Part shown: positions 1-64,000 of the stretch, piece after piece | Layout: the number at the start of each line of letters is the position of its first letter | How positions within the stretch are numbered: the stretch's first letter is position 1 | From: Spinellus fusiger | Lineage: Eukaryota; Mucoromycota; Mucoromycetes; Mucorales; Phycomycetaceae | NCBI GenBank assembly: GCA_025094145.1 | Contig: JALLLS010000037.1 | Span: 264,354 to 328,353 of the forward strand | Length of the DNA: 64,000 bases | Reading direction: 5' to 3' | Notes under the pieces: generated by a model | Database searches by the model: none | The model's input: only the letters and a program-made list of their open reading frames with translations | What the model was told of the DNA's origin: nothing | Position numbers and translations under genes: made by a program

Positions 1-2527
1 ATAGTTAGTTTCAAGCAATATATACGCTCTTTACTGAGATGTACTCTTCGTATTTTATTTCTACATCTGTTCACTATTTCCAATTAGAAACATATCATCT
101 AGAATATGAAAAATGAACTTAGTTAATGACTATTACTATTGATTATAGCAATGTACTCCATGTCAATCCCAGCTACAGGCTTCGAGATTACCCTTTGTAT
201 TTAGAATAAGTGCAGTATATTGAATTTATAAACTTCAATTTTTTTACTATAATGAATTGTATACTACCTTTCCTTAAAAAATCCTTGACATTATAAAAGT
301 AATGAGGTACTTATGACTGTAATTTTAGTCTGTTTATACTGAGCAGTGTTGAAAAGTCCTAATCAATATCTGGCTTATAATATCCAACTGTGGCAGTGTT
401 TAGATTAATACCTTTCATGCTCATCTTGGTGTCTCAAACTATCAAGCTGAGGCGTATCACTAAAGTAAAGATATGAGTTTGAAAAGGCTTATCTCATCAT
501 ATAAAAAGGTGCTTTCTGACATTTCTTTCTTAAGTAACAATTCTATCTGTGATAATGTAAATGACTTTCAATAAGTTCGCTGTATTTTTCTATAAAAATA
601 TTTTTTACTGGAACTCTTTATTTATTTAATATTAATAGAATTCTAAAAGTGGAAAGTGGAAATATTCAAACATCATTAACATAACGCCAAAACAAAGAGT
701 TGGAATAGACTAGTAGCGCCAGCTATCAACAACTTTGATTTCTCACCGATCACAATTTTAACTATGGGTGATATCCTTGCCATAATTTTATTCAAGCCTT
801 AGTTTACAAGGATAGGCTTTGTTAAAAGAAGAAAGATATCACTACTTATCAAATTCAACTGTCTGTGATTACTCTGCTAATGTATCTTTAATCTTACTAT
901 GAAGGCTAATTGGTCTTTCCATGTTATATACTGTCAACATATGTAACTTTTCACGACTTTTCTTTCATTTTATATGTTGAAATAAAAAATAAATATAAAT
1001 AGACTTTTCTATAGTACACTTCAATTATTTCTTGGGAGATATTTATAGTAGAATCTCCAAAAAATAGTATAAAAAAGAATTAAAAAGAATTAAAAAGAAT
1101 TAAAAAGAAAAGGTAGTCGGTGCAAAGATATCACCTTTTCTCGATGATACCTTTCACATGAACTATTGCTTGGAACATACTATCTAACGAAAAATAAATA
1201 TACTTGTAAACTTAAAATATATTTTCCTAACCTGACAGCAGATGATAATTTAAGTTTGAGTGCTGTCCTACTGGTCATATTTAATAAATTTTGTGACTCA
1301 AAACACTTAAGGTATTTGGTAAGGTTTACATTGAGAAAAAATGGGATATTTTATTCAATACAGCTATACTCTTTTCAGCCTCTGAAATATGTGGCTAATG
1401 TGTTTTTCTAATAATATCTCTAAAGCAATGATTGCTCATCTCTATATTTGATTTGTAGATAGAATGTGATACAGAAATAACTTTTTTTTTTAGTTACTTA
1501 CCCTTACTTTTCTTTATTTTATTTTATTTTCATATCTATATGACTTTATCGTTATTATTTTTCAAACACACTAAATCATCACAAGATATGTATATGGATT
1601 ATATTGTCACGTCAATGGAATTCACAGAATGTTAACCACACGAAGAAACAATCTTATCATGCGAATAGAAATTGAGGATTCAATATATTAAGCTGGTATT
1701 CCTTTTTTTATTACATAATTCTTACAAGCAAAGTATCATTGCATTAGCCTATCTAAGTTTTTCTTGAAAGGAACCGCATGCTATAGCTTATAATGGAATA
1801 GAGTTATAAATTATTTGACAGATTATCACCATAAGCCACATAAGCCTATCTTCAATACTCTCGCAAAAAGAAAAGAATCTATTTCTTTGGGTGATACCTG
1901 CTACTATGATTGAGGCAGTCTCTTTTTATACCCGTTTAAAAAAAATAGATGTGCTCACTGATTCAATGTGAGCATTATATTAATTTGAGGCTAATGAACC
2001 GAATTGACATTTATCTTGAACAAAGTAAAGTATTGAGTAACTTATTCATTTTTAGCAATGTATTTTTTATTGTTACTTCACTTGAAAAGATAGTTTAGAT
2101 ATGAAAACTATTATTATTTATTAATAATCACAGAAACTATTTCGCAGTTCTTTAATGAAATGAGTTTCGGAAAAAAAAATGGACCATATCAATTATCTAT
2201 TCGTGATATTAAAGTCAGTGCATTTTTTCTCTATGTACTACAGATACAAAGTCATAAGTTTTTATACATAATTACAATTGCTAATTGTCGGGGCTCCTTA
2301 TTGACAGGCAGCAATGACAGTAAACATTTGTGCTGTCTATTTTGACACTTGAATCAAATATTTGCAAAAGAGCTCCAATCATTTTGGATAAAAATCCTCT
2401 TGGCGAAAGTAATGTGAATAAACACAATCTAATAGATCTTTCTATTCTACTTAACATATCCATATGCAAACCTTTTTTCCCATTATAACACAGTTTTTTA
2501 CTTATTTTGGTTAGTCACTTTTATTGG
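1..2527. other. AT-rich gene-free stretch
   Basis: No open frame here exceeds about 80 codons, and none resembles a known family. I see no tRNA, no transposase motif and no clear exon chain. A short near-repeat of TAAAAAGAAT lies around 1075-1110. The stretch is probably intergenic or very old repeat DNA. Confidence 0.5.
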
Positions 2528-3756
2528 CTATACACCCAAAGATTTTTCTGGCTTCTAAGTGGTAGCACAACTTTCCTGTTACGTCTCCCAGAGAAATCCC
2601 TTTTATGGAAGTGTGTTTAAAATCAAAGGCTTGCAAGTATCCAAATTATTATTTCTTTTTGTAGGATAACTCAATATCAAATTATATTATCAGTAAAATA
2701 TATTGTTGATGAATAAAATTGTTTATTATAATAATATAGCTAATACTATGTTATGACTATGGCTACTGTCTAAGTACATTCCCTCATAGCAATAGAATTT
2801 ATACCCTAACATCATAATGATTTATCCTTGGGAGATGAATAACTATGCTCAGGAGTATACCCTAGACACTATTGACAGTATAGAAGACCACCTGAGACTG
2901 ACTTGAAAGGAGTCTTTACTTGCTTAATAACAATACAATGAGTGTCTTGTGGGTTGCAATGAGCTTAATCCCAGATGAAGACACTGCTTACCTTTTTACC
3001 TCAATAATAGTCTTTGGTAGTGTATATCATTTCCTTCTATTGTTTCTCTTTGTTAATAATGGCACATTACCTTGTTCATTTATGCTCATATTGAAGAGTA
3101 CTTGGGTGTTAAATTGTATGCGCAGTGTGGGAAATAACAAAAAGAGGGGAATATCAAAACAAATAATCTTTCTTTCTCTATTCTAGTGATAAATACACTA
3201 GCCTCCACTCATAAAACTCACAAGTCAAACAATTCACACCCTATTTGCCTTGGACCTAAAAGACAGTATTAGAAACAATACCTTGTTATCATTAAGTACT
3301 ATTGTCGAGAACAGTTACAATGAGATAATTGAGGTGATTATGAATATTGAGTCAATGAATGGCTATACATTTGTTAATATAAGTGACATTGGTTCTATTT
3401 TATGGACAATGACCACTAGAGTTAATTCAGTATGTGTCCTATAATACATCTTTCTTAAGCAGTGCTATATTTTAAATACTGTGGGCTTATGGATAACAAA
3501 CTATGTTAAACAATAAATTCAGTGACTAAGTTGTAATATTGGGGTGATTCTTGTTTATTTCTTGTCTTTACAGCCAATTCTATACTTTTTAATTGCAAAG
3601 TCAATAGCCACTACTAAAACAGGTAAGTAGAGTTTGAAATTGTCCATTTAGACAGCGAAAAAGGCCTTTTCAAACACATTAGCCAATCATATTAATATTG
3701 CGATTTTATTCTCAAGATATTTCTTTATATATCCCAAAAATCTCCTGGTGCGTAAG
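2528..3756 (+). mobile_element. TIR-1 element, copy 1 (non-autonomous DNA transposon)
   Basis: The sequence from 2528 is homologous along its length to 14172-15145, and in reverse to 26651-27290 and 48591-49645. Both ends carry related inverted termini containing CACCC(A)AAGATTTTT or CACCAGGAGATTTTT. This copy is longer than copy 2 because it keeps an inner part (about 2750-3000) that copy 2 lacks. Short open frames at 2920-3186 and 3250-3444 have no recognisable domain and are probably not genes. The superfamily is unknown; I could not define a target-site duplication. Confidence 0.6.
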
Positions 3757-6117
3757 TTGTATATGAAAATACACTTTTAAAACCTTTAACAGAAAATAGC
3801 AAAGTCGTTCATTTTCTGGTCTGACTTATTCTGTTGTGTTTTGTTGCTATAGGAATCACTTATCTACTCTAATGACTTTTATAATAATACCATTTACTTT
3901 CCACTCCCCACTTTTTTCTTATTTATCATTTTAATTAAAAATTAACACAGATGGCTTGATTGATGAGTCTTTCTTAATATTATTCTCTTTGAAGCTATTT
4001 ACCACTCACTGAGTTATTTATTTTTGTAGTGACCTTATTTATGTTAACTAAAATGAAGATGAGCACTTGTATTCTATGTATTGATTGAGGATGAGACTAT
4101 TTAAGCTGTTTCAGTGTTTTTTAATTTAATATGAAAACAAAGTTATCTTCTTTATTTTTGTAGATTTCTATTTTCACACCTCAGATTCTCTGTTATGAAA
4201 GGAATAAAAGCAAGTAGTAGATTCTATAAAGGAATAACAGAAAAAATGTTTACTAATACCACAAATTAAATCCACTTGAAATTAGCAATTCAGATATGAA
4301 ACTATACGCCTTCTATCCCTAGGCAACCTTTTATAAGTGTTGATCTCTTTAATATATAAATAACATTAAGCCATAGCCTTCAACAAGGTGTTTGGAGGGG
4401 AAAAGTGAAAGGATGAAAGAGAAAGAGGTAAATAAAGATGAAGAAAGATATAAACACCATCTGTAACAAAACTCGTCATACTATGGTCTGGTGCTAGCTA
4501 ACGTAAATTTGTAAGGGTAAAGCAGATCTTTACATATAAACCTTTTTCTGTTGTAGAAATCAGCTCCGAATGTCCATGAATAGGTTGTTGCTAGGCACGA
4601 TATGTACATTATTTATAATCGGGCAAGGCGGAATACTATTATATTTAGAAAATGGTTAGTCTATCAAATTTTTGGTTGCTGTGATCTACAGCTATCGAAT
4701 TTTGTATCTCGAAACAGCATGTGCTAACTCTGTGTGTTTCATCTATCAAAAAACTATATTTATTTATTTACATAAATGTATATATACTTCTTGGATATTT
4801 TAAATAGTAGAAGAACTAGTTTAAAAAAAACTAAGAAATTTATAGTGATTAGCGCGTATAGCTTATATTTCTACTTATTAAAAAAGAAAACAGGGGAGAC
4901 TATTAGAAAACAATATAATATAAATAAATAAAAAATCCTCAAGATATAATAGTGATCGGGCTTTTCTTAAAAAGGGACTGAAAACTGTTGTCTTACTGGT
5001 TTATAGGTAGTACTAACCTACATTACAGATAGAGCTTAGTATTGCTATAATAGGAGGGTTGCTCATGCCGCTGGCTAATGCTTTTTATCCTTTTTTATGG
5101 CATAGCTTGCTGGTTCTATAGAATAAAGACCAATTCTGTCTGTAGAAAATTTTGATCACTTGCTTCAGCGTGTCAAAATAAACAGTACAATCACTGAAAA
5201 AGAAATATTGGTCCCTATTAAGGTAGGACTTTCCTTTTTTCTTTTCCTGGTACAAGAAACTTTGTATAGCTCATAACATGCTCCAGAGACTCTAAAACTG
5301 CTAGATAACAAAATGATACATGTAATAATAATAATAAAATAAAAAAGGAAGAAGAGAAACTAAGTGTACAGTCATCCTAATACTCATCGCATATGTTTTT
5401 TCTATTCATTCTACTTTGTATGTGAATAGTGTAATCTATTTTCATAAAAAATACTAAGATAGTACCAACACTTAATGGCTTAATGGATGTTATTGCTATG
5501 GAAGAAATCTGATACAAAGGGTAAAAAGTGATAAACCTTGTACTATTATGATGCCGTTTTTTGAAATATTCAAACAAATAAGCTCAATTGAAAGGGCTCA
5601 AATAGAATCTCCGAGTTGTAATAATGTTGGCTTATTCTATAAAAAAAAGTTAACGCATATAGCCATTTGTCATTGGTCTACTATTGGATATCTTGCAATA
5701 GAGTTTGTTTTATTTATGTATTAGGCTTAAAGCATATCCAAGTATTCAACTCAAGTGATGTCGAATAAGGCCTGACAAGAACAAAATGACCTAAGGGTTT
5801 CCTGGCAGGAAGACATCAAATAAGCTCCACCAAATGATGATTGTCTATTGGAGATCTTCCTATCTATTGAGCTACAATGTGAAGGATCACTTATTATATT
5901 AAATAGCCCAAGAGTTAATGAAATATTCTATAAAAAATATACGATTTCCTTTTGCGCTTATGTACACAGGTTTAATTGTCCGGCATAGAAGGTATCATTG
6001 AAAAGTCAATTACTTGGGATGTCCTATAAGCCCTGTTAAAGCAAGAAGGCCCAAAGAAAAATGAACACCCTCACCATGAAACAGTAACTAAGCGCCATCT
6101 AAAGAAATGCGATCTAA
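3757..6117. other. AT-rich gene-free stretch
   Basis: No coding region, RNA gene or repeat with clear ends could be supported. The longest frames (66 codons on the minus strand near 5400-5577) have no family resemblance. Confidence 0.45.
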
Positions 6118-6334
6118 TTCATTTTATTATTTTTATTTTTATTTTTACATTTATTTTTACATTTATATTTACATTTATATTTACATTTATATTTACATTT
6201 ATTTTTACATTTATATTTACATTTATATTTACATTTATATTTATATTTATATTTACATTTATATTTACATTTATATTTACATTTATATTTACATTTACAT
6301 TTATATTTACATTTATATTTACATTTATATTTAT
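6118..6334. repeat. AT minisatellite, 12-bp units
   Basis: About 18 near-copies of the unit ATTTACATTTAT, with variants ATTTATATTTAT and ATTTTTACATTT. The array is readable as alternating Tyr-Ile or Lys-Tyr codons on the two strands, so the long frames across it are artefacts of the repeat. Confidence 0.9.
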
Positions 6335-6837
6335 TTGAATTCAAATTCTTTCCTGGAATTGTGTAAGCATCAGTGCAGGATTTAAGTATGGCAGCCTATT
6401 TTAAGTAGTTGTGTGGCAGTCTATCTTGACAAAATAATAACACAGAACGCAATAACAATACTAATACTGGTAGTGATATTATCAACCATAGTCCTATGTA
6501 GTATTATGAGTAATAACAATGATTTTTAATTATGATAACTTGATAACAAAGCTATAGTCTGCGTAGTTTTGGCTAAACTTGCATGCAATGCACAAACTTC
6601 AGTACTCTAAACTGCTACACAAGGTCATAGTTATTATCACCTATTATGTATTACTTTTTGGTTTAAAAGTGTATCACCAAACTGCTAACACTTGGTGCAG
6701 CAGCTTGTATTGCCCTTCATACTAAGCGTATCACCAAACCTATACCCACTTTTGGCAGGGGATATAGAAGGACAAAGTGTCTCGGCAATTTATATTAGCT
6801 ATCCGCTTGATTATATTACTTTAACTGTCTAATATTT

Positions 6838-7088
6838 TTTCTTTTCTTTTCTTTTCTTCCTCTTCCTCTCCCTCCTTCTCTCCCTCCCTCTCTCTCTTAT
6901 CACTTTTTTCTTTTTCATTAGTGAGTGTACCCATACACCAATTCACCAGTTCACTTGTACACCAGCACACTTGGATCAACGCATCTATATCAACGCATCT
7001 ATATCAACACATTCATATCAACACACGACCCAATCCACCCGCTAAGCTCCACCTGCAGGCTCTTTTTCCTCTTTAGCCGTTATTTATT
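6838..7088 (+). promoter_or_regulatory. CT-rich tract and repeat leader upstream of the G-alpha gene
   Basis: A pyrimidine tract of about 75 bp (6838-6915) is followed by short direct repeats such as CATCTATATCAACG (around 6978-7010), directly before the G-alpha start codon at 7089. Pyrimidine-rich tracts near transcription starts are common in fungal promoters. The role here is inferred from position only. Confidence 0.35.
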
Positions 7089-8362
7089 ATGGGATGTTGT
7101 GCTTCTATTGAAGTGCAAGACGGTGTTGGAAAGCTGCGGAACGATGAGATTGATGACCAGCTTCGATTAGAAAAAATGAGCCAACAAAAAGAAGTTAAAT
7201 TACTATTGCTAGGTAATAACAAAGAAAACGTGGCCTTGTCACTCAATACTTGTGTTATACTTTCTCAGGCGCTGGTGAATCAGGAAAATCAACAATTTTG
7301 AAGCAAATGAAGCTGATTCATGAAGGCGGGTTTTCATCCAACGAGCGTCTGAACTATCGAGAAATCATCTACAGTAATACAATACAATCCATGAGTGTGA
7401 TTATGGAGGCAATGGAAACACTTAGAATTGAGCTCGAAAACCCTGACAATCAAGGCCATAAAGAAGCCATTCAGAGTCTACCCAGTCAATCTTCGTCTTA
7501 TGGTATGCCTGAAGACATTGCCCGGGCCATTATGGCTCTGTGGGCGGATGAGGGAGTTCAGAAGACATTCAGGAGAAGCAATGAGTATCAGCTCAATGAT
7601 TCTGCTGGATAGTAAGTATTCTTTATTCTAATAGTATCTCCAACAACAGCAATGGCTTATTAATAACAATGCTTATTAATAACAATGGCTAGCTATTTTG
7701 ATTGTATGGACCGTATTGGAGACCCACAGTATATTCCCAATGATCAGGACGTATTAAGGTCCCGTGTCAAGACGACTGGCATCACTGAAACCCGATTTAC
7801 GATGGGCGATTTGATCTATCGTATGTTTGATGTGGGAGGACAACGATCTGAGCGTAGAAAATGGATCCACTGTTTTGAAAATGTGACGGCCATTATCTTT
7901 TTGGTAGCGATCAATGAATATGACCAAGTGCTGCTGGAAGATGAAAGCGTCAACCGCATGCATGAAGCACTGACTCTATTTGACTCTATTTGTAACTCCC
8001 GGTGGTTTAGCAGGACATCTACCATTCTTTTCCTTAACAAAACAGATATCTTTGAACAGAAACTCATGCACAGCTCTCTCTCACATTATTTCCATGACTT
8101 CCAAGGTAAAATGAAGAAAACCCCCCTGACATAAACCATAGGCAGGAAATACAGTTGACTCACTGGTATTTTAGGTGGAGATGACTATTCACTCGCCAGT
8201 CAATACCTTCTCAACCGCTTTCTCATGCTTAATTCTTCTTCTGAAAAGCAAATTTACACACATTTTACCTGTGCAACTGACACTGCACAAATTAAATTTG
8301 TCATGTCGGCTGTGAATGACATTATCTTACAGTCCAACTTACGTAACCTAGGTCTGCTGTAG
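7089..8362 (+). CDS. Heterotrimeric G protein alpha subunit
   Basis: Four exons are supported: 7089-7212, 7269-7611, 7693-8105 and 8175-8362, giving 355 residues, the usual G-alpha length. The N-terminus MGCCAS fits myristoylation at Gly2 and palmitoylation at Cys3/4. The P-loop GAGESGKS (residues 42-49) is split by intron 1. The catalytic Arg lies in RVKTTGI (R180), DVGGQ is at 202-206, NKTD at about 270 and TCAT near the C-terminus. All introns are GT-AG and 56-81 bp long. The protein should bind and hydrolyse GTP at the plasma membrane below a seven-helix receptor. It ends LRNLGLL, with no Cys four residues from the end, so a pertussis-toxin acceptor site is absent. Fungi of this group often carry many G-alpha paralogues, so I give no subgroup symbol. 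Confidence 0.95.
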
Positions 8363-8446
8363 ACTTATAGATTTTTGTAGATGTATTTATATTCTTACTC
8401 TTTATACTTTTTTCCTTCCCTTCCCTTTTTTTTTTAAAAAAAAATG

Positions 8447-8558
8447 CACTGATTGGGCTCTTCATTAATAATACTTGAATGTTGATTGGCTAATACTTAT
8501 ATAAAAAAAACACACTGATTAGGCTCTTCATTAATAATACTTGAACACTGATTGGCTA
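8447..8558. repeat. Two 46-bp direct repeats with inverted CCAAT boxes
   Basis: Units 8447-8492 and 8513-8558 are near-identical and share the core CTCTTCATTAATAATACTTG. Each ends in GATTGGCTA, which contains an inverted CCAAT box (ATTGG). They lie 85 bp after the G-alpha stop codon, so they could be 3' flank of that gene or distant promoter DNA of the next one. Confidence 0.6.
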
Positions 8559-9089
8559 CTTTTGAGCAATATATGAATGTAGATAACCCAAGAGTGTGTC
8601 CTACCCAGAATATAGTTGACTGACACCTGTTTACACTTTATTCATAGATTATTAGCGCATACAAAAATGAGTAAAAAGACAGTGAATATTTCTTATTTAA
8701 CTTGAATTTAAATAAAGCAAAAACAGAAGATAAAACTGCATAGAAAAAGAAAAAAACAAAGTTTATAGGTTTTATTGAACAAAAACCCTTATAAATTCAA
8801 GACAATTTATTCTCAAAAAAAAATACGACAAATTCTTAAAGGAAAGTGCGACAGAAATTTGTGAAAATAGTGTATAACTTACCTGTTTGATAGGCGGAGT
8901 GTGTCCACTTGATACATTTCTATTGGTGCATAGTTGTTTATGACATACGTGTGTTGAAGAGCACACATACTTGTTCTAGGGCTGCCTAGAAGGAGAACAG
9001 GCCTGCTGAGTGCCAAGGCATGGACGTGTGACTTGGTTTAAAACTAGCCTTGCTGTCACCGGCTGTCCACAACCTCATCTTCCTTCATT

Positions 9090-9498
9090 ATGCAACTCAC
9101 ACACCTTTTCACTGTTTTGCTCCTGTTCAACTCACTCTTACAGTTCAGCGTCTATGCTGCTGAAGGTAATCTTTTGTTGATAACACAGAAGAAGAAGAGA
9201 GCTGACTATAGTGCAACTACTAGAAGGATTCAGTGACTATATTATTGCCCTTAAGAAGCCAGTGACTAATGTCGAAGTGCAAAAAGCCCGAGCTGATGTT
9301 GAGGCTGTGGGTGGCACTGTGACCCGTGAGATACTCATTGGATCAAGAGCACTTATTGTCTCTTTGCCTGATGCACAAATCACTACCTTTGAAAGCAAGG
9401 ACTACATTGACTTTATTGAAAAGGACGAAGAAGGTAGGCTCTACTCAGCCTATCAGAAAGACTCACTGCTAATATGTGTAGTTCATGCCAACCATTAG
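9090..9498 (+). CDS. Peptidase inhibitor I9-type protein with signal peptide
   Basis: Exons 9090-9165, 9212-9433 and 9482-9498 join to 104 residues. Residues 1 to about 23 form a typical secretion signal with a Leu/Phe-rich core ending VYAAE. The rest has the inhibitor I9 (subtilisin propeptide-like) pattern: SDYIIALKKP at the start, then a helix with VEAVGGTVTREI, then ALIVSLP and the ending IDFIEKDEEVHANH. The last tiny exon restores the C-terminal EVH ending that free-standing I9 inhibitors such as yeast Pbi2 and Pleurotus POIA1 have; reading through the intron would give an unrelated tail. It likely inhibits subtilisin-type proteases in the secretory path or outside the cell. A poly(A)-like AATAAAAA lies at about 9551. 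Confidence 0.85.
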
Positions 9499-9633
9499 TG
9501 TATATGCTATAAACACTAAGAAAACACTCATGTTATATTCACAATTATCAATAAAAAATATGTGCGTCTTAATCCTACAAACTAGTGGCTTGTAGACTTC
9601 TTTAGACTCTATGGACCTGAGTCTCCTTTTGTT

Positions 9634-11554
9634 ATGTTTTCACGAAATCCTTTAAGTAGTAGACAGCATTCTCCTGAACACAGCAGCACTTTTGACCTGT
9701 CTTCTCAGCACCTGTTGGATCCAGACAATGACGACTTTCAGTTACCCACCAAAAGAAAGCCTCGTCATAATCACCATGCAAAACAGGCAAAACAGGCAAA
9801 AACGGCAAAACAGAAGTCTAGACAGTGTTTGGGTCATTGTTCGTCCATGATAACTGAAAGACTCTTTATGAATCCACTAGAGAGTGCTAAAGAAGACTTC
9901 CAGCCTGCCATAACCTATCAAAACAGAAAGAGCCACTTGGACTCAACTGTCAAGAGAGAATTGGACTCTCAAGAGACACTCCAACTGCCTTTGAACAGAC
10001 ATAGAGTGTTTTCCAGTGCGCTTGAAGCACCTCTTAATACAGTAGAAGTGGTTTCTGATACATTACACTTGCCTATCAAACACAAGACATCCTCCAGTGC
10101 ACTTGAACTGCCTTTTGATAAAGCACAACTCACAGGCCCACACAATGTATTGTCTGATAGACTACATCTTCCTAACAAACACATAATGTCATCCAATGCA
10201 TCCAAAGCGTCTTTTGATTCACTTCCTCCTAACAAACACACAATGACATCTAACACACACAGGCTATCTTCCATCAGTCTCAAATTGCCACAAAAGAGCA
10301 AACACACTGGAACTGAGGAAAAACTCCAACTTCCTAGGCGACAAAAGACATCCAAGCACCACCACCAACAACCTAAAGAACCTTTTACTGTAGTAGATCT
10401 TTCCACTACGAGTGAACAAGAGCAAGAGCAAGAGCAAGAGCAAGAGCAAGATACTTCTCATACACTTCATCTCCCAAAAGCAAACAAGAAAAGACACTCC
10501 ACCAATGCTCACTCACCCACCATCCCACAAGAGTGGCGTACTCTACTCTCTGCAGAAAGCAAAATAGACACTTCCTTTCACTGTCCTTTTTGTAATGAAC
10601 CCTTTTACTCCCCACTCCCTCCTCCTCTGAAAAAGGCCTACATGGCCCTCACATCAAAACAAGTCTCTCGGCTCTCCCGACCCTCCCGACCCTCCCGACC
10701 CTACCTGTCTTCACGATCCTTTATTTCCAAAGAAGTATCGATAAAAGACCAGTATGCATTCTGTCGTCTTCATGACATTGAACTAGTAGTGAAGCCAAAA
10801 GGACTCCAAGAAGGATATCCCACCGACATTGATTTCGATGCCATTGAGAAAAGAGTGGTTGGATTTCAGCAGGAGATTGAGGATGTGATTCATGGACGTA
10901 TTAAGAGTAGCTATCGAGACACTGCACTCAAGGCCTATGAGATGCTTGGTAAGAACAAAGCAAGAAGTTCAATGGGAGTCATGGCGAGATTTGAAACAAC
11001 CTTGGTAAGTGTAGTCTGGGATGATATATAAAGTGTGTGTGTGCTTCTATGGATGTAACTAAGAAGAATGAAACAAAAAACAAAAAACAAAGCCCGGGTA
11101 CTATGGATCCAAGGGAGCTGCTATTATTCTCGATGTGCTTAGCAGACTGTATTTGCACAGTGAACAGTTGACGTATATCGCTACAGCACCACAGCAACCA
11201 ATTGAGTATTTACAACAAGTGTTGGTACCAGAAGTTGGGTTTAGGCTTATTCGACAAGATCTGATGCGACACAATAATAAGAACAAACCACTGGATCGAT
11301 GGATTCTTCATCACGGAGAACAACTGACAGAGAAGGCTAAAGTGTTAATGGAAGAGAGCAGCAGTTATGGTAGTTTAGTATACTCACTAGAGGACAGTAC
11401 AGTGAGAAGTATCTATGATGACAGCTCAGAGGAAGAGGAAGAGGAAGAGGAAGAAGAAGAGACTAGGGATGATTCTGGTTCTGACAATGACATAAACTCT
11501 TCTACTGACTCTGATAATGATTCTGCTAGTAATAACTCTTATCATGGACGCTAA
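9634..11554 (+). CDS. RTC4-like domain protein
   Basis: Two exons, 9634-11004 and 11093-11554, give 610 residues. The N-terminal two thirds is low-complexity and basic, with about five degenerate repeats built on LPLNRH/LPIKHK/LPNKH and a Glu-Gln run (10418-10450). A CPFCNEPF motif sits near residue 315. The C-terminal part (FDAIEKRVVGFQQEI through PGYYGSKGAAIILDVLSRLY) matches the RTC4 domain, and the splice junction falls inside it. The protein ends in a Glu-rich run followed by Ser/Asp-rich sequence. In yeast Rtc4 is linked genetically to telomere capping; its biochemistry is poorly known, so I assign no reaction. An out-of-frame upstream ATG at 9611 overlaps the leader. Confidence 0.8.
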
Positions 11555-11725
11555 TAGGCCCGTGGTCCAATGCCACTGTACATACATCGACTCTTATACA
11601 CCCCACTCACCCACCCAAGTTCACTTGTATGCTTCGACACTAATCACTTATTCACTTCAAATATTGCATATACACTTTCATTAGAACTGCCCAATAAAAA
11701 TCGAAATAAAAGCATTTGATAAGCC

Positions 11726-12212
11726 TTAATGATGGTTGCCATTCTTGTGGTGCTCTGTACATCATCCATAAGTACCCTATAGACACTGTATAACTTACTC
11801 AAGTGGAAGTGGTAATCAATGGAGTAACCAATGACGAAGATACCGAACAGGGCGTGGAGAAGAGGAGTGACACTGGCGTTGTCTCCGTCAATGTAACGGG
11901 CCTTGTAGTGGCCCCAGGGACCAGAGGGCTTGGTAACCTGAGCAGCACCCTTGGGGAGTCTCTGTTATAAGGACAAGCATAAGACAAGTAGGTGTGTCAG
12001 TTTTTTTTTTCCTTTTCCTTTTTCTTTTCTTTTTCTTTTTCCTTGTTCTTCTCTCTTCTCTAGTGTCTTGTAGTCAGTATCCAATGTACCTTGTAAAAGT
12101 CAACCACCTCGTTCATCTGACCATTCTTGGAAGAACCACTGAGCTTAGTGGCACTGGCAAGGTTGGGAGGAATAAGGCTCTTGGTGGTATAAGCACGGCG
12201 AATGACGTTCAT
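11726..12212 (-). CDS. ATP17: Mitochondrial F1F0 ATP synthase subunit f
   Basis: Exons on the minus strand are 12212-12090, 11961-11799 and 11754-11726, giving 104 residues. The N-terminus MNVIRRAYTTKSLIPPNLA resembles a mitochondrial targeting sequence followed by the fungal subunit f start. One transmembrane segment follows (LLHALFGIFVIGYSIDY), then the ending HLKHHKNGNHH, which is only obtained with the last 29-nt exon. Subunit f sits in the membrane sector of the enzyme and supports its dimerisation. Introns are 128 and 44 bp with GT-AG ends, and the first contains a long pyrimidine run at 12000-12060 on the plus strand. The gene converges on the RTC4-like gene, with 171 bp between the stop codons. 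Confidence 0.9.
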
Positions 12213-12386
12213 GGTGTAATAAACAAGCAACGTATGCTGCCATACAAAAATTGAAAAAATAATAACAATGACCCAGGGGCAAGTCACTCAATGACATCAC
12301 AACCTACTGGCCTGAATTATTTCTATCTGTTAAATGATGAGTCTCTTTTTGCATTTATGTGTCCAAGTGACTCTTTTTTGAACATA

Positions 12387-13268
12387 AAGTGACCCTCAAT
12401 AAGTAACCGCTTTTTTTTCAGATATGGATTTTCTTTTTTGGTTTTGTAGTTTATCTTAATAGTGTTATAATCTCATGAACTCATTAGCTAAAGAAACAAT
12501 AATCCCAATACATAAAGATAGTGGTGTTAATAATACATAGTAGTGTTTATTATTATTATTATTATTACAGGGTTATCTAATAACCACTATTCTTTGGCAT
12601 CAATAACAGTCTGACATCTCCGCCCCATGCTGGTAATGGGGGCATCTATCACTTCCTTTGATATTTTACCTTATTCCAGCGCCAGGGCCGCCTTTCTACT
12701 GAAGCAGCCCCATAATATCACTCTAACACCTCCAGACTACCTTGTTTCTATGAAATTCTTAGGCTCAAAGGCCATACCACACTGCCTGATGACTTTGATT
12801 ACATGTCATAGCTCATTGGCTCTACTCTAGACTTATCTAATCATACTGTCTTCTGCCATTGTTCATGAATCTATTTGATATGTCCTTGGGCTCACTAGTG
12901 TTCAGAAATGACCAGGAACAAGAGGTGTGTTTGGTAATAAAAGAGTTGTATTTCTCAAAGTTCTATACTACAACAATTATAACTTACTTATATACTTTTC
13001 AGACTATGTCTAATTAATCTAATCTATATAATAGCAATGTCTCTTGGAATGTGCGGGTCAAAATCCTCAACATTCTCAACACTAGAATCAAGACTCTGTG
13101 ATTTTCTTGGTGAAGATGTTCATGGTGTTGGATGAGCTGGACATTATTCGAAAAGAAATGTTATGAAAATAGAAAAATAGAATATGTTATTCTTTACTAT
13201 AGAAATAGCCTGGAATTTTTTTTAAAAAAAAAAAGAAAAAAAAGGCGGTTACTTATTGAGGGTCACTC
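12387..13268 (-). mobile_element. Degenerate Tc1/mariner element with 22-bp TIRs
   Basis: The ends carry the inverted repeat AGTGACCCTCAATAAGTAACCGC (12388-12410 and 13245-13267) and are flanked by TA, the normal Tc1/mariner target. The interior (12569-12830) is related on the minus strand to the C-terminal part of the Tc1 transposase at 42 kb, but it has no open frame left. The neighbour at 16418-17165 is a second copy of the same family. It is dead, and at 882 bp it is internally deleted. Confidence 0.85.
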
Positions 13269-13317
13269 TATAAGCTGTCTGTAATTTATCAGCTTAAATT
13301 GAGAATCCAAAATCATA

Positions 13318-13840
13318 GGTAGATTTTCAGTATTCCAATATACCTCTTGTATTAAGTGCTTTTTCTATGTAATAAAAACATAAATTAAACACATAATAGA
13401 GACTTGAGGATTAGATGATATATAAAAGAAAGTCAAAAGAGTAATACATACAAGTTTATTGGGTAAATACTCTCACTCTTTGGCTCTTTTACCCTTTGCT
13501 TCTATCACAGCCTTATATCTCCGATGCATGCTCGAAATAAATCTATCTGTAGTGTCCTTGGGGATCTTCTCCCATTCTTCTAACAAGACAGCCTCCTAAT
13601 CTTAAAGACTTTTTCTATATGCCAATGTATTGAGGCGGATTGGCTCTGGGTAACAATCCTCCTTTAAGATCTTAATGTATTTTTTGTACAGTTTATAATG
13701 TTTTTTAAAGGCACTAATGTTCCAACACCTTCACTATAGAGAGAGAGAGAGAGAAAACCCCCTACACTATCATACCACTACTACCAAACTTCTTTGTTTT
13801 GATATTCTTTGGGAGAAGTCAATCTTTTTTTTTAACTTTG
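13318..13840 (-). pseudogene. Tc1-type transposase relic (internally deleted)
   Basis: This stretch lines up with the better Tc1 copy at 41934-43270. It shares TATTCCAATAT near the end, then TTTATTGGGT, then the rc-coding block starting ATCTCCGATGCATGCTCG and finally TTTGGGAGAAG. The middle of the transposase gene is missing and a GA run (13738-13755) has grown in it. No frame survives. Confidence 0.7.
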
Positions 13841-14171
13841 TTAGATGAGATAGACATTAAAGTGGAAAAGTAAGAAATGAACAATGTTTATTGATTATTA
13901 TTTTCCAACAGCTTTTGATATAGGCTTGGTCATTGAGCCAAAGATATGATAAATAGTACTATGAATTAAAAACTTATCTTTGTTAAAAGACAGTAAGATT
14001 GTAGAAGACTATTCTTTTATTTCATACTCTACGTAAACCTAAAAAATCTCTGCACATAATGACAGATTAGATACACACATTCAGAAAAGACTAATAATAA
14101 AATTTAAAATAAAAACTTAATGATAAAATTTTAGTCTGAATCGGAAATATCCCTAAAAATCTTCTTTTTCT

Positions 14172-15145
14172 CTACACACCCAAAGATTTTCTGGTCTTTA
14201 AGCGGTGATATCTCCTTTCTTTTACACACTAGAAGATTTTGCTCTTTTATCGAACTGTGTTTAAAATCAAAGGTTTGTGGATATTCAAATTATTATTTCT
14301 TTTTGTAGTTACCAGTATCAAATTGTATTATCAGTAAAATATATTGTTTATAGATAAAATTGTTTATTATAGTAATGTAGCTAATAAATATTATGACTAT
14401 AGTCCTTGGTAGTGTATATCATTTCCTTCTATTGTTTCTCTTTGTTAATAATGGCACATTACCTTGTTCATTTATGCTCATATTGAAGAGTACTTGGGTG
14501 TTAAATTGTATGCGCAGTGTGGGAAATAACAAAAAGAGGGGAATATCAAAACAAATAATGTTTTATCTCTATTCTGGTGAGGTATACACTAGCCTCCACT
14601 CATAGAATTCACAAGTCAAACAATTAACACGATTTGCCTTGGACCTAAAAGACAGTATTAGAAATAATACTTTGTGATCATTAAGCACCACTGTTAATAC
14701 CAGTTACAATAACATAGTTACTGAAGTGATTATGAATACTGAGTCAATAAATGACTATACAGTTCTCAATGTAAGTGAATTTGGTTCTATTTTATGGACA
14801 AAGATTACTAGAGTTAATTCAGTGTGTTCTATAATAAATATTCTTTAAGCAGTGTCATACTGCAAATACTATGGGCTTATAGTTAACACATTATGTTAAA
14901 CAATAAATGCAGTGACTGAGTTGTAATTTTGGGGTGATTCTTGTTCTATTTCTTGTCTTTACAGCCAATTCTATACTTTTTAATTGCAAAGTCAATAGTG
15001 ATTGCTTAAACAGGCAAGTAGAGCTTGAAATAGTTTATTTAGATAGCGGAAAAGCCTTTTCAAACACGTTAGCCAATCATAAGAATATTGCGAATTTATT
15101 CTCAGTATATTTCCTTATATATCCCAAAAATCTTTGGGTGTGTAG
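14172..15145 (+). mobile_element. TIR-1 element, copy 2
   Basis: Both ends carry the same 19-bp inverted repeat CTACACACCCAAAGATTTT (from 14172 and, inverted, ending 15145). The interior matches 2528-3756 with one deletion. The right end lies only 68 bp before the COQ4 start codon, so the element probably supplies part of that gene's upstream region. No transposase could be recognised inside. Confidence 0.8.
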
Positions 15146-15213
15146 AATTAATTGGAAAATAAAATTCGGAAATAAAAGGTGGTCGGACTGGCTCTTCTTT
15201 ATTCAAACTAACC

Positions 15214-16210
15214 ATGTTTCTTCAAAGAACAAGAACCTTACTTGGTTTACAGAGACGACTCTACTCTCAAGGCAATACATGGTCCAATCCTAATCCTGCT
15301 AATGGAGCCAAGAAGCTGTATGAGAGCCATATTCCTGTCTCTAGACTCCAGAAGGCTGTTATTGCTGTAGGCTCAACTGTCACTGCCTTTAGAGATCCTA
15401 TGAGAACAGGTAAAAAAAAACAGAACAAAAAAAGGATAAAATACTATTGTTATTATTGGCTAATCTCTTTCTTTCTTTCTTTCTTTTTGCTTAAAGACTT
15501 AATTGCTGCTCTGGGAGAGACTACAGGTCGACGCAGTTTGGCTCATATCCGAGATAAAATGTTAGAGTCAGAGGGAGGCAGACGTATCTTGAAAGAACGT
15601 CCCTCTATCCACAGCAACACAATTGACTTTGAAAGTCTACGCAAAACATGTGCACCAAACACATTTGGAGCCTGTTATTTGACTTGGCTCGATAATCATG
15701 GCCTATCTGCAGACAGTCGATCTCCCGTAAGAAAGAAAGAAAAAGACACTTTAATGGATCTCAAGTAAACTCATTCAGTTTTGTATTGTATGTATGGGGA
15801 TGGACATATAGGTCAAATATGTTGATGATGAGGAATTGGCCTATGTAATGAAGAGATACCGTGAGATCCACGACTTCTTCCACACTCTTTGCAACATGGG
15901 AATCACGGTAGAAGAGGAATTAGTGATTAAATGGCTTGAGTGGGTACAGACTGGACTCCCTGTGGCTGCCATTGCCTCTATCTTTGCACCACTGCGTATG
16001 AGCCTAAAGCAGAGCCGATTATTGTATACCGTCTATATTCCTTGGGCAATCCAGAGTGCTGCTACTTCACAGCCTCTCATGTCAGTGTATTTTGAGGACT
16101 ACTTCCATGTTCCAATTGATGAATTCAGAAAGGAGATTAGATTCACCCCTCCCCCCTGCCCCATCACAAACGGATTTACTGCTGATATTGGTAAAGCATT
16201 AGCTTACTAG
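15214..16210 (+). CDS. COQ4: Ubiquinone biosynthesis protein COQ4, mitochondrial
   Basis: Exons 15214-15409, 15497-15726 and 15812-16210 encode 274 residues. The start MFLQRTRTLLGLQRRLYSQG is a typical mitochondrial presequence, and the ATG has a good context (ACCATG). The COQ4 core is clear: LYESHIPVSRLQKAVIAVGS, then GRRSLAHIRDKM, and the metal-ligand signature HDxxHx11E at H162, D163, H166 and E178. In yeast Coq4 sits on the matrix face of the inner membrane, organises the coenzyme Q synthesis complex, and is reported to act in C1 decarboxylation and hydroxylation of the ring. The introns are 87 and 85 bp, GT-AG. All expected motifs are present, so the gene looks intact. Confidence 0.95.
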
Positions 16211-16417
16211 AGTTGGAGTTCTTTTCTAGCATTCATAAGTCATAACCAAGGAAATATACCCACTCTATCATCATTATCATTACTTTTAAAAACCTAGAGG
16301 TAAAAGAGAGTGTTTGGTATAATAAAAAGGTATATTTGTCAAAGATACAATTATCTAGCTAGCTGCTGTCTTGAACTCTTCTCTACCCTATGTCTTAGGG
16401 GCAACTTTATCTAATAT

Positions 16418-17165
16418 AGTGACCAACAGAAAAAATTCGAATTTTTTCAAATTCCGGGCTATTTTCATACCAAAAAATATAACATACATTGCTTCTTTCT
16501 TTTTATAATACTTCTTTTCTTATAATATCTGCACCCTCCAAAGAATGTCTTGGAGAATAGGTTTGGAGGTAGTAGAGTGATGGTCTGTATTATTTTAGTG
16601 GGGAAGAGTGTTGGGAGATAACTTGTGGAGGATAGAATACTATGACAAGTTCATTGATATTTTGGGAGATGTCTACAGCCATGAACTTGAGTCTCTCTTT
16701 TATTAACCCTGGAGTCAGTTACCACCTACATAGGGACAATGATAGACCCTATAAGAACAAAACAACTCAATGAGAGAGTAGTAAATGGTATATTAATGAC
16801 TCTTTACTGGCCCTTACATAATCCCGGTCTCAATCCAATGGAGTATCTGTGGACCCACCTGAAGAAGGCTATTGGGAATTAAATAAGGTATACTACCAAT
16901 GAGAAGTTGGAGGCGGCCCTAATGCTGGAATGGGGCAAAATATCGAAAGAAGTGATAGACCATCTCATTGCCAGCATAGGGCCGGAGATACCAGGCTGTG
17001 ATAGATGTCATTCACTGATAGTGGTTACTAAGCAACCTTACAATAAAAACCACTGTTATGTATTATCAAAACTACTATCTTTATTTATTCAAGGTTGTAT
17101 GTATTTAGCTAATGAATTCATAAAGTTAAAACACTATTAAGATAAATTATATTTAAAATGGAAAT
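16418..17165 (+). pseudogene. Tc1/mariner relic, second copy of the 12.4-kb family
   Basis: The plus strand still codes pieces of a Tc1 transposase C-terminus: a second-Asp region (YHLHRDNDRP, around 16718-16750) and the third-acid block WPLHNPGLNPMEYLWTHLKK (around 16818-16870), interrupted by stops. The left end begins AGTGACC like the TIR of the 12.4-kb copy, and the right part matches that copy in reverse. A perfect 20-bp palindrome, GAAAAAATTCGAATTTTTTC, lies at 16429-16448 next to the left end. Confidence 0.8.
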
Positions 17166-17548
17166 CTACATTTGAAAAGATTCCTATTTTTTCTTTTTGT
17201 CACTTTATATGTGCGTATGGTCCACTAGAGTGAGTTCACAGTAGAACTAAGAGTGTCACTATTATAATCACTATTAATATTATTATTAAGATCATCATAG
17301 TGTCTAACTCTGTTATTTATTGATGTCATGGTATCTTTTTATCCTCTATTATTCTTTCTTACATGTAGTGTCGAAATAAGTTTAACAAATATTATGCATT
17401 ATAAATCATAATAATATCAATTAGTCTAAAATTAAATCTCGTAGTTTGACAAGTGTTTATTTTCTTATAAAAGACATTTAATATTATTGAAAGATATTTC
17501 TCTTTTTGGAATTAATAGCTCAATAACTGCTCATCTGAATAAGAAATA

Positions 17549-18145
17549 CACTCTTTCCGGAAATTATTGGTGCAAGAATAAAAATGAATTTGGTGCACAA
17601 ATTGTTGTGAAAATCGGTACACTTTTATACTGATTTCTTTTTTATATTAAAAAAAAACATTCAAAATTGAACATGGATCAATTTATTTACGAGGATGGAA
17701 GTGGGAATCTTTACAATGAAGAAGAGGGGTTCAGCTGCTGTTCTAGATATGAAAGTGAACAATGAGTAATACTCGCTGCACAACGTCACAGACTTTGGAC
17801 AATGCCCCTATCCATAAAAACAGGGACATTCAGCTTTACATTAAGGGTAGAGGATATGGCTGTGTCTATCTTCCACCTTATTCGCCTGAGCTTATTTCTA
17901 TTGAGCAGTTCTGGTCAGTTGTAAAGAGTAAACTCAAAAGAGAAGCTCTTTTGGATGAGGAAACATTATCCTCAACAATCTCAGATTCTTTGTAATAAAG
18001 TGCTGTTTAATGTCTTGCAAGGATTCTGTAGATAGTCCCAGTTCAGATTTAATGATTGTTTATAAAGAATATGTTTATAATAAATTCATTTTTATTTTCA
18101 CCAAATTCATTTTGAACCTTGCACCAATAATTTCCAGAAAGAGTA
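17549..18145 (+). mobile_element. Deleted IS630/Tc1-type element with about 45-bp TIRs
   Basis: Inverted termini built on ACTCTTTC(C/T)GGAAATTATTGG run for about 45 bp at each end (17549 onward and up to 18145) and are flanked by TA. The frame 17762-17995 codes the C-terminal part of a DDE transposase with DNAPIH (second Asp) and YLPPYSPELISIEQFW (third acid, E). The N-terminal half is missing, so the element is internally deleted and cannot move itself. Its family differs from the two Tc1 relics on its left. Confidence 0.85.
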
Positions 18146-18800
18146 TATTACCCAATATTAAGGAATAATCATGACTTAACACTCGAATAATCTCTTTCTG
18201 AAGCCAATACTAGTAGGAAAGTGGGAAGTGTGACATAATAAACATTAAAGTTTAATGACACGTTTTACTGCTCTTGTCTACCTTTGACATAAACCCTAAA
18301 AAGACAATCCATGGATTTGTGTTTATCAGGGAATACAAATGTAGACATAATTTATTTTTCTTCCTTAATATACTCTATAAGAATACTCTATAAGAACACT
18401 CTATAAGAATACTCTCTTTTTCTGATTCTCAAGGTACTTTTGTCGAGTCCTGACTTACATTTGATGATGATTCTACCTATACTTTCATCTACATTTTATA
18501 TCTGTTCTACATTTGTTCTACACTCAACTGTTTATTTCCTACTCAGATCACCCCAATGGTCCGAATGCAACTGGCTGGGACTGTTATTGAGTTCATAAAA
18601 AGCAGTCCGTGATATGAGGTTCCTTGCCCCGTTCCTGCTGTGTTCACCATTTTGTGGTTCCTCTTCTATTATTTGTGTGTGCGCTTGTGTGCCTTGTGCC
18701 TTTTTCCCTTTCTCTATTTGTGCCTGTGCCTCTGTGTGTGTGTGTAAGGAACTCCCTCCAGTGAAGGAAAAAAGCAGTCACCGACAACGCTCTCATTACC
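18146..18800. other. Intergenic region before the BAG gene
   Basis: No gene is visible. It holds a 13-bp near-repeat (ACTCTATAAGAA, four times in 18368-18416) and a short GT run at 18735-18747. Open frames across the GT run code only Cys/Val-rich strings and are not credible. It probably contains the promoter of the BAG-domain gene. Confidence 0.4.
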
Positions 18801-19082
18801 ATGCACCAAGTTATTCTTTTCGTCTTGCTGCTATGGAATGTTACAAGCACCACTGTATCACGCTTCCTCAGCTACCACCGAGTCAGTGACAAAGAGAGAA
18901 ACACTTCTGTTGTTCTTTTGTGGAAGAATCAGTACTATGATATGAACTTTAAAGAGTTTCCCGGTGGACTGCATGAGGCGACTGTCAAGGATTTGAAAGA
19001 GAAGTGCAAGATGATGACGCATGTTCCTATTGCTTTAATGAACTTACAAGTGTCTGGAGGTAATACTATTCATTAGTATGAA

Positions 19083-19115
<33 letters not shown>

Positions 19116-19739
19116 AAAAAGGCAGCATACTCAACATGCTTATGTATATGAGGTAGCCAATATTAAGGATACCACAGCTACATTGGAGAGTGTAGGCATT
19201 CATAAACAGGCGATAGTAATGCTCAATGGAGAAGAAACCAATGTAAGTCTCTCTCTCTCTCTTATTATTATTATTATTAGTAGTATTAGTATTATTAGTA
19301 TTAGTATTATTAGTATTAGTATTATTTGAGAGTATAAAAAGACCCATAAGTGTTCCTTTTTATTGTTTAGAAAGAGGATCTTCAGCAAGTAGCGTCTGGA
19401 AATGCTGAAGAGTATGGACTGATGCTTCGTATTTCTGGAATCATCAATAAACAAGTCACTGGATTGGAGAGTCAAGTAGTAGCATGGGAGAAACAAGTCG
19501 AGGCAGCTACTACTGCTGGATCCCACTTGAGCCAGGACGATAAAAAGAAACTGCAGGACATGGGCAATTACTTTTCTGAGAAGATGTTACAGGCCCTGAT
19601 TACATTGGACGGGGTGGACTGTCCTTTTGAATTTGATACAGCAAGGCAAAAGAGAAGGGAAGGTGTACGGTTTACACAGCAGAGTTTGGATCGCGTGGAT
19701 AAAGTACGCTCAGAGATTAAGTGTTTAGCTATAGAATAG
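18801..19739 (+). CDS. BAG-domain co-chaperone with ubiquitin-like domain
   Basis: Exons 18801-19059, 19157-19242 and 19371-19739 give 237 residues. Residues of about 35-115 form a ubiquitin-like fold (SVVLLWKNQYYD through KQAIVMLNGEETN). The C-terminal 100 residues form a helical BAG domain (NKQVTGLESQVVAWEKQVEAA through LDRVDKVRSEIK), the part that contacts the Hsp70 ATPase domain and triggers nucleotide exchange. The chosen start (context TACCATG) adds a short hydrophobic segment, VILFVLLLW, which could be a membrane anchor as in yeast Snl1, but the N-terminus is the least certain part. Intron 1 contains a GAAA microsatellite and intron 2 a TTA/TAG-type one; the strange frames over them are artefacts. 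It lies 233 bp before IRC3, on the same strand. Confidence 0.85.
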
Positions 19740-19972
19740 AAAATAAGAGCCAATCACTATGCGATATGGATCTACACTATGGACATCTTTCTTTTGTTTC
19801 TTTATCTTTCCTTTTTTAGAAAATAAAAGCAGTAGGAAGGTGATAATTGAAAATAAAAAGTAAATAAATAAAGGTACAGAAAAGTAAATCAAGCCTATAG
19901 ACTAATAGAAACTTATATTTATCTCTTCCTTTTCTATTATATCTATTCTTTTTCTTGGTACTCTCTATTGAT

Positions 19973-22461
19973 ATGTATCGGACTCATGCACTGTTCCCTA
20001 TGCCTGTGAGTAGACTTTGGATAATGACTACTCAGTGTGGACATGGAAGACCTATGAGTGCAATCTCAGAGAAGCATAATGCTGTTCTCTGTCATGTCAA
20101 ATGCGCCATGTCCACTCGGAAATCCAGTGTTCCTACCGCAAAAGCCCCTGAGATAACAGCAGCTGTTCCTCAGTTGAGAGCGTATCAGCAGGAGTGTATA
20201 GACAACTGTCTTGAAGAATTGGCCAATGGTGTTCGTAGACAAGTTGTATCTTTACCTGTTGGTAAGCCACTTGATTATTGGTGGAGTGACTAAATCTGGT
20301 GCATAGGCAGTGGCAAGACGGTAAAGAGATATTTGTGTAGTGTGAATGGCTTATTCTTACTGTTATTGTTATGGACAGGTGGTAATGTCCAATCTGATAC
20401 CAAGGCTCCCTAGTGTGATTCCTTCAGCCACCAAAACACTCATCCTTGCTCACCGTACAGAACTATTGGAACAAGCAATGAACCAGATAAAGCGGTTCAA
20501 TCCTACACTTGTATGTGGTTGTTGGTATACTGAGGAATATATCCTTTGTAATGACTTTATCTATCTCTATCTACACATAGACTGTGGCTATCGAACAGGG
20601 CAAGAGAAAAGTCGATGTAGAAAACACAGACATTATTATTGCTTCTGTGCAGACACTAGGAAGACAGAGCACAGATAGACTCAGCCAATATGATCCAGCC
20701 AAGTTCAAAGCCATTATTATTGATGAGGTAAGATAGGGTAGGATTCACATAATGGATTCACAAGAAAGAAAGGCACATCATGCTTCTGCATCCACCTATG
20801 TTCGCATCATGGACCATCTGGGGGCAAGTCAAGAGAGTTCGCATATTTGCATTTGGGGATGTTCTGCTACCATTAGAAGACACGACGGCATCAGTCTGTC
20901 ACAAGTCTTTGACAAGGTCACCTATCATCTTGACTTATTACACATGATAAAGAAGGGCTGGTAATAAGGCACACCTGCATCCTTTGTGGACAACAGGAAA
21001 AGCAAATACAGTAACAGAAACTCATCGTTGCCTCTTTCAGGCTTTCTTCTATGAAAGTCACTACTGTAGAAACCTATATTGATTTGACAAAAGTAGCCAC
21101 TCAATACGATGATTTTAATATTGGGGATCTCTCCAAGGCTGTTAATATTTCAGCAAGAAATCTAACGATTGTTCAGAGTTGGAAGAAATACGCACAAGAA
21201 AATCGAGTAGCAACGCTTTTATTTGCTGTAGACATCACACACACCGTATCTATTTGCAACTTATTCCGTGAACATGGGATTGAAGCAGAATACATTACAA
21301 GCAAATCCTCTCCCATTGAACGTCATGATATTTTACAACGGTTTCGTGATGGAAAGTTCTCGGTGCTAGTGAACTGTGGTATCTTAACAGAAGGCACAGA
21401 TATTCCAAGAATAGACTGTGTTCTTATGGCAAGACCCACACGTTCCAGTGGACTATTCCAGCAGATGTTTGGTCGTGGCATGCGTCTAGCACCTGGAAAG
21501 AAAGACTGTCTTGTTATTGATTTTGTCGATAACTTTGAGAGAGTAGGAAAAGATGGACTTGTGAGTCTACCTACTCTCTTGGGGCTGGACTCTAAAGAGC
21601 TTATTCTTGATGAGGACATTCTGAACCTAGAAACACAAGGGTTGGCCAGGTATAAGACGAATGAGAAGAAAAAAGGTAATGTGTGGATTGTGCTAGTGTA
21701 AATGCATGAGAGCTCAACTAACACAGGGAAATAGAAGACATAACTATACCTGATGGTTTAGATTCTACTGTGGATATCAAAGTGACCGAATATGATAGTT
21801 TGAATGAGCTGATGGAGGATCACTCTGGCTCTCCAGAACTCCGGTCTGCTTCTAGATTTGCGTGGGTAGCTGTAGGGGATAGCTTGTGTGCCCTGTCTAT
21901 TTTGTCCGAAGGCACTTTTTTCCTTAGAAAAAATAAAGAGGGTACGTTCAATGAGGGGTGTGCGTGCGTGTATGTATGTGTATGTATGTAACGGGAGGAT
22001 TCGATGTGGTGAGATGTTTTTTAATAACAATAGAATAAGGATTATGGTTAGGTAGTTTCCAACATTCTGTATTTGATGTAGATGGATCCAAGGTTCATAC
22101 CAAACCAGAGATAATTGATCTTTCTGCAAGTACACTGGTGGATGCCATTCATGCAGCAGATACGTGGATTACTAAAAAAGTCACCAAAGGGCGATCACAA
22201 CAAGCATTGTATAATCTCATTCGTGGTGCTAAATTTCGTAATGATCCTGCCACCAGCATACAACTGAAATACTTAGAGAAATATAAAATTGTGCCAAAAA
22301 ACCCCCTTAACAAAGGACAGGCCATGGACTTAATTACAAGGCTAAAGTTAGGACAAAAGGCTATCTGGAAAAAGATGTTTGACCAGAAAAAGATACAAAT
22401 GAGCAAAGAGTTGCAAAGAAGAAAAATGGCTGTATTAAGTCCATCATTGAGAGATTTCTAA
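19973..22461 (+). CDS. IRC3: Mitochondrial DEAH-box helicase IRC3
   Basis: Eight exons are supported: 19973-20261, 20307-20320, 20379-20510, 20581-20727, 20773-20960, 21041-21675, 21735-21941 and 22052-22461, giving 673 residues. Motif Q-like LRAYQQECID precedes Walker A LPVGSGKT (residues 94-101), most of which lies on a 14-nt microexon. DEAH (193-196) is split by an intron. Motif III GCSATIRR, then the second RecA domain with LLFAVDITHT, ILTEGTDIPRID and QMFGRGMR (motif VI), are all present. Yeast Irc3 is a double-stranded DNA translocase that maintains mitochondrial DNA. I took the first ATG in frame (19973); the Arg/aromatic start fits a presequence. The last two exons are less conserved, and their splice sites were chosen to keep the frame and motif flow. 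Confidence 0.88.
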
Positions 22462-22912
22462 TAATAAAATATTACTACTATAAAAAACAACAATAATTTA
22501 TTTAAATATAGTGTAATGTTAGCATATAAAATAAAGACTCAAGGTAAAGAGATAGCAGAGGCAGTCTTCACCAAAGGTTGAACAGACTTGAAGGCCATCC
22601 AATCTATATTAAATAACGTTTTAATGGTATTGTTAAAAAAAATAAAGGCAAAAGGTGTGGTTTAGGAATGTAATAGATATTGTCGTCTTTGATCTTAGGT
22701 ATCAAAGGAAATCCGGACAGTTAAACGTGTAGTAGAACTCTGTTGTTTATTCATTCAATTGCGTACTTCTGCTAACTTATGATATAATAATTACATCTTT
22801 CAGGGCGAGCTATCCTTTAGTCTAATTTCAACTGTTCACCTTTCTTTTTCCAGTTGGCTTCTTTACTAAAGATGTCATTATCTATAAAAGGAAAGTGACA
22901 TCACGACAATAT
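22462..22912. other. Gene-to-repeat transition
   Basis: After the IRC3 stop the sequence holds a run of AATAAA-like signals (22463-22485) and no recognisable gene. From 22913 onward every long feature is repetitive or a tRNA gene. Confidence 0.5.
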
Positions 22913-23081
22913 TGTTGGAAATAGGTAGACTTGGTCACCTATTTCAGGAGAACTTATTATAGTGTTATCATATATGTAAAATGTAGAATAGCATAAATAG
23001 TGAGAGCAGATGCACCCTTTGCATCCTTGAGAAGTATACCTTTATTTTACCAAGCACCCCCTTTGCCTCTGATTCTTAACA
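22913..23081 (+). mobile_element. LTR-G copy 1 (169 bp), uninterrupted
   Basis: It starts TGTTGGAAATAGG and ends ATTCTTAACA (TG...CA). It contains GCATAAATAG as a TATA-like box. The same sequence occurs at 59066-59849 but split there by another insertion, so this copy shows the empty site. A gag-like frame starts 28 bp after its end, so it may be the 5' LTR of a broken element. I found no clear 5-bp duplication. Confidence 0.7.
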
Positions 23082-23108
23082 TTTATTTCTCTATTTTTCT
23101 AATATACT

Positions 23109-24232
23109 ATGAATGTTACCACTGTCCAAGAGTTCTTCACCAAACAAGCATCCATCTTTACTGGTGACATTGAGTCTATGGACATTGACTCTTGGATGGA
23201 TGAAATGGTCAAATGGGAAAAGGGTCTATTTGACCAATTGAGCCCTTTCTTGACTATAATGCTGCTCAAGACAAAGCTAGGCAGTAAAGCTGCCAAATCA
23301 GTGGATACCAGTGTCATCAAGACACCCGAGAACCTGCATGCATCTCTGCTCAAGAGCTTCCCTGTCCATGGATACAAGAACAAACTTATAGTCAAACTTT
23401 TGGGAGGATTGTGTTTCAAACTGTAATGACTAGTTTGTTCTTGGCAAATTATGAAAGTAATTTGGGCATCACCAATGGTCTTGTCCCAGACAAACTCATT
23501 AGTCTGCCATTTGCCTCAACTATTATAAGTTGCTCTCCTCCTGCTCGTATCTTTGTCTTGGCTTTTGTTATAATCATTAGATTGTTTTATTAAATAATAT
23601 AGAATTAGATCGCAGTATAGAACACTCTAGTATAAATACTTGACTCATTGTTAAAATAAAAACAATATCCTGATATCTGTTTCCTACCTGTACTCTGTCC
23701 TTGTCTTCTCTTGTTTCTTACCTTTGTTCTTGTACCTGTTCCTGATGCACAACACCTAGTACCTCTGATTCTTTCTCCTGTCCAACCCTGATCCTTACAC
23801 AAACAACACACAGCCACTAGCTGCTCAGGGGAGGCTATGAGAATTTACAATCTATTGAGATCTTCAGACAGCTCTGCCCATGCAGTGGCTACTGCTCTCA
23901 ACAAGGCTTTTCCCATCACATGGACATGTCTCCTAGCCAGGTCATGGAAAGCAATTTTGAGGCCACTCTTGAGAAGTTCAAGGAGTATGCTGCAGTGACC
24001 CCCTCTACAATGTTGGCGTTGTTGACACAGACACAAGAAGTCAGAAGACAGGTGCTCAGAGCCCCTGAACAAAGAATCATGGTGCCACACACCCAGAACA
24101 CACAAAACCCCCTAGATCTGCTCTGAGAAAGAAGAATAATAAAGAATATGCTGCCAAGAACCAAGATCTGGAGAGGCAGATAGAGGCATTGAGTATGCAA
24201 GTCAAGGCACTCACTACTCAGATCAACAATTT
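23109..24232 (+). pseudogene. Gag-like gene of an LTR retrotransposon, interrupted
   Basis: The frame from ATG 23109 (SWMDEMVKWEKGLFDQLSPF, then LLKTKLGSKAAKSV and SFPVHGYKNKL) is continued beyond the solo LTR at 23422-23799, with the CAAAC target copy on each side. After the LTR the frame goes on to a stop at about 24000. Another frame continues (SNFEATLEKFKEYAAV, 23920-24126) and then a coiled-coil-like stretch (LERQIEALSMQVKALTTQI) runs up to LTR-A at 24233. The alpha-helical, Trp-containing first part resembles a retrotransposon capsid, but I cannot name the family. No protease, RT or integrase is seen. Confidence 0.45.
23422..23799 (+). mobile_element. LTR-C solo LTR, copy 1, TSD CAAAC
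   Basis: 378 bp, starting TGTAATGACTAGTTTG and ending CTGATCCTTACA. The 5-bp target duplication CAAAC is exact (23417-23421 and 23800-23804). It carries TATAAATAC at about 23631 and an AATAAAAAC signal after it. It disrupts the gag-like frame, so it is younger than that element. Confidence 0.9.
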
Positions 24233-24860
24233 TGTGTTCCAACTTCAATCCAAAGATTCTCTATGAATTGGTCAACATGAGTAGTATGCTGTGACATTCA
24301 GAATACTCTATGAAAGCTTGAGTGCACACAAGTACCATAGTACATCCCTGTATCATCTCACTGATTGGTCATAACAACAAATCAACCTTCTAAGCTCAGT
24401 GTACTATCAGACACTTAACAAGAGCCATCTTCATTAATAATCCTAACAGAACAATATTGACCTATCAGAGTCAATTGAGTAAAGACTCATAATAATTCAT
24501 GGTTTTAATAATGGAGTGCTTATCCCAGGAACCAACCATAGGGTTGAATCTAATAATACTACAACTAAGTAAAACATATGAGCCAACCATAAGGTGGCAG
24601 TTATTAATACTACCATAAGGTAGTAATATAGACACTGACCATAAGGTCAAAGAGAGTGAATTCTACCATAAGGTAGAATGTCCCCACCAACCATTTAGTT
24701 GTAATTGTGAAGCAGCCATAAGGTTGACTATCATAACTACCATAAGGTAGAAGCCACTGAAGGATAAGCACCCACCAAAAGTATAAATAGTGAACCTTTC
24801 TTTACTCAATAAAAATTATCTTTGTTCAGTCTCATTAATCTACCTGTCCAAACAATCTCA
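24233..24860 (+). mobile_element. LTR-A copy 1 (628 bp)
   Basis: TG...CA ends (TGTGTTCCAACTTC ... AACAATCTCA), a TATA box (AGTATAAATAG, about 24780) and CAATAAAAA about 30 bp after it fix the sense. U3 holds a row of about eight short palindromes with core CCATAAGG (24535-24755). No duplication flanks it: left is the gag-like relic, right a LINE reverse transcriptase, so recombination or deletion has joined different loci here. Confidence 0.85.
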
Positions 24861-26143
24861 TGGGGTGACCCCCAAAGATCATCCTGAGACATGTGTCTTG
24901 GGCCTTGTCCAGAGACTTGGCTTGCTTGGCTGTGAAGTAGGTGATGGCCAGGCCATACTCAAACTTGGGTCTGATGAACTGCCTGTACAGGTGCAGAGAG
25001 AGAAGCTTTGGGAACCCAGAGGGACTCAGACCAAGAGAGGAGAGAACACACATGCTACTCAGAGCAGAGGCAGAGTTGCAGGACAGAAGAAGACCAGGAT
25101 CAATGGCTCCTTTGCTTGAAAAGGGCACTCCCAGATACACAAATGAAGCAGCCAGTGGGATGGGTGTAGAGTACAGTGAGTACCTAGATGCTCCTGACAA
25201 ATGACTAGAGGCAAAGTCCAACACAACACACTTCAGGGGATTCCACCTGTATCCTAGCTCCAGGGAATGCTGCTCAGCAGAATTAAGTATCACAGGCATG
25301 GCCTCAGGGGTAGCAATGATGGCAACATCATCTGCAAACAAAAGTGAGTTAATGATGTGTCCTTCAACTATACTTGTAGATGGCTGTGAGAAGACTGTAG
25401 AACAGAGAGCACCAGCAGCACAAAGAGCAAAGGGAAGACTGTTGATGTACACAGAGTACAAGTGGGGAGACAGCACCGAGCCTTGGAGAACACCAGTCAA
25501 TGGATGAAAGGGAAGAGAAGTAGTGCCTGACAGCAAAACCTCAACTTGCACCTTGTCAAACAGACTCTGGAGCAGAGCTAGTAGAGGATCTGATGCCTGG
25601 GGATGCAATGCATTCCAGACAACAGACCTGTCTACTGTGTCATATGCAGACTTGATGTCCAGGAATGCCAGCACTGGAGGTTGCTTTTAGACACGTGTGT
25701 TGATGGACAATCTTGTGAAGACAGAGGACTTGATCCAGGGCACTCCTCTGGACTCTGAAACTGCCTTGAGCAAGATCAAGCATTGAGGACACCTCATGCA
25801 GCACACCAGCCAAGCAGTACTCCATGGTCTTTCTCAAGATTGAGGTAAGACTGATGGGTCTGTAGTTCCCAGGGTCAGAAGCATCACCCTTCTTGTAGAT
25901 AGGCACCACCTGTGCCACACGCCATGCCAAGGGAGCAGAGCCCCACTGCCAACACAGACAAAACAGAAGAGCCAGAGCAGGAGACACCAGACCAGCAACC
26001 AGATGCAGCATTTCAGCCCTCAGGTGGTCAACACCAGGAGCCTTTCTTGTAGGAAGACGTTTGAGAGCCAACTCTACTGAATGATTGTCAAATGGACAAG
26101 TGTAATCTATAGCAGCAGCAGAAGTGAGTGACACTGTTGTCCA
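24861..26143 (-). pseudogene. LINE-A reverse transcriptase fragment
   Basis: Minus-strand reading gives RT blocks in order: LPTRKAPGVDHLRAEML, VVPIYKKGDASDPGNYRPIS, the motif A AFLDIKSAYDTVD, GVLQGSVLSP (motif B), NSLLFADDVAI (motif C, FADD intact), then a thumb region ending FGGHPMR at the LTR-A border. A frame break lies at about 25680. Both ends are cut off, by LTR-A and by LTR-B. It is the same LINE family as the copies at 28-37 and 51-56 kb, but a distinct subfamily by sequence. Confidence 0.9.
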
Positions 26144-26526
26144 TGCTAGACACTGTCCTGTCAAATAGAGTAATACTATTGGCTGCACATGTCTTCCCTT
26201 TTTGGAACACATATTATCCTGTGTGGATACACACAGATAATATAATATAATTAATAAGATAAATGCTAATGCAATATAGTGTCTTGGCTTAACATGTTCA
26301 CTGTGAAGAGAACATAAAGCCAAGACATGTATGTGCAATTGTACACTGTAGAATTTAGTATAAATAATCAAGTGAATTCAATGAATAAACATTATATTCT
26401 ATCTTCTCTTTTATTCTTCCTCTTTGATCTACATGGGCTTCAGTCCAAACCAAGAACCACTAGCTATTCCACTCTGTGCACATACCTCCGGGCTTAAAAT
26501 TATTGTATACAAATTAGGGAACGACA
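26144..26526 (+). mobile_element. LTR-B copy 1, ending 12 bp before tRNA-Val
   Basis: 383 bp, TGCTAGACACTG ... GGGAACGACA, the same length as the copy at 38915-39297. A TATA box (AGTATAAATAAT, about 26358) and GAATAAACATT give plus sense. It contains a long hairpin (arms starting GTCTTGGCTT, about 26280-26330). Its 3' end lies 12 nt before the first base of tRNA-Val. The left side abuts LINE-A without a duplication. Confidence 0.85.
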
Positions 26527-26538
26527 ACTGTACAGTCT

Positions 26539-26611
26539 GGTTTCTTGGTGTAGTTGGTTATCACGTCTGTCTAACACACAGACGGTCGCCAGTTCAAGTC
26601 TGGCAGAAATC
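26539..26611 (+). tRNA. tRNA-Val (AAC)
   Basis: 73 nt. The acceptor stem GGTTTCT/AGAAATC, a four-pair D stem, anticodon loop CTAACAC with anticodon AAC, variable loop CGGTC and T arm GCCAG-TTCAAGT-CTGGC all pair. A run of eight T residues follows, the normal Pol III stop. No intron. Box A is TGTAGTTGG and lacks the GCTCAG found in the LINE-targeted tRNAs. Confidence 0.95.
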
Positions 26612-26650
26612 ATTTTTTTCTGTGTGCTTGAAAACAGATCAATATACCTC

Positions 26651-27290
26651 CTACACACCCAAAGATTTTGGGATATATACTGAATATTCTTATGATTGGC
26701 TAATGTGTTTTAAAATGCTTTTTTTTTTGCTGTCTAAATGAGCTATTTCAAACTCTACCTGCCTGTTTTAGCAATCACTATTGACTTTGCAATTAAAAAG
26801 TATAGAAGTAGCTGTAAAGACAAGAAATAGAACAAGAATCTACTTAATATTACAACTCAGTCACTGCATTTATTGTTTAACATAATGTGTTAACTATAAG
26901 CCCATAGTATTTGCAGTATAACACTGCTTAAGAAAGATGTATTATAGAACACACTGAATTAACTCTAGTGGTCATTGTCTATAAAATAGAACCAAACTTA
27001 CTTATATTAAGAACTGTATAATCATTCATTGACTTAATATTCATAATCACTTCAACTAACTCATTGTAACTGTTCTCAACAATAGTACTTAATGAGAACA
27101 AGGTATTGTTTCTAATACTGGACTTTAGGCTCAAGCCAAATAGAGTGTGAGTTGTTTGGCTTGTGAGTTTGACTTGTAAATTTTGACTTGTGAATTTTAT
27201 GAGTAGAGGCTAGTATATACATCACCAGAATAAAGAAAGAAAAATTATTTGTTTTGATTTTCCCCTCCTTTTGTTATTTCCCACACTGCA
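26651..27290 (-). mobile_element. TIR-1 element, copy 3, truncated
   Basis: It starts with the TIR CTACACACCCAAAGATTTT at 26651 and runs in reverse along the 3' half of TIR-1, up to TTCCCACACTGCA where LTR-A cuts in. It lies 39 bp after tRNA-Val. Confidence 0.75.
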
Positions 27291-27918
27291 TGAGATTGTT
27301 TGGACAGGTAGATTAATGAGACTGAACAAAGATAATTTTTATTGAGTAAAGAAAGGTTCACTATTTATACTTTTGGTGGGTGCTTATCCTTCAGTGGCTT
27401 CTACCTTATGGTAGTTATGATAGTCAACCTTATGGCTGCTTCACAATTACAACTAAATGGTTGGTGGGGACATTCTACCTTATGGTAGAATTCACTCTCT
27501 TTGACCTTATGGTCAGTGTCTATATTACTACCTTATGGTAGTATTAATAACTGCCACCTTATGGTTGGCTCATATGTTTTACTTAGTTGTAGTATTATTA
27601 GATTCAACCCTATGGTTGGTTCCTGGGATAAGCACTCCATTATTAAAACCATGAATTATTATGAGTCTTTACTCAATTGACTCTGATAGGTCAATATTGT
27701 TCTGTTAGGATTATTAATGAAGATGGCTCTTGTTAAGTGTCTGATAGTACACTGAGCTTAGAAGGTTGATTTGTTGTTATGACCAATCAGTGAGATGATA
27801 CAGGGATGTACTATGGTACTTGTGTGCACTCAAGCTTTCATAGAGTATTCTGAATGTCACAGCATACTACTCATGTTGACCAATTCATAGAGAATCTTTG
27901 GATTGAAGTTGGAACACA
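27291..27918 (-). mobile_element. LTR-A copy 2 (628 bp)
   Basis: Same length as copy 1 and inverted to it. It carries the palindrome row at 27395-27615. Its 5' end joins LINE-B ORF1 at exactly the same base as copy 4 joins the duplicate ORF1 at 40026, so LINE and LTR were copied together at one of the two sites. Confidence 0.85.
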
Positions 27919-28479
27919 ACATCCAGTATCAAAGCCAAGGGTTCTGAGGAGCTTATGCACTTCTGGATGGTTCATGCATCTTCCACGGGGGATATACACA
28001 TAGTTGTACCCTTGTTCACCCACTGAGACAGTGAAGGCTCTTGTTGCAGCAGCAACACGTCTCTCTGAAGGCTGTGACCTCTTGACAGGAGCCTTGGCAT
28101 GTTTCTTGGCCACTGTGGCCCAAGAAGAGTCCTTGACAGTAGGCAGACCTTGTAGTGGATCAGTTGCTCTACTCTTTGGTGTCTGTGTTTCCTTTGGTGT
28201 CAGGACATTGGTGGGGGCTGGGACTGTTGGTGATGCTGCTGCTGCTTTGAGGGCACTGATCTCTGCCTCCAGAGCCTTGACTGTCCCTTGCAGTCTTGAG
28301 TTTTCTTCCAGGAGTCTCTCAAAAGCATCAAGCATTTGCTGCTGCTGGTGATTATGCTGTCTGACCTGAGCTATCTCAGCAGAGAGCAAAGTCAACACCA
28401 AAATAATGTCAGCTTGGGAGGGAGCAGCTGTGTTTTGCTGCAACTGCAGTAACTGTTGGTGGGTATTCCCAAAAGACAT
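27871..28479 (-). pseudogene. LINE-B ORF1 N-terminal half fused to LTR sequence
   Basis: From ATG at 28479 the frame codes 187 LINE residues followed by about 15 residues read from LTR-A before a stop (202 in total). It has a Gln-rich start, a coiled coil (MLDAFERLLEENSRLQ, TVKALEAEISALKA) and the conserved DSSWATVAKKHAKAP and GYNYVYIPRGR motifs of this LINE's ORF1, but it lacks the C-terminal RNA-binding half. The predicted protein is identical to the one at 39465-40073, with one synonymous base change. It is a truncated LINE gene; a retained function is possible but unproven. Confidence 0.7.
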
Positions 28480-28669
28480 GGTGTATCTACTGCTATTCAA
28501 GTGGTGTAGACCTGAAACTTGGACAGTAGGTGGGGAGGTGGGTGATGTTGATGGATGGATTGTGTTTTTTGATGGATGCAGCATTTTGGTGATGGATGGA
28601 TGATTTTCAAATTTGGATAGACTTACAATTTTGGTTTTCAAAAAAGTGTTACTTAGCAGAAAGAGAGAT
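27919..28669 (-). mobile_element. LINE-B 5' end, abutting tRNA relic
   Basis: 5' end of a LINE read on the minus strand. It begins at 28669 (ATCTCTCTTTCTGCTAAG) directly at the first base of the 15-bp tRNA relic. The 5' UTR has a run of CATC-type repeats. ORF1 begins at 28479 and the element is cut at 27919 by LTR-A. Confidence 0.8.
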
Positions 28670-28684
28670 GCCCATTTAGCTCAG
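28670..28684 (+). repeat. 15-bp tRNA 5' relic: target-site duplication of LINE-C
   Basis: GCCCATTTAGCTCAG equals nucleotides 1-15 of the tRNA-Ile at 37292 except for one base (A for G at position 5). It lies between the 3' end of LINE-C and the 5' end of LINE-B. The rest of the tRNA is missing. It is too short to be a gene, and it fits a duplication left by target-primed insertion. Confidence 0.75.
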
Positions 28685-28929
28685 GTTAAAGATTATTTTT
28701 TTATTAAAGGGGTATTTGTCACATGCTTCAAAAAGTAAAGTGACCCCACAGAAAAGAAATGAAAAGAAACAAAAAAACATCTAAGACTAAAAGATATAAA
28801 AATGCTAAACTACTTGACAGAAAACTCTAAACTACTAACTAAACTACTGTTCTGGAGGTCTTTCACCCAATGTGCACTAAATGGTTGTGGCAGTGGGGGA
28901 GAGCAACCAGGAAACAGACAGAAAAGGTT

Positions 28930-31900
28930 TCATTCTTGTAAAGACCTAATACTGCCACCAGAGGCCTGCCACAGAGATCCAGGAGACAAGTCCTCAGGAA
29001 AGAAACAGTCTGGGCAACATAGTGTTTCTATGTGCCAGAGCAAGGCAAGTAAGGTGGGCCACCACACAGGACAGGGGGCACCACAACATGTTGAAAGGCT
29101 GTTGAGGCAATGGTCAATAGGGTGAACCCCAGCAGAACAAACAGGCAGCAAAGACCACAAGGAGACAGGCACAAGAGAGCACTCCAGCAGGTGACAGTGC
29201 AAGGTGTGGTCAAAACCACAAGGACACTCTCTAGGCTTTCCAGGGAGCCACCCAAGATGCCAACAGACCAAATGGCTTCTCTCTGCTCTAGAAGCAGGCA
29301 CCAACAGAACAAGATCAATTCCCAACAAGGGGCAGCAGTGTTTGATCAACACCATGGTGGTGGTGGCAAGGAACAGGTCTAACTTATCTTGTCTGTACTG
29401 CTCAAAGAACAGCTTGAGCTGACTGTCTTTGGCAGGAACAGGGTCTGGCAGGGCAAGTTACAGTGGGTTCTTTACCAGATATGAACTCCTTCTGGCCATG
29501 GGCAGAGAGGCAGAGAGCAGGACAAGAAGACAAGAGGAAGGCAAGGACCAAAAATGCAAGGCAAAACGGGTCACCAGCACATTTACCCTATGCTTCATGG
29601 AGGGCATGTTGGTGATGTGCTTCAGCACTGTTGTGGACAAAGTTGGGTGGCCACCCACCAGGAGATGGAGACACCTGTCTTGGAGCCTTTCAAGGGCTTT
29701 GTACTCTGCTGCTTTCAAGTAAGAGATGGCCAGGCCATACTCAAACTTTGGCCTCACAAAAGTAGAGTAGATGTAGGAGCAGAGATGGAGAGAGAAACCA
29801 GCATGGTTCACACCAACCAGGTTCAGGATACCCATCACCTTTAGGACACCTGGGGACCAAGAAGAGACCAAGGAAGAAGCAGATAGACCTTTCTTGCCAA
29901 AAGGCAGACCAAGATACATCACCTCCTCTGCATGTGGAAGTGGCACACCATACAGAGAGAGGGAGAGGCCATGGGACGTTGAAGAAGTGGAGGAGGGATG
30001 GTTCAACACCACACACTTGCTAGGGTTCTACCTGTACCCAAGAGAGAACAAATGTTGCTCTGCCAGAGCCAGCATATCCTGGACAGACTGCTTGTCTCCA
30101 AAGACAGCCACATCATCTGCAAAAAGTAGAGAGTTTACCACCACAGGAGCAGGATCAGAGGCAGAGGGAAGGGACACACAGTGGGACTTTGAACCAGCAC
30201 CAGGAACCAGACAAAGCAGACCAGGAAGAGAGTTAATGTACACTGTGTACAACTGTGGACTCAGCACAGAACCTTGCAACACTCCAGTCACAGGTGAAAA
30301 AGGAATGGAAGAGTGGTTAGAAACTAGCACTGATATTGTTACCTCATCAAATATATGGGAAACAAAAGACAGGAAAGCAGTGGGAGCACCAGCAGCAGAA
30401 AGGGCCTGCCAGACCACATTTCTGTCCACCTTGTCATAAGCTGAGGATATGTCCAAGAGGGCCACAACAGGATAGTGGTGATGTAGAAGGAAGTATGCAT
30501 GCATCAGATCATGCAAGCACAGAGCCTGATCCATGGGACTTCTCCTGGGATGGAAACTACCTTGTGCAAGATCAGGCACAGGAGCATAATGGGACAATGA
30601 TGGGGCCAGGCAGAACTCCAACAGCTTTCTTATCACCAAGGTCAAGGAAATAGGCCTGTAATTTTCTGCCAATGACTTTTCACCCTTCTTAAAGATGGGG
30701 AATACTGCTGCATGTCTCCATAGACAAGGAGTGTAAGACCACTGCCAGCAGACTGTGAAGAGCAAAGAAATGAGAGGGGCCACCACTGAGCACAGAGGCT
30801 TGAGCATTTCAGCCTTGATATGGTCAGTACCAGGGGCTTTCCTGTTAGGGAGAAGCTTGATACAACAACCCACCAAAGCAGAGTCAAACATTGGAATGCC
30901 AATGGATGGCAAACCAAGAGCACCAGACACACCAGACACACCAGACAGAACCAAAGGGACACCAGGAAAACCAGGAGAACCAGGAGAACCAGGGGAGACA
31001 TCAGACAAGACAACAGGAACACCAGAAGATGGACAGCCACCAGGAACACCAGACACACTAGACACACCAGGGGGAGGAAGGGGAGCATAGGAGGAGAAGG
31101 GAAGGAGGGAAGTGAAAGGACCAGGAGGGGGAGGATGGGAGGAAGGAAGGATGTCACCACTATATACAGTTTCAAGATGGTCAGCCATCACCTTTACAGC
31201 AACAGCCAGACCATCAGGGTGGGAGAAGGAAAGAGTGGAAGTGTGGCACCCCTTGAGATGCTTAACCTTGGCCAAAGCCTTGGAAAAGTTTGTCTCAAGT
31301 GACTTGCAGAAATTCTGCCATGAGAGCCTCTTGGCTGCCTGTACAGCTGTCTTGAAAGAGACTTGTGCTGCCTTGTATTTAGACCACCAGTGAACCTTGT
31401 CAATGCCAGTGCAGTAGTGCCACTTTCTGTAGCACCTTTCCCTGTTGGCAGCAGCAGATTGTAGAGCAGGAGACCAGTACTTCTTCCAATAGGAAGGCCA
31501 AGGAGTCATGGTACCCAGAGCTGCACCCAGAGATAGGTAGATACACTCATTGAGTGAGTCATTGAGACTGTCAATGAGTGGGCAAGTAGGGGGAGTGGAA
31601 GAAGCAAGGGATTGTAGTTGGGTGCATAGGGGTCAGGAGAAGGAGGTGAATGTGGAAATGTACAGGTTGCATGGATCTTCTTCTTGTAGTCTTGATAGAT
31701 TCCAGAGGCATTGGGGGTGAATGAATGATGAAGGGGAAGATGGGGGAGAAGGGGAAGTAGAGGACATATCATAGTTGAAGGACAGGGTAAGCATATGGTG
31801 GTCAGAGCCAAGGGAGAGATCAGAAAAGATATTCATAGAAGGGAGGGTCATAGGGAAATTGCATAGAAACAGGTCAATGATACTTGTGCATGTGCAATCA

Positions 31901-32448
31901 TGCTGGAAACCATGCCAAGTAGCAGTGCCATAGGAAAGAGAAGAGTTCAACACAGACAGGGACTGCTCCTCAAGCCATAGAACCATGGCAGAGCCACAGG
32001 GAGACATCACTGCATCACTAGTAATGTTGCCCAGCCTTGCATTGAAGTCACCACACAAGATGGTGTTGGGGAAAATAGGAAGAGAAGAAAGGACAGACAC
32101 AAATTGAGAACGTGGCATAGAAGGGGGGAGGTAAAGGCATAGAAAACAAAGTGGTCCCACTTTCAAAGAAAGGGTATACTTGTTTGGAGAAGGAAGTTGG
32201 TATACAGGAAAAGGAAAGGAAGGAGACACCAGAGCAGAGACACCCATAGAGCCACAATTGGCAGAAGGAACAGGAGAGCCATACAGATGGAATTGCTCCC
32301 AGTCTGTAGGAAGACAAGCAGGGGGAAGAAGCTAGGTTTCTGTGATAAAAAGAATGGAGGAGGGGGGACAGTGGGACAATACATCATGCACAATGGTTGT
32401 CTGAAGACCATTGGCATTCCATAAACTTACCTTTATGGACTCACTCAT
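28930..32448 (-). pseudogene. LINE-C ORF2: endonuclease-RT, several stop codons
   Basis: Starts at 32448 (MSESIKVSLWNANGL), overlapping the ORF1 stop by ATGA. The AP-type endonuclease has LWNANG, ITET, CGDFNARLG and GSDHHML. The RT has APGTDHIKAEM, FKKGEKSLAENYRPIS, LLDISSAYDKVD, GVLQGSVLSP and LLFADDVAVFG. The C-terminal part has a Cys/His cluster (CPCGFDHTLHCHLLEC). Breaks: TGG to TAG after ITET (about 32334), a TGA near 31634, TGG to TAG after LGYR (about 30026) and a stop after KNPL (29458). Linker repeats rich in Gly/Ser/Pro/Val lie between the domains (30890-31080). Confidence 0.9.
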
Positions 32449-33065
32449 AAATTGAGATTGTTGTCATAAGTCATAGGGGTAAAGGAGGGGGAGGAGGAGA
32501 CTTCACTCATCTCATCATCACTGATAGAGAAGGCTTGGTCATGGTGGCAGACAGCATGGGCAGGGTTGGAGAGGATCTCCTTGAGGTCTTCCTCAGAGAT
32601 CCAGCCAACAGAAAGGAAGGACTTGGCCACAGAGGGGGTCAGGGGTGTGGAGGTGGGTCAGGGCCAGGATGCACCTCTTACAGTGCACTTCATGGGCCTT
32701 GTCTTCCAATTCCTCAGAAGACAGGTTAGCAAAGGCAGGGTCAGCCAGGTGCTTAGGGTCCAGGGGCTCAAAACCAGAGATGACCTTCACCTGAGCCTTC
32801 TCCAAAAGCTCAAGGACAGTGGGGGCATAGCCATTGTGTACCAACAGGCCAAGGACAGAGCGGGCAGGGAAACAAATGTCCAGCAGACAGGAGGGCTCCA
32901 GACCAAAGACACAAAGGCGGCAACAGACCTCTTGTCTGGTCATCTTTCTTGACCAGGGGATGTAGATATACTGATGTCCTGTGACATCAGAAGCCTCAGA
33001 AAAGGCATGGACATTGGCCTCAAACTTCCTTTGGGAAGTAGTATGGATGAACTGGTCAAACAGGG
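32445..33065 (-). pseudogene. LINE-C ORF1 C-terminal part
   Basis: Reads HQYIYIPWSRKMTRQEV, then FPARSVLGLLVHNGYAPT, GFEPLDPKHLADPAF and a Ser-rich ending. A frame change at about 32620 separates two pieces. This half matches the ORF1 C-terminus of LINE-F2 closely and likely binds element RNA. It is joined at about 33065 to unrelated LINE-D ORF2 sequence. Confidence 0.8.
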
Positions 33066-33106
33066 ACTAGCGGAAGGAGTGGAAGAAGGACTTGAGCTTG
33101 CTGTCC

Positions 33107-36100
33107 TTAAGGAACAGGACTGGGAAGAGTAAGGTATAATGGATTTTGTGTGATAAATAAGGACATGCAGAAGACAGAGACAGACAAGGACAGGAGAACC
33201 AGGAGACAGGATGAATGAAGGGACTGGAAATGTAGAGCAAAGCAAGTTGCCAAGACATTCACTCTATGCTTCATTGAAGGAATGTTAGTAATGTGCCTAA
33301 GCACTGTAGTAGATGATGTGGGGTGACCCCCAACCAGCAGATGAAGACACTGATCTTGTAACCACTCCAGAGCTTTGTGGTCTTGAGCCTTCAGAAATGA
33401 GATGGCTAGGCCATACTCAAACTTGGGGTGCACAAAGGTAGAGTAGATCCTAGAGCACAGGAGGAGAGAGAAACCAGTACAACTGACACCAATCAGACTG
33501 AGAATGCCCATGACCTTGGCAACACCAGGAGACCAAGAAGACACCAGAGATAAAGCAATCAAGCCTTTCTTACCAAAAGGCAAACCTAGATAAGTCACCT
33601 CATCAGCCTGAGGGAGAGGAACACCATACAGAGACAGAGTATAACCACAAGCAGTTGATGACAATGGAGATGGATGATTGAGGACCACACACTTGGAGGG
33701 GTTCCACCTGAACCCTAGAGCATATGAGTGTTGTTCAGCAAGAGCCAGCATGACTTGCACTGACTCCTTTGTACCAAAGATAGCTACATCATCTGCAAAA
33801 AGCAGAGAGTTCACTACCACAGGCACAGAACCAGAGGAAGCACCAGAGACAGAACCAGAGACAGAACCAGGACCAGGACCAGGACCAGGACCAGAGGAAG
33901 CACCAGGAGACACCGGAAAATGGACAGAGTGAGAGTTATCACCAGCACCAGGAAATGAACAGAGAACACCAGGGAGTGAGTTGATGTACACTGTGTACAA
34001 CTGGGGACTGAGAACAGAACCCTGAAGTACACCAGTGACAGGGGAAAAGGGGAGGGAGGAGTGGTTAGATATCAACACAGAAATAGTTACCATGTCAAAT
34101 AGATGTGAAATGAATGACAGGAATGGGGGAGGAGCACCAGCAGCAGACAAAGCTTGCCAGACAATGTTATGGTCAACCTTGTCATAGGCAGAGGAGATGT
34201 CCAGCAAGGCAACAACAGGATAGTGATAATGGCGCATGAGGTGAGCATGCATCAGCTCATGCAGACACAGTGCTTGATCCAGGGGACCACAACAAGGACA
34301 AAACCCACCCTGAGCCAGATCAGGAACAGGAGAGAACTGAGAGAGGGATGGTGCCAGACAGAACTCCAACAGCTTACAGACCACAGAAGTCAGGGAAATA
34401 GGACAGTAGTTGCTTGGTAGTGCTGAGTCACCCTTCTTGAAAATGGGGAAGACTGCAGCATGGCACCATAGTGCAGGAGTGTAGGACCATTGCCAGCATA
34501 ATCAAAACATAAGGGAAAGGAGTGGGGAAACAATGAGGATAATGGGCTTCAGCATCTCAGCCTTCAAGTGATCAGAGCCAGGTGCTTTTCTGTTGGGTAA
34601 TAGCTTGATACACTTGCTAACCATGGCAGTAGAGAACATAGTGCTGAAGGTACCAGAGGAACATAGGGGTGGGGAGCATAGGGGTTCATAAGGGACACTA
34701 GCTACAGAAGGGGAAGAATGTGAAAGAGGAACATAGGGGGTGGGGGTGGATACATAGGTAGGGGAGGTGCTTGAAGGAGAGTCAGGGGAGAGAAAGGGAA
34801 TAAGGGGAGCATAGGGACCAGGAGGGGAAGGATGGGACAAAGGAAGGATATCTCCACTATACACCTGTGCAAGATGAGAAGCCATTACCTCTACTGCCTT
34901 GGACAGACCATTAGCATGGGAAAAGGAGAGTGAAGACTGGTGACGTTTCTTGAGCTGCTTCACCTTGGCTGTTGCCTTGGCAAAGTTTGTCTCCAGAGAC
35001 CTGCAAAAGTTCTGCCATGACTGGCATTTGGCTGCCTGGACATCAGACCTGAATCTGGCATGTGCTTGCTTGTGTTGGGTCCACCAGTGCACCTTGTCTA
35101 TGCCTGTTGCATACTGCCACTGCCTGTAGCAACATTCCCTGTTTTCAGCAGCTTGTTGGAGAGCAGGTGTTCAGTACTTCTTCCAGTGGGAGGGGCAAGA
35201 CCTTTTGGTTCCCAGAGCAGTGTCCAAGGATGCATAGATGCACTCATTGAGCTGATCATTGAGATTGTCAATGGGTGGGCATGATGAAGGAGGGGAGGTG
35301 ACAAGGGAGTGTAAATGAGTGGAAAGGGGGGAAGAAAGAGTGGTAAAGGTGTTGGCATAGAGGTCACATGGATCCTGTTCTTTCAGACATGCTAGATTCC
35401 AGAGGCACCTTGGGTGGATGGTTGAAGAAGAAGGGGAAGAAGATGAAGAAGAAGACAAGGACATATCATAAGAAAAAGAAAGTGACATAAGACAATGATC
35501 AGACCCAAGGGAAAGATCAGTGTTGATGTGCATAGAAGGGGAGGTCATATCAAAGTTGCATAAGAATAGGCCAAGGATACTTGAGCATGTGTGTTGCTGC
35601 CGGAAACCATGCCAAGTAGCAATGCCATAGGAAAGAGAAGAGTTCAACACAGACAGGGACCATTCTTCAAACCATGGGACTATGGCAGTGCCATGGGGAG
35701 ACATCACTGAATCACCAGTAATGTCACCCAGTCTTGCATTGAAGTCACCACACAGGATGGTGTTGGGGTAGATGGGAGAGAGGAAAGAATGGACATAAGA
35801 TCAGAACATGAGAGGGAGGGAGGGAGGTAGAGGCATAAGAAACAAAGTGGTCCCACTTTCAATGAAAGGGTATACTTGTTTGGAGAAGGGAGTTGGTGGA
35901 CAGGGTAAGGAAAGGAAGGAGAGACCAGAGCAGAGACACCCATGGAGCCATGGTAGGAGGAGACCACAGGAGAGCCATACAAATGGAACTGCTCCCAGTC
36001 AGTGGGAAGACAAGCAGGAGAGAGGAGCCATGTTTCTGTGATGAAAAGGAGAGTAGTGGGGGGACAGTGGGAGAGAACATCATGCACAGTGGTTGCCCTA

Positions 36101-36144
36101 AGACCATTGGCATTCCAAAGACTTACATTGATTGTATCACTCAT
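33107..36144 (-). pseudogene. LINE-D ORF2: endonuclease-RT, frameshifted
   Basis: Start at 36144 (MSDTINVSLWNANGL) with ATGA overlap of ORF1. The endonuclease part has FITETWLL and, after a frame change at about 35720, SLGSDH. The RT part has LLPNRKAPGSDHLKAEM, then another break near 34400-34500, then LLDISSAYDKVD, GVLQGSVLSP and LLFADDVAIFG. A Gly-Pro-Ser linker of variable length (33830-33910) sits just before the FADD block. At least three breaks make it non-coding as a whole. Confidence 0.88.
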
Positions 36145-37092
36145 AAAGAGGGACTTTCTGAGGATGAGACAGACAGAGCTTCATGGTCCATATCATAGTC
36201 ATCCAGATCTCTCTGGAAGCCATTGGCTGGGTGGTCACAATCATGGAGGTGGGGACATGCAGGCTGCTGCTTGAGGAACTCCTCATAGTCTTCAGGCTGC
36301 ATCCAGCCAAAGGAAACAAAGGAGCAGAGGACAGGGGAAACCAGGGTGTACTTCATGTGCACTAGGGCACAACAGCAACGTTGGAGGTGGATCATGTGGG
36401 CATGGTTGGCCAGCTCACTATCAGTGCATGTCTCAAACTTGGGGTCTGCCAGGTGTTCAGGACTCATGGATCAAAGTTATCCAGGATCTTGACCTGGACC
36501 TTCTCCAGGAGTTCACGGATGTTGGAGGCAAACTGGTCATGCACAAGCAGACCAAGAACAGAATGGGCAGGGAAGGAGATGTCCAGGATGTGGGAGGTGT
36601 CTACACCAAGACAACAGAGAAATTGCATACCTCTTTATGCTGCATCTTGTGGGAACAGGGGATGTAGATGTACTGGAAACCCTGGGCACCAGTGGGGATC
36701 TGGAATCCACAAGCAGCAGCAGCAACACAATGGACAGCAACAGGGGGACAAACAGTAGGGGATTTGGGAGTGGCAGCTACTTTGGAGTAAGAAGGAACAT
36801 TAGTAGCAATGTTAGTCTTTTTGGCTGTTTTGTGGGGAAAAACAGGTGGTGACTGGGTTTGAATCTGAGTCAGATCAGTTTGGGGAGGTGTAACAGTCTT
36901 CTTTGAAGACTGGGAAGAGAGCTGGGCCTTGAGAGAGGCAATCTCCAGGTGCAAATGGTTGTTTTCAGCTGTCAATTCTGACAACTTAGCCAAAATCTGG
37001 TCATGTTGGCTGGTTTTTTGTTTGAGGGTGCAAATAGCAGCCCGGATAGCAGCCAGCTGGTCTGCCAGTGTCAAAGTGGCAGTTTCGGCCAT
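36141..37092 (-). pseudogene. LINE-D ORF1, one frameshift
   Basis: From ATG 37092 it codes a coiled coil (ADQLAAIRAAICTLKQK, LAKLSELTAENNHLHLEIA), a Thr/Pro-rich part and GFQYIYIPCSHKM. It then changes frame at about 36620 and resumes to LADPKFETCTDSELANH and the stop at 36141. Same architecture as the other ORF1 proteins of this family but clearly diverged. Confidence 0.85.
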
Positions 37093-37291
37093 GTTTTTGA
37101 CAACAAAAACAGAAAAAAGTGGATAGAATGGTGGTTTTTGGTCCAAAGAAGTTGAGAGTTGGTGTAGAGGTGTATCTTGGATGGATGTTGAGGGGTGTAC
37201 AATGGATGCAAATGGATGTATGCTTGTTGTTCTGATGCAAAACTGTTTACTTACTTCAAAAACTAATAGGAAAGTGAAAGAGAAGTCACCT

Positions 37292-37364
37292 GCCCGTTTA
37301 GCTCAGTTGGTTAGAGCGTGGTGCTAATAACGCCAAGGTCACAGGTTCGACCCCTGTAATGGGC
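37292..37364 (+). tRNA. tRNA-Ile (AAT)
   Basis: 73 nt. Acceptor GCCCGTT/AATGGGC, D arm GCTC...GAGC, anticodon loop CTAATAA (AAT), variable loop AGGTC and T arm ACAGG-TTCGACC-CCTGT all pair. A T run follows within 10 bp. Box A is TTAGCTCAGTTGG. LINE-D starts at the base before position 1, so the usual 5' flank is LINE sequence. Confidence 0.95.
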
Positions 37365-37383
37365 AATACTTTTTCAATATCAA

Positions 37384-37927
37384 GACTGAACAAAGATAAT
37401 TTTTATTAAGTGAAGAGTGGTTCATTATTTATACTTTTTATGGGTGCTTATCTTTCAGTGGTATTCTACCTTTTGGTAGTTAATGATTAGTTCATGGTAT
37501 AGCTTATTGATAGATGCAACCATATTGTTGGTGTAGATGATTTATCCTATGGTAGTTTACATAGGTGTAGCTTTATGGTTGGTGTAGGTGTTCTACCTAA
37601 TGGTAGACTACATGTTGGAGCCTTATGGTTGGTTCATTGAATAAGCACACCATTATAGACCCATCTATTATGTCTTCACTTTTAATTGCCTTTGATAGGT
37701 CTTATTTAATCCACTAAGGATTTATAGATGAAGGCAGCTCATTAAGTGTCTGATAATAAATTGAGCTTAGAAGGTTGATTTGTAGTTACAACCAATCAGT
37801 GAGATGATACAGAGATGTACTATGGTACTTGTGTGTACTCAAGCTTTCATAGAGTATTCTGAATGTCACAGCATACTACTCATGTTGACCAATTCATGAA
37901 GAATCTTTGGATTGAAGTTGGAACACA
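37384..37927 (-). mobile_element. LTR-A copy 3, U5 end missing
   Basis: Starts inside U5 (GACTGAACAAAG) 19 bp after tRNA-Ile and ends TTGGAACACA. It is the most diverged copy, yet its palindromes keep paired arms (CTACCTTTTGGTAG, CTACCTAATGGTAG). Confidence 0.75.
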
Positions 37928-37989
37928 ACACAAGGGTAAAATTATGGTCTGAATTTGAAAATACCATTGTTTTATTGAAAGCCACTGTA

Positions 37990-38170
37990 TATGCTGATAG
38001 CAGATATCAGGATGCAGATTTATTTATGACAATTATATTAGTATTTATATGGATGTTTCAATGGCACTATCTAATTTCTAAGTATGAAATGCTATACATA
38101 AAATAAAGGAGTGGTATTGATGGCAGGGAAAATAGTGTAAAATAAGAAGTGTTCAAATTAGGTCATCACA
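37990..38170 (-). mobile_element. LTR-D fragment
   Basis: Matches the LTR-D family in reverse from AGCAGATATCAGG to the family end TCATCACA, with an internal gap. Confidence 0.55.
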
Positions 38171-38376
38171 ACCTGTATACTACATATATTTAATAGTAAT
38201 AATCTTTCATTAGAGAAAAAAAGTTATTAAGAAAGAATAATGTTAATCATTTTTTTGATATAAATATTTAGCCTAGAATTTGAAACCATTATTTACATTT
38301 GTTTGGACAATTTATACTAATTAAGTTTACTTTTTTTTTAAATTAAATAATAAAATCAATTAAAATAATGAATAAT

Positions 38377-38448
38377 GCCTTCTGCCAGAATTGAACTGGC
38401 GACCTTCTGCTTACTAGGCAGACGCTCTGCCAACTGAGCCAAGAAGGC
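38377..38448 (-). tRNA. tRNA-Thr (AGT), copy 1
   Basis: 72 nt on the minus strand. Acceptor GCCTTCT/AGAAGGC, anticodon loop CTAGTAA (AGT) and T arm GCCAG-TTCAATT-CTGGC all pair; no intron. Identical to the gene at 60123-60194 although the flanks on the 3' side are unrelated. SINE-1 begins at the base before position 1. Confidence 0.95.
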
Positions 38449-38886
38449 TTCTGCTCTAAAGCAGGCATCCCAGCCCATACTAATTTTCTGACAAGGTGGG
38501 TGACTGCCTTTGGTTTTGCAGTCTTGGCTGGCGGTTTTGACCATGTGTCCTGTCCTTTTCCCTCCCATGCAGGCACTGCCTTGCAGTCCTCTATGTTCAT
38601 ATATGCCCAAAAAAGGGTTTAATGCCATTTGCTTTCTGGTGTGGTTCTTGGTCTGGTTGGTCTGGTCTGGTTGTCTGGCAGGTAGAGGATGCCCTCACAG
38701 GCTTAAATAAGCTATCTTTCCTATCTTTCCAATAAGTCTTAGTCTAAAATTTGTCTGTACTTCAATTCCTTTCCTTTCTCTCTATGTTTCCTATCCATTT
38801 ATGTAATATGCTTCCCTATATGTTCTGCAGAGTCACTGTACTATATTTAGCCTGTGAAATATACTCCTTGAAATAAATAATCTTGA
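38449..38886 (+). mobile_element. SINE-1 (5'-truncated), inserted at tRNA-Thr +1
   Basis: The insertion is bounded by a 17-bp duplication, AACTGAGCCAAGAAGGC, at 38432-38448 (inside the tRNA) and 38887-38903. The body (TTCTGCTCTAAA ... AGGATGCCCTCACAGGC) is about 93 percent like SINE-2 at 60.2 kb, but the tRNA-like head is missing. The 3' tail from AGTCTTAG to AATAAATAATCTTG is related to the tail of LINE-C. It codes no protein; open frames over it are accidental. Confidence 0.85.
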
Positions 38887-38903
38887 AACTGAGCCAAGAA
38901 GGC
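38887..38903 (-). repeat. 17-bp tRNA-Thr 5' relic: target-site duplication of SINE-1
   Basis: Exact copy of nucleotides 1-17 of tRNA-Thr (minus strand), equal to 38432-38448. LINE-B' 5' sequence follows at once, so that LINE was already at this tRNA when SINE-1 arrived. Confidence 0.9.
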
Positions 38904-40025
38904 ATCTCTCTTTCTGTTGTTCCCTAATTTGGACAGAATAGTTCTAAGCCTGGAGGTATGTGCACAGAGTGGAATAGCTAGTGGTTCTTGGTTTGGACTG
39001 AAGCCCATGTAGATCAAAGAGGAAGAATAAAAGAGAAGATAGAAGATAATGTTTATTCATTGAATTCACTTGATTATTTATACTAAATTCTAGTGTACAA
39101 TTGCACATACATGTCTTGGCTTAACATGTTCTCTTCACAGTGAACATGTTAAGCCAAGACACTATATTGCATTAGCATTTATCTTATTAATTATATTATA
39201 TTATCTGTGTGTATCCACACAGGATAATATGTGCTCCAAAAAGGGAAGACATGTGCAGCCAATAGTATTACTCTATTTGACAGGACAGTGTCTAGCACAG
39301 ACATTTTTCAAAAGAAAAATTGTAAGTCTATCCAAATTTGAAATCATCCATCCATCATCAAAATGCTGCATCCATCTATAAATACTATCCATCCATCAAC
39401 ATCACCCACCTCCCCACCTACTGTCCAAGTTTCAAGTCATCACTAAAATAGCAGTAGATACACCATGTCTTTTGGGAATACCCACCAACAGTTGCTGCAG
39501 TTGCAGCAAAACACAGCTGCTCCCTCCCAAGCTGACATTATTTTGGTGTTGACTTTGCTCTCTGCTGAGATAGCTCAGGTCAGACAGCATAATCACCAGC
39601 AGCAGCAAATGCTTGATGCTTTTGAGAGACTCCTGGAAGAAAACTCAAGACTGCAAGGGACAGTCAAGGCTCTGGAGGCAGAGATCAGTGCCCTCAAAGC
39701 AGCAGCAGCATCACCAACAGTCCCAGCCCCCACCAATGTCCTGACACCAAAGGAAACACAGACACCAAAGAGTAGAGCAACTGATCCACTACAAGGTCTG
39801 CCTACTGTCAAGGACTCTTCTTGGGCCACAGTGGCCAAGAAACATGCCAAGGCTCCTGTCAAGAGGTCACAGCCTTCAGAGAGACGTGTTGCTGCTGCAA
39901 CAAGAGCCTTCACTGTCTCAGTGGGTGAACAAGGGTACAACTATGTGTATATCCCCCGTGGAAGATGCATGAACCATCCAGAAGTGCATAAGCTCCTCAG
40001 AACCCTTGGCTTTGATACTGGATGT
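38904..40025 (+). mobile_element. LINE-B' 5' end (duplicate of LINE-B), split by LTR-B
   Basis: 11 bp of LINE 5' end (ATCTCTCTTTC), then LTR-B, then the rest of the 5' UTR and ORF1 up to LTR-A at 40026. The 5' UTR differs from that of LINE-B at roughly a dozen places, whereas the ORF1 part differs at one base. Confidence 0.8.
38915..39297 (-). mobile_element. LTR-B copy 2, ending 11 bp before the tRNA-Thr relic
   Basis: 383 bp. Its 3' end (sense GGGAACAACA) is 11 nt from position 1 of the tRNA-Thr relic, in the same relative orientation as copies 1 and 3. It holds a perfect hairpin with 19-bp arms (39113-39131 and 39142-39160, loop 10 nt) and a smaller one (CTGTGTG...CACACAG). Confidence 0.85.
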
Positions 40026-40073
40026 TGTGTTCCAACTTCAATCCAAAGATTCTCTATGAATTGGTCAACATGA
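39465..40073 (+). pseudogene. LINE-B' ORF1 N-terminal half fused to LTR sequence
   Basis: 202-residue frame, identical in protein sequence to 27871-28479. 187 residues are LINE ORF1 (Gln-rich start, coiled coil, SSWATVAKK, YVYIPRGR) and the rest is read from LTR-A (40026-40073). The ATG has a good context (CACCATG). It is either a remnant copied together with the LTR or a kept chimeric gene. Confidence 0.7.
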
Positions 40074-40605
40074 GTAGTATGCTGTGATATTCAGAATACT
40101 CTATGAAAGCTTGAGTGCACACAAGTACCATAGTACATCCCTGTATCATCTCACTGATTGGTCATAACAACAAATCAACCTTCTAAAGCTCAGTGTACTA
40201 TCAAACACTTAACAAGAGCCATCTTCATTAATAATCCTAACAGAACAATATTGGCCTATCAGAGTCAATTGAGTAAAGACTCATAATAATTCATAGTTTC
40301 AATAATGGAGTGCTTATCCCAGGAACCAACCATAGGGTTGAATCTAATAATACTACAACTAAGTAAAACATATGAGCCAACCATAAGGTGGCAGTTATTA
40401 ATACTACCATAAGGTAGTAATATAGACACTGACCATAAGGTCAAAGAGAGTGAATTCTACCATAAGGTAGAATAGATCATCCTACCATAAGGCAGAAGCC
40501 ACTGAAGGATAAGCACCCACCAAAAGTATAAATAGTGAACCTTTCTTTACTCAATAAAAAGGATCTTTGTTCAGTCTTGTTAATCTACCTGTCCAAACAA
40601 TCTCA
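40026..40605 (+). mobile_element. LTR-A copy 4 (580 bp)
   Basis: Complete ends (TGTGTTCC ... AATCTCA), shorter than copies 1 and 2 because part of the palindrome row was lost. A TATA box (AGTATAAATAG) and CAATAAAAA are kept. Confidence 0.85.
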
Positions 40606-40697
40606 TTCCTATTACAGAATTATACCAGAGCATGAAAAAAGTCCATTATTATTTTGAAAGCCATTGTATTATAAGTTAGCAGAAGTAGTGTTTAGAG

Positions 40698-40953
40698 TGT
40701 TGTAATCATGAAGACAATGGTAGCAGTCACAGACCAATTATTAAGTTGTCTCCTTTCTACAACATAATCTATAGTTAAGACACTGCATATTAAGGTCTAC
40801 TGAACAGGCCATTATTTGACAAGCATCCTAAAACAGTAATAGATCATATTCAGTATACAGCCACTTGTCTATTTATACTAAATAGACATATCAAAATTGT
40901 TTTAATAAAAGTATCTTGTTTTGAGTCTGATTAATTCCCTTTCAAATTTAACA
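40698..40953 (+). mobile_element. LTR-E solo LTR, TSD TAGAG
   Basis: 256 bp, TGTTGTAATCATGAAG ... TTCAAATTTAACA, with an exact 5-bp duplication TAGAG (40693-40697 and 40954-40958). An internal inverted repeat surrounds the TATA-like TTTATACTAAATAG. Confidence 0.9.
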
Positions 40954-41439
40954 TAGAGAATAGTATAAAAGAAGTATTGAATTGAATGAATAAACATCAG
41001 AGTTTTATCACATGTTTAACTGACTGGATTTCCTTTGATATTGTTACAAATAAGGAAACATTCTGTCCCTAGAAGCTAGAGAAGGAAAGATTATTGTCTG
41101 TGCATTTTTTATAGAGAATGCTATTGAAAATTAGTCTTGTATCAGACATACCTTAGAAGAAGTGTATAGGTAGTCTTTGGATTTTGAAGAATTAAGTCTT
41201 TGAGAAATATACTTTTTACCTACTTAACACACCTCTTGTTTATTTGGGCTTTTGAACAATATCTAAGATCAAAGACAACACTCTTTGCATTTGAATTGTT
41301 TCAATGTCTATCCCATTTTTTTTCTTCAAATAATATCATAGGGTGGTTAATATGCCCAATGGACAAATAGTAATTTACACCCCAAAAAAAAACTTTGAAC
41401 TGTAATAATAATAACTATCTTAATTTGAAGATTAAAAAT
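40954..41439. other. Unassigned AT-rich sequence
   Basis: No gene or family could be recognised between LTR-E and tRNA-Arg. Confidence 0.4.
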
Positions 41440-41511
41440 GAGACTACCAGGGGTCGAACCTGGAATCTCCTGATTCGTAGTCAGACGCCTTGTCCATTGG
41501 GCCATAGTCCC
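41440..41511 (-). tRNA. tRNA-Arg (ACG)
   Basis: 72 nt on the minus strand. Acceptor GGGACTA/TAGTCTC (one G-T pair), anticodon loop CTACGAA (ACG) and T arm CCAGG-TTCGACC-CCTGG pair; a T run follows the 3' end. The D stem has one mismatch. Box A reads TGGCCCAATGG and lacks GCTCAG. LTR-B ends 11 bp upstream. Confidence 0.9.
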
Positions 41512-41933
41512 TCATATATTTTTGTCATTCATTTTTTTTATAAAATAGTTTTAAACCTGGAGGTATGTGCACAGAGTGGAATAGCTAGTGGTTCTTGGTT
41601 TGGACTGAAGCCCACATAGATCAAAGAAGAAGAATAAAAGAGAAGATAGAAGATAATGTTTATTCATTGAATTCACTTGATTATTTATACAAAATTTGTG
41701 ATGACCTAATCTGAACACTCCTTTTTTTTAACACCATTTTCCCTGCCATCAACATCACTCCTTTATTTTGCATCACTTATCTGTCACTGATCATACACTC
41801 CTTTATTATTTGTATAGCATATTTCACTTAGTAATTGGATAGTACCATAGAATCTACAGTATAAATACTTATCCAATTGTCTTAAATAAATCTCCATTCT
41901 GATATCTGTTATCAGCTTATACAGTGTCACAAC

Positions 41934-43270
41934 AAAAAACTAAAATATTTTTTACATTCCAATATGATTCTTGTTTATGGAAATACTCATTCTTTGTCAT
42001 AAAAACACACATTAAACACACAGTAGAGACTTGAAAATTGGATGAAGTATAAAGAAGGTCAACAGGATAATAGATACAAATTTATTGGGTGGAAACCTTT
42101 AATATTTGGTACTTCCACCCTTGGCCTCTATAACTGACCTACATCTCCAATGCATGCTGGCAATGAGGTTGTTGGTAAACTCCTTGGGAATTTTGTCCTA
42201 TTATTGGACCAGAAGAGCCTTCAGATCCTGGAGGGTGCTCCTTAGGGTCATCTTCTTTCTGACTGCTCTGTTGAGCTCCTCCCAAAGATGCTCAATTGGG
42301 TTCAGGTCAGGGCTTGGAGAGGGCCACCCCTCCATTGTGACTATGTCCCTCTCATCCTTCCATTTCCTAGTCTCCTTACTAGTATGGCAACTGGCATTGT
42401 CCTCTTGATGAACATAGCCTACCACTGGATCCAGTGCCTTAAGACAAGCCAGCTTGGGGCAATAGGCCATTTCTAAAATACTGGTGTATTTGGCACTATT
42501 GATGGATCCCTCCACCACAGCAAGTCTACCAACACCTTCACCAGAAAAGGAACCCCAGACCATCACACTGCCACCACCAAACTTCATTGTTGGCTTCACA
42601 TTCTTTGGGAGAAGCCCCTCCTTCTTCTTGTGCACTACTCTGGTATGGCTGTTGTTGCTCATTAGCTGAAACTTTGACTCATTGGACCAGATGACCATTC
42701 TCCAGTCTTCCTTGGTCCAGTGAAGGTGGGCTCTGGCCCAAGCAAGCCTCAACTTCTTGTGCTTGTTGGTGAGAGCAGGCTTTCTAATCACCCTGCAAGA
42801 AGACAGGCCAATCTTCTTCATCATTCTTTCAAAAGTCCTCATAGACACTTTGGTGGCCATTCCCTAGTGGAGCTCCTTCATGCTCTGGAAAGGGTCCCTT
42901 GCCACCTTGTGAGAAACCTCCCTCTTGTCTCTCTCCTTCAAGACAAGCTTGTGTCCAGAGCTCTTGCCTGCCTTGAAACAGCCAGTTTCCTTGTACTTCT
43001 TCATGATGAGGCTGACAGTGGGCTGACTGATGCCAAACATAGCTACAATGTCTGTCTGGTGCCATTTACAGTGGCCTCATGAACAATGAGTCTGCAAGTG
43101 AAATCATCAATATTTCTCTTTCTGTTTCCAAGAGGCTTGGTGGTTTGTTTATTGGTGTTAGACATGATAAATATGATAGCAGAAAAAGAAGAAATGAGAA
43201 ATGTGTAAAAAAAAGTTTTTTTTTTTAGCAAAATTAGAGTTAGAAAATAAAAATATTTTAGATTTTTGTC
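41934..43270 (-). mobile_element. Tc1-type transposon, nearly full length
   Basis: Ends share the imperfect inverted repeat ACAAAAA(A)CTAAAATATTTTT. About 1.34 kb with a transposase gene on the minus strand. Exact ends may be off by a few bases because A-runs blur them. Confidence 0.75.
42095..43165 (-). pseudogene. Tc1 transposase pseudogene
   Basis: N-terminus MSNTNKQTTKPLGNRKRNID at 43165, a frameshift near 43060, then a helix-turn-helix-like region, a TAG stop at about 42863, then the catalytic domain from 42860. DDE positions: WSNESKF has Asn in place of the first Asp (GAT to AAT), QEDNASCH keeps the second, and PDLNPIEHLWEEL gives the final Glu. Stops follow LLVQ (about 42200). A Trp-rich linker and VMVWGSFSGEGVG are family-typical. 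It is inactive by at least three changes. Confidence 0.9.
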
Positions 43271-43537
43271 ATGACACTGTACTATCTACTATATCTTGTC
43301 TTATTTGCACAACACCTAGTACTCTTTTCCTACCTGTTTCCAGTGGTCCCTTACAAAATTATACAGTGTGCAATTGCATATACATTTCTTATCTTTATGT
43401 TCTCTTCACAGTGAACATGTTAAGAGACACAAGTCACTTTCAGAAAATTAAAATAACAGAAAAAGAAAGAAAAAAGAACTAGCTAAACAAAAGGAGTATA
43501 TAGAAGAAAGGGCATAAAGTTAAAAATAAACACTAGA

Positions 43538-46500
43538 CTATGACATGTCTTTGTTTTTGCAGGTAAGGGTGGTAAGAAGGGATTGGGCATGTTCAGAAAT
43601 GGTAGAGGTAAGGAAAGGAGAGTTGTGGAAGTGGCTGGCCCAGTAGCCATGCCAAATTGCCTGTAGTACTGCTCCATAGACTTGACTACTAGTCAGAGGT
43701 CCATTGGGAGGAAGAGAAAAGGAATGTAAATGTTGGATAGTATCTGCTTGCAAAGGAGTGTATATGTTGAGCCAATATGGCAAAATGGACATCCAGACAG
43801 GCCAAACCCTTAGACAAGTCACTAAGAAATGTTTGGGACTGTGGCAAGGGTGAGAGCATAGGTGGCAAGAGGGAGACAGGACAATGGTGGGCATAATGTG
43901 GTGTAGGAGTGACAAGGAGGACAGTTTGCCATGCAACAGGCAAAACCAAACATTCCTTGCCACATGTGACATAGGTGCCTTCCAAAAGGCTTTCCACTTG
44001 TTGGGTGGAAGCAAGGCAGCTGGAGAAGAGTTTGGCATAGGTGTTGTATAGCATAGTGAGCAGAAGACTTGTGATGAGAAGGAGTGCATAAGTGGTGAGC
44101 TGAAGAAAGATGTTGTGAGGGGAGAAGAAGGAATATCCACAGTATCAGAATATGATAACTGTGGGTTCATATGAGGAGTGCATGAGTAGATAAAGAATGG
44201 AGGGTGGATGATGTGATGGTTATCCACATCACAGAAGAAATGAGAGAGGAGGTAAGGGTACATTGGCCAATCTGTCCAAGGACAATGTTGTAAGGATTGT
44301 GTGGGGAGGTCATAATAATAAGCATTGGCAACTGTAAGGTTTTTGAGGCCCTGCCTAGCTCAAGTGGGGTTGGTGGTTGATGATATCCATATGGATGACA
44401 AGGGAAGGCAAAGATATATAGCAGGAGACAAGTCACTGCACAATTGTGGAAGGGGAAGATGGTCAAAAGCTGAGAAAAGAAGATTAAATGAATGTGAATA
44501 GGGCAGATATAAAGCAGAACAAAAAGCAGGAAAAAAGAAAAGAAAGACATAATTGGGGGCATAGAAAGAAGAAGAAAGAGACATATAATAAGAAAAATAG
44601 GCACAAAGCCAGAGGATTGGGAGGGGAGCATATTGGGTGACAGGACAAAGGAGAGAAAGGAGCCAACAAAACTGGAGGGAGGCCTGTTGAGTGGACAGAT
44701 CCAGCACACCAAGACCACCACAGTGACAAGGGAGACATAGGTTGACATAGCTGATGGGAGGAAACATTCTTCTCATCAGGAACTTACTTACCATAGATTT
44801 TAGCTTGGCATAAAAGGAGACAGGAAATCAGACAAGATAGAGAATATGCCAGAGCTTGGAGAGAACCAAAGTGTTAACCACAGTGGCTCTACCTCAAACT
44901 GACAGGAATTGTTGTGAATGAATGTGGAGTGCTTGCTGGATGGTGGCAAGGAGTTGAGTGGCATAGGTGTTGCATTGTAAAGGAGTGTGTATGAGGGGAT
45001 AACCAAGATAAATGAGTGGAGAAGGAGAAGAGTGGTCTATCCAAGAGGGAATACCAGCTCTTGTAAGTGGCTCATGCCATTCAGGCAGAGGAGCACCAGA
45101 GAGGGAAAAGGCATGGGTTTTGTTGAGGTTAGCACGGGCATTGGAGGCAAGGCTGTAGGTGTCAAGGTGGTGGCAAAGGCAAGTGAGGTTGGAAGGTGTG
45201 CTGGGGCAGGCAAGGATGTTGTCAGCATAAGCAAGTACTTTGAGACATAAGGGAGGTGAGGCATAGGGGATGGAATGACCTCTGAAGAGAGGATCATCTT
45301 GAATGGCAAGAAGGAGCAGTTTGAGGACAAAGTTAAAAAGGACTGGAGATAATGGGTCTCCCTGCCTAAGACCTCTTGCTTGGGTGACAGGATCAGAAAG
45401 GTGCCCATTAATATTGATGTGGATTTTTGTGTTGAAAAAGAGGGAGGCAATGGAGGTGACAAGGGAAGGAGGGAAACATAAAATGGGTAAGGATGGACTG
45501 GAGGTAAGAAGGATGGACATGGTCATAAGCCTTCTCTTGGTCAAGAAGGACGCCAATGGTAGGGGAATGAGAGGAAGAGGCATGCTCTATTGCTAACTTG
45601 ATCATTAGACCATTGTCAGCAATGAAGCTAGAAGGGAGGAAGCCAGTTTGGTAGGGATTAATGAGTGTCTTTGCTACCCAGACCATCCTAGAGTTCAGCA
45701 TCCATGTAAACACTTTAGTGTCACAATTGATCAGAGAAAGGGGGCACCAGTTGCAAAGGAGGGTAAGACCACCTTTCTTGGGTAGGAGGCACATAGTAGT
45801 GTCCATCTAAGAAGAGGGAAATAGGGAGGGAAAGGGCATTGTTGTGAAGATGGGTAATGAGTGTGGCATAGAGAGGGTGTGCATAAACAAGGGAAAGGAT
45901 TGGATAAGGAAGACCATCTGGACCAGGACTGCTAGCTTTGGGGCTGCAAGATACACTGTCACAGATGTCATGGATAGTAAAGGGAAGGAGAAGGAAGGAT
46001 TGTTGATTTGCTGTGAGTTGGCAGTTGGGAGTGATGTGATCCAGCAATTGGGATGTGGTGGTGGGGTTGGTGGGTTCAGGGGAAAAGAGGGTCATATAAA
46101 AGGAATGTGCTGCATCTGTCATAGTAGAAGGAGTGGTGCATAGGTTGTTTGTGACTGAATGTTGGAGGGAGGGCATATGTTGCTGGGAGGTGCATTGGGA
46201 GATGGTATTCTTGAGGAAACCAGCAGATTTCTTACCTTCTTCTTGCCAACATTTGCCAGCTCAAAGAGATGAGATATCCACCAGTTCCTGTTGGAGGGTG
46301 GTGATTTGCTGGTTGAGGGAAGGAGGGACTTGGTGGAGAACAGCAAGAGGAGGTTTGCTACAAAGCAGCTTGTTACACTTACTCTGCAGCATCTTCAATT
46401 GCTTGTTTTGTCATGGAACATGCTTCTGGATAAACTTCTTGGCCACACATTGCACTGCCTGCTTCAGTGTTTCCCAATTGACTTGTGCCAAAGGAGAAGT

Positions 46501-47328
46501 GAGAGAAGGAAAGAGGTCAGTGAGGGTGGAAGAGAGCTGTTCTTTGAAGGAAGGATTGGAGACAAGGAGAGGATTAGCACACCAGGTGCCTTTTCCACTG
46601 GGCAAAATACCCAAGCAGAAGGGGGCAGAAAGAAGAGAATGATCAGTCCAAGAGGATAAAACCAGCTCAACATTGAATGACTTAAGGGAAGAAGAAAGAG
46701 AGGAGGGGGCATAAATATAGTCAATGGTAGAGAGGATAGTGGTATTGTGCCTAAAGGTAGGTAGTGGAGGAGAAGGAGGGGCATAGTGACAGTCCACAAA
46801 GTATGAAGAGAGATATTCACACCAGGGCATAAGAAGAGGATGAGTGGAGGGAGTGTGAAGAGACATGTTGAAGTCTCCCATTATAAAGAGGCAATCCCAA
46901 ATGAATGGGTTGTGTAAAATAGAAAAGGAACAAAGGTCATGAAAAAAGTCTCTTTGTTGAGAAAGAGAACCAGCAGGGGCATAAAGAACAAGGGCATAGA
47001 AAGGATCATAAAAGGAAGAAACATGACTTACCTTGATCAGCAGGGTGCAATCATCCTCTAGTAAGGGTATGCAGTCAAAATGAAGGTGAGGAGAGAGAGA
47101 AACAATACCACAATGGTATGTTCATAGGGAAGAGTGGGCGCAGAATTGTTGGTGAAGGAGAGTGGTGAGTTGAGGTGATGTGACATATGTTTCTTGAAGG
47201 GCAATGATGTTGAAAGAGGATTGGCAAAGAAAGGAAATGAAGTCTGAATGACAAGAAGGATTGGATATTTTAGTCAAGCTATTGCAGTTGATGCTGGCAA
47301 TGCTGACAGAAAGAGAAAGGGCTGACAT
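43538..47328 (-). pseudogene. LINE-E ORF2: endonuclease, RT, zf-RVT
   Basis: Endonuclease pieces: SIASINCNSL and IALQETYV (47328-47122), MGDFNMSL, STIDYIY and SSWTDHSLL (46881-46620). RT pieces: SSPGPDGLPYPIL, LLDQEKAYDHV, ARGLRQGDPLSPVLF and LAYADNILA, where the usual YADD has become YADN (GAC to AAC). Then GGLGVLDLSTQQASLQF and a zf-RVT-like C-terminus (WFCLLHGKL, CHLCSHPCHSPKHFLVTC). The domain set is that of fungal LINEs with a zinc-binding RT C-terminus. Several frameshifts and the active-site change make it dead. Confidence 0.88.
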
Positions 47329-47515
47329 CCTAGGATGTTAGTGTAGTTGCTGGTGTTGTTCCAGCAGAAGGAATGGCAGGGGTTGAAGCAGGCTTGGCCT
47401 GTACTCCAGGGATGTAGGTGGTGGGCTTGGTGGTAGCAGAGGAAGCAGACCTAGTCACCCTAGGAAAGAGCTCCTTTGTCTTCTGCCTTTTGGTGGCAGG
47501 GGTCTCCATCTGTGG

Positions 47516-48585
47516 TCACTCCTCAACCTGTTTGACCTGTTTGGCCATGGTGTAATCATGGCCAGGAGAGGGCAACTCCTCCTCCTCCCCTTCCACAGCT
47601 AATACTGCTGTTACTACCTGGGGCTCTGGGGCTTCCTTGGGGCTTTCTGGGACCATTTGACCCTCTATTGGATCATCCCTCTCCTCCTCTGTGTTCACTA
47701 CAGCAGTTGCTTGAACCTCTGGATTTACCTCCATAGAGGGCTAGTGCTTGCAAGTCTTGGTGCTGTGGGCATTTCCACAAGGACAGTTGACCTTAGAATG
47801 GCCAGTTTCTTGGCACAACCAGCAAGTGCAGTTGTTGGTGGGGCAAATAGGGCAAGTGTCCCTCTTGTGGCCATCTTTGTGGCAGTAAGGCACCACTTGG
47901 GGAGGGTGCTAGTGACAGCATGGATTGCCATCTCCTCCTGCAGCCAAGGGATGTTGTGTTGGAGCTGCTCAAAGGTGATGAGTTCACCTTCTGAATCTGT
48001 GCATGGGGCCACATCCAGGACCACATAGCCAGCACCCATGTAAGTGCAACATGTTGTGTCATAAAGGACACCTGCATCCAGGACTTGGCCATAGTAAACC
48101 ATTGTGTCCCTGATACTGTCTATGATGGTCTGTGGATCCCTCAAAGGGAGTCTTGAAAGGGATACCTTTCTGATATCAACCTTAGGCCCAAGAGCCAAGA
48201 CACCAACTACAGTCATGTTGGCCTTTTTGAAGTACAGCCCCTTTTTGCAGGCCCTGCTGATGCTCTCATAGTCATCAGGTGCAAATCCAACCTCAAAGAT
48301 GGTCTTCTTCCCTTTTTTCTGGGAAGCAGCACTAAGTCTCTTGGGGTATTGCTCAAACAATGCCTCATATACCTGGAGGTGGGTGGGTGAGATCTTGCTC
48401 ATGTCAAAGATGACTGTGCCTAGGTAGTATGCACTATGCCAAACACAAGTCTTGTATGTTTTCATGCCTTGAGTGTTGCTCAGAGGCAGAGAAGTGTTTG
48501 TTTTGTTGGCAGCAATGCTAGCCCAACTTGTGTTTGTTGCAGGGGGATTGCCCTTAGGTTGTGATTCTTTAGTAGAAGAAGCCAT
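47516..48585 (-). pseudogene. LINE-E ORF1 with zinc knuckle
   Basis: The first frame codes MASSTKESQPKGNPP and a conserved core (HSAYYLGTVIFDMSKISPTH, VDIRKVSLSRLPLRDP). After a frame change near 47900 it continues with CHKDGHKRDTC and a perfect CX2CX4HX4C knuckle, CWLCQETGHSKVNC. A stop follows at about 47735, before an acidic tail (47516-47734). Confidence 0.85.
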
Positions 48586-48590
48586 GAATT

Positions 48591-49645
48591 GGCTGTAAAG
48601 ACAAGACATAGAACAAGAATCATCCCAAAATTACAACTCAGTCACTGTATTTATTGTTTAATATAATGTGTTAACTATAAGCCCATAGTATTTGCAGTAT
48701 GACACTGCTTAAAGAATATTTATTATAGAACACACTGAATTAACTCTAGTAGTCTTTGTCCATAAAATAGAACCAAACTTACTTGTGTTGAGAACTGTAT
48801 AGCCATTCATTGACTCAATATACATAATCACTTCAGTAACTATGTTATTGTAACTAGTATTAACAGTGGTGCTTAATGATTACAAAGTATTATTTCTAAT
48901 ACTGTCTTTTAGGTCCAAGGCAAATAGTGTTAATTGTTTGACTTGTGAATTTTGACCTGTGAATTTTATGTAGAGGCTATTGTATATGTCACCAGAATAG
49001 AGAAAGAAAAATTATTATTTGTTTTGATATTCCTTTCCTTTTGTTATTTCCCACACTGCATATATAACATGATACTTAAGTATTTGTCAAGATGAACATA
49101 ACTGAGAAAGGTAATGTGCCATTATTAACAAAGAGAAACAATAGAAGGAGGTGATAGACACTACCAAGGACTATTCTAGTGATAAAAAGGTAAGCAGTGT
49201 CTTCATCTGGGCTTGAGCTCATTGTAATCCACAAGACACTCATTGTATTGTTATTAAGCAGAGGCTCTCAAGTCAGTCTTAGGGGGTCTTCTACAAGGTC
49301 AACAATGTCTAGGGTATACTTCTGAGCATATTTATCTATCTCCCAAGGATAAAGCACAAAGCTTTTAGGGTGTGGATTCTATTGCTATGATGGAATGCAC
49401 TTGGGCAGTAGCTATAGTCATATAGTATTGGCTACATTATTATAATAAACAATTTTATCCATAAACAATATATTTTACTGATAATACAATTTGATATTGA
49501 GGTATCCACAAAAGGAAATATTATTTTTGATATCCACAAACCTTTTGTTTTAAATACAGTTCCATAAAAGGGCAAAATATTTTCAGTTTTAAAGGGCAAA
49601 GATATCATTGCTTAAAGGCCAGAAAAATTTCCTGGTGTGTATATC
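48591..49645 (-). mobile_element. TIR-1 element, copy 4, truncated
   Basis: Reverse match to TIR-1 from its internal TACAGCCAATTC motif to the end near 49640 (AAAAATTTCCTGGTGTGTATA). It retains the inner segment seen in copy 1. It is cut on the LINE-E side. Confidence 0.7.
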
Positions 49646-49819
49646 TGATATTTTGGTAAGTGATCTTTAAACCATTTATTGTATCAGAAGTAAAAAAGGT
49701 GATCTGAAATATTATTTAATTGATTGTAAAATTAATATTGGGTTCTAATATTCAAAAAAAAGTTATCCTAATGTTAGATAGTTATTAAAATACCTTTAAA
49801 GATCAAGGATATAAATATA
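49646..49819. repeat. Repeat shared (inverted) with 55.72-55.90 kb
   Basis: The stretch ending AAGATCAAGGATATAAATATA is the reverse complement of the sequence that follows LINE-F2 at 55716-55900, with moderate divergence. The family is unknown. Confidence 0.6.
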
Positions 49820-49824
49820 CCCTC

Positions 49825-50201
49825 TGTAATGACTAGTTTGTTCCTGACATATTATGAAAGTAATTTGGGCATCACCAATGGTCTTGTCCCAGACAAACTC
49901 ATTAGTCTACCATTTGTCTCAACCATTATTAGTCTCTCTCCTCCTGCTCTTATCTTTGTCTTGGCTTTTTGTAAATCAATAGATTTGTTTATTAAGTTAT
50001 TTTAGAATTAGATTGCAGTATATAAAATTTAGTATAAATACTTGACTTATTGTTATAATAAAAACAATATCCTGATATCTGTTCCTTTCTCATATTCTGT
50101 CCTTGTCTTCCCTTGTCTCCTACCATTGTTCTCCTACCTGCTCCTGACACACAACACCTAGTACCTCTGCTTCTTTCTCTTGTCCAACCCTGATCCTTAC
50201 A
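49825..50201 (+). mobile_element. LTR-C solo LTR, copy 2, TSD CCCTC
   Basis: 377 bp, same ends as copy 1 (TGTAATGACTAG ... GATCCTTACA). The target duplication CCCTC is exact (49820-49824 and 50202-50206). Confidence 0.9.
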
Positions 50202-50206
50202 CCCTC

Positions 50207-50614
50207 ATTGGATAAGTATTTATACTGTAGATTTTAGGTGCTATCTAATTACCAAGTGAAATATGCTATATGAATAATAAAGGAGTGTTGTAATCATGAA
50301 GACAATGATAGCAGTCATAGACCAATTATTAAGTTGTCTCCTTTCTACAACATAATCTATAGTTAAGACACTGCATATTAAGGTCTACTGAACAGGCCAT
50401 TATTTGACAAGCATCCTAAAACAGTAATAGATCATATTCAGTATACAGCCACTTGTCTATTTATACTAAATAGACATATCAAAATTATTTTAATAAAAGT
50501 ATCTTGTTTTGAGTCTGATTAATTCCTTTCAAATTTAACAAAGAGTGTATGATCAGTGACATAGAAGTGATATTGATGGTGTAAAATAAGGAGTGTTCAA
50601 ATTAGGTTATCACA
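50207..50614 (-). mobile_element. LTR-D copy, split by LTR-E
   Basis: 50207-50285 and 50541-50614 are parts of one reversed LTR-D, ending GGTTATCACA. The U5 side is missing at the LTR-C border. Confidence 0.75.
50286..50540 (+). mobile_element. LTR-E solo LTR inside LTR-D, TSD AGGAG/AAGAG
   Basis: 255 bp, same ends as the copy at 40698. The flanking 5-mers differ at one base, probably a later mutation. The uninterrupted LTR-D family sequence confirms the insertion point. Confidence 0.85.
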
Positions 50615-50822
50615 GTTTTGACTGAGGCTTATTGAGTGGTATTAAGTCCAAATAAGTACTATAGTCTACAATGTTTTGAAGAGGGAAAGATTCTTTATCT
50701 ACATCTATCAATATGAGCTCATTGTCCAATTCATAAATAGTATTTCAAAAAGTGTGCATTTGTTTTTTGAGGTTGTACAAATACTTTCTGAAATATGTAA
50801 ATGCAAAATGTAAAAATAAAGT

Positions 50823-50904
50823 CCGGCTTACCAGATTCGAACTAGTGACCTAAGGATTACAAATTCATTACAGTCCTCCGCTCTACCAACTGAGCTAAAG
50901 CCGG
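50823..50904 (-). tRNA. tRNA-Tyr (GTA) with a 10-nt intron
   Basis: 82 nt including an intron (TGAATTTGTA or its shifted equivalent) one base after the anticodon, the standard site. Acceptor CCGGCTT/AAGCCGG, D arm, anticodon GTA and T arm CTAGT-TCGAATC-TGGT-type pairing are good. Box A is TTAGCTCAGTTGG. LINE-F1 begins at the base before position 1. Confidence 0.93.
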
Positions 50905-51280
50905 ATATCACTTCTCTTTCTGCTAAAGATCAATTTTTTTCAAAATTCGTAAGTTCAATCCAAAAATTCAAAAACGTCCATCCGTCTCCAAAAAGCTACA
51001 TCCATCTGCATCCATCATCAATCCATCTTCCCCCATCTCCCGACTATCTTCTACAAAAGTTTCAGACCTCCAGCTCTCAAACTTGACCAGATCCACTATG
51101 TTCTCTTCTCCAGCAGGACAACAACACCTTTTGGCTAATGCCACCACCACTACCACCGAAGCTCAACTTATCTCGGCAGTGACGTCACTCCAACAGAGCT
51201 TTGCTCAAATGGCTTCTGAGCACACCCATCAGAAGCAGAGACTTGAGGCCTTTAAGGCCATTATGGAAGAAAACAGACTC
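50905..51280 (+). mobile_element. LINE-F1, 5' fragment at tRNA-Tyr
   Basis: Begins ATATCACTTCTCTTTCTGC directly after tRNA-Tyr. A 5' UTR with CATC repeats is followed by the ORF1 start at 51098 (MFSSPAGQQHLL...FKAIMEEN), which is cut at about 51280 where a second LINE 5' end begins. At the joint an 18-bp unit, GACTCTCTTTCACTTTCT, is repeated in tandem. Confidence 0.8.
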
Positions 51281-51447
51281 TCTTTCACTTTCTGACTCTC
51301 TTTCACTTTCTCCTCACTTTTGGTAAGTTTTCAAATTTTAACTAACTTTTTTTCCACCCCATCTATTTGCATCCAGTACATTTTTGGGTGCATCCATCTG
51401 CTGCCTTTTCGAATCCATTGTCTGTTTTCCTCTAGGCCTATTTCTCA

Positions 51448-52485
51448 ATGAGCTTCTCTCCCTTTCCTTTGGGAACACCTTTACACCTTGTCTCTGGTGC
51501 CATGGAGACCACCACCGAACCACCACCTAGTCCGGCCCTGTCGGACTTCCAATCCCTGACTGCCTTAGTTTTAGGCCTGGCAAAAAAGGTCCAGGAGCTA
51601 GAGAGCTCCAAGGCTGATATCTTGGCTCTGAGAGGTCGGATTTCAGAGCTTGAGGCGGAGAACGAAAGCCTGCGACGTCGCGCAGCCGCCACAACACCAG
51701 TCACACCCATGACGTCATCGTCGGAGGTAAAAAATGCAAAAATTACTAACAATATGTTGGTTTCTCCTGTCTCTTCTTCAGGATTTTCCCCCCTGTCTGC
51801 CTCTGCCAATGCTGTCAAAACAGCAAAGGACTCTTCCTGGGCCACTGTGGCCAAGAAAAACTGCCCTGCTCCTGCTCCCAGACCTAGGACTTCCCAAAGG
51901 AAGTTTGAGGCTAATGTCCGAGTCTTTTCTGAGGCTTCTGATGTCACAGGACATCAGTATATCTACATCCCCTGGTCAAGAAAGATGACCAGACAAGAGG
52001 TCCGTTGCCACCTTTGTGTCTTTGGTCTGGAGCCCTCCCGTCTGCTGGACATTTGTTTCCCTGCCCGCTCTGTCCTTGGCCTGTTGGTCCATAATGGGTA
52101 TGCCCCCACTGTCCTGGAGCTCTTGGAGAAGGCTCAGGTGAAGGTCATCTCTGGGTTTGAGCCCCTGGACCCCAAACACCTGGTTGACCCTGCCTTTGCC
52201 AGCCTGTCTTCTGAGGAATTGGAAGACAAGGCCCATGAAGTGCACCGTAAGAGGTGCATCCTGGCCCTGACCCACCTCCGCACCCTCCTGATCCCCTCTG
52301 TGGCCAAGTCCTTCCTTTCTGTTGGCTGGATCTCTGAGGAAGACCTCAAGGAGATCCTCTCCAACCCTACCCATGCTGTCCGCCACCGTGACCAAGCCTT
52401 CTCCATCAGTGATGATGAGATGAGTGAAGTCTCCTCCTCCCCCTCCTTTACCCCTATGACCCATGATGACAATCTTGATTTATGA
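51448..52485 (+). CDS. LINE-F2 ORF1 protein (intact, 345 aa)
   Basis: Uninterrupted frame from ATG 51448; an internal ATG at 51502 (METTTEPPP) is an alternative start. Residues of about 40-80 form a coiled coil (LAKKVQELESSKADILALRGRISELEAE). DSSWATVAKK and GHQYIYIPWSRKMTRQEV follow, then the C-terminal core FPARSVLGLLVHNGY, LLEKAQVKVISGFEPLDPKHL and a Ser-rich acidic end. ORF1 proteins of LINEs usually bind their RNA as trimers through such a coiled coil. The stop overlaps the ORF2 start as ATGA. Confidence 0.85.
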   Translation: MSFSPFPLGTPLHLVSGAMETTTEPPPSPALSDFQSLTALVLGLAKKVQELESSKADILALRGRISELEAENESLRRRAAATTPVTPMTSSSEVKNAKITNNMLVSPVSSSGFSPLSASANAVKTAKDSSWATVAKKNCPAPAPRPRTSQRKFEANVRVFSEASDVTGHQYIYIPWSRKMTRQEVRCHLCVFGLEPSRLLDICFPARSVLGLLVHNGYAPTVLELLEKAQVKVISGFEPLDPKHLVDPAFASLSSEELEDKAHEVHRKRCILALTHLRTLLIPSVAKSFLSVGWISEEDLKEILSNPTHAVRHRDQAFSISDDEMSEVSSSPSFTPMTHDDNLDL

Positions 52486-55400
52486 GTGAGTCCATAAAGG
52501 TAAGTTTATGGAATGCCAATGGTCTTTGGACAACCATTGTGCATGATGTATTGTCCCACTGTCCCCCCTCCTCCATTCTTTTTATCACAGAAACCTGGCT
52601 TCTTCCCCCTGCCTGTCTACCTACAGACTGGGAGCAATTCCATCTGTATGGCTCTCCTGTTCTCTCTGCCAACCGTGGCTCTATGGGTGTCTCTGCTCTG
52701 GTGTCTCCTTCCTTTCCCTTTCCTGTCTACCAACTTCCTTCTCCAAACAAGTATACCCTTTCTTTGAAAGTGGGACCACTTCGTTTTCTATGCCTGTACC
52801 TCCCCCCTTCTATGCCACGTTCTCACTTTATGTCTGTCCTTTCTTCTCTTCCTATTTTCCCCAACACCATCTTGTGTGGTGACTTCAATGCAAGGCTGGG
52901 TGACATTACTGGTGATGCAGTGATGTCTCCCCGTGGCTCTGCCATGGTTCCATGGCTTGAGGAGCGGTCCCTGTCTGTGTTGAACTCTTCTCTTTCCTAT
53001 GGCACTGCTACCTGGCATGGTTTCTGGCGTGATTGCACATGCACAAGTATCATTGACCTGTTTCTATGCAATTTCCCTATGACCCTCCCTTCTATGAATA
53101 TCTTTTCTGACCTCTCCCTTGGCTCTGACCACCGTATGCTTACCCTTTCCTTTACCTATGACATGTCCTCTACCTCCCCTTCTCCCCCATCCTCCCCTTC
53201 ATCATTTATTCACCCCCGACGCCTCTGGAATCTGTCAAGACTACAAGAAGAAGATCCATGCAACCTGTACATTTCCACATTCACCTCCCTCTCCCAACCC
53301 CTATGCACCCAACTACAATCCCTTGTGTCTTCCCCTCCCCCTACTTGCCCACTCATTGACAGTCTCAATGACTCACTCAATGAGTGTATCTACCTATCTC
53401 TGGATGCAGCTCTGGGTACCAAGACTCCTCGGCGTCCCATTGGAAAAAGTACTGGTCTCCTGCTCTACAATCTGCTGCTGCCAACAGGGAAAAGTGCTAC
53501 AGAAAGTGGCACTACTGCACTGGCATTGACAAGGTCCACTGGTGGTCAAAGTACAAGGCTGCCCATGCTTCCTTTGTGTCTGCTGTCCTGTCAGCAAAAC
53601 GTATGTCATGGCAGAATTTCTGCAAGTCACTTGAGACCAACTTTTCCAAGGCTTCAGCCAAGGTCAAGCATCTCAAGGGGCGCCACACTTCCACTCCTTC
53701 CTTCACCCACCCTGATGGTCCAGCTGTTGCTGTAAAAGTGATGGCTGACCATCTTGAAACTGTATATAGTGGTGACATCCTTCCTTCCTCCCGTCCTCCC
53801 CCTCCTGGTCCCTTTACTTCCCTCCTTCCCTTCTCCTCCTATGCTCCCCTTCCTTCCCCTGGTGTCTGGTGTCTGGTGTGTCTGGTGTGTCTGGTGTTCC
53901 TGGTGCCGTCTGTCTTCTGGTGTTCCTGTTGTCCTGTCTGGTGTCTCTGGCTCTCTTGGTGTGTCTGGTGTGTCTGTTGGTTCTGGTGTCTCTGGTGCTC
54001 TTGGTATGCATATGGGCATTCCAATGTTTGACTCTGCTCTTGTTGCTGGCTGTATCAAGCTTCTCCCCAACAGGAAAGCCCCTGGTACAGACCATCTCAA
54101 GGCAGAAATGCTGAAGCCTCTTAGTCTGGTCCTGGCCCCCCTACTGGCTAACCTGTTCACTGTTTGCTGGCAGTGGTCCCACACTCCTCAGCTATGGAGA
54201 CATGCTGCAGTCTTCCCAATTTACAAGAAGGGTGAGAAATCTGATGCTGCCAATTATAGGCCAATTTCCCTTACCTCAGTGGTCAGAAAGCTGCTGGAAT
54301 TCTGCATTGCCCCCTCATTGTCACAGTATTCTCCAGTTCCTGACTTGGCACAAGGTGGATTTTGCCCAAAGAGAAGTTCTCTGGACCAGGCCCTGGGTCT
54401 GCATGACCTGATGCATGCTCACTACCTTCAACACCACCATTATCCAGTTGTGGCACTTCTGGATATATCTTCAGCATATGACAAGGTTGACAGACATGTG
54501 GTCTGGCAAGCCCTGTCTTCCTTTGGCACTCCTCCAGCACTCCTCTCATTTGTCTCTCACCTTTTTGATGAGGTAACCATCTCTGTGCTCTTGTCTAACC
54601 ACTCTTCTTTACCATTTGCTCCAGTGACTGGAGTGCTCCAAGGGTCAGTGTTGAGCCCATGTCTATACTCACTGTATATCAACTCTCTGCCTGCCTTGCT
54701 TCGTTGTGCTGCTAGGCCAACAACCCACTGTGTGTCCTTTCCCTCTGGTTCTGGTTCTGGTTCTGGTTCTGGCTCTGGTCCTGCCTTGGTTCCTGTGAAC
54801 TCTCTGCTTTTTGCAGATGACGTGGCTGTCTTTGGAGACAAAGATGCAGTACAAGATATGCTGGCTCTGGCAGAGCAGCATTCGTTCTCTCTTGGGTACA
54901 GGTGGAACCCTAGCAAGTGTGTGGTGTTGAACCATCCCTCCTCCACTTCCTCAACGTCCCGTGGCCTCTCCCTCTCTCTGTATGGTGTGCCACTTCCACA
55001 TGCAGAGGAGGTGACATATCTTGGTCTGCCCTTTGGCAAGAAGGACATCATACCTGGTAAAAAATCCACTGTACCTTGCCCTGCCAGACCCTGTTCCTGT
55101 AAAGGACAGTCAACTCAAGTTGTTCTTTGAGCAGTACTGCCAGCAAAAGTTTGACCTGTTTCTTGCCTCCACCAATATGGTTCTGATCAAGCATTGCCAC
55201 CCATGCTGGGTATTGATCCTGTTCTGCTGGTGCCTGCTACCAGAGCTGAGAGAAGTTGTTTGGTCTGTTGGCATCTTGGGTGGCCCCCAGGTCAGCCTAG
55301 AGAGTGTCCTTGTGGTCTTGACCATACCTCACACCATCACCTGCTAGAGTGTTCTCTTGTGCCTGTCTCCTTGTGGTCTCTGCTGCCTGTTTGTTTTGCT

Positions 55401-55592
55401 GGGGCTCACCCAATTGATTTTTGCCTGAACAGCCTTTCAACATGTCATGATGCCCCCTGTTCTGTGTGGTGGCCCACACTATTATCATTGCTCTGGCACA
55501 TAGAGACACTATGTTGCCCTGACCACTTCTTCCCTGAGGACTTGCCTCCTGGTTCTCTTTGGCTGGCCTTTGGTTCTTCTGAACATGGATGA
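52482..55592 (+). pseudogene. LINE-F2 ORF2: endonuclease-RT, broken
   Basis: The endonuclease (52482 to about 53400) is intact: LWNANGL, FITETWLL, LCGDFNARLGD, STIIDLF-like and LGSDHRML. Frame changes follow near 53430 and 53880. The RT (53990-55040) has LLPNRKAPGTDHLKAEML, YKKGEKSDAANYRPIS, LLDISSAYDKVD, GVLQGSVLSP and LLFADDVAVFG. An internal deletion of roughly 500 bp at about 55045 removes the thumb region, after which YLVKNPLYLALPDPV continues to the Cys/His end (CPCGLDHTSHHHLLEC). Gly-Ser and Val-Trp-Cys repeats fill the two linkers. Confidence 0.9.
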
Positions 55593-55715
55593 AAGCTGTT
55601 CTTTCTGTCCTTTAGTTGCTCTCCCCCCACTGCCACAATCTTTTAGTGCACACTGGGTGAATGACCTCTAAAGCAGTAGTTTAGTAAATAGTCTTAGTAT
55701 ATCTTATCTTTAGAG

Positions 55716-56193
55716 GGTATATTTATATCCTTGATCTTTAAAGGTATTTTAATAATTATCTAACATTAGAATAACTGTTTTTTTTTAATAGTAGAACTCA
55801 ATATTAATTTTACAGTCAATTAAATAATATTTCAGATAACCTTTTTTACTTCTGATACAATAAATGGTTTAAAGATTACATACCAAAATATCAGATATAT
55901 TTAAAATTTTAGGATCAAATTTTAGTCCCAAGTTTATAAAGTTATTTCTTGATCCTGAAAATAAATACAATATTAAAAGATATATATATATACCTATAAA
56001 ATACTGAGTGATTGTAAGAAGATCAAATTGTGTCTCTTACTAAATGTTATAAAAGGTGTAATTTGAAAATAGAAAATAATAATATATAATTTATCAGTTT
56101 TGATCAACAGTATTTAAATAGCTAGTGTTGGTATTAATATAATAATAATTATATAAAAATTAAAAAATATATAAAATATAAAATATTGTTATT
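55716..56193. repeat. Repeat shared with 49.65-49.82 kb, then AT-rich DNA
   Basis: 55716-55900 is the inverse of 49646-49824. After 55900 the sequence becomes very AT-rich with no recognisable feature. Confidence 0.5.
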
Positions 56194-57290
56194 ATGAAAA
56201 TTTCAGAATTAAAAGAACAGTTATTAATTGAATCAGAAACTATTGTGGATAGTTACTGGGGATTTTTTGATAAGGATTACAAGATTATCAAAAAAACTAG
56301 CTATCATTATACTGAATTAAAGGCTATTTATAATATAGAAAATATAAAAAATCAAATATATATTAGATTAAATTTTATTCCAGTGTTTTTTTTCTTGAAT
56401 AAATTATTTGCAATAAAAATTATAAAGGCAGAACCTATAAATATGCTGATAAGGCTTTATTGATTTTATACCAATTGTTATTTGGATACTTGCTAAGAAA
56501 TATGAGTGAATTTATACCATACTCTAGCTATTATGACATTTATAAAGAATTTTTGGTAAATGAATTTAATGTTCTTAATAAGAAAGTAAATTACATGTTA
56601 GCAAATATGTTTTTTAGCTTAAAACTTAGGGTATTGTCTGCTAGATTATACAACCCAATGCCATTCAAGCATATAACCTTATTATTAAATGGCCATGATT
56701 TAAAAATAAATTATAAAAATGGTAATATTAAAAAAATATATATATTCTTATAAATTTAAAAAACCTAGAGTAAAAACACAGGTCTTTTGTAATATTAATG
56801 ATATGGTAATTTATGTATTTAATAACAAATTCTGTAGGGATAATACTGATGGTAAATGTTTAAAAAAATGATGATAGAAAATATAATTGAGAAACAAGAT
56901 TGTATAGGTTTAAATATAGTATACTATTATAGTATAAATGAAGTAATAGAAAATAATAATCTAAATTGACATAATTTTGTTTATTTATATAGAAAACCAA
57001 AAAATAAAAACTTATTAAAAGAACAAGGTAAATTTAATAAGATGTTTGGGTCTTTTAGATCTGAGATTAAAACAGTATTTGTAGATACTGGTATTATTTT
57101 TGAAAAATTTAATAATAAAAAAAACTGTAGCTACTACTACTAATATTAAAGTTTATAATCTATAATATAAAATTGCATTCTTATTAAAAAATATAAGATA
57201 TTATAGTAAGAAATTTAATATAATAGCAAAAAAAATCATAAAAAATGGCTTAATAAAGATTTTAATTATAAGTATAATGATAAAATTAAT
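56194..57290 (+). pseudogene. AT-mutated relic of a DDE (Harbinger-like) transposase
   Basis: Frames 56194-56463 and 56460-56753 overlap by four bases and continue, through stops, to about 57290. Visible pieces include NEFNVLNKKVNYMLANMF, ITLLLNGHDLKI, KQDCIGLN, LLKEQGKFNKMFGSFRSEIK and KKWLNKDFNYKYNDKI. The late FxxxRSEIExxF-type block and the order of helices recall PIF/Harbinger (DDE_Tnp_4) proteins of fungi, but no complete DDE triad can be shown. The whole piece is about 80 percent A+T, far above the LINEs nearby. Confidence 0.4.
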
Positions 57291-57296
57291 AGTAGT

Positions 57297-57630
57297 TGTT
57301 GTAAGCCTGGTACTCTCCAGAGTTCCAAAAGAAAATAAACATTCTTCTGTTGTCACTGACTTAAATACCATGAGTCATTAGCTGTAACAATTGCTGTGTT
57401 GATATTCACAGACTAAATATTAGTCATTAGCTGTAAGGATTACTGTACTGTTACCTGCAGTACTTGATAACAGTTAGTCATAATAGCTACATAGAGATTA
57501 TAGAATTAGAGTAGTATAAATATACAGACTTATTCATACAGAATAAACTATTTTTCTTTACCCAAAAGTTCATCTTTTTATTTCCCAAGCCCTCTAAGGC
57601 TTTCTATCTTAAGAGTACCTAAGTTTATTT
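57297..57630 (+). mobile_element. LTR-F copy 1
   Basis: Starts TGTTGTAAGCCTGGTACTC and ends near AAGAGTACCTAAGTTTATTTTA. It contains AGTATAAATATACAG followed by GAATAAAC, the usual promoter and poly(A) order. The same repeat lies inverted at 59109-59717. Confidence 0.65.
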
Positions 57631-58378
57631 TATAGTAATATAAATTATAAAGAGATATATTACAATGATAATTATACAGATATTGAAAAAATGCAAAACA
57701 AATTTTTAAATTTAACATTAAATTTAAATAATAAAAAACCTAAAACAGTAAGGTTAACTAGTATTTTAAAATCAGTGAAAATTAATAAAATGGAAGAATA
57801 ATGTTAAATTATAGTATTTAAAGTGTTATTTAAAAAGTTTATTATAAGTAAAAAGGTTTAATAATGATTATAATATATTATCTTTAGATTTGTAAAATAC
57901 AAGACATTAGTATTTTTATTAAAATTTATAAAGACTTAATAGATTTATTGTTTTTATTAATTGTATATTATCTAATATATATTATCTAATAAAGATACAT
58001 TTTTTATAAATATATGAATTATTATCTATTAAATTTACTATATAACATTTTAAATTAATAGTAAATATTTGATGTGTATAATAAACATCAGATATATCTC
58101 TTTTTCTTCTTTCCAATTAACTATAAAAAAATTTAAATGCTTTTGACAAAATCTGGAGTCTACAGTATTTATTATATTTTATATAAATAATATATTTTTT
58201 ATCATAGAATATAGATTTGGCCTTGAATTATTTTAATCAATATATATATATATATATAAGCAATTTAACTATTATTATTGGGGGTGGATTAGATATGGTG
58301 GGTAAAGTGTATATTTACCCTTAAACATCTATAATAATAATAAAATTTAAAATATAATTCTAATAATAATTAAACTAT
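57631..58378. other. Extremely AT-rich DNA without genes
   Basis: Only fragments such as a TA run (58239-58257) are visible. Short frames contain many stops. It may be more of the AT-mutated relic on the left. Confidence 0.4.
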
Positions 58379-58980
58379 TGTGTTTCAACTTCAATCCAAA
58401 GATTATCTATGAATAAGTTAATACAAGTAGTGTGCTGTGACATTCAGAATACTCTATGAAAGCTTGAGTGCACACAAGTAACATAGTACATCTCTGTATC
58501 ATCTCACTGATTGGTCATGACTACAAATCACCTTCTAAAGCTCAGTGTACTATCAGACACTTAACAAGAGCCATCTTCATTAATAATCCTAACAGAACAA
58601 TATTGACCTATCAGAGTCAATTGAGTAAAGACTCATAATAATTAATGGTTTCAATAATGGAGTGCTTGTCCCAGGAACCAACCATAGAGTTGAATCTAAT
58701 AATACTACAACTAAGTAAAACATATGAGCCAACCATAAGGTGGCAGTTATTATTACTACCATAAGTTAGTAAATATAGACACCAACCATTTAGTTGTAAT
58801 TGTGAAGCAGCCATAATGTTGACTATCATAACTACCATAAGGTAGAATAGATTATCCTACCATAAGGTAGAAGCCACTGAAGGATAAGCACCCACCAAAA
58901 GTATAAATAGTGAACCTTTCTTTACTCAATAAAAATTATCTTTGTTCAGTCTCATTAATCTACCTGTCCAAACAATCTCA
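58379..58980 (+). mobile_element. LTR-A copy 5 (602 bp)
   Basis: Starts TGTGTTTCAACTTC and ends AACAATCTCA. Flanks ACTAT and CTAGT do not match exactly; a one-base shift gives ACTAT/ACTAG, a possible old duplication. Palindrome row at 58680-58870. Confidence 0.8.
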
Positions 58981-59108
58981 CTAGTCATTACACTCCACAA
59001 GAATGTGACTGCAAGAAGAGGAAGAATACATAAATGATAATTAACTATGCATAAGCCCTGAAGTATGTTGGAAATAGGTAGACCTAGTCACCTATTTTGG
59101 GAGAACTT

Positions 59109-59717
59109 AAAATAAACTTGAGGTACTCTTGAGGTAGAAAGCCTTAGAGGGGCTTGAGAAGTAGAAGGATAAACCTTTGGGTAGAGAAAAATACTTTATT
59201 CTGTATGTATGATTGTATGTATTTATACTACTTCTAATTCTATAATCTATATTAGTATTGATTGAGCTATTATGACTAATAGTAATAAATGTTAAATTTG
59301 AAAGGGAATTAATCAGACTCAAAACAAGATACTTTTATTAGAACAATTTTGACATGTCTATTTAGTATAAATAGACAAGTGGCTGTGTACTGAATATGAT
59401 CTATTACTGTTTTAGGATGCTTGTCAAATAATGGCCTGTTCAGTAGACTTTAATATGCAGTGTCTTAACTATGAATTACATTGTAGAAAGGAGACAACTT
59501 AATAATTGGTCTGTAACTGCTACCGTTGTCTTCATGATTACAACAATAAAGTATTGAAAGAATCAGTATAGTAATCCTTACAGCTAATGACTAACATTTA
59601 GTCTGTAGGTATTGACATGGTAATCATTATGGCTAATGACTCATGGTATTTGAGTCAGTGACAATGGAAGAATGTTTATCTTCTGTTAGAACTGCAGAGA
59701 GTGCCAGGCTCACAACA
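59109..59717 (-). mobile_element. LTR-F copy 2 inside LTR-G, split by LTR-E
   Basis: Reverse copy of the 57.3-kb repeat. AACTT flanks both sides (59104-59108 and 59718-59722) and occurs once at the empty site, so it is the likely target duplication. LTR-E lies inside. Confidence 0.8.
59290..59545 (-). mobile_element. LTR-E solo LTR inside LTR-F, TSD ATAAA
   Basis: 256 bp, inverted relative to the copy at 40698, with an exact duplication ATAAA (59285-59289 and 59546-59550). It is the youngest of three nested insertions. Confidence 0.9.
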
Positions 59718-59854
59718 AACTTATTATAGTAATTCTATATATGTAAAAATGTAAAATAGCATAAATAGTGAGAGCAGATGCACACTTTGCATCTCTGAGA
59801 AATATACCTTTATTTTACCAAGCACCCCTTTTGCCTCTAATTCTTAACAATATA

Positions 59855-59994
59855 AATTATATATAGTATTCAATATATCTTAATAAAAATAATATTCTGA
59901 TATCTGTTATTGGCCCATACTCTAAAGTTTATCTTGCCTATTATGCACAACACCAAGTACTATCTGCCTAACCTTTTCCTGTGCTCCCTTACAA
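59855..59994 (+). mobile_element. LTR-D 3' fragment
   Basis: Contains TCTGATATCTGTTATTGGCC, ATGCACAACACCAAGTAC and the family end CTCCCTTACA. Confidence 0.65.
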
Positions 59995-60122
59995 AAATAA
60001 AAGATTGAGATTGATGGTGGGGAAAAAGGAAAAAAAAGTTTGCATATTGGGTTAACACAAAAAGAGCATAAAATTTGTAAATTGCAGATCCTTTATAAAA
60101 AGATAAACTTATATAATAAGTT

Positions 60123-60194
60123 GCCTTCTGCCAGAATTGAACTGGCGACCTTCTGCTTACTAGGCAGACGCTCTGCCAACTGAGCCAAGAAGGC
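60123..60194 (-). tRNA. tRNA-Thr (AGT), copy 2
   Basis: Identical to 38377-38448 in all 72 bases, all stems paired, anticodon AGT. SINE-2 begins at the base before position 1. The 3' flank differs from that of copy 1, so the two loci are not a simple segmental duplication. Confidence 0.95.
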
Positions 60195-60570
60195 GGGGAT
60201 GTTTGGCTTGGCCAAGTTGGTATTAACATGTGCTAAGCATTGCAGAGGTTGCAGGTTCAAATCCCAGGGAAGATTAATTTCTGCTCTAAAAACAGGCATC
60301 CCAGCCCCTACTAATTTTCTGGCAAGGTGTGTGACTGCTTTTGGTTTTGCAGTCTTGGCTGGCAGTTTTGACCATGTGTTTTGTCTTTTTTCCTCCCATG
60401 CAGGCACTGCCTTGCAGTCCTCTATGTTCATATATGCCCAAAAAAGGGTTTAATGCTGTTTGCTTTCTGGTGTGGTTCTTGGTCTGGTTGGTCTGGTCTG
60501 GTTGTCTGGCAGGTGGAGGATGCCCTCACAGGCTTAAATAAGCAATCTTTCCTATCTTTCAAATAAGCCT
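60195..60570 (+). mobile_element. SINE-2 with tRNA-like head, at tRNA-Thr +1
   Basis: The head (60195-60270) has box A-like TGGCCAAGTTGG and box B-like GGTTCAAATCC at tRNA spacing, so it can act as an internal Pol III promoter. The acceptor stem does not pair, so it is not a working tRNA. The body matches SINE-1 from TTTCTGCTCTAAA to AATAAG(T/C)CTTAG; the tail then runs into AT-rich DNA and no second tRNA-Thr 5' copy is found. Confidence 0.8.
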
Positions 60571-60948
60571 TAGAAGTACTATTCATATCTTAATAATAAA
60601 ATATATATCTTTTGAGTTATTCTATTTATTTAATAATAATTAATTTATAAAAAACTTTCTTTAAATAGTATTATGATCTTTAGATAGAAAAAAAATACTT
60701 TAAAATATTTGTTATCTGAAGTATTATATAATTATTTGTTAAAAATATACATATCTCAATTTATTTTTTTCTATTGCTTATTAATACAATTATTATTAAA
60801 TAGAAAAGCTATCTCCAGACATTATGAATTTAAGTAATTCTATCTAAATTAAAATTTTTATAATAATTATAATGAATAAAATATATATTATCATTATAAG
60901 GTAGTATTGTTATGTTTTAATCTACTTATCTAAATAAGAATAGTGTCT
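60571..60948. other. AT-rich sequence, nothing recognised
   Basis: No gene or known repeat between SINE-2 and the next LTR-A fragment. Confidence 0.4.
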
Positions 60949-61415
60949 CAAGAGCTATCTTCATTAATAATCCTAACAGAACAATATTGACCTATCAGAG
61001 TCAATTGAGTAAAGACTCATAATAATTAATGGTTTCAATAATGGAGTGCTTGTCCCAGGAACCAACCATAGAGTTGAATCTAATAATACTACAACTAAGT
61101 AAAACATATGAGCCAATCATAAGGTGGCAGTTATTAATACTACCATAAGGTAGTAATATAGACACTGACCATAAGGTCAAAGAGAGTGAATTCTACCATA
61201 AGGTAGAATGTCCCCACCAACCATTTAGTTGTAATTGTAAAGCAGCCATAATGTTGACTATCATAACTACCATAAGGTAGAATAGATTATCCTACCATAA
61301 GGTAGAAGCCACTGAAGGATAAGCACCCACCAAAAGTATAAATAGTGAACCTTTCTTTACTCAATAAAAATTATCTTTGTTCAGTCTCATTAATCTACCT
61401 ATCCAAACAATCTCA
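60949..61415 (+). mobile_element. LTR-A copy 6, 5'-truncated
   Basis: Starts inside U3 (CAAGAGCTATCTTC) and ends AATCTCA. It has the fullest palindrome row among the right-hand copies (61065-61310), plus a TATA box and poly(A) signal. Confidence 0.8.
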
Positions 61416-61809
61416 CTGATAAAGTTATTTTGAATATTACTAATATAAATACTCTCTCATAGAAAAATAGTTACTTTTATCAACATGCAAAATATTTAAT
61501 ATATATGTATTTTATATCTTTATAATAATAGTTTTTCTTTTTAATATCTAAAAAATGTTAATTAAAATATCTATATATTAGTATGTTGTTAAATATAAAA
61601 ATATATTGCTAGAAAGTCTAATATATTTGAAGCCTAAATAGTTATTGCTATATGTTTTGTTATATTGAAATTCTTGTCAATATATCTTTAGACATAATAT
61701 ATTGATTTAAATAATATACATTTATAAAGTAGTATTTTTATACCTATTATAAAATAAATCAATCAATAACATGTAACTAGATATATCCAATATCAATATC
61801 CCTCATAAA
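61416..61809. other. AT-rich sequence, nothing recognised
   Basis: About 400 bp of A+T-rich DNA without long frames. Confidence 0.4.
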
Positions 61810-61883
61810 GAATTCTGACATCTCACAGCACACTACTTGTGTTAACCAAATCATTGAGAATCATTGGATTGAAGCTGGAACAC
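61810..61883 (-). mobile_element. LTR-A 5' end fragment
   Basis: 74 bp that match the first bases of LTR-A in reverse (sense TGTTCCAGCTTCAATCC ... CATGAGTAG-like region). Confidence 0.6.
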
Positions 61884-62136
61884 TGTAATGGACCAATGGG
61901 AACAGGTAGGGAAGATACTAGATGTTGTTCAAATAAGACAAGATATAGCAGATTGTAAGAGACCACTGGAAACAGGTAGGAAGAAGGTACTAAGTGTTGT
62001 GCTAATAAGACAAGATATAGTAGATAATATAAACTGATAACAGATATCAGAATGCAGATTTATTTATAACAATTGGATAAGTATTTATATGAATGTATGT
62101 TTCTATAATAAAATCCATTTACTAAGTGAGGAACAT
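61884..62136 (-). mobile_element. LTR-D fragments, partly duplicated, leading into the satellite
   Basis: TGTAATGGACCAATGGGAAC and, 70 bp later, TGTAAGAGACCACTGGAAAC both match the reversed end of LTR-D, so this end is tandemly duplicated. The match runs on through AACTGATAACAGATATCAG to TTTACTAAGTGA, where the first satellite unit begins. Confidence 0.65.
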
Positions 62137-64000
62137 GAGGAACATAGATTTGATAGAGGGTTAAAGTGAGGAACATAGATTTGATAGAGGGTTAAAGTGA
62201 GGAACATAGATTTGATAGAGGGTTAAAGTGAGGAACATAGATTTGATAGAGGGTTAAAGTGAGGAACATAGATTTGATAGAGGGTTAAAGTGAGGAACAT
62301 AGATTTGATAGAGGGTTAAAGTGAGGAACATAGATTTGATAGAGGGTTAAAGTGAGGAACATAGATTTGATAGAGGGTTAAAGTGAGGAACATAGATTTG
62401 ATAGAGGGTTAAAGTGAGGAACATAGATTTGATAGAGGGTTAAAGTGAGGAACATAGATTTGATAGAGGGTTAAAGTGAGGAACATAGATTTGATAGAGG
62501 GTTAAAGTGAGGAACATAGATTTGATAGAGGGTTAAAGTGAGGAACATAGATTTGATAGAGGGTTAAAGTGAGGAACATAGATTTGATAGAGGGTTAAAG
62601 TGAGGAACATAGATTTGATAGAGGGTTAAAGTGAGGAACATAGATTTGATAGAGGGTTAAAGTGAGGAACATAGATTTGATAGAGGGTTAAAGTGAGGAA
62701 CATAGATTTGATAGAGGGTTAAAGTGAGGAACATAGATTTGATAGAGGGTTAAAGTGAGGAACATAGATTTGATAGAGGGTTAAAGTGAGGAACATAGAT
62801 TTGATAGAGGGTTAAAGTGAGGAACATAGATTTGATAGAGGGTTAAAGTGAGGAACATAGATTTGATAGAGGGTTAAAGTGAGGAACATAGATTTGATAG
62901 AGGGTTAAAGTGAGGAACATAGATTTGATAGAGGGTTAAAGTGAGGAACATAGATTTGATAGAGGGTTAAAGTGAGGAACATAGATTTGATAGAGGGTTA
63001 AAGTGAGGAACATAGATTTGATAGAGGGTTAAAGTGAGGAACATAGATTTGATAGAGGGTTAAAGTGAGGAACATAGATTTGATAGAGGGTTAAAGTGAG
63101 GAACATAGATTTGATAGAGGGTTAAAGTGAGGAACATAGATTTGATAGAGGGTTAAAGTGAGGAACATAGATTTGATAGAGGGTTAAAGTGAGGAACATA
63201 GATTTGATAGAGGGTTAAAGTGAGGAACATAGATTTGATAGAGGGTTAAAGTGAGGAACATAGATTTGATAGAGGGTTAAAGTGAGGAACATAGATTTGA
63301 TAGAGGGTTAAAGTGAGGAACATAGATTTGATAGAGGGTTAAAGTGAGGAACATAGATTTGATAGAGGGTTAAAGTGAGGAACATAGATTTGATAGAGGG
63401 TTAAAGTGAGGAACATAGATTTGATAGAGGGTTAAAGTGAGGAACATAGATTTGATAGAGGGTTAAAGTGAGGAACATAGATTTGATAGAGGGTTAAAGT
63501 GAGGAACATAGATTTGATAGAGGGTTAAAGTGAGGAACATAGATTTGATAGAGGGTTAAAGTGAGGAACATAGATTTGATAGAGGGTTAAAGTGAGGAAC
63601 ATAGATTTGATAGAGGGTTAAAGTGAGGAACATAGATTTGATAGAGGGTTAAAGTGAGGAACATAGATTTGATAGAGGGTTAAAGTGAGGAACATAGATT
63701 TGATAGAGGGTTAAAGTGAGGAACATAGATTTGATAGAGGGTTAAAGTGAGGAACATAGATTTGATAGAGGGTTAAAGTGAGGAACATAGATTTGATAGA
63801 GGGTTAAAGTGAGGAACATAGATTTGATAGAGGGTTAAAGTGAGGAACATAGATTTGATAGAGGGTTAAAGTGAGGAACATAGATTTGATAGAGGGTTAA
63901 AGTGAGGAACATAGATTTGATAGAGGGTTAAAGTGAGGAACATAGATTTGATAGAGGGTTAAAGTGAGGAACATAGATTTGATAGAGGGTTAAAGTGAGG
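62137..64000. repeat. 31-bp satellite array, about 60 perfect copies
   Basis: Unit GTGAGGAACATAGATTTGAT plus AGAGGGTTAAA, 31 bp, repeated without visible change to the end of the window (about 59 units from 62166, plus an imperfect first unit with a doubled GAGGAACAT). It is non-coding because every frame meets TAA or TAG. The array is probably longer than shown. Confidence 0.97.

Follow-up and report, generated by a model that had tools for sequence, protein, structure and literature searches.

LINE and SINE retrotransposons that join tRNA genes at their first nucleotide in the fungus Spinellus fusiger

Non-LTR retrotransposons that settle at tRNA genes are already known, as described in the portions of the literature cited here. 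In Dictyostelium, TRE5 inserts 40-54 bp upstream and TRE3 40-150 bp downstream of the tRNA gene (PMC5911963, PMC5006619), while NLTR-A of D. purpureum is found 2-6 bp upstream of the first nucleotide of the tRNA, a distance given for 16 elements, with 28 copies in total (PMC5006619, PMC5911963). NeSL-1_TV, LIN15_SM and LIN25_SM are further non-LTR elements, each associated with a single isotype (Pro, Arg and Glu, respectively) and treated as relatives of NeSL, a clade endowed with a restriction-like endonuclease (PMC4640811). Elements of other classes use the same genes: Ty3 inserts 1-4 bp from the start site (PMC5911963), and the Dada DNA transposons create duplications of 6-7 bp, their tRNA-targeting families being mostly tied to one tRNA type (PMC3706591). 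Among Mucorales, Grem-LINE1 of Mucor is described with a zf-RVT domain (PMC7377519), and Ty3/gypsy elements often co-localise with tRNA genes in the Rhizopus oryzae genome (PMC2699053).

The window analysed here is a stretch of 64,000 nucleotides, positions 264354-328353 of contig C129, in a genome of which 38,076,753 bases in 197 contigs were searched. A first-pass annotation, made from its letters alone, had noted that six retroelement 5' ends in this window abut position 1 of a tRNA gene or of a tRNA relic. All six junctions are present in the sequence, with the qualification that in LINE-D and LINE-F1 five additional bases separate tRNA +1 from the family start. The features concerned, in window coordinates, are as follows.

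27285..28669, minus strand: LINE-B, its 5' end (28669) adjoining the Ile-type relic; far end approximate
28670..28683, plus strand: relic of tRNA-Ile nt 1-14, GCCCATTTAGCTCA, 13 of 14 bases identical, the change being CpG to CpA
28684..33075, minus strand: LINE-C, 3' part, its 3' end at 28684 followed by the Ile relic
33076..37291, minus strand: LINE-D, its 5' end (37291) at tRNA-Ile +1, fused to LINE-C near 33075
37292..37366, plus strand: intact tRNA-Ile(AAT), given by ARAGORN as 37291-37366, with nt 1 (37292) read from the sequence
38376..38448, minus strand: intact tRNA-Thr(AGT) (ARAGORN), target of SINE-1, nt 1 at 38448
38449..38889, plus strand: SINE-1, without tRNA-like head, its 5' end at tRNA +1
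38890..38903, plus strand: target-site duplication of 14 nt, TGAGCCAAGAAGGC, matching tRNA-Thr nt 1-14 in reverse complement (17 nt when the three coinciding bases are counted)
38904..38914, plus strand: opening 11 bases of LINE-B', ATCTCTCTTTC, next to the Thr relic 38890-38903
38915..39303, plus strand: 389-bp TG..CA repeat, solo-LTR-like, splitting LINE-B' near its 5' end, after those 11 bases
39304..40606, plus strand: remainder of LINE-B', the 5' part of a B-family element, far end from self-comparison
50822..50904, minus strand: intron-containing tRNA (Tyr by manual reading), target of LINE-F1
50905..55710, plus strand: LINE-F1, its start adjoining the tRNA that ends at 50904; a chimera whose 5' end is of the F family as far as about 51275 and whose body is C-like; its 3' end is not clean
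52482..55130, plus strand: ORF2 of LINE-F1 in two open pieces, with matches to an APE-type endonuclease and a reverse transcriptase
60122..60194, minus strand: tRNA-Thr(AGT) (ARAGORN), target of SINE-2
60195..60573, plus strand: SINE-2, a tRNA-like head of about 80 bp from tRNA +1, then the SINE body; 3' end missing

LINE-D and LINE-C are joined without a relic near 33075, so that this stack has been rearranged and does not represent two clean insertions. The tRNA at 50822..50904, read manually as Tyr, is called Asn by ARAGORN -i.

Like NLTR-A, these are non-LTR retrotransposons located right upstream of tRNA genes. They differ from it in their host group and in having the 5' end at +1 together with a duplication of nt 1-14, a duplication that the cited parts of the NLTR-A accounts do not mention (PMC5006619, PMC5911963). 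NLTR-A also has an RNase H downstream of its reverse transcriptase, whereas a Pfam search of two ORF2 proteins of the present elements brought up no RNase H family at E<=1, a threshold that a diverged domain could escape. With TRE5 and TRE3 they share the status of APE-type non-LTR elements targeting tRNA genes, but insertion is at +1 and not at a distance outside the gene. To the contrast first drawn with Dictyostelium TRE5 and TRE3, said to insert at a distance, NLTR-A must be added, at 2-6 bp upstream (PMC5006619). The NeSL and LIN elements, as described, are likewise specific for tRNA genes; in contrast to them, the endonuclease here is of the APE type and the F family uses 10 isotypes. 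Ty3 and Ty3-like LTR elements show a similar base-level targeting of tRNA gene starts, through integrase-based insertion in the case of Ty3; however, they stay outside the mature tRNA, a position held here, beside the LINEs, by a separate LTR-like repeat. Dada elements have fixed positions inside tRNA genes but are DNA transposons. TRAS1 and R1 are APE-type and sequence-specific. R1 has its target in the 28S rDNA. That of TRAS1, according to a PDB title, is telomeric repeats, not tRNA genes. For Grem-LINE1, the comparison covers the described zf-RVT domain, which was not found at E<=1 in the ORF2 of L202 and L204. The combination of an APE endonuclease, many isotypes, a box A nick and gene rebuilding is displayed by none of NLTR-A, TRE5/TRE3, NeSL/LIN and Dada as the cited passages describe them, and we found no description of such a system in Mucoromycota in the portions of the open-licence literature covered. 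With tRNA-targeting LINEs already known, position, breadth and gene rebuilding look like the new traits. This would be a further mode of LINE action on tRNA genes, neither distant nor isotype-bound, where the internal promoter is cut and restored.

The identity of the elements is given by ORF2, which carries an APE-like endonuclease and a reverse transcriptase, the features of an APE-type non-LTR retrotransposon (LINE). The assignment of the endonuclease to the APE type includes a match in a fold comparison; searched alone by sequence against the PDB, the endonuclease gave no match at E<=10. Proteins of Rhizopus, Parasitella and Mucor rank high among the reverse transcriptase relatives, at 55-62% identity over 72-78% of the query. 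Other hallmarks of LINEs, of the sort left by target-primed reverse transcription, are present, namely 5'-truncated copies at +1 and duplications of tRNA nt 1-14. Many F copies are 98-99.6% identical over 1.4 kb. Full-length copies of the SINE have a tRNA-like head of about 80 bp with words resembling box A and box B (by eye), and their last 60-90 bp match LINE 3' ends, a likeness by which the LINEs probably mobilise the SINE through the common 3' end. An unrelated open frame has eight relatives, including sequences of Apophysomyces, Phycomyces, Radiomyces, Backusella and Lichtheimia; like those of the reverse transcriptase, they fit a host in Mucoromycotina.

The 5' ends of three LINE families and of the SINE were used to search the genome, and the upstream flanks were inspected, all counts thus resting on one genome. 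For the B type, 44 rows were listed, of which 30 were fetched and examined. For the F type there were 40 rows (of 55 candidates), 30 of them fetched; L046 and the ten unfetched rows (judged by query range) are not F 5' ends. The SINE gave 23 rows, six short fragments being left out of the 17 copies retained. An intact tRNA gene or a tRNA relic adjoins the 5' end in 64 of 84 copies, the element 5' end facing the tRNA 5' end and the element pointing away. Insertion at tRNA +1 with the gene left whole, proposed from the window, is thereby borne out in copies far from it, most 5' ends being at a tRNA gene or relic and not away from one. In the other 20, no tRNA or relic was assigned to the 5' end itself; most of these adjoin a recurrent repeat, and a clean tRNA-free insertion site was demonstrated for none of them.

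In the F family, 29 copies have a 5' end, 22 of them at an intact tRNA gene (joined at -1 to +2 relative to the start of the alignment) and two at a tRNA 5' relic (L031; L041 by eye); L043 has its tRNA behind the 389-bp repeat, the F start being absent from the repeat edge, and L032, L042, L044 and L045 have no assigned tRNA. The 30 B copies comprise four at tRNA genes, nine at relics (one of only 9 nt, by eye), five that keep the B start at the tRNA or relic and continue with the 389-bp repeat, three (L054, L064, L068) where the tRNA or relic lies behind the repeat without a full B start, and nine without assignment. Because the full expected element start is absent at the repeat edge, L043, L054, L064 and L068 were not counted as +1 insertions. 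Among eight D hits, one is at a tRNA gene, four are at relics (two by eye), one is behind another repeat and two lack a usable 5' end. As for the 17 SINE copies, 13 are at tRNA genes and three at relics, while L004 has its first ten bases at the tRNA, then the repeat.

Of the 22 F copies with an intact tRNA gene, most are joined to it exactly at +1, and L017, L019, L026 and L040 have 1-5 extra bases; over the whole material, some 5' junctions carry 1-6 extra bases. Truncated copies also start at +1: L035 (F minus about 10 bases), L039 (F minus about 21), the ORF2 pieces L145 and L185 (by eye) and SINE-1. The 5' edge is therefore set by a cut in the target and not by the element's own end. The same picture emerges when one starts from the tRNA genes. 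In 60 of them, taken with 80 bases upstream and chosen regardless of elements, motifs of element starts (at least 9 of 10 bases) occur at offset 0 in 19, at offset 1 in 11, at offset 4 in one and at offsets 5-59 in none, the counts at offsets 0 and 1 overlapping as the motif is repetitive. Inspected by eye, 17 of the 60 show a LINE or SINE stretch longer than 20 bases that begins right at +1. This sample is not random: 63 genes were scored of 1446 candidates, and 60 were used, two on C197 and one on C54 being omitted.

One might object that the tRNA pieces belong to the elements themselves, as a tRNA-derived head or tail that would make the junctions trivial, and the SINE does possess a tRNA-like head of its own. 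The flanking tRNA differs from copy to copy, however: F targets are His, Asp, Glu, Gly, Gln, two Pro, two Val, Ala, Thr and Tyr-like genes, that is, 10 isotypes, the gene being intact in 22 of the 29 F copies, and the two ends of a SINE match each other in 14 of 14 pairs. With so many isotypes hit, the tRNA is the target and not the element, and we reject the objection, which verges on the impossible. Another reading holds that insertion is random and that only copies next to tRNA genes survive selection. It is a general argument that the flanks of tRNA genes are safe places, but selection cannot yield a base-exact 5' position together with a 14-nt tRNA duplication, which makes this account very improbable indeed. 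Target-specific insertion is the reading that we retain.

At the other end of the elements, searches started from 3' ends of five types (F1, D, C, F and G) and the flanks were read, giving 66 junctions (L078 and L049, which misfit the motif, and the LINE 3' end in L085 are outside this number). In 43 of the 66, the sequence just beyond the element reproduces nt 1-14 of a sampled tRNA in reverse complement, with 12 or more of the 14 bases identical, as against 9 of 20,000 random 14-mers from the fetched loci, which, with the distribution of offsets, excludes chance. Another 11 are clear by eye: four show one Gly-type sequence outside the tRNA set, two are 9-nt relics, and the rest are a decayed Phe, a Glu after four extra bases and three box-A-like sequences. 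Relics are partial at three junctions (L111, L119, L136), and no tRNA relic was found at nine of the 66 (L077, L080, L091, L118, L122, L128, L131, L132, L133).

The first base of most relics is T, which is complementary to A14, and it is preceded by C even where the tRNA has A15 (Lys, Gln); nt 15 is therefore not copied, which rules out duplications of 17 or 15 bp. The 15-17 bp initially proposed for the 3' duplications must accordingly be shortened, though the duplications of tRNA 5' ends are there: they measure 14 nt (13 if the invariant base belongs to the element), and 9 (8-9) in two F copies. At SINE-1, the exact 17-bp match (38887-38903) is real, but the piece common genome-wide is its 14 nt at 38890-38903, the three further bases coinciding with the element's own 3' end. 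Likewise, the 15-bp copy of tRNA-Ile (14 of 15 identical) reported after LINE-C does exist, as the 14-nt relic listed above. Its single change is explained by CpG-biased decay: over 48 relics, 23 of 72 CpG positions show C>T or G>A, versus 8 of 264 other C/G positions. A14 is common to all sampled tRNAs, and the T of the relic is possibly the last base of the element, so that the nick would fall either after nt 13 or after A14. We infer from the duplications that the first nick is made there, inside box A, on the tRNA sense strand. Nicks in box A on the sense strand and at +1 on the opposite one, as originally suggested, agree with the genome-wide data, except that the first does not follow GCTCAG.

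The two ends of a given copy can be compared. For the SINE, all 14 copies compared have a 5' tRNA and a 3' relic that are identical at 13-14 of 14 bases, a result reached in none of 100,000 shuffles. The F family is less regular, both ends showing the same tRNA in only 5 of 10 testable copies, which 508 of 100,000 shuffles reach; two of three D copies agree and one differs, and two of three B copies match at 12 or more bases, the third at 11 of 14. SINE-2, having no 3' end, was omitted from this test, and F copies with 9-nt relics or no assigned 5' tRNA are outside the ten, as is the inverted pair of L084 outside the 14; the B pair L061/L129 (14 of 14 by eye) is also outside. In L084, two SINEs in inverted orientation carry each other's relics, as an inversion between them would give. 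Could the 3' relics have been carried along from a donor copy by 3' transduction, instead of being made at the target? Different tRNAs at the two ends would result, as is the case for five of the ten F copies and one of the three D copies; yet the SINE pairs agree in all 14 cases, the second, new duplication to be expected was not seen by eye in five F flanks, and L084 shows a swap arising by inversion. Such transfer is very improbable. The mismatched ends of F and D perhaps reflect recombination or misassembly between near-identical copies, which the swapped pair of L084 supports; for the F copies, exchange or misassembly of this kind is likely, if not proven.

Target bases differ between lineages. 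When junctions are grouped by 3' UTR (a grouping of our own), the bases before the nick, written on the tRNA sense strand with ^ for the nick, are TA^ in 32 of 36 F/D/G rows, with TAA^ in three and another in one, and TCA^ in 29 of 30 B/C/E/SINE rows. The nick motif first put forward thus applies, when shortened to GCTCA^, to a single lineage; F/D/G use TA^ or AA^. In rows whose 3' end lacks a tRNA, the same bases recur (TCA^ in 5 of 6 B/C rows, TA^ in 3 of 3 F/D/G rows); there, they may either serve the enzyme as a recognition motif or belong to the end of the element itself. This ambiguity does not affect the 5' side, where the lineage difference is seen independently: intact tRNAs at F 5' ends have TA or AA at nt 13-14 in 20 of 22 cases (TCA in L017 and L019), and the intact tRNAs that B and SINE 5' ends adjoin are of the CTCA type. 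Two tRNA-Met genes with GCA at nt 12-14 (L193, L194) also carry B-like starts, about 11 bases long; if these are real B starts, TCA is not strict for B. Finally, the duplication is 9 nt long and ends at TTTA^G in two F copies whose target tRNA sequence is of the CTCA type (L019/L104 with tRNA-Thr, 9 of 9; L031/L099 at a Tyr-type relic, 8 of 9), and the 5' ends of these copies are still within 6 bases of +1. The second cut is therefore not at a fixed distance from the first.

What selects the gene? DNA sequence alone might be recognised, the endonuclease or another part of the ORFs binding box A and the tRNA 5' edge without Pol III. R2 on the 28S rDNA is an example of recognition of this sort. 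The base-exact position, the lineage-specific bases at nt 13-14, the same bases at 8 of 9 tRNA-less 3' ends and the shift to nt 9 in two F copies all speak for it; however, the sampled tRNA 5' ends share little outside box A, yet the edge is at +1, and the motif is far too short to select tRNA genes, so that we hold this proposal to be possible but rather doubtful. Alternatively, the elements may be tethered to TFIIIB/TFIIIC in the Pol III complex, in the manner of TRE5 in Dictyostelium and Ty3 in yeast, the bases at the nick being a local preference only; this stands at about even chances. It is consistent with the use of many isotypes and with the presence of another position-specific element, the LTR-like repeat, upstream of 14 sampled tRNA genes. 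Against it, the tethered elements known from the cited account insert outside the mature tRNA (PMC5911963), while the nick here lies inside box A, where TFIIIC would sit. A mixture appears most likely, in which tethering would pick the gene and the endonuclease the bond.

Several related LINE families and a SINE are thus, very probably, target-specific non-LTR retrotransposons that land on tRNA genes of many isotypes. The ORF2 endonuclease, probably reading few bases at the nick, would act within box A and open the tRNA sense strand after nt 13 or 14; reverse transcription of the element RNA would be primed by the 3' end so released, as in the target-primed insertion of other LINEs; the opposite strand would be cut at +1, and the 5' end of the element, full-length or truncated, would be joined there. 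The Pol III transcription complex seems the likeliest source of both the choice of the gene and the second cut at +1. The tRNA gene itself is left complete. Where a gene has been hit repeatedly, the insertions form an outward stack in which 14-nt relics separate the elements; sequential insertion at a real tRNA gene would explain the stacks inspected. A broader proposition is that LINEs and SINE form a system targeting the tRNA gene as a class, with an APE nick at nt 13-14 in many isotypes, a second cut fixed by the gene edge at +1 whether the first nick gives 14 or 9 nt, a rebuilt gene, two family groups sharing the tRNA genes by their pre-nick bases (TA/AA versus mostly TCA), the gene as anchor for outward stacks, and the order and CpG decay of relics recording the order of insertion. 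In its entirety it may be right or wrong with equal probability. An intact tRNA gene would be a safe landing site, with short tRNA fragments left as a trail, and the 14-nt relics and stacks would preserve the history of one insertion after another. Work on target-primed insertion into safe multicopy sites could also profit from an APE nuclease of this specificity.

The 389-bp TG..CA repeat looks like the solo LTR of a Ty3-like element. Among 126 candidates, 40 near full-length copies were scored, in both orientations, and in 14 cases a listed copy beside a sampled tRNA gene is about 11-16 bp from tRNA nt 1. At 26138-26526 the repeat has ACTGT on both sides, 12 bp from tRNA-Val. Some copies sit among the opening bases of a LINE or SINE: the one in L004 interrupts a SINE after ten bases, with a duplication of TTTG. 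If the repeat targets these genes as a Ty3-like element does, the tRNA genes would have stayed active after LINE insertion, and the repeats upstream would allow comparison of two unrelated targeting systems on the same genes. Recurrent non-tRNA sequences flanking element 5' ends were considered as other Pol III targets and rejected, the commonest being this very repeat in both orientations; other recurrent 5' flanks are called LTR-like only from their recurrent ends. One copy of the repeat sits between two tRNAs, and three same-strand pairs, on C135, C161 and C197, are 6-7 kb apart.

The LINEs appear to share their tRNA genes with another mobile system. A 389-bp repeat bounded by TG and CA, resembling a solo LTR, occurs in both orientations, lying, where measured, 10-16 bp upstream of tRNA genes and accompanied in two cases by duplications of 4-5 bp. 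Its places in the window are:

38915-39303, 26138-26526 and about 41523-41696, both orientations: 389-bp TG..CA repeat, solo-LTR-like

The repeat looks like part of a Ty3-like targeting system whose tRNA genes are also those of the LINEs. In the upstream flanks of eight genomic loci (L053, L062, L069, L070, L075, L044, L059 and L045), this position close to a LINE 5' end is taken by different repeat ends that likewise recur and probably come from additional LTR-like families.

The tRNA relics left at the 3' junctions of the elements change preferentially at CpG (23 of 72 CpG positions, versus 8 of 264 other C/G positions), and this bias suggests that cytosine methylation or a RIP-like process acts over these repeats. 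At locus L084 (contig C59:25380-27200), two SINEs in inverted orientation have exchanged their tRNA relics, the pattern that an inversion between the two copies leaves. At L204 (positions 1-100), about 12 nt from the 5' end of a tRNA-Ala are repeated between that tRNA and a C-family LINE, apparently through a further, small duplication.

Three other features belong to the window:

43538-48630 (-): broken LINE of a second type, with RVT_1 and endonuclease matches
9634-11031 (+): open frame of 465 codons
61981-64000: tandem array of a 31-bp unit, reaching the contig end

The broken LINE, at whose ends ARAGORN run without introns found no tRNA gene, also has a weak zf-RVT match (E 0.027, below the cut-off) and is possibly akin to the Mucor element Grem-LINE1. 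Relatives of the open frame, mostly from Mucorales genera, carry PF14474, an RTC4-like domain.
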